Part shown: positions 1 through 45,026 of the stretch, one piece after another
Numbering within the stretch: the stretch's first letter is position 1
Layout: each line of letters starts with the position of its first letter
Assembly: GCA_009841725.1 (NCBI GenBank)
Contig: VYGS01000035.1
Span: 1 to 45,026 of the forward strand
Origin: Gammaproteobacteria bacterium
GTDB taxonomy: Bacteria > Pseudomonadota > Gammaproteobacteria > Arenicellales > Poriferihabitantaceae
DNA length: 45,026 nucleotides
Direction of reading: 5' to 3'
Translations under genes and position numbers: made by a program
Notes under the pieces: model-generated
What the model saw: only the letters and a program-made list of their open reading frames with translations
Told to the model about the DNA's origin: nothing
Database searches by the model: none

Positions 1-850
1 TGGACTCACTGATGGTGGTGAAGGATTCGAGATCGATGAACAGGATCGAGCATTCTCCGGTTTCCGTTCGGCTGAGGTCGGGCTGCTGGGAATCCTCCTT
101 GATCTGTTCCGCGATAACATCCGGGACAAACCTTGAAAGATCCTGGGCGGCCGCCGCATTCTTCAGCGAGACCTTGAGCAGATTCTGGCCCCTTGAAATT
201 CCGACGGCAAGAATCCCGGTAACCAGCAGGATGGAGATGACCTTGTCCCATTCCGCGCCGATCAGGATCTTGTTGCTGGTCAGGTATTCGACATAGTCGC
301 GCGTGATGCTTTCCATACCGGCCTGGTGGATCGAGTAGGCCACCAGAAGCATCCAGCCGGCGGCCGCCGCGAGTCCGGCAATCACGACATAGATCGCCTC
401 GAAGCGCAGCGACCTGAGCGCGATGAAGATGAACAGGTAAATCAGGGTCGTCGCTTTTAGATAGAAGCTCGCCGGCTGCTGGTACTGTATGTGGAACGTA
501 CAGATCAGGCCGAAAAGCAGCCCCATGTCGACAATGATCGAAAGCACCAGAAACGCCGGCGTAATTCGCGAGCGGTAGCTCAGATACAGCCTGATAACGG
601 TAAAGACGAAATAGAATCCGAGAAACCACGGTACCGGCGCAAACCCCGACTCGGGAAACGTCTTGGGAGACAGGATGTAGAGAACGGAAAAGACCGAAAC
701 GATAAACAGCTGCGTCCAGCCGATGATTCTTTCGCTCTCGATCTGCTGAATCTGTATACTCTGGCGAATCCGATCCGGGATATCCGTAATGACCAACTTG
801 CCGGCAAACCACCTGCCGATCTCGATCGAGGATTTGATCAGATTCTTCAT
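1..850 (-). CDS. Membrane class III adenylate/guanylate cyclase, N-terminal part (cut by the left window edge)
   Basis: The frame opens at the ATG at 850 and stays open to base 1, giving about 283 residues with no stop, so the C-terminus lies outside the window. An amphipathic N-terminal stretch is followed by about six hydrophobic segments between residues 43 and 220, then a linker (VPDVIAEQIKED). The start of a class III cyclase catalytic domain follows: ECSILFIDLESFTTISES, whose Asp corresponds to the first metal-binding Asp of the family. It would make cAMP or cGMP at the inner membrane face. Substrate specificity cannot be judged because the decisive residues are missing. It is divergent from a glycosyltransferase cluster that includes a cyclic-nucleotide-binding protein, which suggests a link. 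A different frame over the same bases is also open but has no recognisable content. Confidence 0.8.
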   Translation of the reverse strand, partial: MKNLIKSSIEIGRWFAGKLVITDIPDRIRQSIQIQQIESERIIGWTQLFIVSVFSVLYILSPKTFPESGFAPVPWFLGFYFVFTVIRLYLSYRSRITPAFLVLSIIVDMGLLFGLICTFHIQYQQPASFYLKATTLIYLFIFIALRSLRFEAIYVVIAGLAAAAGWMLLVAYSIHQAGMESITRDYVEYLTSNKILIGAEWDKVISILLVTGILAVGISRGQNLLKVSLKNAAAAQDLSRFVPDVIAEQIKEDSQQPDLSRTETGECSILFIDLESFTTISES

Positions 851-862
851 GGATCCCGTTTT

Positions 863-926
863 CGGGAGGATGCCCGTACGCCCTCCCGGGCCGCTGCATG
901 ACCCGGTCCGGGATTGCCCGAACCGG
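863..926. promoter_or_regulatory. Two GC-rich stem-loops in the divergent cyclase/glycosyltransferase intergenic region
   Basis: The first inverted repeat pairs CGGGAGG (863-869) with CCTCCCG (882-888) around a 12-base loop. The second pairs CCGGT/ACCGG and CGGG/CCCG (903-926) with one mismatch and an ATTG loop. Neither is followed by a T-run, so neither looks like a classical terminator. They sit between two divergent starts (850 and 962) and could shape a 5' leader or an operator. The role is inferred from position only. Confidence 0.3.
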
Positions 927-961
927 ATACGCTGAACAATATCATTTCGGAGTTCGGGACA

Positions 962-2143
962 ATGGACAGGCTCAACAACGCGAAGGTGCTCATCTACAGC
1001 CACGACAGCTTTGGGTTGGGACATTTAAGGCGATGCCGCGCCATCGCCAACGCGCTGGTCGATGCCTTCAAGGGCATGTCGGTCATGATCATTTCCGGAT
1101 CTCCGATCATCAGCCAGTTCGATTTCAGATCCCGCGTGAGCTTCATCACTGTGCCCGGAGTGGTCAAACTGCGCAACGGGGATTATACATCACTCGGCCT
1201 GCACGTCGACCTGAACGAGACCCTGGCCATGCGCGCGTCGATCATCCAGCACGCCGCAGAGGCGTTCGGGCCGGATGCCTTCATTGTCGACAAGGAACCC
1301 CTCGGACTGAGAGGAGAAATCGAGTACACCCTGCGCTGGCTCAGGATGAAGGGTTGCCGGAACATCCTCGGCCTTCGGGACATCATGGATGAGAGCGAGG
1401 CGCTGCAATCCGAATGGGAAAGAAAGGAGGCGGTTCCGGCCGTGGAAAACCTGTATCACGAAATCTGGGTCTACGGCACCGAGGCGACCGGCAACCCGGT
1501 TGCGGGAATCGACCTGTCCGACCGGGTCCTTGACCGCATGCACTACCTGGGATACCTGCGTCGGGATCTGTCGTCAAATGCCCGGATACCGGAACGGTAC
1601 TCCAGGCAGCCCTATATCCTCGTCACGCCGGGCGGAGGCGGCGACGGAGAAGTGCTGGTCGACTGGGTCATCCGTGCCTACGAGTCGGACACCAACGGCG
1701 ATCTGATCCACGGTATCGTGATCGTCGGGCCGTTCATGAAGGCAAAGGCCCAGCGCGACTTCAAGCGTCGGATTGCACGAATCCCCCGGCTCGATTTCGA
1801 AGTTTTCACGAACCGCATCGAGGTGCTGATGAAACATGCCGAGGGGATTGTCGCCATGGGCGGATACAACACCTTCTGCGAGATTCTTTCCTTCGACCGG
1901 CGCGCCCTGCTGGTTCCCCGGGAAACTCCGAGACTCGAACAGAAAATCCGCTCCGACTACGCCCTGGAAAACGGTCTCGCCTCGGTTCTCTATCACGAAC
2001 ACAACGCCAACACCGGCCTCATGAGCGAAGCCCTGCATCGGCTTCCCCGCCAGCCTGCGCCTTCGCTCTCGGCTTCCCCCGGCATGCTGAGGGGGCTCGA
2101 CGGCATCATCGACCGTATCGCGATCCTGCTCAAGAACAGTTGA
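962..2143 (+). CDS. MurG-like glycosyltransferase (COG4671 type), first of a tandem pair
   Basis: The product is a 393-residue GT-B-fold glycosyltransferase resembling the predicted glycosyltransferase family COG4671, which is related to MurG/GT28. The N-terminal nucleotide-fold loop SHDSFGLGHLRRCRAIA carries the Gly-His-x-Arg signature. The C-terminal donor half has VTPGGGGDG and AMGGYNTFCEILSF, the usual places where a nucleotide-sugar is held. No signal peptide or membrane span is seen, so it probably acts at the cytoplasmic face. The ATG at 962 is preferred over an in-frame TTG at 914, because that TTG lies inside a stem-loop. The next gene overlaps its stop codon, so the two are probably translated together. 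Donor and acceptor are unknown. Confidence 0.8.
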   Translation: MDRLNNAKVLIYSHDSFGLGHLRRCRAIANALVDAFKGMSVMIISGSPIISQFDFRSRVSFITVPGVVKLRNGDYTSLGLHVDLNETLAMRASIIQHAAEAFGPDAFIVDKEPLGLRGEIEYTLRWLRMKGCRNILGLRDIMDESEALQSEWERKEAVPAVENLYHEIWVYGTEATGNPVAGIDLSDRVLDRMHYLGYLRRDLSSNARIPERYSRQPYILVTPGGGGDGEVLVDWVIRAYESDTNGDLIHGIVIVGPFMKAKAQRDFKRRIARIPRLDFEVFTNRIEVLMKHAEGIVAMGGYNTFCEILSFDRRALLVPRETPRLEQKIRSDYALENGLASVLYHEHNANTGLMSEALHRLPRQPAPSLSASPGMLRGLDGIIDRIAILLKNS

Positions 2144-3291
2144 AACCGATACTTGTCCACGTCCAGCATCTGTTCGGATCCGGTCATGTCCGGCGGATTT
2201 GCGCTCTGGCCGATGCACTGGCCGACCACGGATTCCGGGTCGTTCTTGTCAGTGGAGGACTCGCCCATCCCGAGCCATCCCGCCCGTCGATCAGCCTCGT
2301 CGAATTGCCGAGCGTCGGCGCCGGCAACGGACTGGGCGATCTCGTGGACACGCAGGGCAATCCGGTTGACGAATCGCTTTGGCGGCAACGGGCCGATCTT
2401 GTGCGCAAGACCGTGCTCGAGACCGGACCGGGCCTCATCATCACCGAAGGCTATCCGTTCGCACGCCGCCGGTTTGCCCGGGAGCTGACGGCACTGATCC
2501 GGACGGCGAAGCAGGATCTGGCGACGCCTGCAACCGTCGCCTGTTCGGTGCGGGACATCATCCAGCCCAAGAGCCGCACAGACAGGGAGGACGAAATCGT
2601 CCGGATCCTCAACGAACAGTATGACTACATTTTCATTCACGGCGAGGCAGACTTCGTTCCGCTCGACGTATCCTTCCCGAAGATGGGCAACATCCGCAGC
2701 AGGATCGTGTACACGGGATATGTGGATGCGGGCCCGCCGATCAAGCGGCCTGCCGAAAAATGTCCCGGAGACATCCTGGTCTCGGCCGGCGGCGGCATCG
2801 CAGGCAGACGCATCTATGAAACGTCGATCCGGGCGGCGTCCCTTTCGCCCGACGGATCGGGATGGACATGGCGGATACTGGTGGGAAACGCGATCGGCGA
2901 GACGGATTTCTCGACGTGGCGCCGGATGGCTCCGGAAAACGCGACCGTCGAAAGAAACCGGCCTGATTTCAGGCAATTGCTTGCCGAGTGCGGGGTCTCC
3001 GTCTCGCAGATCGGGTACAACACCGCGGTCGACCTGGTTCTGTCCGGCACGAGGGGGATCGTGATTCCCTACGAAGCGGACGGCGAGAAGGAACAGATGA
3101 TACGCGCCTCTTCACTGGAACGGCTCAATCATGTCAGGGTGCTCCGGGAAGCCGACCTGGATACCGAGACACTGACTGACGCTGTCGCCCGGTTGATGAA
3201 ATCGAAGGCCGAACCGGTTCCGCCCTTTTCACCGGATGGCACGGAACGGTTTCTCCGGGAAGTGGACAAGCTGTGCAGGCCACAGGGATAG
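2140..3291 (+). CDS. MurG-like glycosyltransferase (COG4671 type), second of the tandem pair
   Basis: The 383-residue protein has the same layout as its upstream neighbour: an N-terminal loop HLFGSGHVRRICALADAL, a middle VSAGGGIAGR loop and a C-terminal QIGYNTAVDLVLSG segment that aligns with AMGGYNTFCEILSF of the first protein. Sequence similarity outside these loops is low, so the two are old, diverged paralogues that may transfer different sugars or act as a pair. Translation appears to start at a TTG (2140-2142) whose last two bases are the first two of the preceding TGA stop, a four-base TTGA overlap typical of translational coupling. It is likely cytoplasmic. The sugar donor and acceptor cannot be told from sequence. 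Confidence 0.78.
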   Translation: MKPILVHVQHLFGSGHVRRICALADALADHGFRVVLVSGGLAHPEPSRPSISLVELPSVGAGNGLGDLVDTQGNPVDESLWRQRADLVRKTVLETGPGLIITEGYPFARRRFARELTALIRTAKQDLATPATVACSVRDIIQPKSRTDREDEIVRILNEQYDYIFIHGEADFVPLDVSFPKMGNIRSRIVYTGYVDAGPPIKRPAEKCPGDILVSAGGGIAGRRIYETSIRAASLSPDGSGWTWRILVGNAIGETDFSTWRRMAPENATVERNRPDFRQLLAECGVSVSQIGYNTAVDLVLSGTRGIVIPYEADGEKEQMIRASSLERLNHVRVLREADLDTETLTDAVARLMKSKAEPVPPFSPDGTERFLREVDKLCRPQG

Positions 3292-3400
3292 CCGCACAGC
3301 CCCCCGGTGGTTCCGAAGTGCCGTATTGGCAACACGGGATTCGATCGGGCGGTCCGGGTCGTCAACGGCCCCGGATAGTCCTCCGATACCGATCCGGCGC

Positions 3401-3919
3401 ATGAAACCGACAGTGTATTTTGGTACCATTGTCGGCAGTCGAACACTCTGGCGAACCGTGGACATCAACGAAGAAGCGCGCGAATTGTCACGGGTTCCGC
3501 TGTTTTCGAAACTGGATCTGTCAAAGTTGAAGCTGGTTGCGTTTACCAGCCAGCGGCTTGAACTGGGCGACGGGGAATACCTGTTCTACCATGACGATCC
3601 CTCGGATTCGGTGTACCTGGTGCTTGAGGGCGTCCTGCAGGTTACCGTCGAGCACGAGGACGGCGCAGTCGACGTCGTGGCGGAGCTCGAAAGAAACCAT
3701 CTTATCGGCGAGATGGGCGTGATCGCGAATGCGCCCCGCTCGGCCTCCATTCGTTCTTCCGGAAGCAGCGCGGTGCTCAAGATCGAGGCCGACACCTTCA
3801 TGACCCTGCTGACCGAGAATCCGAGCATGTCCCTGCACGTGATGCGGGAGTTGACCGACAAGCTGAACAAGACCCATCGCCAATTCGTGCAGCTCAAGGA
3901 GCGGATGTCTGCGCACTGA
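3401..3919 (+). CDS. Stand-alone cyclic nucleotide-binding domain protein
   Basis: This small protein (172 residues from the ATG at 3401; an in-frame GTG at 3458 is also possible) is essentially one cNMP-binding beta-roll. The first half shows GEYLFYHDDPSDSVYLVLEG. The phosphate-binding cassette reads GEMGVIANAPRSASI, with the Glu and the Arg that normally hold the ribose and phosphate of cAMP or cGMP both present. There is no helix-turn-helix after the roll, only a helical tail, so unlike CRP it should not bind DNA. It probably senses a cyclic nucleotide and acts through another protein. It lies between two glycosyltransferase genes and an HD phosphohydrolase, and a cyclase gene lies about 2.5 kb upstream. 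Confidence 0.82.
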   Translation: MKPTVYFGTIVGSRTLWRTVDINEEARELSRVPLFSKLDLSKLKLVAFTSQRLELGDGEYLFYHDDPSDSVYLVLEGVLQVTVEHEDGAVDVVAELERNHLIGEMGVIANAPRSASIRSSGSSAVLKIEADTFMTLLTENPSMSLHVMRELTDKLNKTHRQFVQLKERMSAH

Positions 3920-3923
3920 ATTC

Positions 3924-4565
3924 ATGGACACTCACCAGGCCCGATTCACAGAACTGTGGTGCTCCCATTCAAGGGCCCCGGATCGACAGGCTGCGGCAGG
4001 CATTCACCGGAGGCTTGTCGAAATGTACAGCGAAAGCTGGCGCAGCTATCACAATTTCGATCACATCCGCGCTTGCCTCCAATGGCTGGATGACTGCGGC
4101 AGACATGCCGATGACTTCGATGCGATCGAGATGGCCATCTGGTTCCACGATTGCATCTATGTCGTTGGCGCATCCGACAACGAAGCTCGGAGTCGGGATT
4201 TCTTTCTCGACGAGTCACGGGGAGTGCTCGGCGATCCCTACCGGAAGCTCGTCGCCCATCTCATCATGGACACCTGCCACAGGGACATTCCCGATTCCCG
4301 TGACGGCAAGCTGCTCGCCGACATCGACCTGACCAGTTTTGGCCTGCCCTGGGACGACTATCTCTCAGACAGTGTGAACGTGCAGAACGAGAACAGCATT
4401 CTCAAGCCGCCAACTCTCGAATCCAGGACCTATTACCTGAACAAGCTCAAGCAACGCAAGACGATCTACTACACCGACCACTATCTTCGTCACTACGAGA
4501 TGTCGGCGCAGCGGAACATCGCCCGGCACCTCGTCGAGATCCACGACCGGTATCAGCGGGACTGA
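3924..4565 (+). CDS. HD-superfamily metal-dependent phosphohydrolase (COG4339 type)
   Basis: The 213-residue protein matches the predicted metal-dependent HD phosphohydrolases of COG4339. The early YHNFDHI motif (His43, His47) and AIWFHDCIYV (His75-Asp76) supply the metal ligands, and the C-terminal part is helical (KLKQRKTIYYTDHYLR). It starts four bases after the cNMP-binding gene ends, so the two probably share a transcript. The substrate of this family is not established. A nucleotide or nucleotide-sugar phosphate is a reasonable guess given the neighbours, but that is inference. Its last 13 bases overlap the 3' end of the convergent glycosyltransferase gene. Confidence 0.75.
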   Translation: MDTHQARFTELWCSHSRAPDRQAAAGIHRRLVEMYSESWRSYHNFDHIRACLQWLDDCGRHADDFDAIEMAIWFHDCIYVVGASDNEARSRDFFLDESRGVLGDPYRKLVAHLIMDTCHRDIPDSRDGKLLADIDLTSFGLPWDDYLSDSVNVQNENSILKPPTLESRTYYLNKLKQRKTIYYTDHYLRHYEMSAQRNIARHLVEIHDRYQRD

Positions 4566-5695
4566 CCCCGTCGGGCTGTCGGCAAAACGCGGTCCAGAAT
4601 GTCGGCAACCCTGCTTCGGGCGGCCTGGAACCGGTGGTCACGAAAAAATTTCCTGCGAGCGTTCGATCGCATCCGCTCCCGGGCGGCCTGATCGCTGATC
4701 ATCGATTGCAGGCGACCGGCAAACAGCGTCCTCTCCCCGGCCGGTACCAGAAAACCGTTCGCCCCGTCCTCGATGATCGCGCCGACACCGCCGTAGTCAT
4801 ACGCCAGGGCCGGCAGGTCGTGGCTCACCGCCTCGAGCAGAGCCAGCCCAAACGCCTCGTTCACGGAGGGCCAGACGTACAGATCCGCCATGTCCAGCCA
4901 CTTGCCGACTTCGGGATCCTCGAGCTCCCCGACGAACAGGCAACGTGTCGCCATTTTGGAAAACAGGCGCTCGACCTCACGGCGGGCCGGGCCGTCGCCG
5001 ATGACAATCAGATTCCATCCCTGCCCGGGAAGCATCTCCAACACGGCGGACAACTCCCGATATGAGCGGAGCTTGTCCCCGCTTCGCATCATCGCCGCAC
5101 AGGCCAGCCATACCGCATCGGCATCGAGATTCGGGAAGCGACAGACGACTGCCTTGCGATCGGGTGTCGAAGCCGCAGAATCCGGGCCCGAGGTAAACGG
5201 CAGAATCCGCTGCAAAATGTCCGGCCCGGCAACCAGATCGCGCAGGCAATTTTCGTCAGCCGGGTTCAGGCAGAGAATCGCATCGGCCGACCGGATGCAT
5301 GCCCTTGCCCGTTCATGGCCTTCGGCCCAGCGACCCCCGGCCTGCCGGGGAGCGAAAGACGCCTCGGCGACGAGATAGGGAACGCCGAGAAATCCGGCAA
5401 GATCAAGTCCGATCCAGTCCGGAGCCTTGTGGTAGACATGGTAGACAAAGACGAGATCCAGATCCCGGGATGCGTCATCCCGCTTCAGCCGTTCCAGTTC
5501 GAGGTTCGCGGCATGCCTGATGTCCTGCTGTCTCCTGCGATCACCCCGCCCCTCCCAGCTTCTCAGGGTCGAGAGCACCACCACCTCGTGGCCGATGCTA
5601 TCGAGCAGTTCGATCAGCAGTCTCGCCATCTTGCGGTCTCCCGAGGGAACCGGATGTCCGGGAGGCTTCATCGGCGCATAGAATCCGATCTTCAT
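4553..5695 (-). CDS. GT4-family glycosyltransferase
   Basis: The 380-residue GT-B glycosyltransferase has a GT1/GT4-type C-terminal domain: VIGDGPARREVERLF, a LFVGELEDPEV loop, and the E-x7-E donor motif EAFGLALLEAVS followed by YDYGGVGAIIEDGANGFLVP. The N-terminus MKIGFYAPMKPPGHPVPSGDR is the usual acceptor-domain start with a Gly-rich loop. It overlaps the stop codon of the upstream glycosyltransferase gene by four bases (ATGA at 5692-5695), so the two form a coupled pair on the minus strand. Its 3' end overlaps the convergent HD-protein gene by 13 bases. It likely adds a sugar to a lipid-linked or surface glycan; the exact sugar is unknown. Confidence 0.85.
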   Translation of the reverse strand: MKIGFYAPMKPPGHPVPSGDRKMARLLIELLDSIGHEVVVLSTLRSWEGRGDRRRQQDIRHAANLELERLKRDDASRDLDLVFVYHVYHKAPDWIGLDLAGFLGVPYLVAEASFAPRQAGGRWAEGHERARACIRSADAILCLNPADENCLRDLVAGPDILQRILPFTSGPDSAASTPDRKAVVCRFPNLDADAVWLACAAMMRSGDKLRSYRELSAVLEMLPGQGWNLIVIGDGPARREVERLFSKMATRCLFVGELEDPEVGKWLDMADLYVWPSVNEAFGLALLEAVSHDLPALAYDYGGVGAIIEDGANGFLVPAGERTLFAGRLQSMISDQAARERMRSNARRKFFRDHRFQAARSRVADILDRVLPTARRGQSR

Positions 5696-6909
5696 CCGCC
5701 GAAATTCTCGACCAGCGGCCGAACATTCTGCTCAAGCGAGAACTGCTCCTCCATGCTCCTTCGCCCTTCCCGGCCCAGGGAATTCCTGAGGGCCGGATTC
5801 CGGCCCAGTCGGCAGATCGCCTCGGACAGCGCCTTGACGTTCCCGGATTCGACAATCAGCCCGTTGAAGTCGTGCCTCAGCAACTCGGGAATGCCGGATA
5901 TGTCTGTCGAGACGCACGGCACGCCCTGGGCCATGGCCTCCATGAGCACGTTGGGCAGCCCGTCGCGGTCTCCGTCCGAGTGGACTCTGGAGGCCAGCGC
6001 GAAAAGATCCGACCGGCGGTATTGTTCCAGCACAAGATCGAAACTCAAGGGGCCCTGCCAGTCGATCCGGCCATCCAGGTTCAGGGCGGCCGCCTGCCGC
6101 TTCAGATCCTCCAGAAGCGGGCCCGCCCCGACATGCACGAATGTCCAGTGCAGGTTCCCGGGCAGCCCTGCAAGCGCCTCGAGCAGGACATCGTATCCCT
6201 TTTTCGGCACCGCCCGGCCCACCGACAGTATCCGCACGGCGGACACCGGCGTGGAGCCGTCGTTGACGTGGTTCCGGAGCGGGCCCGGAAACCGGTCCAG
6301 ATCGAGGCCATGATAAAGCAGCCGGATGCGGCCGGGATCGCGGGCGAGTCCGGCAAGATAGTCCCGGTTCGCGGATGTACAGGTCACCAGCCATCGGAGA
6401 TCGTCGAGTTTCTCCCGGATCTCCCATTTCGGCGTTGTCCAGATGTCCTTGGCGTGGGCGGAACAGCTCCAGGGCAATCCGGACAGGATGGAGCAGTATC
6501 TCGCCACCGACGAGGGAGTATGCAGGAAATGCGCGTAGATCCATTCCCGGTCGGACGCGATCTCCCGGTAGAGGACCATCGCCTGGCCCAGCCGCCGCAC
6601 CCGATTCGCCGACATGTCCCTCGCCAGATCCCGCAAGAATACGCGCACGAACCGAACGACACGCCGGGTACACAGGGCGGCCAGCAGTCCCGAGAGCACC
6701 CTCAGGGGATGCCGGTAGAGGTATTCGGGCAAATAGACCACCGGGGCCCGAATCCTTGCATGGACGGGATGAATCTCGTGGTCGGTCGGACTGCGCAGGG
6801 AATACAGGACGAGATCCAGTCCCGCCTCCTCCAGCGCCAGCAATTCCTGGGCAATGAACGTCTCGGACAACCGCGGATACCCCTTGAGAACGACGGCGAC
6901 TCTTTTCAC
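5692..6909 (-). CDS. GT4-family glycosyltransferase
   Basis: The best start is the GTG at 6909, giving 405 residues that begin VKRVAVVLKGYPRLSETFI, a form typical of this glycosyltransferase subgroup, with AAGAG a few bases upstream. An ATG at 6984 is also in frame but has no ribosome-binding site and lies in a less conserved extension. The C-terminal domain has ILSVGRAVPKKGYDVLLEAL, VGAGPLLEDLKR and DGLPNVLMEAMAQGVPCVST, the D/E-x7-E donor site, then SGIPELLRHDFNGL. It probably elongates a surface polysaccharide or glycolipid. It is translationally coupled to the second GT4 gene. A transposase remnant begins upstream of it on the other strand. Confidence 0.85.
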   Translation of the reverse strand: MKRVAVVLKGYPRLSETFIAQELLALEEAGLDLVLYSLRSPTDHEIHPVHARIRAPVVYLPEYLYRHPLRVLSGLLAALCTRRVVRFVRVFLRDLARDMSANRVRRLGQAMVLYREIASDREWIYAHFLHTPSSVARYCSILSGLPWSCSAHAKDIWTTPKWEIREKLDDLRWLVTCTSANRDYLAGLARDPGRIRLLYHGLDLDRFPGPLRNHVNDGSTPVSAVRILSVGRAVPKKGYDVLLEALAGLPGNLHWTFVHVGAGPLLEDLKRQAAALNLDGRIDWQGPLSFDLVLEQYRRSDLFALASRVHSDGDRDGLPNVLMEAMAQGVPCVSTDISGIPELLRHDFNGLIVESGNVKALSEAICRLGRNPALRNSLGREGRRSMEEQFSLEQNVRPLVENFGG

Positions 6910-7005
6910 TGCTCTTGGGACCCCGGCTTGTTCGGTGTTAATATTGGGAATTACGTGCCTCACGGCCATTTGGACGTAACGCATTGAAAGTGTAATAATA
7001 ACGGT

Positions 7006-7362
7006 ATGATTCGGACTATCGTCAAGATTGCCAAACTGAACGCGTCGACTCACAAGAAGCTTGATGCGTTCTTGCGTCAGCAGACCGAATTGTACAATGC
7101 CGGACTTCAGGAGCGGATGGATTGCTACAAGAAGACGGGCGAGACAATTACTTTGTACGAGCAGTATGGTTCCTTGACCGAGATCCGGCGAGACTCTGAT
7201 TTCAGCCAGTACGCGGTCCAACCCCAGCGAACCGCTCTACGCACTCTCGACAAGGGCATGAAGTCGTTGGCTTCTCCCGGTGCGTCCGAGAATGTTCGTG
7301 AAGCATATGTCGCGGGGTTGCCCGGGCAGGACACGGAACGGTATGCGGCGGCCGGAGTCTAA
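7006..7362 (+). pseudogene. TnpB (IS200/IS605-type) remnant, internally deleted
   Basis: The first 87 residues (MIRTIVKIAKLNASTHKKL through QRTALRTLDKGMKS) look like the N-terminal helical part of a TnpB/OrfB RNA-guided nuclease of the IS200/IS605 group. Intact proteins are about 370-400 residues and next have a basic FFRR-type segment, but here the frame jumps to a short tail (GLPGQDTERYAAAGV) and stops. The RuvC-like catalytic residues and zinc finger are therefore absent. The tail resembles the extreme C-terminus of some TnpB proteins, so a single internal deletion could have joined the two ends; this is inference. No tnpA and no clear element ends are seen. It cannot be active. Confidence 0.7.
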
Positions 7363-7379
7363 ATACTGGCTGTCAGGCA

Positions 7380-7385
7380 TATAAT
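7380..7385 (+). promoter_or_regulatory. Perfect TATAAT -10 hexamer upstream of the ABC exporter gene
   Basis: A consensus TATAAT lies 44 bases before the TTG start at 7429, just past the end of the TnpB remnant. No good -35 hexamer is present 16-18 bases upstream, so any promoter would be weak or need an activator. The position is suitable for transcribing the ABC exporter-like gene. Confidence 0.35.
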
Positions 7386-7428
7386 TCCCTTAATATTCGT
7401 CGCACCCACACATTCATTTCGCATCCTC

Positions 7429-10083
7429 TTGGAAGAAGACAGGAACAGGATAGAGCCTTCGATCTATCGCTTCATCCTCAAGCATACCACCCGCGACCAG
7501 ATTCTCATTCTCCTGATCACTCTGGTCTCCATGCCGGTGATCTATGCTTCTCTGGAGGTGCCGAAAATCATCATCAACAGCGCCATCAACGGCCGCGACA
7601 TTCCCGAAACCCTGCTGGGCATGTCGATGGACCAGATCAGCTATCTGCTGGTCCTGTGCTTCGCGTTCCTGTTGCTGGTCCTGATCGCCGGGGGTCTCAA
7701 GTACCTGAACAACGTGTACCGGGGCGTGGTCGGAGAGCGAATGCTCAGACGCTTTCGGTACGATCTCTTCTGCCGCGTGCTGCGATTCCCGAATCACCGG
7801 TTCAAGCAGGTCTCCCAGGCGGAGTTGCTGCCCATGATTACCGCGGAGACCGAGCCTCTCGGGGGATTCATCGGCGATGCCTTCGCCCTGCCCGCCTTCC
7901 AGGGCGGCCTGCTCCTGACCTATCTGCTGTTCATTTTCAACCAGGACTTCCTGCTCGGACTTGCCGCCATTGCCCTCTATCCGCCGCAGCTCTACCTGAT
8001 TCCCAAGCTCCAGGCGAAGGTGAACCAGCTGGCCAAGCGGCGCGTCCAGGCCGTCCGCCACCTGTCGGACAAGCTCGGCGAAAGCATCTCCGGCGTATCC
8101 GACATCCATCTCAACGACACGTCGCATTTCGAAAAGGCGCATGTCTCGACCCGGCTCGGCAAAATCTACCACATCCGGTTCGACATCTACAGGCGCAAGT
8201 TCTTCATCAAGTTCCTGAACAATTTCCTGGGGCAGCTGACTCCTTTCTTCTTCTATTCGATCGGCGGCTATTTCGTGATCAAGGGCGAATTGACTCTCGG
8301 CGCGCTGGTCGCCGTCCTGGCCGCCTACAAGGATCTGTCGACACCCTGGCGCGAACTGCTCAAGTTCTACCAGATCACCGAGGACGTCCGGGTCAAGTAC
8401 TCGGAAATCATCCGGCAATTCCAGCCCGAAGGCATGCTTGACCCGGACCTGCAGGAAGACCAGGACATCCGTCTGGACACGGCCGACACGACGCTTACCG
8501 CCAATGCGCTGCATTACAGCGAGGACGAGTATGTCAAGTCGCTCGATGGCGTCAGCCTCGCGATCAGGCCCGGCGAGCATCTTGCCGTCCTCGGTCCGGG
8601 CGGAAGCGGCCGCACCAACCTGGCCAAGCTGCTTGTGCGCCTGATTGCGCCCGACGGCGGCCAGGTCAAGCTGGGCGACATCAATCTCGCCGAGTTGTCC
8701 GAGTCCGTGCTGGGGCGCAGAATCGCCTACGTCGACGCCCAGTCTTTCGTGTTCAACGATACGGTCCGCGCCAACCTCATCTACGGCCTGAAAAACCGCC
8801 CGATGCGCGAGCACGAATACGACGGTGCGCAAGCGGCGGTGCGCAAACGGCAGATCTCGGATGCCGAAAGCAGCGGCAATTCCACCGACGACCTGCAGGC
8901 GGACTGGGTCAGTTTCGAGTCCGCCGGCCTCGAATCGGCGGACTCGCTTGAATCACACCTGCTGAACATTCTGAAAATCGCCGAACTCGAGCAGGATGTC
9001 TATCAGCTCGGCATGTATGCGACGATCGATCCCGAAGCGAACCCGGAATTCGCCGGGAGAATCCTTGGTGCCCGGCTGGCATTCCGGGACCGGCTTGCCG
9101 GCAGCGAACACAGCAAGCTGGTCGAACTGCTTGAGCACGATCGCTACAACGTCAATCTCAGCGTCGCCGAAAACCTGTTTTTCGGTACGCCGATCGACAA
9201 CGATCCCGACTTTGCGAAACTGGTCAAGAATCCGGCTGTCGGATCGGTCCTGGATTCGACAGGCCTTGGCGACACCCTGTTGTCGGTCGGCATCCAGGCC
9301 GCAAGAACCCTGTCGGAAATCTTCTCGGATGTGCCCGAGGGCTCCCCTCTCTTCGAGCGGTTCAGCTTCGTCGAGGCCGACCGGTTGCCTGTTCTCGCAA
9401 AAATCGCCAAACTGCCGGACGACATCCAACGGTCCGGGGTCGAGGAATCCGAAGCCGACGTGATTCTGGCGCTGGCGCTGAAACTGACCGTGGCTCATCA
9501 TCGCCTGGGCCTGATCACCGAAACCATTCAGGATGTCATCGTCTCGGCACATCTGGAACTCAGGGAGACGCTTGGCGAACAGAATGCGCTGATCGAGTTC
9601 TACGACAGCCGCCGGTTCGTCAACCGCTTCTCGATCCAGGACAATATCCTGTTCGGGCGAATCGCCTATGGCCAGGCCAACGCACGCGAGAAGATCGGCA
9701 ATCTGATCGACGAATTCATCGAAGAAACAGGCCTTCGGGGGGATATTCTGTCGGCCGGATTCAACTACCGGGTCGGCGTGGCCGGTGCACGCCTTACCGC
9801 AACCCAGCGTCAGAAACTGACGCTGGCCCGGGCGCTGGTCAAGAATCCCGACATTTTCGTGGCCAATGACGCGCTTGCTGCGCTCGACAAGAAAACGGCC
9901 GCCCGAATCCTGTCCCGGGTACTTTCCGCGGTGAAGGGAAAATCCGTGATCTGGATACTGAACGAGGCGGATGCCCTGGCGGAATTCGACCGGGCCGTCG
10001 TCATGAACAAGGGCAAGGTCCAGCTTGCCGGCACCGCTTCAGAAATCCGGAACAATCCCGAGGCGCTTGCCTTCATGAATTGA
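7429..10083 (+). CDS. ABC exporter-like protein with a degenerate, expanded nucleotide-binding domain
   Basis: The 884-residue product starts at TTG (7429); no better start keeps the conserved EPSIYRFILKHT beginning. Residues about 25-320 form an ABC-exporter-type membrane domain with paired hydrophobic segments (QILILLITLVSMPVIYAS, ISYLLVLCFAFLLLVLIAGG, FFFYSIGGYFVIKGELTLG). A nucleotide-binding fold follows, but its motifs are altered. Walker A is GPGGSGRT (389-396) with Arg395 for Lys. The signature is LTATQ (789-793) instead of LSGGQ. Walker B is IFVAND with Asn813 for Asp and Asp814 for Glu. The switch His is Asn in WILNEADAL. About 330 residues separate Walker A from the final D-loop (ALD), more than usual. 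It probably does not hydrolyse ATP normally. Neighbouring glycosyltransferases suggest a role in envelope glycan handling. Confidence 0.8.
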   Translation: MEEDRNRIEPSIYRFILKHTTRDQILILLITLVSMPVIYASLEVPKIIINSAINGRDIPETLLGMSMDQISYLLVLCFAFLLLVLIAGGLKYLNNVYRGVVGERMLRRFRYDLFCRVLRFPNHRFKQVSQAELLPMITAETEPLGGFIGDAFALPAFQGGLLLTYLLFIFNQDFLLGLAAIALYPPQLYLIPKLQAKVNQLAKRRVQAVRHLSDKLGESISGVSDIHLNDTSHFEKAHVSTRLGKIYHIRFDIYRRKFFIKFLNNFLGQLTPFFFYSIGGYFVIKGELTLGALVAVLAAYKDLSTPWRELLKFYQITEDVRVKYSEIIRQFQPEGMLDPDLQEDQDIRLDTADTTLTANALHYSEDEYVKSLDGVSLAIRPGEHLAVLGPGGSGRTNLAKLLVRLIAPDGGQVKLGDINLAELSESVLGRRIAYVDAQSFVFNDTVRANLIYGLKNRPMREHEYDGAQAAVRKRQISDAESSGNSTDDLQADWVSFESAGLESADSLESHLLNILKIAELEQDVYQLGMYATIDPEANPEFAGRILGARLAFRDRLAGSEHSKLVELLEHDRYNVNLSVAENLFFGTPIDNDPDFAKLVKNPAVGSVLDSTGLGDTLLSVGIQAARTLSEIFSDVPEGSPLFERFSFVEADRLPVLAKIAKLPDDIQRSGVEESEADVILALALKLTVAHHRLGLITETIQDVIVSAHLELRETLGEQNALIEFYDSRRFVNRFSIQDNILFGRIAYGQANAREKIGNLIDEFIEETGLRGDILSAGFNYRVGVAGARLTATQRQKLTLARALVKNPDIFVANDALAALDKKTAARILSRVLSAVKGKSVIWILNEADALAEFDRAVVMNKGKVQLAGTASEIRNNPEALAFMN

Positions 10084-10527
10084 CCGCAATCCCGGACGCG
10101 GATGGCCGAAGCACGGCTCCGGGAATGATCGATGCCGGCGGAATTTCGGCCGCTCACAGGAGTTTCGATTGCGGTACACAAATGGATCAGTTTGATGCGG
10201 ACGACTCTGGGAAATTCCCCGATATGAATAAATATTGACCTATAATCAAACCATTAAAGGACAATATATGTACCATTCTTTTTTCCGCAACGTTTCTGTT
10301 CGAATTCAGGTCCCGGGTAAATTATGCTATCCGATAATCTGATCATATAGACATATAACGAGAAATGATGCTGGCCGGAACCATCGCCCGGGCGTGAAAA
10401 CAGCCGGGATTCCGTTGCACCCCGGAAACTGCAGTCACATGTCCTGCAAGGCCCGGAAACAGTGCAGCAGCCGATGCTCCGATACACGATGGCTGGCATT
10501 TCTCGCCAACCAGAAGAGGTGAACGAA
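10084..10527. other. Long intergenic region upstream of the liv-type operon, with AT-rich promoter-like stretches
   Basis: No gene is supported here. The first part holds an imperfect GC-rich inverted repeat (TCCCGGA around 10090, TCCGGGA around 10118) without a T-run, possibly the end of the ABC exporter transcript. Bases 10220-10360 are much more AT-rich than the surroundings and contain a consensus TATAAT at 10241-10246 and other -10-like hexamers, but no convincing -35 partner. The operon that follows starts at 10528, so a long 5' leader or a promoter closer to the gene is possible. Confidence 0.5.
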
Positions 10528-11805
10528 ATGACAAACAGAACGATTGACAATAACCGCCGCAAATTTCTCAAGCAGGCTGGAGCGGGAATGGCTGCCGTCG
10601 CCGGGGCGGGGATGGTACCCCTGCGCTCGTATGCGGACGATACGCTGGTCGTGGGAATGAACATCCCGATGACCGGCGACTATGCTCCGTGGGGCCTCCC
10701 GGGCCTCTATGACTGCGAGATCATCGCCAACAACATCAATGCCGCGGGCGGTGTCGAGATCGGAGGCAAGTCCTATCAGATCAGGGTCGCCGCCTACGAC
10801 CACGCCTACGATACCGAAAAGGCCCTGCAGGGCTTCAAGAAGCTGGTTCTTGAAGACGATGCGAAAATGGTCATGATGCTCGGCGGCTCGACCGTGGCTT
10901 CCGTATTGCCATGGGCCACCCGAAAGAAGGTTCTGACCACGACGTTGCTGCCGAGCGACATCACGCCCGATTCGGACTACCTGTTCGCCACGTGCGAATC
11001 CCACCCCCTTTACAATGTCACCGGCGTCGTCTGGCTCGCACAGAACTATCCGGAAGCCAAGAAAGCCGTTATCGTGACCAACAATGATGCCGAGTACGGC
11101 CTGCAGTCGGCGGCGACCTACAAGGCGGCTTTCGAAGTCGCGGGCATCGAGGTGGTGGATGTGAATCTTCACGGTTTCGACGTGACCGATTTCGCACCCA
11201 TTGTCAGTTCCGTGCTGGCCAAGAATCCGGACATCTTCTGCATGGCCACAAGCTTCTATGTCACCCCGCTCATGGAGCAGCTCTATCATCAGGGATTCGA
11301 CGGCAAGATCATCTCCTGTACCCTCGACTACTATGAAGAGATCATTGCAAAGACCAGCGAGGAATTCGTGAACGGAACCATCTACCAGTTCCCGGATTTC
11401 GATGATCCCATGCTGAACAACGAAGGAATTCATTTTCCGGATCCCGGAGGATTCGACGCCGCATTCCGCAAGGATCATCCGAACGACTGGTCTGCGGTGG
11501 CGTGGGAGTATCCGGCAATCCTGCTCAACTGGATCGAGAACGCTCAGCGGGTCGGCAGCGGGGAGAGCGAGGATGTGGCCAAATATCTCAGGAACAACAG
11601 TCAGAATTTCGTGTTCGGCGGGGGCGATTGGTGGGGAAGCCAGTTGTGGGGGCTTGATCACGCGCTTGTCGGGCGATGGCCCGTTGTCGTGATCGAGAAC
11701 GGAAAGGCCCGTATCCAGGAGTATGGCGATCTCTCCGCCTGGCTTGCAGACCATACCGAGGTTCTTGTCCGGCACATGAAGGAACTCGGCTTGCGCACGG
11801 TATAG
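10528..11805 (+). CDS. Branched-chain amino-acid-type ABC transporter substrate-binding protein, Tat-exported
   Basis: The 425-residue protein starts at the ATG at 10528, preceded at good spacing by GAGGTG; an upstream in-frame start at 10462 lacks conserved content. It begins with a twin-arginine signal (NNRRKFLKQAGAGMAAVAG, then AlaAsp near RSYADD), so it should be folded before export to the periplasm. The mature part is a type I periplasmic binding fold (Peripla_BP_6): VGMNIPMTGDYAPWG near the start, IVTNNDAEYGLQSAATYKAA in the middle and a LVGRWPVVVIENGK end. It delivers ligand to the downstream LivHMGF-type transporter. The ligand could be branched-chain amino acids, but this family also carries urea, amides and others, so the substrate is open. 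Confidence 0.88.
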   Translation: MTNRTIDNNRRKFLKQAGAGMAAVAGAGMVPLRSYADDTLVVGMNIPMTGDYAPWGLPGLYDCEIIANNINAAGGVEIGGKSYQIRVAAYDHAYDTEKALQGFKKLVLEDDAKMVMMLGGSTVASVLPWATRKKVLTTTLLPSDITPDSDYLFATCESHPLYNVTGVVWLAQNYPEAKKAVIVTNNDAEYGLQSAATYKAAFEVAGIEVVDVNLHGFDVTDFAPIVSSVLAKNPDIFCMATSFYVTPLMEQLYHQGFDGKIISCTLDYYEEIIAKTSEEFVNGTIYQFPDFDDPMLNNEGIHFPDPGGFDAAFRKDHPNDWSAVAWEYPAILLNWIENAQRVGSGESEDVAKYLRNNSQNFVFGGGDWWGSQLWGLDHALVGRWPVVVIENGKARIQEYGDLSAWLADHTEVLVRHMKELGLRTV

Positions 11806-11825
11806 CCGCATTTCATCCTGATCAT

Positions 11826-11858
11826 TGACGGGGAGAGCCATCTGCGCTCTCCCCGTCA
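11826..11858 (+). terminator. Strong stem-loop between the binding-protein gene and livH
   Basis: A perfect 13-base-pair stem pairs TGACGGGGAGAGC (11826-11838) with GCTCTCCCCGTCA (11846-11858) around a seven-base loop. No T-run follows, so it is probably not a full terminator. Such stems between a binding-protein gene and its permease genes often protect the upstream mRNA or stop part of the transcripts, giving more binding protein than permease. That role is inferred from position. Confidence 0.6.
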
Positions 11859-11888
11859 TACTGTGGAAATCGACACGGATATTGATAC

Positions 11889-12758
11889 ATGGAACTGCTG
11901 GTACAGACCATGGTGAACGGGATCATCCAGAGCGGCTTTTATGCCTTGGCCGCAGTGGGTCTGGTCCTGATTTTCGGCGTGATGAAGGTGGTCAATTTCG
12001 CGCACGGAGAGCTGACCATGGTCGGCGCCTACTCGGTCTGGTTCTTGCACGCACAAAACGATATGCCGTTTCTGCTGACTGTCGTCACCGCGGTAGTTCT
12101 TGTTGCGATGATCGGCCTTCTGATGGAACGGTTCCTGTTCCGCCCCATGACCGATTCTCCCCTCGGAGGGCTGATCTGCTCGATCGGCGTACTCTTCGTT
12201 TTGCAGGTGGCCGCCACTCTGGTCGGAGGGGAAGGCCCTTCGAAGCAGGTTCCTCCTCCCTACGAGGGAACCCTGGTGCTGTTCGACATGCTTCGAATCC
12301 CCTATCAGAGACTGTTCAGTTTCGCGGTGGCTGCCACCACTTTGGGACTGTTGTGGTATTTCCTGACGCGAATGAGGATCGGCTGGGCGCTGCGTGCGGT
12401 CGCACAGGACCGCGAGGCGGCCTCATTGCAGGGAATCAACAGCAACCGCATGTCCATGATCGCCATGGGCGTCGGAGCCGCGATGGCGGGCCTGGCCGGA
12501 GCGCTGATGGCGCCGCTGACCAACATCAATCCCCATATGGGACACAATGTCATCATCACCGCCTTCATCGTGACCATCGTCGGCGGAGTTGGAAGCCTCC
12601 CCGGCGCCGTGATCGCGTCCGTGCTGTACGCACTGTTCCATACCTTCGTCACGACCTATTTCAGCGGCACCATCGCAACGATCTCGGGACTGGTCATCAT
12701 GGTCCTGATCCTGATTGTGAGGCCTTCGGGAATCTTGGGAAAACGGGTCACGGAATAG
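11889..12758 (+). CDS. livH: Branched-chain amino-acid-type ABC permease LivH
   Basis: The 289-residue integral membrane protein has the LivH hallmarks: the opening NGIIQSGFYALAAVGLVLIFG, then MKVVNFAHGELTMVGAY, and the C-terminal QGINSNRMSMIAMGVGAAMAGLAG, the loop that couples to the ATPase. About eight hydrophobic segments are visible, and the length is normal for the family. It forms the inner-membrane channel with the next gene product, LivM. It lies 83 bases after the binding-protein gene, beyond a stem-loop, and four bases before livM, so the permeases share a transcript. Confidence 0.9.
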   Translation: MELLVQTMVNGIIQSGFYALAAVGLVLIFGVMKVVNFAHGELTMVGAYSVWFLHAQNDMPFLLTVVTAVVLVAMIGLLMERFLFRPMTDSPLGGLICSIGVLFVLQVAATLVGGEGPSKQVPPPYEGTLVLFDMLRIPYQRLFSFAVAATTLGLLWYFLTRMRIGWALRAVAQDREAASLQGINSNRMSMIAMGVGAAMAGLAGALMAPLTNINPHMGHNVIITAFIVTIVGGVGSLPGAVIASVLYALFHTFVTTYFSGTIATISGLVIMVLILIVRPSGILGKRVTE

Positions 12759-12762
12759 CGCC

Positions 12763-13725
12763 ATGCTCGCGAAACACAGGACATTGATGACGATCGTGCT
12801 GATTCTGGCGGGGCTGCTGATTCTTCCGCACTATCTCAAGTATCATCAACAGGACTTTCTGATCTTTCTGGTCGTCAATGTTCTGGTGGTGGCCAGCTAC
12901 AGGCTTGTCACCCTCACCGGCGAGTGGTCGCTGATCCATGCGGTCATGATGGGAATCGGGGCTTATACCAGCGGCATGCTGACCAAGTTTCTCGACTTTT
13001 CATTCTGGATCAGCCTGCCGCTTGCAGGCGTTGTCGCGGGATTGACAGCAGCTTTGCTGAGCTTTCCCCTGTTCAGGACAACCCAGTTCTATTTCCTGAT
13101 CGGGTCGTTTGCCGCAGGTGAAGCCATACGCCTTTCCTGGATTCACTTCATCCGCCCGTTTGGCGGAACCAGCGGCATCAGCGCACTGCCTTCGCCGGAA
13201 CTGCTTGGCATCGATTTTCTCGAACCCATTCCCTATTTCTATCTTACGCTGGCAATTGTCACTGCCTGCCTGGTCATTCTGTACCGGATCGAGAAATCCC
13301 GTATTGGGTTGACGCTGCATGCAGTCCATTGGCAGGCCCCGCTTGCCGAATCCGTGGGCATCAATACCTGGAACTACAGGACACTCGCGTTCACAACCGG
13401 CTCGATGTTCGTGGGCATTGCCGGCGCCCTCAAGGTGCATTACATCGGCACGGTGACCCCGAACCAGTACGGGATCGGCTTCATGGTGTTCATTCTCATC
13501 TGGCTGATCGTCGGAGGATACAAGACCTTCTACGGGGCGATCCTGGGTGTGATCATCCTGTCGATACTTGATGAAATGTTCCGGGAACTGGAAGTAATCA
13601 GGCCGGCCGTCTACGGCGCCGTGCTGATCCTGTTTATCCTGTATCTTCCGGACGGGCTCGAAAGCCTGCCGCAAAAGATCGCATCCAGGATAAAGGGCGC
13701 AAGTCCGAAGGGGAGTCATTCCTGA
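12763..13725 (+). CDS. livM: Branched-chain amino-acid-type ABC permease LivM
   Basis: The 320-residue membrane protein is the second permease subunit. It has the LivM features LVTLTGEWSLIHAVMMGIGAYTSGML and, in the cytoplasmic loop that meets the ATPases, AESVGINTWNYRTLAFTTGSM, followed by IGFMVFILIWLIVGGYKTFYGAI. The charged end (KIASRIKGASPKG) is cytoplasmic. It starts four bases after livH, and its TGA overlaps the ATG of livG by one base, which indicates coupled translation. It should pair with LivH in the inner membrane. Confidence 0.9.
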   Translation: MLAKHRTLMTIVLILAGLLILPHYLKYHQQDFLIFLVVNVLVVASYRLVTLTGEWSLIHAVMMGIGAYTSGMLTKFLDFSFWISLPLAGVVAGLTAALLSFPLFRTTQFYFLIGSFAAGEAIRLSWIHFIRPFGGTSGISALPSPELLGIDFLEPIPYFYLTLAIVTACLVILYRIEKSRIGLTLHAVHWQAPLAESVGINTWNYRTLAFTTGSMFVGIAGALKVHYIGTVTPNQYGIGFMVFILIWLIVGGYKTFYGAILGVIILSILDEMFRELEVIRPAVYGAVLILFILYLPDGLESLPQKIASRIKGASPKGSHS

Positions 13726-14486
13726 TGTCCATGCTGCAGGTCAAGAACGTGTCCAAGCAGTTCGGAGGGCTTGCGGCACTTGACAACGTGAACTTCAGTG
13801 TCGAGAAGGAACACATTCACGGGCTGATCGGACCGAACGGAGCCGGCAAAAGCACCATGTTCAAGATCATTTCCGGCTTCAGTTCACCCACTGCCGGGAG
13901 CATCATTTTCAATGACTCAAGCATCACCGGATTGAAATCCAGCCGCATCGCCGAAGCCGGCATCATCCGGACATTTCAGCAAACCACGCTGTTTCATGAA
14001 ATGACGGTTTTCGAGAATGTCCTGATCGGCACGCACAACAGTTCGAGAACCAATATCCTGTCTGCCCTGATCGGATCCGACCGAAAGAGGCAGCAGAGCG
14101 CCAAGAACCATGCCATGGAGGCGATCCGGTTCATGGGGCTTGAAGACAGAATGCACCAGATTGCCTCCGAGTTGCCGCTGGGCTCCAAGCGTGCGCTCGT
14201 GATCGCCGTGGCACTTTCCGCAAAACCCAGGCTACTGCTTCTGGATGAGCCGTTCGCGGGAATGAATCCCGAAGAAACCAATACGATGATGGCCCTGACC
14301 GAGAAAGTGCGCCAGTCGGGCATCACCATCATACTGGTCGAGCACGACATGAAGGCCGTAATGGGGTTGTGCGACCGGTTGACCGTGCTGAACTTCGGAA
14401 AAGTCCTGGCCCAGGGCACCCCAAAGGAGGTCCGGAACAACCCCGAGGTCATCAACGCCTATCTGGGAGGTGGAAAGAGCACGTGA
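13725..14486 (+). CDS. livG: ABC transporter ATPase LivG
   Basis: The 253-residue ATPase begins MSMLQVKNVSKQFGGLAALDNV. It has Walker A GPNGAGKST, the LivG-type ...FQQTTLFHEMTVFENVLIG segment, a signature region LPLGSKRALVIAVALS in place of a canonical LSGGQ (normal for LivG) and Walker B LLLLDEPFAGMNPEE with switch His in VEHDMKAVMG. Its start overlaps the livM stop (TGATG) and is preceded by AAGGGGAG. It powers uptake as a heterodimer with LivF at the cytoplasmic side of LivHM. Confidence 0.92.
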   Translation: MSMLQVKNVSKQFGGLAALDNVNFSVEKEHIHGLIGPNGAGKSTMFKIISGFSSPTAGSIIFNDSSITGLKSSRIAEAGIIRTFQQTTLFHEMTVFENVLIGTHNSSRTNILSALIGSDRKRQQSAKNHAMEAIRFMGLEDRMHQIASELPLGSKRALVIAVALSAKPRLLLLDEPFAGMNPEETNTMMALTEKVRQSGITIILVEHDMKAVMGLCDRLTVLNFGKVLAQGTPKEVRNNPEVINAYLGGGKST

Positions 14487-15190
14487 AACTCTCTGTCAGC
14501 AATCTCGAGGTCAGCTACAACAAGGTTTCGGCATTGCGGGGAATCAGCTTTGAAGTCGATTCCGGCGATTTCGTCACCCTGATCGGCTCAAACGGCGCCG
14601 GAAAGAGCACGACCCTGCGCACGATATCCGGACTGGTCAAACCTTCCGGTGGCGAAATTACTCTCGACGGAGCGCGCATCGATAATCTCGATCCCGATGT
14701 CATTGTCCAAAAGCGCATCGGCCACGTGCCGGAAGGACGGCGCATATTCAAGGATCTCAGCGTGTCGGAAAACCTGATGCTGGGCGCCTACATCCATCGT
14801 GACCGAAACACGGTCGAAAAGACGATAAAGCAGGTTTTCGAGCACTTTCCAAGACTTCATGACAGGCGGAACCAACAGGCCGGCACAATGAGCGGAGGGG
14901 AGCAGCAGATGCTGGCAATCGGCCGGGCACTGATGTCCCGCCCCAAGATTCTGCTGCTGGATGAGCCCTCCCTGGGGCTGGCTCCGATCATCGTCAAGGA
15001 AATCGGCGAATTCCTCAGCGAACTCAACTCACAGGGAGTCACGGTCATTCTCGTGGAACAGAATGCCGACCTGGCATTGCAACTGGCGCGATTCGGCTAT
15101 GTGCTCGAGACCGGCCTGATTGCCATGGCCGACCGGGCTGCGAATCTTGCCGACAACGAACATGTGAAAAAGGCTTATCTGGGGATATGA
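14483..15190 (+). CDS. livF: ABC transporter ATPase LivF
   Basis: The 235-residue ATPase starts at the GTG at 14483, which overlaps the livG stop as GTGA and has GGAGG 12 bases upstream; longer in-frame starts lie inside livG and lack family content. It reads VKLSVSNLEVSYNKVSALRG, Walker A GSNGAGKST, the typical VPEGRRIFKDLSVSENLMLGA, signature MSGGEQQMLAIGRALM and Walker B LLLLDEPSLGLAP, with switch His replaced by Gln (VEQNADLA), as is normal for LivF. It completes the LivHMGF transporter. No gene follows on this strand. Confidence 0.92.
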   Translation: MKLSVSNLEVSYNKVSALRGISFEVDSGDFVTLIGSNGAGKSTTLRTISGLVKPSGGEITLDGARIDNLDPDVIVQKRIGHVPEGRRIFKDLSVSENLMLGAYIHRDRNTVEKTIKQVFEHFPRLHDRRNQQAGTMSGGEQQMLAIGRALMSRPKILLLDEPSLGLAPIIVKEIGEFLSELNSQGVTVILVEQNADLALQLARFGYVLETGLIAMADRAANLADNEHVKKAYLGI

Positions 15191-15196
15191 GGGATC

Positions 15197-15215
15197 ATCC
15201 GGGCTCATCCCGGAT
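15197..15215. terminator. Stem-loop between convergent livF and oligopeptide permease genes
   Basis: A perfect seven-base stem, ATCCGGG (15197-15203) with CCCGGAT (15209-15215), has a five-base loop. It lies in the 25-base gap between the ends of two convergent operons, so it could stop transcription from both sides. The T-run is poor, so efficiency is uncertain. Confidence 0.5.
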
Positions 15216-16361
15216 TCACTTGTACGGGTCTGCCGCATCCCTCAGTCCGTCACCCAGAAAATTGAATGCCAGAATCACGACAATTACCGGAACGACGGGC
15301 AGCATCAGCCAGGGATAAAGCGCCACCACGTTGATGTTCTGCGCCTCGTTGAGCAGCACTCCCCAGCTCGTGATCGGAGAACGGAGCCCGAGACCCAGAA
15401 AGCTCAGAGCCGTCTCGCCGAGAATCATTCCGGGAATCGACAGGGACGCCGAGGCAATCAGGTGGCTCATGAACCCGGGCAGCAGATGGCGTCCGATGAT
15501 CCGTCCCGGTTTCGCGCCCATCAACTGGGCGGCGGTACAGTAATCCTCCTCGCGCAGAGACAGCAGCTTGGAACGAACCGCCCGCGCGAGGCCGGTCCAG
15601 TCAAGCAGAGCCAGGATCAGGGTGATGCCGAAAAACACCAGGATCGGACTCCATGTCACGGGCAAGGTCGCAGACAAGGCCATCCAGAGCGGCAATTCCG
15701 GAAAGGATCTCAGGATCTCGATCAGCCGCTGGATGGCATTGTCCACGAATCCACCGTAATATCCCGCAATTCCGCCGATCACGATGCCGAGGATGAAGCT
15801 CAGGACAATCCCGACCAGCCCGATCGTGAGAGAAATCTTCGCGCCGTGGAGAATCCTCGAATACATGTCCCGGCCGAGCCGGTCGGTCCCGAGCAGAAAC
15901 AGGTGTCCGTTTGCGGCCGGACAGAACAAATGGACATCTGTTTCGACAAGGCCCCAGAAATCATACGCATCGCCCCGACAGAAAAACCGGATCTTCTGAA
16001 TATCGCTCCGATCGGGCGAGTACTCCCTCTTGAGGTTCTCCATGTTGAGTCGGTAGGTATGGCCGTACACGAACGGACCGATGAATCCGCCGTCGTGAAA
16101 CAGGTGCACCCGCTGGGGCGGAGCATAGATGAAATCGGTGTTCCGGGTGTGAAGGTTGTAGGGAGAGAGAAACTCGCAAAAGAATGCAAACAGGTAGATG
16201 ACAACCAGCACGATGCTTGAGCCGACGGCCAGCCGGTGGCGCTTGAGCTTGAGCCACATCAGCCGCCACTGCGAAGAGAGGTAAAGCCGTTCCTGCTCCG
16301 GGGTCAGCTTCTCGACCGAATGCGGGTCGAAGGGCTCTTGTGAAACGAAATGCGTTGTCAT
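15216..16361 (-). CDS. Oligopeptide-type ABC permease, OppC/DppC family
   Basis: The 381-residue permease has one N-terminal membrane segment (AVGSSIVLVVIYLFAFFCEFLSP). A roughly 100-residue periplasmic stretch follows (FIYAPPQRVHLFHDGGFIGPFVYGH and on), longer than in E. coli DppC. The BPD_transp_1 domain starts at LLGTDRLGRDMYSRILHG and contains the EAA loop YCTAAQLMGAKPGRIIGRHLLPG that touches the ATPase. Its start overlaps the upstream permease stop by four bases (ATGA, 16358-16361). With the OppB-like subunit it forms the channel for a peptide or related solute. The long periplasmic insert marks a subgroup whose substrate is not known to me. Confidence 0.88.
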   Translation of the reverse strand: MTTHFVSQEPFDPHSVEKLTPEQERLYLSSQWRLMWLKLKRHRLAVGSSIVLVVIYLFAFFCEFLSPYNLHTRNTDFIYAPPQRVHLFHDGGFIGPFVYGHTYRLNMENLKREYSPDRSDIQKIRFFCRGDAYDFWGLVETDVHLFCPAANGHLFLLGTDRLGRDMYSRILHGAKISLTIGLVGIVLSFILGIVIGGIAGYYGGFVDNAIQRLIEILRSFPELPLWMALSATLPVTWSPILVFFGITLILALLDWTGLARAVRSKLLSLREEDYCTAAQLMGAKPGRIIGRHLLPGFMSHLIASASLSIPGMILGETALSFLGLGLRSPITSWGVLLNEAQNINVVALYPWLMLPVVPVIVVILAFNFLGDGLRDAADPYK

Positions 16362-17359
16362 TTGGCCGCTCCCCCCTGCAGCCGGATGCGCGGATCCAGC
16401 AGGGCCAGCAGCAAATCGGAAACCATTACACCCACCACCGTCAACAGCGCCAGAAACATCAGGAACGAACCGGCCAGGTACATGTCCTGGCTCTGCAGGG
16501 CATTTAGCATCATCGGGCCCGTGGTCGGCAGGGAAAGCACGATGGCGGTGATTTCCGCGCCGGAGATCACGCTCGGGAGCAGGCTGCCGATATCGGCGAT
16601 GAAAAAGTTCATCGCCATCCGGAGAGGATATTTGCGAACCAGCTTTTTCTCTTCCATCCCCTTCGCCCGGGCCGTGACGACATACTGTTTCTGAAGCTCG
16701 TCGAGAAGATTCGCCCGAAGCCTCCGAATCATCCCGGCCGTTCCGGACGTCCCGATCACCACCACCGGTATCCAGAGATGCTCGAGCACCGACAGAAGCT
16801 TGTCCACGCTCCAGGGCTGATCAATGTACTCGGGATCCATCAGGCCGCCGATCGAGGTTCCGAAGTACACGTTGGCAAGATACAGCATGATCAGTGCCAG
16901 AAGAAAGTTCGGCGTCGCAAGGCCTATGAAGCCGACAAAGCTGAGTCCGTAGTCCCCCCAGCTGTACTGGTGGGTCGCCGAATAGATTCCGATCGGAAAG
17001 GCGATCGCCCATGTGAACAGGATGGTCACCACGGAGATGATGACGGTCAGGAACAGGCGGTCTCCGATCACCTCGTTCACCGGCAGGCCGTATTCGAAGG
17101 AGTACCCGTAATCCCCCACCAGCATGCCGGACGCCCACACGAAATACTGTTCGTACATCGGCTTGTCCAGCCCGTACTCAGCCCGGAGAAACTCGATCCG
17201 GTCGGGATCGACGGACTCCCCCTGACTCTCCAGCTCGGCGATGTAGGTTTCAAGATAGTCGCCCGGCGGCAACTGGATGATGACGAACACCAGCACACTG
17301 ATCACGAACAGTGTCGGGACCATGAAAAGCAGCCGCTTGAGAAGATATACGGCCATCAT
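16358..17359 (-). CDS. Oligopeptide-type ABC permease, OppB/DppB family
   Basis: The 333-residue membrane protein has the OppB/DppB start MMAVYLLKRLLFMVPTLF and LPPGDYLETYIAELESQG. The middle reads GLDKPMYEQYFVWASGMLVGDYG. The EAA loop is QYVVTARAKGMEEKKLVRKY. About six hydrophobic segments follow the family pattern. It is four bases coupled to the downstream OppC-like gene and lies 27 bases after the binding-protein gene, so the set is one minus-strand operon (ATPase fusion, binding protein, B, C). The substrate is probably a peptide or peptide-like solute. Confidence 0.9.
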   Translation of the reverse strand: MMAVYLLKRLLFMVPTLFVISVLVFVIIQLPPGDYLETYIAELESQGESVDPDRIEFLRAEYGLDKPMYEQYFVWASGMLVGDYGYSFEYGLPVNEVIGDRLFLTVIISVVTILFTWAIAFPIGIYSATHQYSWGDYGLSFVGFIGLATPNFLLALIMLYLANVYFGTSIGGLMDPEYIDQPWSVDKLLSVLEHLWIPVVVIGTSGTAGMIRRLRANLLDELQKQYVVTARAKGMEEKKLVRKYPLRMAMNFFIADIGSLLPSVISGAEITAIVLSLPTTGPMMLNALQSQDMYLAGSFLMFLALLTVVGVMVSDLLLALLDPRIRLQGGAAK

Positions 17360-17386
17360 GCCCTCCGTCGCGTGGATTCCGCCGGA

Positions 17387-19297
17387 CTACTCATCGAACC
17401 AGAACGTGTCGGGGTGATAAATGCCGAAATACGAAGTCGGAAACCAGGCGTACAGACCCTCTTTCGGAACGTTTCGCAGCCTGCTGCTGACCACGATCGG
17501 CTGGGGGACGGCGTTGACGATGCCGATGTTGTAGACCTCGTCACAATAGATTTCCAGCATCCGTTGCCAGATTTCCTTTCGACGGACCGGATCGGTCGTC
17601 CCGGACCATTCCCGGTAGAGGCCGAGCAGTTCCCTGGCGCTCTCGATATCCGGTTCCTCGCCGGCTTTGCCCCCGGTTTCATGGTACTGCCCCCATCTCG
17701 GCCAGTGATACTGATCCTGACGGGTTGGCGCCAGTTCGCCAGGGCTGATCTCCGGAGTGGGCATCCCGTTTTCCAGTCCGCTCCACACAGACATCATGGT
17801 CTCGCCGGAGAAGATCCGGTCCCGGAAGACCTCCCGCTGGGAGGGCTTGGTGTAGACCTTGATTCCGGCCTTCAGCCAGCTGTCATGGACAAGTTCGAGA
17901 ATGTCGGTCTCCTCGGTCGACTCTCCGGCAGTGTGAACGATGATCTCGAGCGGTCGTCCGTCCGGCATCAGCCGGATTCCCCGCTGGTTACGGACGTCAA
18001 GTCCGAGCGCATCGAGCAGGGCGTTCGCCTCCTCAAGGTCAAACCGGGACCAGGCCTGCATCCGGTCATCGTACAGCGGACACGAAGGCAGTACCGTGTT
18101 GCCACTTTCGTTGGCGAGACCATAGTAGATCACCTGGTTGATCTCGTGCCGGTTGACTGCCAGGGACAAGGCGCGCCGGAACCGGACATCCCGCACCAGG
18201 CTGCGCCATTGCCCGTCGCGGCTGTTGAAGTTCGGGTACAGCGCCTTGTGGGCTCCGTTCAGCGCCTTCCACAGCAACACGTCGTATCCGTTCCGTTTTT
18301 CGCCCTCCTTGAGAAAGGTGAAGTTGTCAAGCCTGAGATAATGCCCCTGCAGATCCGATTCGCCGGCACCGGTCTTTGCGGGGATGAGACTGCTGGAGAC
18401 GATGTTGATCTGGACCTCGTCGATATAGGGCAACTGCAATCCGTTCTCGTCGGCTCGGTGAAAATACGGATTTCTCCTGAACAGGTAGCGCTCCGCAGGA
18501 GGACGGGTTGTGTTGATCCAGGGTTGAAGCGAGGGCAGATCGGGATTGGTGAGCTTGTATTGCCGGGCCTTCTTGAGAAAATATCCGGACCAGTTTCGGC
18601 TGCCCCGGCTGCGGGCCTGCTCGTCCAGAGCTTCCCGATCTGCATACCGGGGATGGAACGATTCCAGGTAATGGCGCGGCATGTAGATGAACAGGGGTCT
18701 CGGCGAGGCCAGTTCCACCAGGAAATGGGGATTCGGACGACTCCAGCGGTAAACCACTGTCCAGTCATCCGGAAACTCGACAACGGGAAGATCGCCATCG
18801 ACTCGAAGGGACTTGGGGGGGCCGAACGGAAAAAGCTCCTCGTTGTTGACGACATCCTCCCAGTAGAAACGAAAATCATCCGAGGTGAAGGGATGACCAT
18901 CGGACCAGCGGTGCCCCTTGCGCAGGCGGAAAACGAACTCCCGACCCTCCCGGATTTCGAAGGAGTGCAGGATGTCCGCGGCCAGTTCAAGGTCTGCGGT
19001 AAATCCCACCAGGCGGGAATAGCCGAATACGACCATGCGGCGTATGTCCTTTTCCTTCCCCATCAGCATCCTCATCTTTCCGCCGTATCTTCCGGGGTTC
19101 AGATTGTTCATGGACGCATCCATGACCAGCGGGACTTGCGGAAGCCGGTCAGACATGGGCGGCAGGGTTCCCGACTCCACGGCCTGTGCAAGCAGGGGCG
19201 GCTCGGCCGGGGGCGAGGCCGGCACCGCCTGCGAGATGAGCAGTGCGGCCACCGCTGCCGCGATGCGCCCTCGCAGGATGCCGGGCCGCTCACGCAC
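17387..19297 (-). CDS. Oligopeptide-type ABC transporter substrate-binding protein (SBP family 5)
   Basis: The 636-residue protein starts at a GTG (19297) that overlaps the end of the ATPase gene by eight bases. A Sec-type signal is visible (RGRIAAAVAALLISQAVPAS), so it is periplasmic. The family-5 core includes FRLRKGHRWSDGHPFTSDDFRFYWEDV, DVRFRRALSLAVNRHEINQVIYYG and EANALLDALGLD. It is longer than E. coli DppA or OppA by roughly 100 residues, with a leader-proximal segment ESGTLPPMSDRLPQVPLVMD shared by a subgroup seen in alphaproteobacteria. It captures the solute for the adjacent permeases. The ligand is unknown. Confidence 0.87.
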   Translation of the reverse strand: MRERPGILRGRIAAAVAALLISQAVPASPPAEPPLLAQAVESGTLPPMSDRLPQVPLVMDASMNNLNPGRYGGKMRMLMGKEKDIRRMVVFGYSRLVGFTADLELAADILHSFEIREGREFVFRLRKGHRWSDGHPFTSDDFRFYWEDVVNNEELFPFGPPKSLRVDGDLPVVEFPDDWTVVYRWSRPNPHFLVELASPRPLFIYMPRHYLESFHPRYADREALDEQARSRGSRNWSGYFLKKARQYKLTNPDLPSLQPWINTTRPPAERYLFRRNPYFHRADENGLQLPYIDEVQINIVSSSLIPAKTGAGESDLQGHYLRLDNFTFLKEGEKRNGYDVLLWKALNGAHKALYPNFNSRDGQWRSLVRDVRFRRALSLAVNRHEINQVIYYGLANESGNTVLPSCPLYDDRMQAWSRFDLEEANALLDALGLDVRNQRGIRLMPDGRPLEIIVHTAGESTEETDILELVHDSWLKAGIKVYTKPSQREVFRDRIFSGETMMSVWSGLENGMPTPEISPGELAPTRQDQYHWPRWGQYHETGGKAGEEPDIESARELLGLYREWSGTTDPVRRKEIWQRMLEIYCDEVYNIGIVNAVPQPIVVSSRLRNVPKEGLYAWFPTSYFGIYHPDTFWFDE

Positions 19298-21149
19298 CGG
19301 TCAGCACCCGGTGCCCCTGTTTCACCTCGGCCAACTCGAGCGTCGAGGATTCATCACAGCGAAAAGGCGCGGGCCAGGACGCAGGATCCGAGGCCCGGGC
19401 GTCCAGGGCCGCATCGAAGTCCAGCGGCTTCGATATGTCCGGGTGCGGCACGGCTCCCAGCAGGGCCCGGGTATAGGGATGAACGGGATTGTCGAAGAGC
19501 GACTCGCGATCCGCGATCTCGACCAGCCTTCCCCGGCACATGACGCCGATCCGGTCGGCGATATAGTGCACGACCGCCAGATTGTGAGTGATGAAAATCG
19601 TGGTCAGACTGAGTTCCTTCCTCAGGTCCTTGAGGAGATTGAGTATCTGGGCCTGGATCGAGACATCCAGCGCCGAAACCGGCTCATCGCAGATCACGAA
19701 GTCCGGTTTCAGGGCCAGGGCTCGGGCAATCCCCAGACGCTGACGCTGGCCGCCGGAAAAGCTGTGCGGATAGCGATTCAGAAACCGCGTGTCCAGCCCG
19801 ACCATCCGCACCAGTTCCTTGACAATCTCCCGCTGGTAATCGATGTCCCCGAGCTGATGAATGACCAGCGGCTCACGAATGATGTCGAACACCGTCATTC
19901 GCGGATTCAGGGAGCTGAACGGATCCTGGAAGATGAATTGCATCCTGCGGCGGAACTCGAACAGGTCCCGGTCCTCGAGGCCCAGCACGTCGACACCGTC
20001 CGGATTCGCATTGTCGTAGTAGACAACGCTGCCGGTATCCGGGGTCAGGGCCTTCATCAGGATTTTTGACAGGGTGGTTTTTCCGCATCCGCTTTCGCCG
20101 ACCAGGCCGAAGCATTCCCCCCGGTACACGTCGAATCCGATCCCGGACACCGCCTTGATCTCGGCGGCCCGGGATGTGCCGAAAATCGGATTTTTCCGGA
20201 TCCTGAACGACTTGCTGATCTCCCGGACTTCAAGGTGCACCGGGCATCGTCCCTCATCCTGGTCGGTTTCCTTGCGAAGGAGGTCTCCGATCGATGCTTC
20301 GATATGCCGAACCGGCACCAACCTGTCCTCGGGTTCCATGTCGAAATGCGGAATTGCCTTTATCAGCGCTTTCAGATAAGGGTGCGACGGATTGCGGTAG
20401 ATGTCCTCGATACTCCCCGACTCCATGATCTGGCCGTGATACATCACGACAACCTCGTCCGCGACATTGGCCACCACCCCCAGATCGTGGGTGATAAGCA
20501 GTACGGCCATGTTCAGCTCGCGCTGCATGTCCGAGATGAGTTTGAGAATCTGCGCCTGGATCGTGACATCCAGAGCCGTGGTCGGCTCGTCGGCAATCAA
20601 GAGGGCCGGACGGCAGACCAGCGCCGCGGCAATCATCGCGCGCTGTCTCAGGCCACCCGACAACTCGAAGGGATAGGTGTTCATGGCCCGGCCGGGATCC
20701 GGGAAACCGACCCGCTCAAGCATGTCCCTGGATATGTCACGGGCCTCCGGCTTGCTGACATTCCGGTGAAGCAGAACCGCTTCGCAAACCTGGTTCCCGA
20801 CCGTATGCACGGGCGACAGGGAAACCATGGGCTCCTGGAAAATCATCGATATTCTCCCGCCTCGGATGCTCCGCATCAACCTGCCCATCGGATCCAGGGA
20901 GACGATATCGACCGATCTCCCTTCCACGGGGTCGTCAAACACGATACTGCCTCCCGAAATCCGCGCCTTTTTCGGCAGAATCCGCATGATTGCCTGAGCG
21001 GTCACCGACTTGCCTGAGCCGGATTCCCCGACAAGCGCGACGGTGCGCCCTTCCGGTATGCCAAATCCGATATCCCGTACGGCGGGAACCCAGCTGTTGT
21101 GGAAGTCGAACTCGACTTGGAGGTTATTGATTCTCAGGACGTCGGCCAT
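19290..21149 (-). CDS. Fused dipeptide/oligopeptide ABC ATPase (DppD-DppF type)
   Basis: The preferred ATG at 21149 gives 619 residues ([14 protein letters not shown]); further-upstream frame has no family content. Two ATPase modules are joined in one chain. The first has Walker [10 protein letters not shown], signature [15 protein letters not shown] and Walker [13 protein letters not shown]. The second has GESGCGKTT, signature [15 protein letters not shown] and Walker [13 protein letters not shown]. Both have the oligopeptide-type C-terminal extension ([12 protein letters not shown] and [12 protein letters not shown]). One polypeptide thus supplies both halves of the ATPase. It is the first gene of the oligopeptide operon and overlaps the binding-protein start, and is divergent from the deacetylase gene. 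Confidence 0.92.
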
Positions 21150-21270
21150 CGCGTCTGGATAAAATGCTGCCTGCACAACTGCATATTGTAATATACGGGT
21201 CCGGAAGAAACATGCGGTCCCGGCCGCGAGGCAGAACCGCAACGCAACCGCCCGAACGACTTCGACACTC
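21150..21270. promoter_or_regulatory. Divergent intergenic region with a short dyad around GCATATTGTAATATAC
   Basis: The 121 bases between the divergent oligopeptide ATPase gene and the deacetylase gene include an ATATT-GT-AATAT dyad near 21182-21193. It contains -10-like hexamers on both strands (TATATT and TACAAT read on the minus strand). It probably carries both promoters and perhaps an operator. No -35 element stands out. Confidence 0.3.
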
Positions 21271-22182
21271 ATGGCTACCGATCGACAATCCGCGATCAGG
21301 GCACTGTCCCGGTCATGCGGCCTGGTTCTGCTCTATCATTCGATATCGGCCGACGCCCGCCTGGCCGGAAAGGGTATTCATGACCTGTCACCCCGGATGC
21401 TTGAACGGCACATCGTCGACCTGTCGCCCTGGTTCAGGTTCGTTTCCCTCCCGGAATTTCTGGCAAGGGACGATCCGTCCGGCCTCGCAGCCGTCACCTT
21501 CGACGACGGTTACCGGAACGTCATCGACAATGCCCTTCCCGTTCTGGGTCAATATCGAATTCCCACCTCGGTGTTTCTGAACACGGTCGTCATGGAGGGA
21601 AAGCTGAACTGGCGGGACAAGGTCCGGTACCTCATCGACCGCAATCTTGTCGAGCGCTTCCTGGCGAGTTGCGAACTGCCGGTCGCCGAGGGAAGGTTCT
21701 ACCGTTTCAGCAAACACCCGGGAAACAACAGCGCACTCGTCGACCGTCTTCTCGACGAATTTCTGGAGGGCCGGGAACGCGATCTGTATACCGAGCATCC
21801 CTATCTCGGATTCGACGATCCGGTCCTGCATTCAAGGACGTTCGATACCGTCCTCGTCGGCAACCACGGTGCACGCCATTATGTGCTGTCCTCCCTGACG
21901 GATGAGCAACAATTCGAGGAGATCAACGATCCGAAGCAACTCCTGTCTTCCCTGCCCGTCCACTGCCTCGAGAACACGTTCTCCATTCCGTTCGGCGCAA
22001 GCCGGGACATCAATCCGGCGACTCTCGACATTGCCCGGCAGGCCGGCTACAGCAATGTGCTGATGAGCCGACAGCGGTTGCATCGGGCTTGCCGGAGCGA
22101 CCGGCTTCCGCGCATGATCGAGCGATTCATGCCAAGATCGAAAGATGTGATCGGGGAGATTCTCGAAGCCACTGGCCGATGA
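21271..22182 (+). CDS. Polysaccharide deacetylase (NodB-like)
   Basis: The 303-residue protein shows the NodB homology domain of carbohydrate esterase family 4. The TFDDGYRN motif supplies the catalytic base and metal Asp (Asp78, Asp79). The HxxxH metal site is GNHGARH (His199, His203), and IPFGASRDINPATL resembles motif 3 (RxPxG-type) in weakened form. No signal peptide is obvious, so it is probably cytoplasmic or lipid-associated. It would remove an acetyl group from an N-acetylated sugar, perhaps in the surface polysaccharide made by the glycosyltransferases near the left end. The link is only by locus type. The ATG at 21271 is divergent from the ABC operon. Confidence 0.82.
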   Translation: MATDRQSAIRALSRSCGLVLLYHSISADARLAGKGIHDLSPRMLERHIVDLSPWFRFVSLPEFLARDDPSGLAAVTFDDGYRNVIDNALPVLGQYRIPTSVFLNTVVMEGKLNWRDKVRYLIDRNLVERFLASCELPVAEGRFYRFSKHPGNNSALVDRLLDEFLEGRERDLYTEHPYLGFDDPVLHSRTFDTVLVGNHGARHYVLSSLTDEQQFEEINDPKQLLSSLPVHCLENTFSIPFGASRDINPATLDIARQAGYSNVLMSRQRLHRACRSDRLPRMIERFMPRSKDVIGEILEATGR

Positions 22183-22261
22183 TTAAATCTGCAAATATTT
22201 TATAATATCAATTATTTATCTATAAATATTATGATTTATTTCCACTGATACGCAATTTCGA
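22183..22261. other. Very AT-rich gap between convergent genes
   Basis: This 79-base stretch is strikingly AT-rich compared with its surroundings and includes a weak ATAATAT/ATATTAT pairing. It lies between the ends of the deacetylase gene and glnE, so it may act as a two-way transcription stop. No gene is seen. Confidence 0.4.
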
Positions 22262-25090
22262 TCAGGCCTCCTCGATAGAGCCCTCTCGAATCTTTTGCTG
22301 CTCTCGTCTTTTTTCCCATTTTCCCATGCGCGGGGTATGAAACATCTGCTCCCAGATCCGGTTGACGGCCTTGCGATAGGTCTCCATGATGTCCTCGTCG
22401 AGGTGTGAAGTGCCCATGTCCATCATCCTCTGATGCATCTGTGCCCGCAGCGCGGTGTAGGCCCATGTCAACTGGTCCGCATCGTCCCGTCCCAGCACCT
22501 CGACATCACCTGCCGTCTCAAGGATGCGAATGTTGTCCGAATAGGTCGCAAGCTCGGGAAAGTCGTGGGCGAATGCCAGCACGATGTACTGCACCATGAA
22601 CTCGATGTCGACGACTCCCCCGACACCGAGTTTCAGATCCTGGTCGGCGTCATGATGTTCCGTCATCCTGTCACGCATCCTCAGAATCTCCTCCCGAAGC
22701 GCATCCTTGTCGCGCTCACGGCAAAGAATTTTTCTGCGGGTTTCCTCGAACCGCTCGCAAAGCTCCGTGTCACCTGCCACGGCCCGGGCCCTCACAAGTG
22801 CCTGATGTTCCCAGACGAGGGCATCCTGAGTCTGATAGTGCTCGAAGCCCGACAGGCTGGTGACGATCGGCCCGGCCTTGCCCGACGGTCGAAGCCGCAT
22901 GTCGATTTCATACAATGATCCGTAATAGGTCCGGGAAGTCAGAATGCTCATCAGCCTGCGGGCCAGACGATAGACCAGAGGAATCCCTTCATCGGGAAGA
23001 TCGTGAATGAACACGAGATCCAGGTCGGATCCCGGTGCGAGCTCAATGCCGCCGAGCTTTCCGTATCCCACCACGATGAAGGCCCGGCTCAAGGCGGATA
23101 CCTCATCCGGATAGCGGTTGCCGATTCTGTCCCACGACAGGTTGAGAGCATGATCCAGCATGGCTTCTGCAAGGAATGTCAGATAGTCGCTGGCCAGCAT
23201 CAGGGGCAACACGCCGAGTGACTGCCCAAGCACCACGTGAAAAACGTGCCGCTCCTTGAATTCGCGGAGTTCGTTGAGCACGCTCTCTTCGTCCAGATCG
23301 GCCTCGAGCCGCTCTCCCAGGGCGTCGATCAGTTCATCCCGCTCAGGCGGGGGATTCGCCAGAATCGAAATCGACGAGTCGTGAAGCATGTCCATGAACA
23401 TGGGCCGCATGCGGAACTGGTTGGCCAGCCACTTGCTGTCCCCGGCCAGCCGGATCAGCCGCTCCACTGCCGACGGATTGTCCCGGAGAAAGGCCAGGTA
23501 GGTGGACCGGCCCAGCACATCCCGCAGTATCGGGACAAGATTTCCGATCTTTTCATCGGGTTCCGAGCTACGGGCCACCATCTCGAGAAACCGGGGCATC
23601 AGCTCGTCAAGACGGTTACGCGCTGCGCTGCTGACGGAATGGCGGTCTCGCGCCGCCGCCAGTTGAATCAGCTCCCGGGCCGTTTCCCCAGACTGCCTGA
23701 AGCCCGCATCGGCCAGCGCCGCCTCGTCGCTCCGACTCTCCCAGAGATTCCGGCTGATTTCCGGCTCGTCCACGACAAGAAGCCGGTCGAAGATCACCTC
23801 CACATTCGAGCGGTGGCGCCCCAACTCGGCGAAGTATTCCTCATAGCTCCCGAAACCGTGGGAAAGCGCAAGCCGTAGGCGACCGATGTCGTTCGCCGGC
23901 AACCGTTGGGTCTGTCGATCCGCCTCGGCCTGGATGCTGTGCTCCGAATGCCGGAAAAAACGATAGGCCGACCGCAACTGACCGACCGTCTCCTCATCGA
24001 ACAACTCCATCTTCTCCATCTCTCCCAGCGCATCCAGAAACGCCGGACGGCGAAGCGAGGCCTGACGACCGCCCCGGATCAGTTGCTGGACCTGTACGGT
24101 AAACTCGGCATCGCGTATGCCTCCAACCCCGAGCTTGACATCGTCCGCGTCGCGCCGGTTGTCTTGGAGCGCCTTGATGTCGCGCATCGACTCGATCGAT
24201 CCGAAGTCCATGTACTGGCGATAGACGAACGGCTGCACCGAGTCCAGGAACGCCCGGCCGGCGTCGATATCGCCGGCGCATGCCCGAGCCTTGATGTAGG
24301 CATATCGCTCCCAGTCCCGACCCTCGGTCTGGAGGTATCTGCGCATGGCCGGAAAATGCATCGCCAGAGGGCCACTGGTTCCGTAGGCCCTGAGCCGCAT
24401 GTCCACGCGAAACACGAATCCGTCTTCGGTGACCGTGTGCAAAGCGTCGATCAGGCGCTGTCCGACCCGGATGAAAAAATTCTGGCTGGTCAATCCCGAA
24501 GACGTCTTGCCCGGTTCCGTGAACGCGAAGATGAGATCGACGTCGGAAGACAGGTTCAGTTCCGCTCCGCCCAGTTTTCCCAATCCGAAAACGGTCATTC
24601 TCTGCTCTTCGCCCGACTGTTCCCCAACCGGCATCCCGTGCCGCTTTCGCTCCCACCCTTCAACAACCCCGAGGGCGGAATCGATCAGGATATCCGCCAT
24701 CGAGGTGAGTGCGGCCGTGGTCTCCTCGAACGAAGACAGACCAAGCAGGTGCCGCCATACAATCCAGAACTGCCGGCGGTCCCGCAAACGTCTCAATGCC
24801 CGCTTGAGATCGGTCATGTCGGCAACCTCGCGAACCGTCTCGGAAGCCTCCTCCTTCAGGCCTCGGTCTGCAGGAAGCCGATCAAGAGTGCCGTCACTCA
24901 TGGCCGAAACAAACCAGTCCTTCTGGGCTCGCGCCACCCGGGCTGCGAAATCGCTCATGCCGATCACCCATTTCGCCGAATCGGTCAATTCAATCCCGCT
25001 TCGGGATACGAACCGCTCGACCCGTTCGGCGATGGATGGCGGCATGTCTTCGCGAATGTCAATCACTGTCTGGGTTTCCTCGTACCTCAA
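22262..25090 (-). CDS. glnE: Bifunctional glutamine synthetase adenylyltransferase / adenylyl-removing enzyme GlnE
   Basis: The 942-residue enzyme controls glutamine synthetase by adding AMP to, or removing it from, its regulatory tyrosine, in answer to PII and glutamine. Two nucleotidyltransferase domains are visible. The N-terminal adenylyl-removing site is GLGKLGGAELNLSSDVDLIF (residues 169 on, Asp183 and Asp185). The C-terminal transferase site is GYGKLGGIELAPGSDLDLVF (near residue 675). Between them lie repeated helical blocks, with DVKLGVGGIRDAEFTVQ and DLKLGVGGVVDIEFMVQ as paired signatures. Length matches the E. coli enzyme (946). The start appears to be TTG at 25090 with AAAGAG a few bases before it. 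It lies 20 bases after the amidase gene, so the two may be co-transcribed. Confidence 0.95.
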   Translation of the reverse strand: MRYEETQTVIDIREDMPPSIAERVERFVSRSGIELTDSAKWVIGMSDFAARVARAQKDWFVSAMSDGTLDRLPADRGLKEEASETVREVADMTDLKRALRRLRDRRQFWIVWRHLLGLSSFEETTAALTSMADILIDSALGVVEGWERKRHGMPVGEQSGEEQRMTVFGLGKLGGAELNLSSDVDLIFAFTEPGKTSSGLTSQNFFIRVGQRLIDALHTVTEDGFVFRVDMRLRAYGTSGPLAMHFPAMRRYLQTEGRDWERYAYIKARACAGDIDAGRAFLDSVQPFVYRQYMDFGSIESMRDIKALQDNRRDADDVKLGVGGIRDAEFTVQVQQLIRGGRQASLRRPAFLDALGEMEKMELFDEETVGQLRSAYRFFRHSEHSIQAEADRQTQRLPANDIGRLRLALSHGFGSYEEYFAELGRHRSNVEVIFDRLLVVDEPEISRNLWESRSDEAALADAGFRQSGETARELIQLAAARDRHSVSSAARNRLDELMPRFLEMVARSSEPDEKIGNLVPILRDVLGRSTYLAFLRDNPSAVERLIRLAGDSKWLANQFRMRPMFMDMLHDSSISILANPPPERDELIDALGERLEADLDEESVLNELREFKERHVFHVVLGQSLGVLPLMLASDYLTFLAEAMLDHALNLSWDRIGNRYPDEVSALSRAFIVVGYGKLGGIELAPGSDLDLVFIHDLPDEGIPLVYRLARRLMSILTSRTYYGSLYEIDMRLRPSGKAGPIVTSLSGFEHYQTQDALVWEHQALVRARAVAGDTELCERFEETRRKILCRERDKDALREEILRMRDRMTEHHDADQDLKLGVGGVVDIEFMVQYIVLAFAHDFPELATYSDNIRILETAGDVEVLGRDDADQLTWAYTALRAQMHQRMMDMGTSHLDEDIMETYRKAVNRIWEQMFHTPRMGKWEKRREQQKIREGSIEEA

Positions 25091-25110
25091 TTTTCGAGCT
25101 CTTTCCCGGA

Positions 25111-26478
25111 TCAGCGCGCCCGAATCCGGTCCAGCGTGCTTTCGACCGCGGCACCGATTTCGTAAAGTCTGCGATCATCCCCGTGCACCGACGAGACCAT
25201 CAATCCGACCGGCGCCCTCCCGGTATCGTGGCAGGGCACGGTCAGGGAACATCCGTCGAAATTGTTGGCCGTGACCGTGTTCCTCAGGCACTTCAGGTTG
25301 ATCCGCCTCGTGCTGGTCTCGATCTGGGCGTCGCTGATCTTCGGGGGCACGCACGCCACGGTTGGGCAGATCATCGCATCGAAGGCGCCCTGATGCATCG
25401 TGTCGGCGAAAGATCGCTTGAGGGCAAGCTGGGCCGCATAGCGCGCTTCCTGTTCATCCCGTGTGATGTCCTTGTAGGCAAGGATGCGCGAGTAGACATT
25501 CGGGTCGTATTCGTCTCCGTGCTCCTCCATCATGTCCCGGTGCAGCTGGTACGCCTCGTAACCCGCAATCGCCCGGTTCATGAACAGGTCGACACACTCG
25601 TTGATCACCGGCGCCGGCCGTCGTTCCACCGTGGCTCCGGCATCCGCCAGTCCCGCAACGGCGCGCTCAAAACACGCCTCGACTTCCGGATCGAGATCCT
25701 CCAGCACGACGCTTTGTGGAACCATCAGCCTGAGCCCGCCGACATTGGCGGATTTCAGCGCGGGAATGCGGCCGTGCCCGTCCCACTCCCCGCTGATCAG
25801 CCGATCGACGATGAAGCAGCTGTCGACATCGATTCCGATCGGCCCGGGCGCGTCAGAAGAGTGGGACAGCGGATAGACGCCCTGCAATGAAAACCTGCCA
25901 TGGCTCGGCTTGACCCCGACAACGGCGTTGAAAGCGGCGGGAATCCTGCACGAGCCGGCCGTGTCGGTACCCATCGAGACCGGAACGATCCCTTCGGCGA
26001 CACTGACCGCACTGCCGGAAGACGATCCGCCCGCCACTCTGGCGGACGACCTGTCCCAGATACTCCTGGGGGTTCCATAGTGCGGATTCATGCCCAAGCC
26101 GGAAAATGCGAATTCGCTCATGTTCGTGCGCCCGAGAAACAGGAATCCGGCTTTTCTCAAGGGCTTGAGCACCTTGCAATCGGACCTGGCCGGCCGGGCA
26201 TGACGCTTCAGGACCACCGACCCCGCAAGCGTGGGCTCTCCGCAAATATCGAACAGATCCTTGAGGGTGATCGGAATGCCGGAGAGGACCGGTCCGGTGC
26301 GATCCCTGTCCAGTCGCTGATCCGCGAGCCTCGCCTCTTCCAGTACCCTGTCGTCGAGTGCGGTGAATACACTGTCACTCGCCCGCGCCCGCTCGAGAGC
26401 GCCTGAAACAAGGGATTCCACCGTGATGTCCCGGTTCAGAATCTTCCGCGACAGCGTTCTCAGGCTGGATTGTCGCAT
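25111..26478 (-). CDS. Amidase-signature family hydrolase
   Basis: The 455-residue protein belongs to the amidase-signature family (relatives of GatA and of acylamide amidases). The Ser-cisSer-Lys triad is complete: Lys73 in ITLKDLFDICG, cis-Ser152 in GGSSSGSAVSVAEG and nucleophile Ser176 in GTDTAGSCRIPAA. No gatB or gatC lies beside it, so it is more likely a catabolic amidase than a tRNA amidotransferase subunit. It should cut a C-N amide bond and release ammonia. Its neighbour glnE controls ammonia assimilation, so the pair may link amide nitrogen use with glutamine synthetase, an inference from position. No signal peptide is seen. Confidence 0.85.
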   Translation of the reverse strand: MRQSSLRTLSRKILNRDITVESLVSGALERARASDSVFTALDDRVLEEARLADQRLDRDRTGPVLSGIPITLKDLFDICGEPTLAGSVVLKRHARPARSDCKVLKPLRKAGFLFLGRTNMSEFAFSGLGMNPHYGTPRSIWDRSSARVAGGSSSGSAVSVAEGIVPVSMGTDTAGSCRIPAAFNAVVGVKPSHGRFSLQGVYPLSHSSDAPGPIGIDVDSCFIVDRLISGEWDGHGRIPALKSANVGGLRLMVPQSVVLEDLDPEVEACFERAVAGLADAGATVERRPAPVINECVDLFMNRAIAGYEAYQLHRDMMEEHGDEYDPNVYSRILAYKDITRDEQEARYAAQLALKRSFADTMHQGAFDAMICPTVACVPPKISDAQIETSTRRINLKCLRNTVTANNFDGCSLTVPCHDTGRAPVGLMVSSVHGDDRRLYEIGAAVESTLDRIRAR

Positions 26479-26610
26479 CGCATGTCCCTTGGAAGTTTGA
26501 CCACGCGAACCGGCAGCACCGCCGATTCAGAGAGCCCCATACTAACCCACACGATCAATCGCAATCAACGATTGCCGGAACCCGGATTCCTGCCAGCCTT
26601 TTCCCGATCC

Positions 26611-27039
26611 CTAGAACGTTGCGCAGACCTCGCTACTGACACGCAAGACGGACTGCTGGTTGAAAGAGCGCTTGTATGACTCGGCAATCTCGCGGGTGCG
26701 CAGACCGGCGCCATCCTGTGGCGGGGCGAGAACGATGACCAGCTTTGTCCTCTCCCGGATAATGTTGCCGGAGTCTTCGCGCCACTGACCCGCGGCATCA
26801 AGGACGGTCAGGCCGTCGGGAAACCGGGACGTGATCTCGGTGGCGAGAAACGCGTCCCATGCCTCATCGCTGACCACCTCGACGTTGCCGCTGTTGCGCC
26901 CGAAAAACAACCGGTGCTCGATGAATTTCTCAAACCCCTCAGAGCAAGACGATGCCTCGACCCTGGGCGGACTGGCCAGACTCCAGGCAAGCAGTGCAAC
27001 AACGACTCCCAGATGGGTCATGTACTTTGAATTTCTCAT
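26611..27039 (-). CDS. Secreted DUF3574-family protein
   Basis: The 142-residue product begins with a short positively charged segment and a hydrophobic stretch (THLGVVVALLAWSLA) ending near VEASS, a plausible Sec signal. The rest matches DUF3574, recognised by FIEHRLFFGRNSG, SRFPDGLTVLDAAGQWR and SYKRSFNQQSVLRVSSEV. The function of the domain is unknown to me. The two cysteines at SSCSEG and EVCATF could pair in the periplasm. It is separate from the amidase gene by 132 bases and is divergent from the TauD-type gene. An in-frame ATG six residues in could be the real start. Confidence 0.75.
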   Translation of the reverse strand: MRNSKYMTHLGVVVALLAWSLASPPRVEASSCSEGFEKFIEHRLFFGRNSGNVEVVSDEAWDAFLATEITSRFPDGLTVLDAAGQWREDSGNIIRERTKLVIVLAPPQDGAGLRTREIAESYKRSFNQQSVLRVSSEVCATF

Positions 27040-27400
27040 GGTCTTTGTGTGGATAGATTCTGGTTTCAGGTGGCGGTAATGGAAGGTATGTTAAGGAATA
27101 CGGAGTGCAAGTTAAAGCCTTTCAACTCCATAACCGATGGTCGGCGTATCGACCTGCATGTCCGCCACAAATCCGAAGAATACGGAACCCGAAATACAGA
27201 CAAGTTCATTGAGTAAACCCACTCAATGCAGTACAAATTTGCCTCCAGCCCTCTGCGGCAAGCAATCATGCATTGCGTGCTCCAATTTCTTGCTCCTGAA
27301 CAGGGTCCGGGGAGCGCTTGATACTGTCGGTTTTTTTGTGCAAAAATGGCAAACCCTCACGGGTCCCAAAATGATTGCTTTCATGTTACAGGGGTCTGAT
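27040..27400. other. Divergent intergenic region before the TauD-type gene
   Basis: No gene is supported in this 361-base stretch. It is AT-richer than the surrounding genes and holds a perfect short dyad at 27207-27228 and a run of seven T at about 27331. An AGGGGT ribosome-binding site stands just before the ATG at 27401. Open frames here encode no recognisable protein. Confidence 0.5.
27207..27228. promoter_or_regulatory. Perfect inverted repeat CATTGAGT-n6-ACTCAATG
   Basis: An eight-base dyad with a six-base spacer lies between two divergent genes, 173 bases before the TauD-type start. Spacing and symmetry suit a dimeric regulator's operator, though a small terminator hairpin is also possible. 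No regulator gene is beside it. Confidence 0.35.
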
Positions 27401-28228
27401 ATGAATATAGAGCGGATCACTCCGGCCATTGGGGCAACCATATCCGGGATCGATCTTTCCAGAAGCCTGAATTCCGATATTGCCGAGGCCGTCTATCAGG
27501 CGCTTCTCAAGCACCTTGTTCTGGTGATTCCCGGACAGGATTTGAGCGCGGCCCGGCAGCTTGAATTTGCGGAAATGTTCGGAGAGATCGACCAGCCTCA
27601 TCATTCCTATCCGCACGTGGACGGCCTGCCACAGGTGACCTTGCTCGAAAACGATGCCGACCGCCCCCCGGACACCCATGAATGGCACGCTGACCTGACT
27701 TTCAGGGAAAATCCGCCCTTTGCGTCCGTGCTGCATTCGAAAATTCTCCCCGAATGCGGTGGCGACACCATCTGGTCCAGCATGTATGCCGCCTATGAAC
27801 GGCTGACCGACTCGATGAAGGCCGAACTGGCCGAGCTCGAGGCCATTCACGATCCGGGATCGTTTCGCAACTCTTTCATGGGGCCTAACAAGAGCAGCAA
27901 ATCCCTCGACCGGCGCATGTACGAGGAGGGATCCGCCCTGCATCCGGTAATCCGGGTTCACCCCGGCACGGGCCGGAAATACCTGTATGTCAACGAGGGC
28001 TTCACGATGCAGATATACGGACATTCGATGCCCGACAGCAATCGATTGCTCCAGTATCTGTTCAATCACATCAACCAGCCCGAGTTCCAGTTCCGCCATC
28101 GCTGGAACACCGGCGATCTTGTCATGTGGGACAACCGCGTTACCCAACACTATGCGGTCAACGATTACATGCCCCACTATCGCCGCATGCATCGCGTCAC
28201 GATCATCAACGACTGTCACACCGGGTAA
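27401..28228 (+). CDS. TauD/TfdA-family Fe(II)/2-oxoglutarate dioxygenase
   Basis: The ATG at 27401, after AGGGGT, gives 275 residues beginning MNIERITPAIGATISGIDLS, the standard N-terminus of TauD-type oxygenases; upstream in-frame sequence is unrelated. The iron site is HEWHADLTF (His-x-Asp) and a distal His in WDNRVTQHYAVNDY. The 2-oxoglutarate-binding Arg is in YRRMHRVTI. Members of the family hydroxylate a substrate next to a heteroatom and release, for example, sulfite from taurine; the substrate here is not set by sequence. The next gene starts 20 bases downstream, so they are probably co-transcribed. Confidence 0.88.
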   Translation: MNIERITPAIGATISGIDLSRSLNSDIAEAVYQALLKHLVLVIPGQDLSAARQLEFAEMFGEIDQPHHSYPHVDGLPQVTLLENDADRPPDTHEWHADLTFRENPPFASVLHSKILPECGGDTIWSSMYAAYERLTDSMKAELAELEAIHDPGSFRNSFMGPNKSSKSLDRRMYEEGSALHPVIRVHPGTGRKYLYVNEGFTMQIYGHSMPDSNRLLQYLFNHINQPEFQFRHRWNTGDLVMWDNRVTQHYAVNDYMPHYRRMHRVTIINDCHTG

Positions 28229-28248
28229 TTGCCGCCGGGTCGCCGAGT

Positions 28249-29109
28249 GTGAAGATTGTCACCTACAACGTCCAGTACGGACTCGGCAGCGATCTCAAGT
28301 TCGATCTCGAGCGGATCGCCGGGGAGCTTGAAGGGGCCGACGTCATGGCCCTGCAGGAAGTCGAGCGATTCTGGACCCGCAGCGGGAACACCGACCAGTT
28401 GGCCTTCTTTACCGAACGCTTCCCGGATCACTACTGGGCGTATGGACCGGGTGTCGATCTCCATCTTCCGGGCAGCCTCCCGAAGGACAACCGTCGGCGG
28501 CAGTTCGGGAACATGGTCCTCAGCAGGTATCCGATCTCATTCATCCGGAATCACTTTCTGCCAAAGCGAAGCAGTATCGGTCCTCTCAGCATTCAAAGAA
28601 CGGCTCTTGAGACGACCCTACTGATCGGGGATTTTCCGCTCAGGGTGTATTCGATCCACTTGACCCATATCTCGAGCCAGACACGACAGGATCAGGTGCG
28701 ACGCATCCTGCAGATTCACCGCGATGCCGTTCATGAGGGATTCCCGCTCTCCTTCGGCTCCTCGGGGCTGAATCTCGAACCCGATGTCCCCGACCGGTCC
28801 GTGGCCGACCAGGCGATCCTGCTTGGTGATTTCAACTTCGCGCCCGACAGTCCGGAATATCAAATGATTGTCGGGCCCCAAAGCGATTACGGAGGACATG
28901 TCATCAGCGAAGACGGTTTCATCGATGCCTGGACATTTTGCGGAGGAGATCCGATGTCTGGACATACCGGCCACACCTTGACGGGGCCCACGCGCATGGA
29001 CTACTGTTTCGTGAGCACTCCGATCAGGAACCGGATCGCATCATGCCGGGTGGACGAGAATGCGAACGGTTCCGATCATCAGCCCGTATGGCTGGAATTC
29101 GACCTGTGA
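28249..29109 (+). CDS. Endonuclease/exonuclease/phosphatase (EEP) family hydrolase
   Basis: The GTG at 28249 gives 286 residues starting VKIVTYNVQYGLG, a typical EEP start. Catalytic landmarks are MALQEVERFW (Glu metal ligand), ILLGDFNFAPDSPEY (Asp-Asn) and NGSDHQPVWLEFD (Asp-His). The family includes nucleases, sphingomyelinases and inositol phosphatases, and the fold alone does not decide among them. No secretion signal is seen. It lies 20 bases after the TauD-type gene. Because it has SSQTRQDQVRRILQIHRDAV, a helical segment common in the small stand-alone phosphodiesterase group, a soluble phosphodiesterase is a fair guess. Confidence 0.8.
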   Translation: MKIVTYNVQYGLGSDLKFDLERIAGELEGADVMALQEVERFWTRSGNTDQLAFFTERFPDHYWAYGPGVDLHLPGSLPKDNRRRQFGNMVLSRYPISFIRNHFLPKRSSIGPLSIQRTALETTLLIGDFPLRVYSIHLTHISSQTRQDQVRRILQIHRDAVHEGFPLSFGSSGLNLEPDVPDRSVADQAILLGDFNFAPDSPEYQMIVGPQSDYGGHVISEDGFIDAWTFCGGDPMSGHTGHTLTGPTRMDYCFVSTPIRNRIASCRVDENANGSDHQPVWLEFDL

Positions 29110-29145
29110 GGTCGCATGTCCCTGTACCACGGTCCCGCATACACG

Positions 29146-29175
29146 TTGCTTTCTGCGCCCCGATTCCGGTATGAT
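29146..29175 (+). promoter_or_regulatory. Candidate sigma70 promoter for tpiA-secG
   Basis: TTGCTT (29146-29151) and TATGAT (29170-29175) are 18 bases apart and lie about 70 bases before the tpiA ATG. The -10 matches five of six consensus bases; the -35 matches three. Confidence 0.45.
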
Positions 29176-29246
29176 CCGCCCTTGCTTTCGGAGGCCCGCC
29201 ACTGTTCCGGGCAGATTCCAGGGCAAACCGATTTTGTACCCCTGAC

Positions 29247-29996
29247 ATGCGAAAAACACTCATCGCCGGAAACTGGAAGATGAACGGCCGAAAGGCCATG
29301 GCTGTCGAGTTGTGCTCGGACATCGTGAAGGGATTTTCGGAACTGAAAGGCATTGATGTCGCCATCTGCCCTCCTTTCACTCTGCTGGACACGGTTCATG
29401 AGGCGATTGCCGACAGCGCATGCATGCTGGGCGCCCAGGACATGGACCTTCACGACGATGGCGCGTATACTGGGCAAGTTTCGGCCGGGATGCTGAAAGA
29501 CTGCGGATGCGAACTGGTCATTCTTGGCCACTCGGAGCGGCGCACCCTGTACGGGGAAACCGACCGGTCCGTGACCGACAAGACGGAAGTCGCCCTCAAG
29601 AACGGGATACGGCCCATCGTCTGCGTCGGCGAGACACGGGAAGAGCGGGAAGGCGGCCAGGTTGAAAGCGTGGTTGCAGGGCAGTTGCGATCTGTCATCG
29701 ACGGAGTCGGTATTGATTCTTTCGCGGACGTGATCATCGCCTATGAACCCGTATGGGCCATCGGCACCGGCCTGACGGCGACACCCGAACAGGCCCAGAC
29801 GATGCATGCCTTTATCCGGAATCTTCTCGCTGACAGGGACCGTGAAACGGCCAGCGCCTGCCGTCTTCTCTACGGAGGGAGCATGAAGGCTGACAACGCT
29901 GCCGACCTGCTGGGTTGTCCGGACATCGACGGCGGATTGATCGGCGGCGCCTCGCTGGCTGCCGAGGATTTTCTGGGAATTTGCAAGGCAGCCTGA
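29247..29996 (+). CDS. tpiA: Triosephosphate isomerase
   Basis: The 249-residue enzyme interconverts glyceraldehyde-3-phosphate and dihydroxyacetone phosphate in glycolysis and gluconeogenesis. The whole active site is present: Asn9 and Lys11 in AGNWKMN, His95 in ILGHSERR, and Glu167 in AYEPVWAIGTG, plus the phosphate loop LLYGGSMKADNA and the SerGly-type end GGLIGGASL. Length is normal for bacteria. It is followed 28 bases later by secG, an arrangement common in Gammaproteobacteria. Confidence 0.97.
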   Translation: MRKTLIAGNWKMNGRKAMAVELCSDIVKGFSELKGIDVAICPPFTLLDTVHEAIADSACMLGAQDMDLHDDGAYTGQVSAGMLKDCGCELVILGHSERRTLYGETDRSVTDKTEVALKNGIRPIVCVGETREEREGGQVESVVAGQLRSVIDGVGIDSFADVIIAYEPVWAIGTGLTATPEQAQTMHAFIRNLLADRDRETASACRLLYGGSMKADNAADLLGCPDIDGGLIGGASLAAEDFLGICKAA

Positions 29997-30024
29997 CCTC
30001 GAGTCATCTGCCATGACGTGAAAT

Positions 30025-30387
30025 ATGATGGTTTCGAATTTACTTCTGGTCGTGCATCTGATCGTTGCGCTGGCCATCATCGTGCTGGTGCTCCTGCAAC
30101 AGGGAAAGGGAGCCGACATGGGCGCCGCTTTCGGCGGCGGATCGTCCCAGACGCTCTTCGGAGCAAGAGGGTCGGCAAACTTTCTGACCCGGCTGACTTC
30201 GGGCCTTGCAATCGTTTTCTTCCTGACCAGCCTGGTGCTGGCTTTTCTCTTTACCCGGCATACCGAGGACATCAGCATCGTTGACGAGTCGACAGTCGTC
30301 CAGCCGGCGGACAGCCTCACGGATGCAGTTCCCGAAGTTGAAGAAAGCGGTTCCGGAGAATCCGACGTGCCCGCGGCACCGGAGTAG
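30025..30387 (+). CDS. secG: Preprotein translocase subunit SecG
   Basis: The 120-residue protein is the auxiliary SecG subunit of the SecYEG channel. Two membrane segments (NLLLVVHLIVALAIIVLVLL and LTSGLAIVFFLTSLVLAFLF) flank the conserved LQQGKGADMGAAFGGGSSQTLFGARGSANFL loop. The acidic C-terminus (SADSLTDAVPEVEESGSGE-like) is typical. Two ATGs stand side by side (30025 and 30028), and either could be used. It sits between tpiA and a tRNA-Leu gene, the same order as in many Gammaproteobacteria. Confidence 0.93.
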   Translation: MMVSNLLLVVHLIVALAIIVLVLLQQGKGADMGAAFGGGSSQTLFGARGSANFLTRLTSGLAIVFFLTSLVLAFLFTRHTEDISIVDESTVVQPADSLTDAVPEVEESGSGESDVPAAPE

Positions 30388-30466
30388 CATGCTCCGGGGA
30401 AAGCCGCTCCTGGAATTGACTGCAGGAACCGGTCGATGCCGGACAACCCTGGGTGCTCCTGAAGAA

Positions 30467-30496
30467 TTCAGATTGGACGCAATGGCATAGTACAAT
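30467..30496 (+). promoter_or_regulatory. Candidate tRNA-Leu promoter
   Basis: TTCAGA (30467-30472) and TACAAT (30491-30496) are 18 bases apart, placing a start site about 20 bases before the tRNA gene. The -10 is good (five of six), the -35 weak. Confidence 0.4.
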
Positions 30497-30522
30497 CCGA
30501 TTGCTCGACGAAATTCACGATT

Positions 30523-30607
30523 GCCGAAGTGGTGGAACTGGTAGACACGCTATCTTGAGGGGGTAGTGGAGAGATCCGTGCGGGTTCGAGTCCCGCCTTC
30601 GGCACCA
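30523..30607 (+). tRNA. tRNA-Leu, anticodon GAG
   Basis: The 85-base gene folds as a class II tRNA. The acceptor GCCGAAG (30523-30529) pairs with CTTCGGC (30597-30603), followed by the discriminator A and an encoded CCA. The anticodon loop TTGAGGG places GAG at 30557-30559, which reads CUC and CUU. The T-arm GCGGG-TTCGAGT-CCCGC and a long variable arm are present. It closely resembles the E. coli leuU gene, which likewise lies after secG. Confidence 0.95.
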
Positions 30608-30869
30608 ATCACGTCTGCGCAGGGAAGATGTTCCGGCTGTATTCGCGATCATCCAGTCCGGCAAGTCCGAGGCGACAAAAAGGATTCACCGCCGCATCCG
30701 GACGCTGCCATGCAGGGGGCTTCCCGCAACAATGCGAACAAATCGAGGCCTCGACAACGGACTGTCATCTGAATTTGCCCTGCTGTTTATCCTCCTGACC
30801 GCCCTCCACTTCGCCGAGACTGAAAGCTGCTGACAGTTCTCCAAGGAAAGCGGGAAATCGCCAGTCGGA
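30608..30869. other. Gap between tRNA-Leu and the AAA/DUF4143 gene
   Basis: No gene, element end or copy of the tRNA 3' end is seen in these 262 bases. The gammaproteobacterial genes usually found next (metY-rimP-nusA or nuo) are absent, so this is where synteny breaks. Confidence 0.5.
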
Positions 30870-32324
30870 TCAAGGTGGCGGACAAGGCTCATGTCCAGTG
30901 AACTCCCGGACCTGTGCGTCAAAGTCGGCAAGGCGACCGCGTACTGCGCCAACGCCGTAATGAAAGGCGAGTACAGCCGCGGGCCATTGCCGCACTTCGG
31001 TATCGCCAATGACCTTCTTGCCAAACTGGCTGCGTGTTGACGCCCAGGCCATCTGGAGCGGGTTCCTGTGTATAAACTTCATCAAGCCCTTGAGGTCTTC
31101 CGGCTTGTTGACATACCTGTCACTCCACTTGATTTCCAGCACACCGGTCGGTTTCAGCAATGGCGAAGACTCCACTAGATCCACTTCGCAATCCTGCTTA
31201 CCCCACTGGGCATAATTCAGGCGAGCGCCCTCATGGAAGCGTTGCGCGAACAGCGCAGTTTCCACCAGATGCCCGAATTCTCTCTCATCGGGCTGTCTGG
31301 CACCGAACAGACCGGTATACATGGCCGAGTTGGTCAAATACACCTTGAAATTGCGTTCTCGTCGATACCGACGACCATCCTGATCGACCCGGAAAACCCT
31401 CTTGACAAGGAAAGCCGCCTCCAGATACTCGATGTACTTCTGGATGGTCTGCTTGCCGACACCGCTACGCTGGGACAATTGCTCGAAGGAAACCTGCTCG
31501 GCCGTATTGAATGCCAGCAACGTGAACAATGAATTAAGTTCCTGGATATCATTGATGCCATACAACTGTGGCAGATCACGCAACAATACCTTGTCAACAA
31601 TGTCCGATTTGACAAAGCGAATCGGGTCGCTGCGCACAGTTGGCGATAGCGCCAGTTCCGGATAACCCCCAAAGTTCACATAATCCACGAACTGCGCATT
31701 CAACCGCCCGATATCACGCAACACGTAACTGTTGGGACGATCTTCCCATATGACGGCTTCGTCCCTGCGAAGATCCAGATATTCCGAAAAAGTCAGCGGC
31801 GGCAGCAGAAAGTCGGTGAAGCGCCCGGCGCCGGACTCGGTGCTCTGGCGTTTGAGTGCCGCCGCTGCCGATCCGGATACAAGCAAACGCAGGTCGGAAC
31901 GATGATCGACCAGGGGCTTCAGGTGTTTTTCCCAATCCTTGTGCGACTGGATTTCATCGAAAAACAGATAACGCAATCCCTCGCCGCCGGGCGTCGCCGC
32001 CTCGACCTGCTGCACAAGCGCCTCCAGCGATTGACCATGCAGCAGTGGATGATCCATCTCCACATAAGCTATCCGCCGAGCATCGACCTTGTCGTCCAGA
32101 AGTCTGGCGATCAGGTGCCGGATCAAAATAGTCTTGCCGACCCGACGCGGCCCAAGCAACACCACGGCACGGCGCAATCCGGGCTCCACCAACAGTTGCC
32201 GTACCGGATCCAGATAGGCGCGAGGACGCAACGCAAGCGTCTCGTCATCCACTTGACTGCTGCGCCACCACGGATTCAGACGCTTAAGATGGTCTATAAC
32301 TTGTTGATTAGAAAAATCTTTCAT
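30870..32324 (-). CDS. AAA ATPase with C-terminal DUF4143 domain
   Basis: The 484-residue protein has an N-terminal AAA_14 ATPase: Walker A LLGPRRVGKTILIRHL, Walker B RYLFFDEIQSHKDWEKHLKPL and sensor LRLLVSGSAAAALK. It is followed by LLPPLTFSEYLDL and the DUF4143 half, with SFEQLSQRSGVGKQTIQKYIEYLEAAFLVKRVF (a winged-helix-like part) and QWGKQDCEVDLVE with LEIKWSDRY, which looks like a restriction-endonuclease-like D-x-E-x-K core. The family is widespread, patchy and of unsettled function. It stands alone just after a tRNA gene, on the opposite strand, a location typical of horizontally acquired DNA. The ATG at 32324 has no clear ribosome-binding site. Confidence 0.85.
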   Translation of the reverse strand: MKDFSNQQVIDHLKRLNPWWRSSQVDDETLALRPRAYLDPVRQLLVEPGLRRAVVLLGPRRVGKTILIRHLIARLLDDKVDARRIAYVEMDHPLLHGQSLEALVQQVEAATPGGEGLRYLFFDEIQSHKDWEKHLKPLVDHRSDLRLLVSGSAAAALKRQSTESGAGRFTDFLLPPLTFSEYLDLRRDEAVIWEDRPNSYVLRDIGRLNAQFVDYVNFGGYPELALSPTVRSDPIRFVKSDIVDKVLLRDLPQLYGINDIQELNSLFTLLAFNTAEQVSFEQLSQRSGVGKQTIQKYIEYLEAAFLVKRVFRVDQDGRRYRRERNFKVYLTNSAMYTGLFGARQPDEREFGHLVETALFAQRFHEGARLNYAQWGKQDCEVDLVESSPLLKPTGVLEIKWSDRYVNKPEDLKGLMKFIHRNPLQMAWASTRSQFGKKVIGDTEVRQWPAAVLAFHYGVGAVRGRLADFDAQVREFTGHEPCPPP

Positions 32325-32506
32325 TCAATAAGTCAATTAAACATACTTCCATGTGCTTAACTCTATCATACGCAACAGTACAGACAAAGACATCTCGCAA
32401 GCTCGAATGGCAGGGAGATGGATTCCGATGCCCCTTGATACCGATTATCCGGCGACCTGTCGATGACTTCATTCCTTTGAATCTTGACAAATCGTCCATG
32501 GAACTT

Positions 32507-32545
32507 AAATACAACAAAATTGTTGTCAACAATTTTGTTGTATTT
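32507..32545. repeat. Perfect 39-base palindrome (18-base arms, 3-base centre)
   Basis: The left arm AAATACAACAAAATTGTT (32507-32524) is exactly complementary to the right arm AACAATTTTGTTGTATTT (32528-32545) around GTC. Each half also contains its own near-palindrome, CAACAA-AA-TTGTTG and CAACAA-TT-TTGTTG, so the site looks like two adjacent operator-type dyads. It lies about 180 bases upstream of the DUF4143 gene on that gene's strand. It could be an autoregulatory operator or a strong hairpin; sequence alone does not decide. Confidence 0.8.
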
Positions 32546-32569
32546 TGACTGCGGCCACTTGTCATGATT

Positions 32570-32610
32570 CGCCTTGACCGACGCCTCGGGCATGCTTCTC
32601 GGTCAAGGCG
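32570..32610 (-). terminator. Stem-loop after the retropepsin-like gene
   Basis: Twelve base pairs (CGCCTTGACCGA with TCGGTCAAGGCG) surround a 17-base loop, starting 61 bases past the stop of the minus-strand aspartic protease gene. No T-run follows on that strand, so termination may depend on Rho or the stem may protect the mRNA end. Confidence 0.45.
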
Positions 32611-32670
32611 GGATGAATGAAACTGCGGGAGGAGTTGGAATGCTGAGATTCCCCAAGGCGTGTCAGACCC

Positions 32671-33231
32671 TCAATGCCGCTGAACCAGCGACAATTGGCC
32701 GTCTTTCTGCACAAGTTCGAGATGCTTGAGAAAGCTCATCCCGAGCAACACCTCGTCTCCCTGCATATAAGGATTGATGTTCGCCCTGACGTTGGAGATC
32801 CTTATGCTTCCGAGCTCGACACTGTCGAGCCGCGTGTCGAAAACCCGGATGGTGCCGTTCGCCGTACGGGTGATCACCGGCTGACCGGGCTCGAGAGACG
32901 TACTGCCCGCCACTTCGAGGGGAACGCTGACGTCCGTCGCTCCGGTGTCAAGCAGAAATTTTACGGGATGACCGTTGATCCGGCCTGTGGCGACATAGTG
33001 ACCCTGCCGATTCTGTTTCAGCACGACCCTGCTCTCGAGCACGGTGCTTGAAGATTCCGGATGACGGTTCGGATTGAATTGCCTCTCCAGCACATCGCTG
33101 AACACGAAGGCCAGCAATCCCATCAGGATGATCCAGAACAGGATGATCATGCCGACACCGTAACGCCGGGTCTCCGCATGACGCCCGAATGCGGAGCGAT
33201 AACGGAACGGTCGTTTGTCCTCCCGACTCAT
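32671..33231 (-). CDS. Membrane-anchored retropepsin-like aspartic protease (TIGR02281 type)
   Basis: The 186-residue protein has a short basic N-terminus, one membrane segment (VGMIILFWIILMGLLAFVF) and a periplasmic domain carrying the retropepsin motif VKFLLDTGATDVSVP, whose Asp is catalytic. The end of the fold follows (NINPYMQGDEVLLGMSFLKHLELVQ). It has one Asp-Thr-Gly per chain, so it must work as a dimer. The clan AA, TIGR02281-type proteins are common in Proteobacteria; substrates are unknown to me. It follows soxG by 94 bases on the same strand and could be the last gene of that transcript, although its function is unrelated. Confidence 0.82.
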   Translation of the reverse strand: MSREDKRPFRYRSAFGRHAETRRYGVGMIILFWIILMGLLAFVFSDVLERQFNPNRHPESSSTVLESRVVLKQNRQGHYVATGRINGHPVKFLLDTGATDVSVPLEVAGSTSLEPGQPVITRTANGTIRVFDTRLDSVELGSIRISNVRANINPYMQGDEVLLGMSFLKHLELVQKDGQLSLVQRH

Positions 33232-33325
33232 GAGAGAGGCATGGAACAGAAGGATAGCGGAAACCCCGAGGGTCCGGGAATCGGCCGCAATGCCCTGTGC
33301 TCAACGCTTGCCGGCCGTGCAGGAA

Positions 33326-33907
33326 TCAGACGATCTCCAGACCGAACTGCCTTGCGACGTCGACCAGTCCCTCCCATACAAACAGGGCGAAGCCCCGCGG
33401 CACGAACAGGTCGTAACCGTCGCCGGAACGCCATAATGTAACGCCCACATGGTGGATTGCCGACGAGGCGACCGAGTCGACCGGGAACGACCTCTCCCGC
33501 AAGTCGAGAGGTAGAAAACGATTCAGAAACACCGTAGCCTGCGCCCCGCTGACCCGAATGCGGGTGCGGGAATGGGACAGGTCCAGTACTGCGCCGTGGT
33601 TCGGCGAAATCTTCGGGGAGGCAACGCCCACCAGCCACCATTTCATCGGTTCGATTCGCAGCAACGATCCCCGCTCACCGGTCACGGCCCGTCCCGGGCC
33701 CGGGGCGGTCTCGACGCGAACCGCCTTGGCGATCGCGGCGCCTACCCGGTCCATGCTGTCGGCCCAGCCGGCCGCCTGGTGGAGCACCAGCCCCTGCATG
33801 TCCCTGAGAATGACTCCGGCACTGCCGTCCGCCCCCAGCTCGCCCGACTTGCCGGGCGTGTAATGACCGGCCAGTGCCGAGATCCGTTCTGCAGCAATCT
33901 TAGCCAT
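33326..33907 (-). CDS. soxG: Sarcosine oxidase, gamma subunit
   Basis: The ATG at 33907 gives 193 residues, overlapping the soxA stop by eight bases; upstream frame is inside soxA. Typical features are the MKWWLVG region after GERGSLLRIEP, DLSHSRTRIRVSGAQATVFLNRFLPLDL and HHVGVTLWRSGDGYDLFVPRGFALFVWEGL. The gamma subunit is a small GcvT-like partner of the heterotetrameric enzyme that oxidises sarcosine to glycine and passes the methyl carbon to tetrahydrofolate. It is the fourth gene of the soxBDAG operon. No folate-cycle gene is within the window. Confidence 0.9.
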   Translation of the reverse strand: MAKIAAERISALAGHYTPGKSGELGADGSAGVILRDMQGLVLHQAAGWADSMDRVGAAIAKAVRVETAPGPGRAVTGERGSLLRIEPMKWWLVGVASPKISPNHGAVLDLSHSRTRIRVSGAQATVFLNRFLPLDLRERSFPVDSVASSAIHHVGVTLWRSGDGYDLFVPRGFALFVWEGLVDVARQFGLEIV

Positions 33908-36884
33908 GCATCCGTTCTCCCTGCGGATCGTACATGTGGGGCGAGACGATCTCCACCTCGACATCTTCCTTGCGCAACGGATCGGCCACAACGGCAACGC
34001 GATCCTGCCATGCTTCGTATCCTCCGGAAATGAACCCAAGCCCGATCCAGTGACCGAGAGCCGGAGAATGCGTCACGGCCGTGACCCAGCCCTCTCCCAT
34101 TCCGGAAACCTCGCCCTGCCTGCACAGAATTGCGCCGGCATTGAATGTCAGACTCCGGTCTTTCGGCTTGATACCGACCAGCCTTGGCCGGTCCTCGCGC
34201 ATCAATTCAGGCCGTTTCCGAAGCGCACTGCCGATGTAGGACTTGTTTTCGGAAGCCATTCTTCCGAGTCCGGCATCTTCGATCGTGACGCGTCCATCGA
34301 GCTCGGCACCGGTGACGTGGCCCTTTTCGATCCGCAAGGCCCCCAGCGCCTCAAGACCATACAGACACCCTCCGGCCGACTTGGTCTCGTCCCACAGCAT
34401 ATCCATCATGGACACCGCAAAATCCGACGGGACGTAGGCTTCGTAAGCCATCTCTCCAGAGAAACTGATCCGGGCAATTCTGCAGGGGATGCCGCCCTTG
34501 AAGGATGTCTCGACGACACCCATGAACGGCAGATTGTCGTTGTCGAGAACATCGGAATCCTCCACACAGGCCCTGAGAGCATCACGGGATCCGGGTCCGG
34601 CCACGGCGCAGCCCGCCCACTGTTCGGAGACACTGGTGACGTGAACACGAAGATCCTGCCACCGGGTCTGGAGAAGTTCCTCCAGCCAGACCATGACCTT
34701 CGCCGCATGGGCCGTTGTCGTGGTCATGAAGTACTCCGTTTCGGACAAACGCCAGGTCGTACCGTCATCCAGAACGATGCCGTCGTCCCTGAGCATGATC
34801 CCGTACCGGGCCTTGCCGACCGGCAGCTTGGCGAACGGATTGGTGTAGATGCGATTGAGAAATTCGGTCGCATCCGGTCCCTGGACCGCAATCTTTCCCA
34901 GAGAGGTCACGTCGCAAAGCCCGATACTCTCCCGGACTGTCGCGGTTTCCCGCACATAGGCCTCGGAGATTCCCTCTCCCTCCAGAGCGAAATACCAGGG
35001 ACGATGCCACAGGCCAGCCATGGTCATCGTCGCCCCGTGGTCGAGATTCCAGTCATGCATGGGAGTCCGGCGCAGGGGCCGGAAATGCCGATCCACGTTG
35101 CGCCCCTTGAGCGCGCCGATGGAAACCGAGGTATAGGGCGGCCGAAAAGTCGTCGTGCCGACATCCGGGATGTCCTTTCCGAGTGCATCGGCCATCAGGG
35201 CAAGACCGATCACGTTTCCGACCTTGCCGCCATCGGTCGCCATGCCCAGGGTCGTGTATCGCTTGAGATGCTCGACCGAAACGAATCCCTCGCGGTGGGC
35301 GAGCCGGATATCCTCTGTGGTCACATCGTGCTGGGGATCGACCATGCTCTTCAGGCGTCTCCCGGCGACAGCGACCTCGTAGACCGGAACGATGGGGCTG
35401 GCCCAACCTCCCGTTGCCGGAGCCTTTCTCTGGCGTACCGGGCATCCGAGCCGCTTTGCAGCCCGGGCACCGGCCGAAAGCCCTGAAACCAGGCAGTCGT
35501 CGCTGTCCCAGACCGCCGCAGCCGAACCTGCCATGATCACCGGACTGTCGGTGTCCGGTGCCACAAAACAGGCCTGCTCCCTGTTCCAGACCGGCTTGTG
35601 ACCGAGGTGAGACAGCAAGTGCACCACCGGAGACCATCCTCCCGAGACCAGCAGCAGATCACAATCCTCGACGCCTCCATGTTCCCATCCGCCTGCCGTG
35701 GCCGTTGTAAATTCCAGGCCATTGGCCTGTCGAAATCCCTTGACATTCAGCGGCGCGGCGCGAATGCGCAAGCTGATGTTGCTCCCGCCAAGCATCCCGA
35801 TCAGCTCGGACCGAACGTTGTCCCGCGCATCCATGAGGCTGACAACCGCTCCGGCATTCGCCAGTTCGGCGGCGGTCTCGTAGGCTGAATCATTGTTCGT
35901 GGCCACGACAATCCGCTCTCCCGGAAGAATACCAAACCGGTTCAGATATGCCCGTCCTGCCGACGCGGTCATCACTCCGGGCCGATCATTGTTCCCGAAG
36001 GCCATCTGCCGCTCGATCGCCCCGGTCGCAAGGATGGTGCAACGGGCCCTGACAATCCAGAAACGTTGTCGTGGCAGATTGCGGTTCGAGCCCGGCAAAT
36101 GATCGGTCACGCGCTCGAGAAGTCCGGCGGCACCGTGATCATAGAGCCCGAACGCGGTCGTCCTGGTCATGATTCTCGCTCCCGCCTTCACGGCGTCCGC
36201 AACGAGTTGCGTCCGCTTTTTCTCGGCCGGACCCGGCCGGTTCAGCAAATCCCCGCCCAGTTCGAAATCCTGTTCGACCAGAAGCACGTCCAGGCCAGCC
36301 CTGGCCGCGACAATTGCAGCAGACAGGCCCGCCGGACCGCTGCCGACAACCAGCACGTCACAATGATCGTGCGCATGGTCGTAGCTGTCGGGATCCGGCT
36401 CACGGGATGCCGCGCCCATCCCGGCAGCCTGCCGTATGAGCTTTTCGCACTGCATCCAGAAACGGGTTCCGCCGCCAAAGAGGGATTTCGGCCCCATGAA
36501 CGTCTTGTAATAGAATCCGGCCGCAAAAAACCGGGACATCAGCGAGTTCACCGCGCCGATATCGGTCCGGACACTCGGCCATGCGTTCTGGCCGAATGCC
36601 TCAAGGCCTTCGTACAATTCCTGGGTCGTCGCCTTGATGTTCGGCTCCTTGCGGAAATCCCTGTCGACGGTGACCAGGGCGCCGGATTCCTCGACACCGG
36701 CCGACATGATGCCGCGCGGCCGATGGTATTTGAAGCTGCGCCCCAGTACCTGTTGCCCGGAAGCCATCAGTGCGGAAGCGAGCGTGTCACCCTGGTATCC
36801 GACCAGACTCTTGCCATCCCAGGCAAATCCGATCGCCTTTTTTCTGTCGATTCGACCGCCTTCAGGAAGTCTGCGGCCGTTCAT
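33900..36884 (-). CDS. soxA: Sarcosine oxidase, alpha subunit
   Basis: The 994-residue subunit has three parts. First is a Fer2_4-like region (residues 15-75, IGFAWDGKSLVGYQGDTLASAL), then an FAD/NAD(P) oxidoreductase half with VLVVGSGPAGLSAAIVAARAG at 178-198 and a second nucleotide fold near residue 330. Third is a C-terminal aminomethyltransferase (GcvT-like) half from about residue 600, which in the family binds tetrahydrofolate and takes the methyl carbon as 5,10-methylene-THF. Length matches the roughly 1000-residue family. It overlaps soxD by four bases (ATGA) and soxG by eight, so the operon is translationally coupled. Confidence 0.95.
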   Translation of the reverse strand: MNGRRLPEGGRIDRKKAIGFAWDGKSLVGYQGDTLASALMASGQQVLGRSFKYHRPRGIMSAGVEESGALVTVDRDFRKEPNIKATTQELYEGLEAFGQNAWPSVRTDIGAVNSLMSRFFAAGFYYKTFMGPKSLFGGGTRFWMQCEKLIRQAAGMGAASREPDPDSYDHAHDHCDVLVVGSGPAGLSAAIVAARAGLDVLLVEQDFELGGDLLNRPGPAEKKRTQLVADAVKAGARIMTRTTAFGLYDHGAAGLLERVTDHLPGSNRNLPRQRFWIVRARCTILATGAIERQMAFGNNDRPGVMTASAGRAYLNRFGILPGERIVVATNNDSAYETAAELANAGAVVSLMDARDNVRSELIGMLGGSNISLRIRAAPLNVKGFRQANGLEFTTATAGGWEHGGVEDCDLLLVSGGWSPVVHLLSHLGHKPVWNREQACFVAPDTDSPVIMAGSAAAVWDSDDCLVSGLSAGARAAKRLGCPVRQRKAPATGGWASPIVPVYEVAVAGRRLKSMVDPQHDVTTEDIRLAHREGFVSVEHLKRYTTLGMATDGGKVGNVIGLALMADALGKDIPDVGTTTFRPPYTSVSIGALKGRNVDRHFRPLRRTPMHDWNLDHGATMTMAGLWHRPWYFALEGEGISEAYVRETATVRESIGLCDVTSLGKIAVQGPDATEFLNRIYTNPFAKLPVGKARYGIMLRDDGIVLDDGTTWRLSETEYFMTTTTAHAAKVMVWLEELLQTRWQDLRVHVTSVSEQWAGCAVAGPGSRDALRACVEDSDVLDNDNLPFMGVVETSFKGGIPCRIARISFSGEMAYEAYVPSDFAVSMMDMLWDETKSAGGCLYGLEALGALRIEKGHVTGAELDGRVTIEDAGLGRMASENKSYIGSALRKRPELMREDRPRLVGIKPKDRSLTFNAGAILCRQGEVSGMGEGWVTAVTHSPALGHWIGLGFISGGYEAWQDRVAVVADPLRKEDVEVEIVSPHMYDPQGERMHG

Positions 36885-37180
36885 TGTCCCTCTCCCTTGC
36901 CGTCACCCGAAGTTGCCGTCGCACAGCCTTCGTGCGCAGGACGGACGCTGACGATCTCATGGGTCATGGTGTCCCGCTCAACGATCAGCCACATCCGGCA
37001 TCCGTTCACATGATGCCAGGTTTCCGACTGAAGTCCCCGGACATTCTCTCTCAGGAATACCGCGTCATGCCATTCGTCCGCGCCGGCATCCAGCGGAGGA
37101 TAGACGATCGAGGCATCGCCGCCATAAGTGAATTCCGAATGATCCCGGACACCGCAGAAGGGACAATGGATTCTCAGCAT
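36881..37180 (-). CDS. soxD: Sarcosine oxidase, delta subunit
   Basis: The ATG at 37180 gives the normal 99 residues: MLRIHCPFCGVRDHSEFTYGG with the zinc-type CxxC and nearby His, then FLRENVRGLQSETWHHVNGCRMW. The delta subunit holds a structural zinc in the heterotetramer. The gene lies four bases after soxB and overlaps soxA by four bases. An in-frame extension to 37228 falls inside soxB and lacks family sequence. Confidence 0.92.
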   Translation of the reverse strand: MLRIHCPFCGVRDHSEFTYGGDASIVYPPLDAGADEWHDAVFLRENVRGLQSETWHHVNGCRMWLIVERDTMTHEIVSVRPAHEGCATATSGDGKGEGQ

Positions 37181-37184
37181 CGCT

Positions 37185-38450
37185 CTAGCCGTGAAGTTTC
37201 GGATCGGGTCCTGCGCCCCGTTCGTCAAGAATCAACCCCCTGTGAAACCGTTCCAGCGTGTAATGCTGAATCGTTTCATGGGGGCGGTCATTCGCGATCA
37301 GATCTGCAAAAAACCATCCCGAGGCCGGACTCGCCTTGAATCCGCCGTAGTTCCAGCCCGCATTCAGATAAAGGTTCTCGAGCGGCGTCTTGCAGATAAA
37401 CGGCGAACCGTCCATCGACATGTCCATGACTCCGGACCAGTGCCTGAGAAGGCGTACCCGGCCCAGGCAGGGCAGGATCGACGTTGCGCACTCGCAAACA
37501 TCCTGGACGATCGGCAGGTTTCCGCGCTGGGCGTACGACTTGTACCAGTCCAGATCGCCTCCAAACACCATCCCGCCCTTGTCGGATTGCGAGATGTAGA
37601 AATGTGCGCCCCCCACTCCGAAAACAACCACGTGGTCAAGCAGGGGCTTGATCGGCTCGGACACGAAAGCCTGCAGCTTGTGCGTCTCGATCGGCAATCC
37701 CCCGAATCCGGCCATCTGCCACAGTCGGGAGGTGTTGCCCGCAACGGCAAAGCCGACCTTGCCCGCACGGATATTGCCCCGTGTCGTCTGCAGGGAGACC
37801 ACCTTGCCGTTCTCCCGAACGACGCCAACCACCTCGCAATTCTGGATGATGTCGACTCCCTGCATGTCGGCGCCCCGGGCATAGCCCCAGGCCACGGCAT
37901 CGTGCCTGGCGTTGCCGGCGCGCTTCTGAACCGCCGCGCCGATGATCGGAAACCGGGCATTGTCGTAGTTGAGGTGCGGAATTTCCTTCCTGAGAGTCTC
38001 GATATCCCACAACTCTCCGTCGGAACCGGTCAGTCTCATCCGATTGTAGCGCCGTGCGGCACCGTCTCGTGCGGCCGGCGAATGAAGCAACGTCACATGA
38101 TGGCGCTGGCTGAACATCACATTGTAGTTGAGGTCGTGACTCAAGCCTTCCCAGAGCTTCAGCGAGTGCTCGTAGAACTGCCGATTTCCCGGCATCATGT
38201 AGTTTGATCGAACGATCGTGGTGTTTCGGCCGGCATTGCCGCCGCCGAGCCATCCCTTTTCCAGGACGGCGACATTCCTGACATGATGATTTTTCGCGAG
38301 ATAGTACGCTGTAGCGAGGCCGTGCAATCCGGCTCCCACGATCACCACATCGTAGCTCTCCCGGGGTTCCGGATCGCGCCACTGCCGGTCCCATCCCTGT
38401 TGTCCGTTCAAGCCGTTCCGGATGACGGTCCACAATGAGTATTTCGACAT
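37185..38450 (-). CDS. soxB: Sarcosine oxidase, beta subunit
   Basis: The 421-residue subunit has an FAD-binding DAO-type fold: ESYDVVIVGAGLHGLATAYYLAK at residues 31-53 and LEKGWLGGGNAGRNTTIVRSN. ARHDAVAWGYARGA near residue 181 contains the His that in studied enzymes carries covalent FMN; here this is inferred by alignment in memory. The end has YLNAGWNYGGFKASPASGWFFADLI. It oxidises sarcosine and passes electrons to the alpha subunit and oxygen. It is the first gene of the operon; its promoter should lie in the 205-base gap to the hydroxylase gene. Confidence 0.95.
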   Translation of the reverse strand: MSKYSLWTVIRNGLNGQQGWDRQWRDPEPRESYDVVIVGAGLHGLATAYYLAKNHHVRNVAVLEKGWLGGGNAGRNTTIVRSNYMMPGNRQFYEHSLKLWEGLSHDLNYNVMFSQRHHVTLLHSPAARDGAARRYNRMRLTGSDGELWDIETLRKEIPHLNYDNARFPIIGAAVQKRAGNARHDAVAWGYARGADMQGVDIIQNCEVVGVVRENGKVVSLQTTRGNIRAGKVGFAVAGNTSRLWQMAGFGGLPIETHKLQAFVSEPIKPLLDHVVVFGVGGAHFYISQSDKGGMVFGGDLDWYKSYAQRGNLPIVQDVCECATSILPCLGRVRLLRHWSGVMDMSMDGSPFICKTPLENLYLNAGWNYGGFKASPASGWFFADLIANDRPHETIQHYTLERFHRGLILDERGAGPDPKLHG

Positions 38451-38655
38451 GACAATGGACTGGGAGACAGGGAAAAATCGAATTGCTGGGGGTGAACGGC
38501 CTGATTTGCCCGATCACCGGACATCAAAATAGGACGGTTCGCATGTCCGCTACAAATCTTGAATCGTACACGGAATTCGCTGTTTTGATTATATCATGCA
38601 TGGCCGGATGGCCCGGCATGTAGCCGCTCCGGACTGCGCCCGGTATCGGCATGGT

Positions 38656-39651
38656 TCATCCGGAACCGGATTGAATCGATGTCCGTTTCGAGCGCATACG
38701 CCGTTTCACCACCTCCCTTCCCGCCTCGGTGCCGTCGTGCCAACTGCCAAAGGCCTTGTCAAAGGGTGTCGGAGTGTTTCCATAGTTGACATGGAAATGC
38801 CGGTGATGCAGCTGATGAAAGTAGTCCCCGACCGTCACTTTCCTGCCCTTTCCCAGATCGAGATAGTCGAAGCCCGAATGGGTCACCGACGGGCTCGCTC
38901 CCTGAAACAACCCGGTCAGTATCACAATGATCGGATGAACCGGAACGAACCACCACAGGACGAACAGGGAAAAATACAGGAGATGCTCAAGCGGATGCAT
39001 GGAGATCCCGGCCCAGGGACCGATATTGACGTTTCGATGGTGCAGTTCATGGGCGATGTCGTAAATCGGCTTCACATGAAGCAGCCGGTGGACAAAATAG
39101 AAATGCGTGGTACTCCACAGCAGCACCAGCGGAACGCATATCGCGAAATAGACCGGGTAGTCGGATACCGAAAGAAGAGGCTGTCGGCCTGACGCATAGA
39201 ACCAGAGTGTGACGCACTCATAGAGCGTCCAGATGGTGACTCCGGAGACCAGGCTCCAGAACATGTTGTCCTTGACCTGGTCGCCCCACAGGAAACGCCT
39301 GTCCCCGGTCGCCTGCCATCGTGAATCAAACTTGTACCGGCCGGCCTGATGGCGACGCATGTACAGCCACCAGTGCAGCCCGCCGGCTATCGCCGTGAGC
39401 ATCAACGCATTCCTGATCCAGATGGCAGCCATCCAGCCGGGAGAAAATTCCGACATCGTCTCCATGGAGGGAGTCAGGAAATGCCAGAAGAGCACGGCAA
39501 TCCCAAGGTAGATGAACCCCCACGGAAACAGCAAGTCGAATGTGATGTACCGGATTGCCTCGACTATTTTCGGCGGCCAGGCATAAAGCGGGGGAAGCTG
39601 TATGGCGTCGGGTCCATAAGCTTCCGATCGCCCGGTTTGTGATTCAGACAT
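38656..39651 (-). CDS. Sterol desaturase / fatty-acid hydroxylase family membrane protein
   Basis: The 331-residue protein has four or more hydrophobic segments and the full set of histidine boxes of the di-iron membrane hydroxylases: HRLLH, HELHHRN, HPLEHLL and HQLHHRHF. It should hydroxylate or desaturate a lipid, using O2 at a di-iron centre inside the membrane. Bacterial members act on very different lipids, so the substrate is open. It is preceded by 155 bases to the phosphoribosyltransferase gene and followed by 205 bases to soxB, so it is probably transcribed alone. Confidence 0.85.
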   Translation of the reverse strand: MSESQTGRSEAYGPDAIQLPPLYAWPPKIVEAIRYITFDLLFPWGFIYLGIAVLFWHFLTPSMETMSEFSPGWMAAIWIRNALMLTAIAGGLHWWLYMRRHQAGRYKFDSRWQATGDRRFLWGDQVKDNMFWSLVSGVTIWTLYECVTLWFYASGRQPLLSVSDYPVYFAICVPLVLLWSTTHFYFVHRLLHVKPIYDIAHELHHRNVNIGPWAGISMHPLEHLLYFSLFVLWWFVPVHPIIVILTGLFQGASPSVTHSGFDYLDLGKGRKVTVGDYFHQLHHRHFHVNYGNTPTPFDKAFGSWHDGTEAGREVVKRRMRSKRTSIQSGSG

Positions 39652-39806
39652 GTCACCACCTCCAGTTGGGCAGTCGTCCAGCAGAAACCTGTCAGAGGGA
39701 TAAATCCCTGTGCCGGATTATACTCGACAAATTGAAATTGCGACACGCGGCGGCTATCCGCTCAGGCCGCATACAGATGCCGACTCCGCCCTGCCATCGA
39801 CCGAAA

Positions 39807-40397
39807 CTACTTGTCCGACGGCCGACGCTCTTGAGAAGGGATGTGACTGCTGATGATGTCGAACAGAACAGGCCGATTGGCCCGTATCTCGTTCACACTC
39901 AATCCTTCGAGCGAATGCGGATACTTCAGCCACGATTCGGTTTCGTGGAGATAATAGTCCGAAACAATGCCGGTCCGGTTCCTCGAAGGCTTGTAGTAGG
40001 GAACCGCAATCCTGATCTCGTCCGGCGCATTCTGCCTGGACTGCGTGCGCAGCTGGGCGATCACCGCCTCGACGGTGAACCCGGTGTCGAACACGTCGTC
40101 GACAATCAACAAGCGGTCCTCGCGGGATATGTTCTTGATCAGGTAGCTCATCCCGTGAATCCTGATTTCCGCCGAGCGGCCGTCTATACCGCTGTAGGAG
40201 GAAGTACGGATGGCGATATGATCGGTCTCGATGCCGTGGAAGGCCAGCATTTCCTGGACCGCAATCCCGACAGGCACTCCGCCTCGCCAGATCGCGATCA
40301 TGAATGTCGGGCGAAATCCGCTTCTGACGATCCCGGCCCCGAGACGGAAGGAATCCTCGAGAAGCTGTTGGGCGGAAAGATAGAGTTTGTCGCTCAT
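39807..40397 (-). CDS. Phosphoribosyltransferase family protein
   Basis: The 196-residue protein has the type I PRTase fold. The PRPP loop is RLLIVDDVFDTGFT, and FMIAIWRGGVPVGIAVQEMLAF forms the first strand and Gly-rich loop. After it come YKPSRNRTGIVSDYYLHETESWLKYPH. Similar stand-alone proteins are common in Gammaproteobacteria and are annotated only as phosphoribosyltransferases; the base used is unknown. It starts divergently from a paralogue 199 bases away (76 if that gene starts further upstream) that shares the same blocks. Confidence 0.83.
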   Translation of the reverse strand: MSDKLYLSAQQLLEDSFRLGAGIVRSGFRPTFMIAIWRGGVPVGIAVQEMLAFHGIETDHIAIRTSSYSGIDGRSAEIRIHGMSYLIKNISREDRLLIVDDVFDTGFTVEAVIAQLRTQSRQNAPDEIRIAVPYYKPSRNRTGIVSDYYLHETESWLKYPHSLEGLSVNEIRANRPVLFDIISSHIPSQERRPSDK

Positions 40398-40595
40398 CGC
40401 ATTGCTGCAGGTACACGGGAAAGTGATTTTCTGTTATACATAGTACCGGACTATCCGGCGTGACGAAACGGAATGTTCCGACCCACCCGATGCAAGGATT
40501 CATCTCGATGTATCCGGCCGGTACCGGACGATTCTGCCACGGAACAGGCCGAATCGGGAAGTCGGGAGCGCGTCGAAAACACATGCCGCGGAGTG

Positions 40596-41174
40596 ATGCA
40601 GGCAGTCGCAAAAAAACGATTCATCGACGAAGAGGCATTACTGAATGACGCCTATCGACTCGCCGTCAAGATCCACGAAAGCGGATTCAGGCCGCATTTT
40701 CTGGTGGGGCTTTGGCGGGGCGGGTCGACGGTCGGCATCTATGTCCAGGAATGCCTGCAGTACCTGGGGGTTGAAACCGATCATATCTCGGTCAGAACGT
40801 CCTACCGGGGCATGGAGGACTATCTTGACCGATACCACTCCGACACCGGGCTGAGAGCCCATGGCCTAAAGTATCTGGTGGAAACGATGAATCACGACGA
40901 CTCCCTGCTCATCGTCGACGACGTGTTTGCCACGGGACGCCATGTCCAAGCCCTGATCGGGCGCCTGCGATCGAGAATGAAGCGCAACATGCCGACCGAT
41001 TTCAGGATCGCCGCACCGTTCTACAAGCCCAAACAGAACCGCTCCGGACGAATACCCGACTACTATCTTCATTGCACCGAGGACTGGCTCGTATTGCCTT
41101 ACGAGTTGACGGGACTCACGCATGCCGAACTCGCCGAGCACAAGTCCTGGATTGTCCCGATACTGGATTCATAA
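40596..41174 (+). CDS. Phosphoribosyltransferase family protein (paralogue of the divergent gene)
   Basis: From the ATG at 40596 the protein is 192 residues; GGAG directly before it is very close, so the GTG at 40593 or an ATG at 40473 are alternatives. The type I PRTase core is LLIVDDVFATGRHVQALIG with FLVGLWRGGSTVGIYVQECLQYLGVETDHI, and it keeps YKPKQNRSGRIPDYYLHCTEDWLVLPYEL. The two divergent paralogues share block order and many identical residues by eye but differ in the middle (YRGMEDYLDRYHSDTG here against SYSGIDGRSAEIR there). That region often shapes the base pocket, so they may use different bases. Confidence 0.82.
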   Translation: MQAVAKKRFIDEEALLNDAYRLAVKIHESGFRPHFLVGLWRGGSTVGIYVQECLQYLGVETDHISVRTSYRGMEDYLDRYHSDTGLRAHGLKYLVETMNHDDSLLIVDDVFATGRHVQALIGRLRSRMKRNMPTDFRIAAPFYKPKQNRSGRIPDYYLHCTEDWLVLPYELTGLTHAELAEHKSWIVPILDS

Positions 41175-41191
41175 TGCGCAACCAAACCCGG

Positions 41192-42451
41192 TCAGTGCTG
41201 CTCGAAATCGATCCGCTCATCCACCGGTAGTCCCGACAGGAATCGTCTCAGGCAGTCCAGACCAAGCTCCACTGCACCGATTCTTGTCCAGTCCGGCCTT
41301 CCCGGCAGTCTTGAGCGGCGACGCACGACCGCCCCGTTTCCGGAAATCCCGATATGGACGTCAATACCCCGCCCGCCGGCCTCGTCAGCATAAGGCTCCG
41401 TGAGCACGGCAAGACCGTGTGTCGAGGCGTTCCGTTCACATGCCCGGGATGCTATACGTCCTGCATCGGCAGGTGACGCCATATCGGGCGAAGGAAGGTC
41501 GAAGAATCCGAGGATCTCCTCGACAGCCATGGACGCCATTCCCGTCCTGACCACTTCCGGGTGGCCTGCTGCGCAAAGCAGCCTGCCGTTGATTCTCCCG
41601 GCGGTATGCATCTCCACCACCGACACGCATTCTCCAGATTCCTGCAGCATGCGGCAAATTCCGCCTTCTATCGTGTCGTTGTCCTCGCACACGATGAAGT
41701 TGCCCAAGCGGGCCCGGACCTCGTTTTCGATCGGTCCCAGGATCGTCTCGGCATCCGGTCCACTTTCAGATCTGACCGCCAGTTTCGTTTCAAGCTGCGG
41801 ATAGTGGGACTGAAAGCCGAGCCTGACGTCCGACCGCGCGGCCATCCGCGCCGCTTCGGCAAGCATCCCGTCAGCGCGGGATTCACCGATGCCGAACGAA
41901 TGGAATCGCTTGACCCGAGTGAGCAGGGAACCTCCGCGCATGGCCTGAAGCCGTGGAATGATCTGCTCATCGAGCATTCTGAAGAGCTCCCCGGGTACAC
42001 CGGGCGTAAAGAAGAAACGCGCACTCCCGATGTCCAGGGCGAATCCGCAGGCCGTGCCGATCGGATTGTCGATCAGTTCCGAACCCTCCGGCAGCAGAGC
42101 CTGCTTGCGATTGTTGTCAGGCATGCCCCGGCCCCGGGCACGGTACCATCTCTCGATGCGCTCCAGCCATTCCCGGTGCAGCACAAATCCCACGCCGGCC
42201 GTGTGCGCCGCCATCTCCTGAGTCAGATCGTCCAGGGTCGGGCCGAGCCCCCCGTTGACAATCACCACATCGGAAGACGAGGAGGCCAGCTTCATCGCCT
42301 GGAGCAGGGACCGGCGGTCATCGCCGACAGTCGCTCCCCAGTGCACATCGAATCCCAACTCGACCAGCCGCGCGGCAATATGGCTGTAATTGGTGTTGAC
42401 AGTCTTCCCGGTCAGGATTTCATCGCCGGTACACAGTATGCCGATTTTCAT
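41192..42451 (-). CDS. cinA: CinA-family protein with molybdopterin-binding-like domain and divergent C-terminus
   Basis: The 419-residue protein starts MKIGILCTGDEILTGKTVNTN, the beginning of the CinA MoCF-like domain, followed by VIVNGGLGPTLDDLTQEMAA and IIPRLQAMRGG. The middle KH-like part is FGIGESRADGMLAEAAR. In many CinA proteins the C-terminal domain is an NMN deamidase with a catalytic Ser in the AESCTGG motif; here the equivalent place reads VVEMHTAG, so that Ser is missing. The likely activity would rest with the N-terminal ADP-ribose pyrophosphatase-type part. It is convergent with the second phosphoribosyltransferase gene 17 bases away. Confidence 0.85.
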   Translation of the reverse strand: MKIGILCTGDEILTGKTVNTNYSHIAARLVELGFDVHWGATVGDDRRSLLQAMKLASSSSDVVIVNGGLGPTLDDLTQEMAAHTAGVGFVLHREWLERIERWYRARGRGMPDNNRKQALLPEGSELIDNPIGTACGFALDIGSARFFFTPGVPGELFRMLDEQIIPRLQAMRGGSLLTRVKRFHSFGIGESRADGMLAEAARMAARSDVRLGFQSHYPQLETKLAVRSESGPDAETILGPIENEVRARLGNFIVCEDNDTIEGGICRMLQESGECVSVVEMHTAGRINGRLLCAAGHPEVVRTGMASMAVEEILGFFDLPSPDMASPADAGRIASRACERNASTHGLAVLTEPYADEAGGRGIDVHIGISGNGAVVRRRSRLPGRPDWTRIGAVELGLDCLRRFLSGLPVDERIDFEQH

Positions 42452-42879
42452 GGTCTTAGCAAGACTTGGTGACTACAAGGAGAATCTGGCCAATTTATCA
42501 TTATTTATCAATCGGATATAAAAGTGGATTATATCCAAAAGCAGCATTTTGTGGTAGAGTGCCACCCGCTGTCCGCAACACAGGATTCGGCACTGCCCCG
42601 GTTTCCGACAGGGTCGTGTTTCCACTCAGCAGGTGATACGGCCATGTTCGAGAATCTGCGCACTCACTCCCCGGCCCTGGAACGCTACCGCAACGCACTG
42701 CTTTAAGGGAACGGCTGGATTGCCTCCGGCATTTTTCGCAAGCAGAGGCCCGGCCGGATGCATTGCGCAGTGTCGCGTCTGGCCGGATCACCCTGATTCA
42801 CTTCCAATCGGGGAACCCGGCATGACGGTGGGCAGCGACGTGCCTTCCCAAGCGACAGGATTACGATGGACCCGGGACG
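42452..42879. other. Intergenic region with a dyad and a short possible open frame
   Basis: No gene is well supported in 428 bases. Next to cinA lie an AT-rich block with repeated TTTATCA and a perfect dyad GGATATAA-n7-TTATATCC (42514-42536), which overlaps a TATAAT read on the cinA strand, so the cinA promoter is probably here. Near 42644 a 20-codon frame (MFENLRTHSPALERYRNALL) has a GGTGAT ribosome-binding-like element, but its product is unrecognised and it may be a remnant. Confidence 0.45.
42514..42536 (-). promoter_or_regulatory. Dyad overlapping a TATAAT upstream of cinA
   Basis: GGATATAA (42514-42521) and TTATATCC (42529-42536) form a perfect eight-base dyad around seven bases. On the minus strand it contains TATAAT 80 bases before the cinA start. 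A bound repressor here would cover the -10; no -35 partner is clear. Confidence 0.35.
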
Positions 42880-43557
42880 TTATCCATAGGCTCCGGCCTT
42901 CGACGTGCGCAAATTCGAGGCCACGAGCGCTTCGGCAAGTGTCACGGCACAACTCAGCCCGTCGATGACCGGGAGGCCGTATTCACCGGACAGCTGTTCC
43001 ATCAGCCGGGTCATTCCGGCGCAACCGAGCACGATGGCATCCGATTGGTCCTCCCGGATCGCAGTCTCGATGGTGCGGCGAATGGCATCGATGGTTTCGG
43101 AAGCCATGTTTTCCAGTTCCAGCACCGGAATGTTGGTCGCCCTGATCCCGGCGCAGCGGGCGGCCAGCCCGTATCTGAGAAGGTTGGATTCCAGCACCGG
43201 CACGGAACGGGAAAGAGTGGTGACTACCGTGAACCGGTTGCCGAGAATGCTGGCGGCATAACAGGCCGACTGGCCAATCCCCACAACGGGGGCATCCACC
43301 ATGCATCTCACCGCGTCAAGCCCGGTGTCGTCGAAGCAGGCAATGACGATGCCGTCAACGTGCCTGTGGCGTTCAACCTGCTCCAGGAGGCCAGCGAGAC
43401 AGGCAGCGCCATCGTAATACCCCTGGATGCTTGGCGGTCCGGACGCAGAGCCGACGGCAACAATTTTCGTGTTCGGCCGTGCGACACGCTGTGTGCCGAG
43501 CCGGATTGTCTCGGTCATCGAGGCCGTGCTGTTCGGATTGACGACGAGCAGTTCCAT
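42880..43557 (-). CDS. Aspartate/glutamate/hydantoin racemase family protein
   Basis: The 225-residue protein begins MELLVVNPNSTASMTETI, as in hydantoin racemases. It has the two Cys of the family: Cys74 in ACFDDTGLDAVR and Cys179 in VLGCAGMTRLMEQL, the pair that shuttles the alpha proton without a cofactor. HyuE-type enzymes invert 5-substituted hydantoins; related enzymes act on aspartate or on arylmalonates. It starts six bases after a livF gene, so it is probably in the same operon, and its substrate may be what that transporter imports. No hydantoinase gene is in the window. Confidence 0.85.
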   Translation of the reverse strand: MELLVVNPNSTASMTETIRLGTQRVARPNTKIVAVGSASGPPSIQGYYDGAACLAGLLEQVERHRHVDGIVIACFDDTGLDAVRCMVDAPVVGIGQSACYAASILGNRFTVVTTLSRSVPVLESNLLRYGLAARCAGIRATNIPVLELENMASETIDAIRRTIETAIREDQSDAIVLGCAGMTRLMEQLSGEYGLPVIDGLSCAVTLAEALVASNLRTSKAGAYG

Positions 43558-43563
43558 GTTTCC

Positions 43564-44289
43564 CTACGCCGCACCGCCCAGATATGCTTCCTTTATGCGG
43601 GCGTCGTTCAACAGTTCCCGGGACTCTCCCGAAACCACCACGTTTCCGGTGGTAAGTGCGTAGGCCCGATTGGATATGCTCAGCGCCATGCGTGAATTCT
43701 GTTCCACCAGCAGGACCGAAACGCCGTCGTCACGATTGATGCGGACGATGGAGCGTGCGATATCCTGAACCAGCTTCGGCGCGATGCCGAGCGACGGCTC
43801 GTCAAGCAGCAGAAGCTGCGGCCGCGCCATCAGGGCCCGGCCGATCACCAGCATCTGCTGCTCCCCGCCGGAAAGGGTTCCGGCAACCTGCCGGTAGCGT
43901 TCCTTCAGGCGGGGAAACCGCTCCAGGACACTCTCGAGGGACCGCCTGACTTCCACCTTGTCCTTGCGGGTGAAGGCGCCCATCAGCAGATTGTCCTTGA
44001 CGGACATGTAGGGAAACACCCTGCGGCCCTCGGGAACCATGACAATCCCCATGTCCACGATGCTGGCGGTACCGCGACCGTCGATCCGCTCGCCCCGGAA
44101 ATCGATCGACCCGCGGTCAATCCTGGAAAGTCCGGTTATGGCACGGAGAATCGAGGTCTTTCCGGCGCCGTTGGCACCGATGAGGGCGATCGTTTCGCCT
44201 TCGGCCAACTCGAGTGTGACACCCCGCAATGCATAGACCCGGCCATAGTAGAGTTCGACATCCCGAAAATGCAGTATTCTCGACGTCAT
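43564..44289 (-). CDS. livF: ABC transporter ATPase LivF (second system)
   Basis: The 241-residue ATPase has Walker A GANGAGKTS, VPEGRRVFPYMSVKDNLLMGA, signature LSGGEQQMLVIGRAL, Walker B LLLLDEPSLGIAP and Gln in the switch position (VEQNSRMA), all LivF-like. It starts three bases after the end of the partial livG upstream. It is a paralogue of the livF at 14483-15190 and differs at many positions. The binding protein and permeases of this second system must lie beyond the right edge or elsewhere. Confidence 0.92.
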   Translation of the reverse strand: MTSRILHFRDVELYYGRVYALRGVTLELAEGETIALIGANGAGKTSILRAITGLSRIDRGSIDFRGERIDGRGTASIVDMGIVMVPEGRRVFPYMSVKDNLLMGAFTRKDKVEVRRSLESVLERFPRLKERYRQVAGTLSGGEQQMLVIGRALMARPQLLLLDEPSLGIAPKLVQDIARSIVRINRDDGVSVLLVEQNSRMALSISNRAYALTTGNVVVSGESRELLNDARIKEAYLGGAA

Positions 44290-44292
44290 GGC

Positions 44293-45026
44293 CTAGATTC
44301 CAATCTCGTCATCGACACTGCCAAGATAGGCCTCGATGACCTTTTCGTCGTTCTGAATCTGGGCAGGCGTGCCTTCAGCGATTTTCTCACCAAAATTCAA
44401 CACCACGATCCGATCGGAGATCGACATGACGGCAGCCATGTCGTGCTCGACCAACAGGACGGTCACACCCCGGTCCCGGACGGACCTGACGAGCGAGACC
44501 ATGTTCATCGTCTCGTCGTGATTCATCCCGGCGAAGGGCTCGTCAAGCAGCAGGACGACCGGATCCGTGGAAAGGCCGATGGCGATGCCGAGCGCCCGCA
44601 GATGGCCCTGGGGAAGATTGCCCGCGCGCTCACCGGCGATATTCGACATTCCGAGAAAGGAAAGCACTTGGTCCGCCCGCCTGCCGAAGCGCTCTTCGTC
44701 GGACCGCGCGGTGCGGGTCCCGATGAAATATCCCCCCAGGGAAGCCGACGACCGCAGGTGCTGCGCCACGACGACACTCTCCCTGACCGACATATTCCTG
44801 AATATGTTGGTTTCCTGGAAGGTTCGTATGACGCCTTTCCGGGCAACGGTATGAGGCTTCAGGCCGGATATCCTCTCGCCCCGGAACAGCACCTCACTCG
44901 AAGAGGTCGGCAGGAACGAGGTGATCATCTTGAAGAGCGTGGATTTGCCTGCGCCGTTCGGCCCGATTACGGACAGGATCTCGTTCTCATGCACATCGAA
45001 GGAAACCGCATTGGTCGCAGTCAGCC
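44293..45026 (-). CDS. livG: ABC transporter ATPase LivG (second system), cut by the right window edge
   Basis: The frame reads straight to base 45026 (LTATNAVSFDVHENEI), so the real start is outside; a GTG at 44994 is only internal. It has Walker A GPNGAGKST, the LivG-type FQETNIFRNMSVRESVVVA, LPQGHLRALGIAIGLS in the signature place, Walker B LLLDEPFAGMNHDE and switch His in VEHDMAAVMS. At least 244 residues are present. It is coupled to the livF that follows three bases later and, with it and the racemase, forms one minus-strand operon. Confidence 0.9.
   Translation of the reverse strand, partial: LTATNAVSFDVHENEILSVIGPNGAGKSTLFKMITSFLPTSSSEVLFRGERISGLKPHTVARKGVIRTFQETNIFRNMSVRESVVVAQHLRSSASLGGYFIGTRTARSDEERFGRRADQVLSFLGMSNIAGERAGNLPQGHLRALGIAIGLSTDPVVLLLDEPFAGMNHDETMNMVSLVRSVRDRGVTVLLVEHDMAAVMSISDRIVVLNFGEKIAEGTPAQIQNDEKVIEAYLGSVDDEIGI

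Follow-up and report, generated by a model that had tools for sequence, protein, structure and literature searches.

What is an ABC exporter kept for when the catalytic motifs of its own ATPase domain are altered? The question is raised by a gene in the window, as we call the whole stretch of 45,026 nucleotides analysed here. The open frame of 884 codons claimed by the initial annotation was borne out; it begins with TTG, and a start codon is found at the equivalent position in same-genus relatives. The gene and its parts are:

7429–10083, plus strand: putative pseudo-ATPase ABC exporter of 884 aa with TTG start, assigned by Pfam, predicted structure and structural superposition
7429–8433, plus strand: membrane domain, residues 1–335, the family's most conserved part
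8476–8799, plus strand: first half of the nucleotide-binding domain (NBD), residues 350–457
8593–8616, plus strand: altered Walker A, GPGGSGRT, residues 389–396
8737–8739, plus strand: Ala437 at the position of the Q-loop Gln
8800–9630, plus strand: helical insertion inside the NBD, residues 458–734, about 277 residues
9631–10080, plus strand: second half of the NBD, residues 735–884
9793–9807, plus strand: altered signature, LTATQ, residues 789–793
9865–9870, plus strand: altered Walker B, N813 and D814
9961–9963, plus strand: N845 at the position of the switch His

Fold and catalytic motifs of the protein

In a Pfam search, the protein matched ABC_membrane (PF00664) at residues 61–298 (E 9.6e-16) and ABC_tran in two separate parts (E 2.8e-16). 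A structure predicted with 63 homologues (mean pLDDT 82.7, with residues 168–184 of the membrane domain as a low-confidence part) superposes as a whole chain on solved exporters over about 435–445 residues with Z 27–28, while the two predicted NBD halves together cover 238 of the 239 residues of the ComA NBD (Z 28.9, rmsd 1.9). By these superpositions the 884-aa protein is an ABC exporter in its fold, an assignment which is unambiguous and beyond chance. The PF00664 match and the superposition also satisfy the six-helix membrane-domain criterion of type IV exporters, and the match to ComA satisfies that of an ABC NBD fold.

None of the motif criteria for a catalytic NBD of type IV exporters is fulfilled. 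GPGGSGRT stands in place of the Walker A consensus GxxGxGK[ST], LTATQ in place of the LSGGQ signature, and N813, D814 and N845 occupy the positions of the Walker B Asp, the catalytic Glu and the switch His, so that the four substitutions listed by the initial annotation (Walker A Lys to Arg, LSGGQ to LTATQ, Walker B Asp/Glu to Asn/Asp, switch His to Asn) are all confirmed. A further change that had escaped it is the loss of the Q-loop Gln (Ala437). Its more sweeping statement that every catalytic motif is altered is correct at the level of motifs and too broad at the level of residues, where Thr396 of Walker A and the D-loop Asp820 remain.

Motif loss, remodelling and constraint across the family

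The window comes from a gammaproteobacterial genome whose closest named relatives are metagenome bins under the labels Gammaproteobacteria or Arenicellales. One scan of species-representative genomes returned 526 stretches encoding relatives, and of 398 genomes sampled from the phylum, 27, including that of the window, contain a strong match. Named members come from Azospirillum, Nisaea, Sneathiella, Thalassobaculum, Motiliproteus, Zooshikella, Rhizobium, Sinorhizobium, Ensifer and Ruegeria; no family-specific NCBIfam model was found. The match in Sinorhizobium meliloti 1021 (pSymB 842126–844432) begins only at query residue 135 and that in strain 2011 (pSymB 841727–844435) at residue 1, possibly a frame difference between the records. 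Divergent members of about 1010–1040 aa with a C-terminal extension (L042–L047 and L135) were also seen.

Motifs were counted in 139 full-length homologues, no two identical, of alpha- and gammaproteobacterial origin; the counts come from automatic alignments, in which a one-residue offset is possible in single sequences. None of the 139 shows SGG at the core of its signature. Walker A GK is found in 62, the Mg-binding Ser/Thr in 33 and both together (GK[ST]) in 16, so that ATP binding may survive in some members; the Q-loop Gln is present in 26, the Walker B Asp in 24, the catalytic Glu in 53 and the switch His in 19. No homologue retains more than four of the seven catalytic features (n = 139). 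The Walker A glycines are mostly retained in the family, and the Ser/Thr position of the motif is occupied by Asp in 33 and by Glu in 17 of a set of 76 sequences. MsbA from related genomes, taken as a control, shows LSGGQ and [IV]AHR in 30/30 cases each.

Close relatives with normal motifs would have refuted the initial annotation, which had proposed a homologue alignment as a check. In the six same-genus homologues (67–79% identity), the Walker A Lys is replaced by Arg in a GSGR context in five and the sixth reads SSR, while LTxxQ, a Walker B Asn-Asp and a switch residue other than His are found in all six. The replacements recur in all six and throughout the wider family, and the refuting result was sought and not found, the six relatives and the 139 homologues being degenerate. 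We are confident, short of certainty, that this is a conserved pseudo-ATPase family. As similarity to the protein of the window was the basis for collecting its members, a canonical sister family may have been overlooked; none turned up within the range searched.

The same counts bear on the possibility that the domain is an atypical yet working ATPase, in which substitute residues bind and hydrolyse ATP. The mostly kept Walker A glycines, the Thr396 and D-loop Asp of this protein and the Lys, Glu or His that some members retain are compatible with it. A substitute mechanism should, however, show conserved residues of its own, whereas the motif positions hold many different ones, the Mg-binding Ser gives way to Asp or Glu in most sequences, the SGG core is absent from all, and MsbA of related genomes remains canonical. 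This possibility is considered unlikely.

Beyond its motifs, the NBD is interrupted by an insertion which was not described in the initial annotation and which separates the half with Walker A and Q-loop from the half with signature and Walker B. Predicted alone, residues 496–735 reach a pLDDT of 87.9. Three repeat units cover the region:

8701–9024, plus strand: repeat unit R0, residues 425–532, first copy of the Q-loop/helical segment
9034–9348, plus strand: repeat unit R1, residues 536–640
9508–9828, plus strand: repeat unit R2, residues 694–800, extending into the signature motif

In profile–profile comparison R1 matches R2 with E 2e-17, R0 matches R2 with 3e-6 and R0 matches R1 with 1e-5. 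Against the MsbA NBD, R0 and R2 both fall on one Q-loop-to-helical segment, with E 3e-8 for R0 and 4e-11 for R2; R1, in the middle, reaches only 6e-4. From the repeat matches and the MsbA matches together it follows, at the level of profile evidence, that the NBD was enlarged through repetition of its own Q-loop/helical segment; remodelling of the ATPase domain by such internal repetition is, to that extent, shown. The homology of the insertion to the helical segment rests on this comparison, because the insertion folded alone found no clear match in the PDB, the best relevant row being McjD 428–496 with Z 2.8.

That this copy is simply decaying would fit the loss of all its catalytic motifs, and can practically be ruled out. 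In 100 genomes, mostly of the same order, a search found dozens of full-length homologues, almost none of which contains an internal stop; the motif pattern is family-wide, the locus is conserved, and dN/dS between close relatives is about 0.02 for the membrane domain and about 0.05–0.2 for both NBD halves and the insertion. Decay was rejected on the homologues, the dN/dS values and the conservation of the locus. The earlier proposal that the protein serves some other purpose is supported by the lack of close homologues with normal motifs, the family-wide degeneracy and the purifying selection; the roles it suggested (nucleotide sensor, scaffold, gate driven by a partner) stay conjectural. As the NBD is itself still under purifying selection, it must have some function, which can only be guessed at. 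The order of constraint in the pseudo-exporter is inverted relative to the usual one, the membrane domain standing far above the ATPase domain: in 17 genomes which yielded both proteins, the pseudo-exporter reaches an identity of 70% for the membrane domain, 41% for the NBD core and 37% for the insertion; the MsbA values are 45% (membrane domain) and 56% (NBD).

Membrane domain and members without an ATPase domain

Seven open reading frames of 313–413 aa encode homologues which end after the membrane domain. Each is the sole family match within its surrounding 7–9 kb, with no NBD of the family there, and in several genomes it is a second family member. In a membrane-domain tree with MsbA as outgroup these seven proteins fall inside the family (family support 100/100) and form a clade of their own (89/83). 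Some branches of the tree are long, and this clade is probably, though not certainly, a single unit. With the NBD-less proteins as queries, 369 gammaproteobacterial genomes yielded no further such members, only family frames of at least 530 aa at E 1e-35, so that the clade seems uncommon in that sample. The existence of a sister clade lacking any ATPase domain points to the membrane domain as the part that does the work.

Of the NBD-less members, three are found in copper-resistance loci (with multicopper oxidase and CopB, one of them also with PCuAC) and a fourth next to an RND pump. These four membrane-domain-only relatives (L200:3920–5161, L201:3785–4984, L202:3788–4987 and L196:3689–4930) bear a His-containing N-terminal extension.

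A set of charged and polar positions is common to the core family, the divergent branch and the NBD-less clade, namely E/D43, K/R46, K91, E103, R107, R110, E140, E142, Q195, R205, R210, R250, K257 and K261, all of which except K/R46 and K257 are found in all or nearly all sequences. The residues to which proton coupling is attributed in MsbA are not among them. D41, E149 and D252 of MsbA correspond to S41, Q158 and K261 here, so that the acids expected of a proton-coupled membrane domain like MsbA-MD are lacking; the comparison was made with a sequence taken as the membrane domain of E. coli MsbA. Coupling, if there is any, would need other residues, since none of the three acids is kept. Other acids conserved in the membrane domain are E43, E140, E142 and D150.

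A membrane domain acting without its ATPase is not without precedent, as the truncated membrane domain of MsbA transports ethidium and chloramphenicol via proton coupling (PMC4979069). The likeness to the membrane domains MsbA-MD, which moves ethidium in a proton-coupled manner (PMC4979069), and LmrA-MD is limited in that those are laboratory truncations, whereas the present case is a natural family with a pseudo-NBD and an NBD-less clade, without the coupling acids of MsbA. The homodimeric type IV exporters MsbA, BmrA and Sav1866 likewise have six membrane helices ahead of an NBD, and it is with these that the whole chain superposes at Z 27–28; the present protein differs from them by having all motifs altered, a repeat-derived NBD insertion of about 277 residues and a membrane domain more conserved than its NBD.

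Conserved locus, possible partners and proposed function

The genes around the exporter and a downstream importer are:

914–2143, plus strand: GT_A, glycosyltransferase, weak GT28 C-terminal match just under the cut-off
2140–3291, plus strand: GT_B, glycosyltransferase, GT28 C-terminal
3467–3919, plus strand: stand-alone cyclic-nucleotide-binding (cNMP) protein, start uncertain, ORF opens at 3236
3924–4565, plus strand: HD-type protein by sequence motif only, no Pfam match
4553–5695, minus strand: GT_C, GT4 glycosyltransferase
5692–7221, minus strand: GT_D, GT4 glycosyltransferase
15216–16361, minus strand: Opp/Yej-like importer, permease A
16358–17359, minus strand: Opp/Yej-like importer, permease B
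17387–19297, minus strand: Opp/Yej-like importer, substrate-binding protein
19290–21272, minus strand: Opp/Yej-like importer, double ATPase with normal motifs
21271–22182, plus strand: polysaccharide deacetylase

In a survey of 80 loci from alpha- and gammaproteobacteria, where the flanks reached no further than 8 kb and part of the contigs were shorter still, homologues of GT_D were present in 69, of GT_C in 66, of the cNMP-binding protein in 59 and of the remaining pair of glycosyltransferases in 50 and 47. An importer ATPase was scored in 42/80, where the 'ATP2' matches may include other ABC ATPases, and PDA2, a conserved gene without a Pfam match, called deacetylase-like from its sequence alone, in 39/80. 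The same block, together with the four-gene importer, is found on Rhizobium plasmids. The cNMP gene is adjacent and on the same strand in 48 of 60 loci, with its phosphate-binding motif GE...PR[ST]A intact. Positions 10462–15190 of the window, between the pseudo-exporter and the Opp-like importer, hold what reads as a complete importer of branched-chain amino-acid type; it looks like a local insertion, since the two flanking systems are about 2.4 kb apart in a relative (L051). A 118-aa ORF resembling the start of IS605-type OrfB, without a Pfam match above the cut-off, lies just upstream of the exporter (7006–7362), and a stand-alone ATPase resembling the AAA/DUF4143 type by sequence only lies at 30870–32324. 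Replacement of MsbA was rejected as a role for the protein, as a canonical MsbA is encoded on another contig (G000:C123) of the same genome.

A partner could in principle restore ATP hydrolysis, if the ATPase were supplied, in the manner of TM287/288 or TAP, by a canonical half-exporter encoded elsewhere. Heterodimeric exporters often have degenerate sites (PMC7756269), and several canonical exporters are encoded in the same genome. On the other hand, no canonical exporter half, scored as an exporter membrane domain from outside the family, was found within about 8 kb at 81 loci, by which a partner next door is rejected and a distant one is not excluded. TM287/288, TmrAB, TAP and MsRv1273c/72c illustrate that evolution tolerates degenerate NBD motifs (PMC7756269), but these keep one catalytic site intact and a partner, whereas in the present protein degeneration affects the signature and both Walker motifs at once, so that both composite sites would suffer, and no partner gene is nearby. 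The NBD-less sister clade also fits poorly, and we regard a heterodimer as very improbable.

The protein might alternatively transport nothing, its membrane domain serving as a scaffold or sensor which anchors and regulates glycosyltransferases under cyclic-nucleotide control. The conserved glycosyltransferase locus and the adjacent cNMP-binding protein with its intact motif speak for such a role; against it, charged and polar residues of the membrane domain are among the most conserved of all, the NBD-less clade included, and four NBD-less members adjoin copper or RND genes and not glycosyltransferases. We give it little credence. In bacteriocin-type export loci (TIGR03896) a cNMP-binding protein likewise accompanies an exporter, but the one of the window is only a weak match to that model, far under the cut-off, and the exporter at issue is catalytically degenerate and set in a glycosyltransferase locus.

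Without strong conviction, we lean towards a pseudo-ATPase exporter in which the membrane domain does its work with no ATP hydrolysis of its own, substrate and energy source being inferred. That the membrane domain functions without ATP is itself an inference, made in the absence of transport, ATP-binding, ATPase or expression data, and could equally prove right or wrong. The membrane domain would form a (homo)dimer and act as a gradient-driven or facilitated transporter, or as a flippase. Its load might be a product of the glycan that the neighbouring glycosyltransferases make, or a lipid-linked precursor of it. The remodelled NBD might be a platform for regulation and docking, with the adjacent cNMP-binding protein as the likeliest to dock, which is again a guess from gene order. 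A glycan substrate, guessed from the same kind of evidence, is no more than a tentative suggestion. The link may not be general, as members such as that of Ruegeria are not beside glycosyltransferases; this divergent member (L135) has accD and a gene for folylpolyglutamate synthase in its vicinity. In Rhizobium leguminosarum, pRL110056 is reported to be an O-antigen enzyme required for root colonisation (PMC11103875); it is near the homologue by tag number only, the tag not having been matched to coordinates. SMb20804/20805 of Sinorhizobium meliloti are connected with capsule and NCR sensitivity (PMC5539429), without their membership in the exporter locus having been shown.

The family probably transports or gates something at no ATP cost of its own. 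It is possible, if still doubtful, that it represents a widespread ABC exporter lineage that gave up ATP, with a gradient-driven or cNMP-gated membrane domain, a regulatory NBD built by repetition and an NBD-less branch recruited to copper and RND loci. For several members the annotation 'ABC transporter ATP-binding protein' is likely wrong as to function. Whether membrane domains of ABC exporters can transport without ATP has so far been judged from artificial truncations (MsbA-MD, LmrA-MD), to which this family adds a natural experiment, an exporter with a broken ATPase in many species and the membrane domain alone in some; as it occurs in the model organisms Sinorhizobium meliloti, Rhizobium leguminosarum and Azospirillum brasilense, the question is directly testable.
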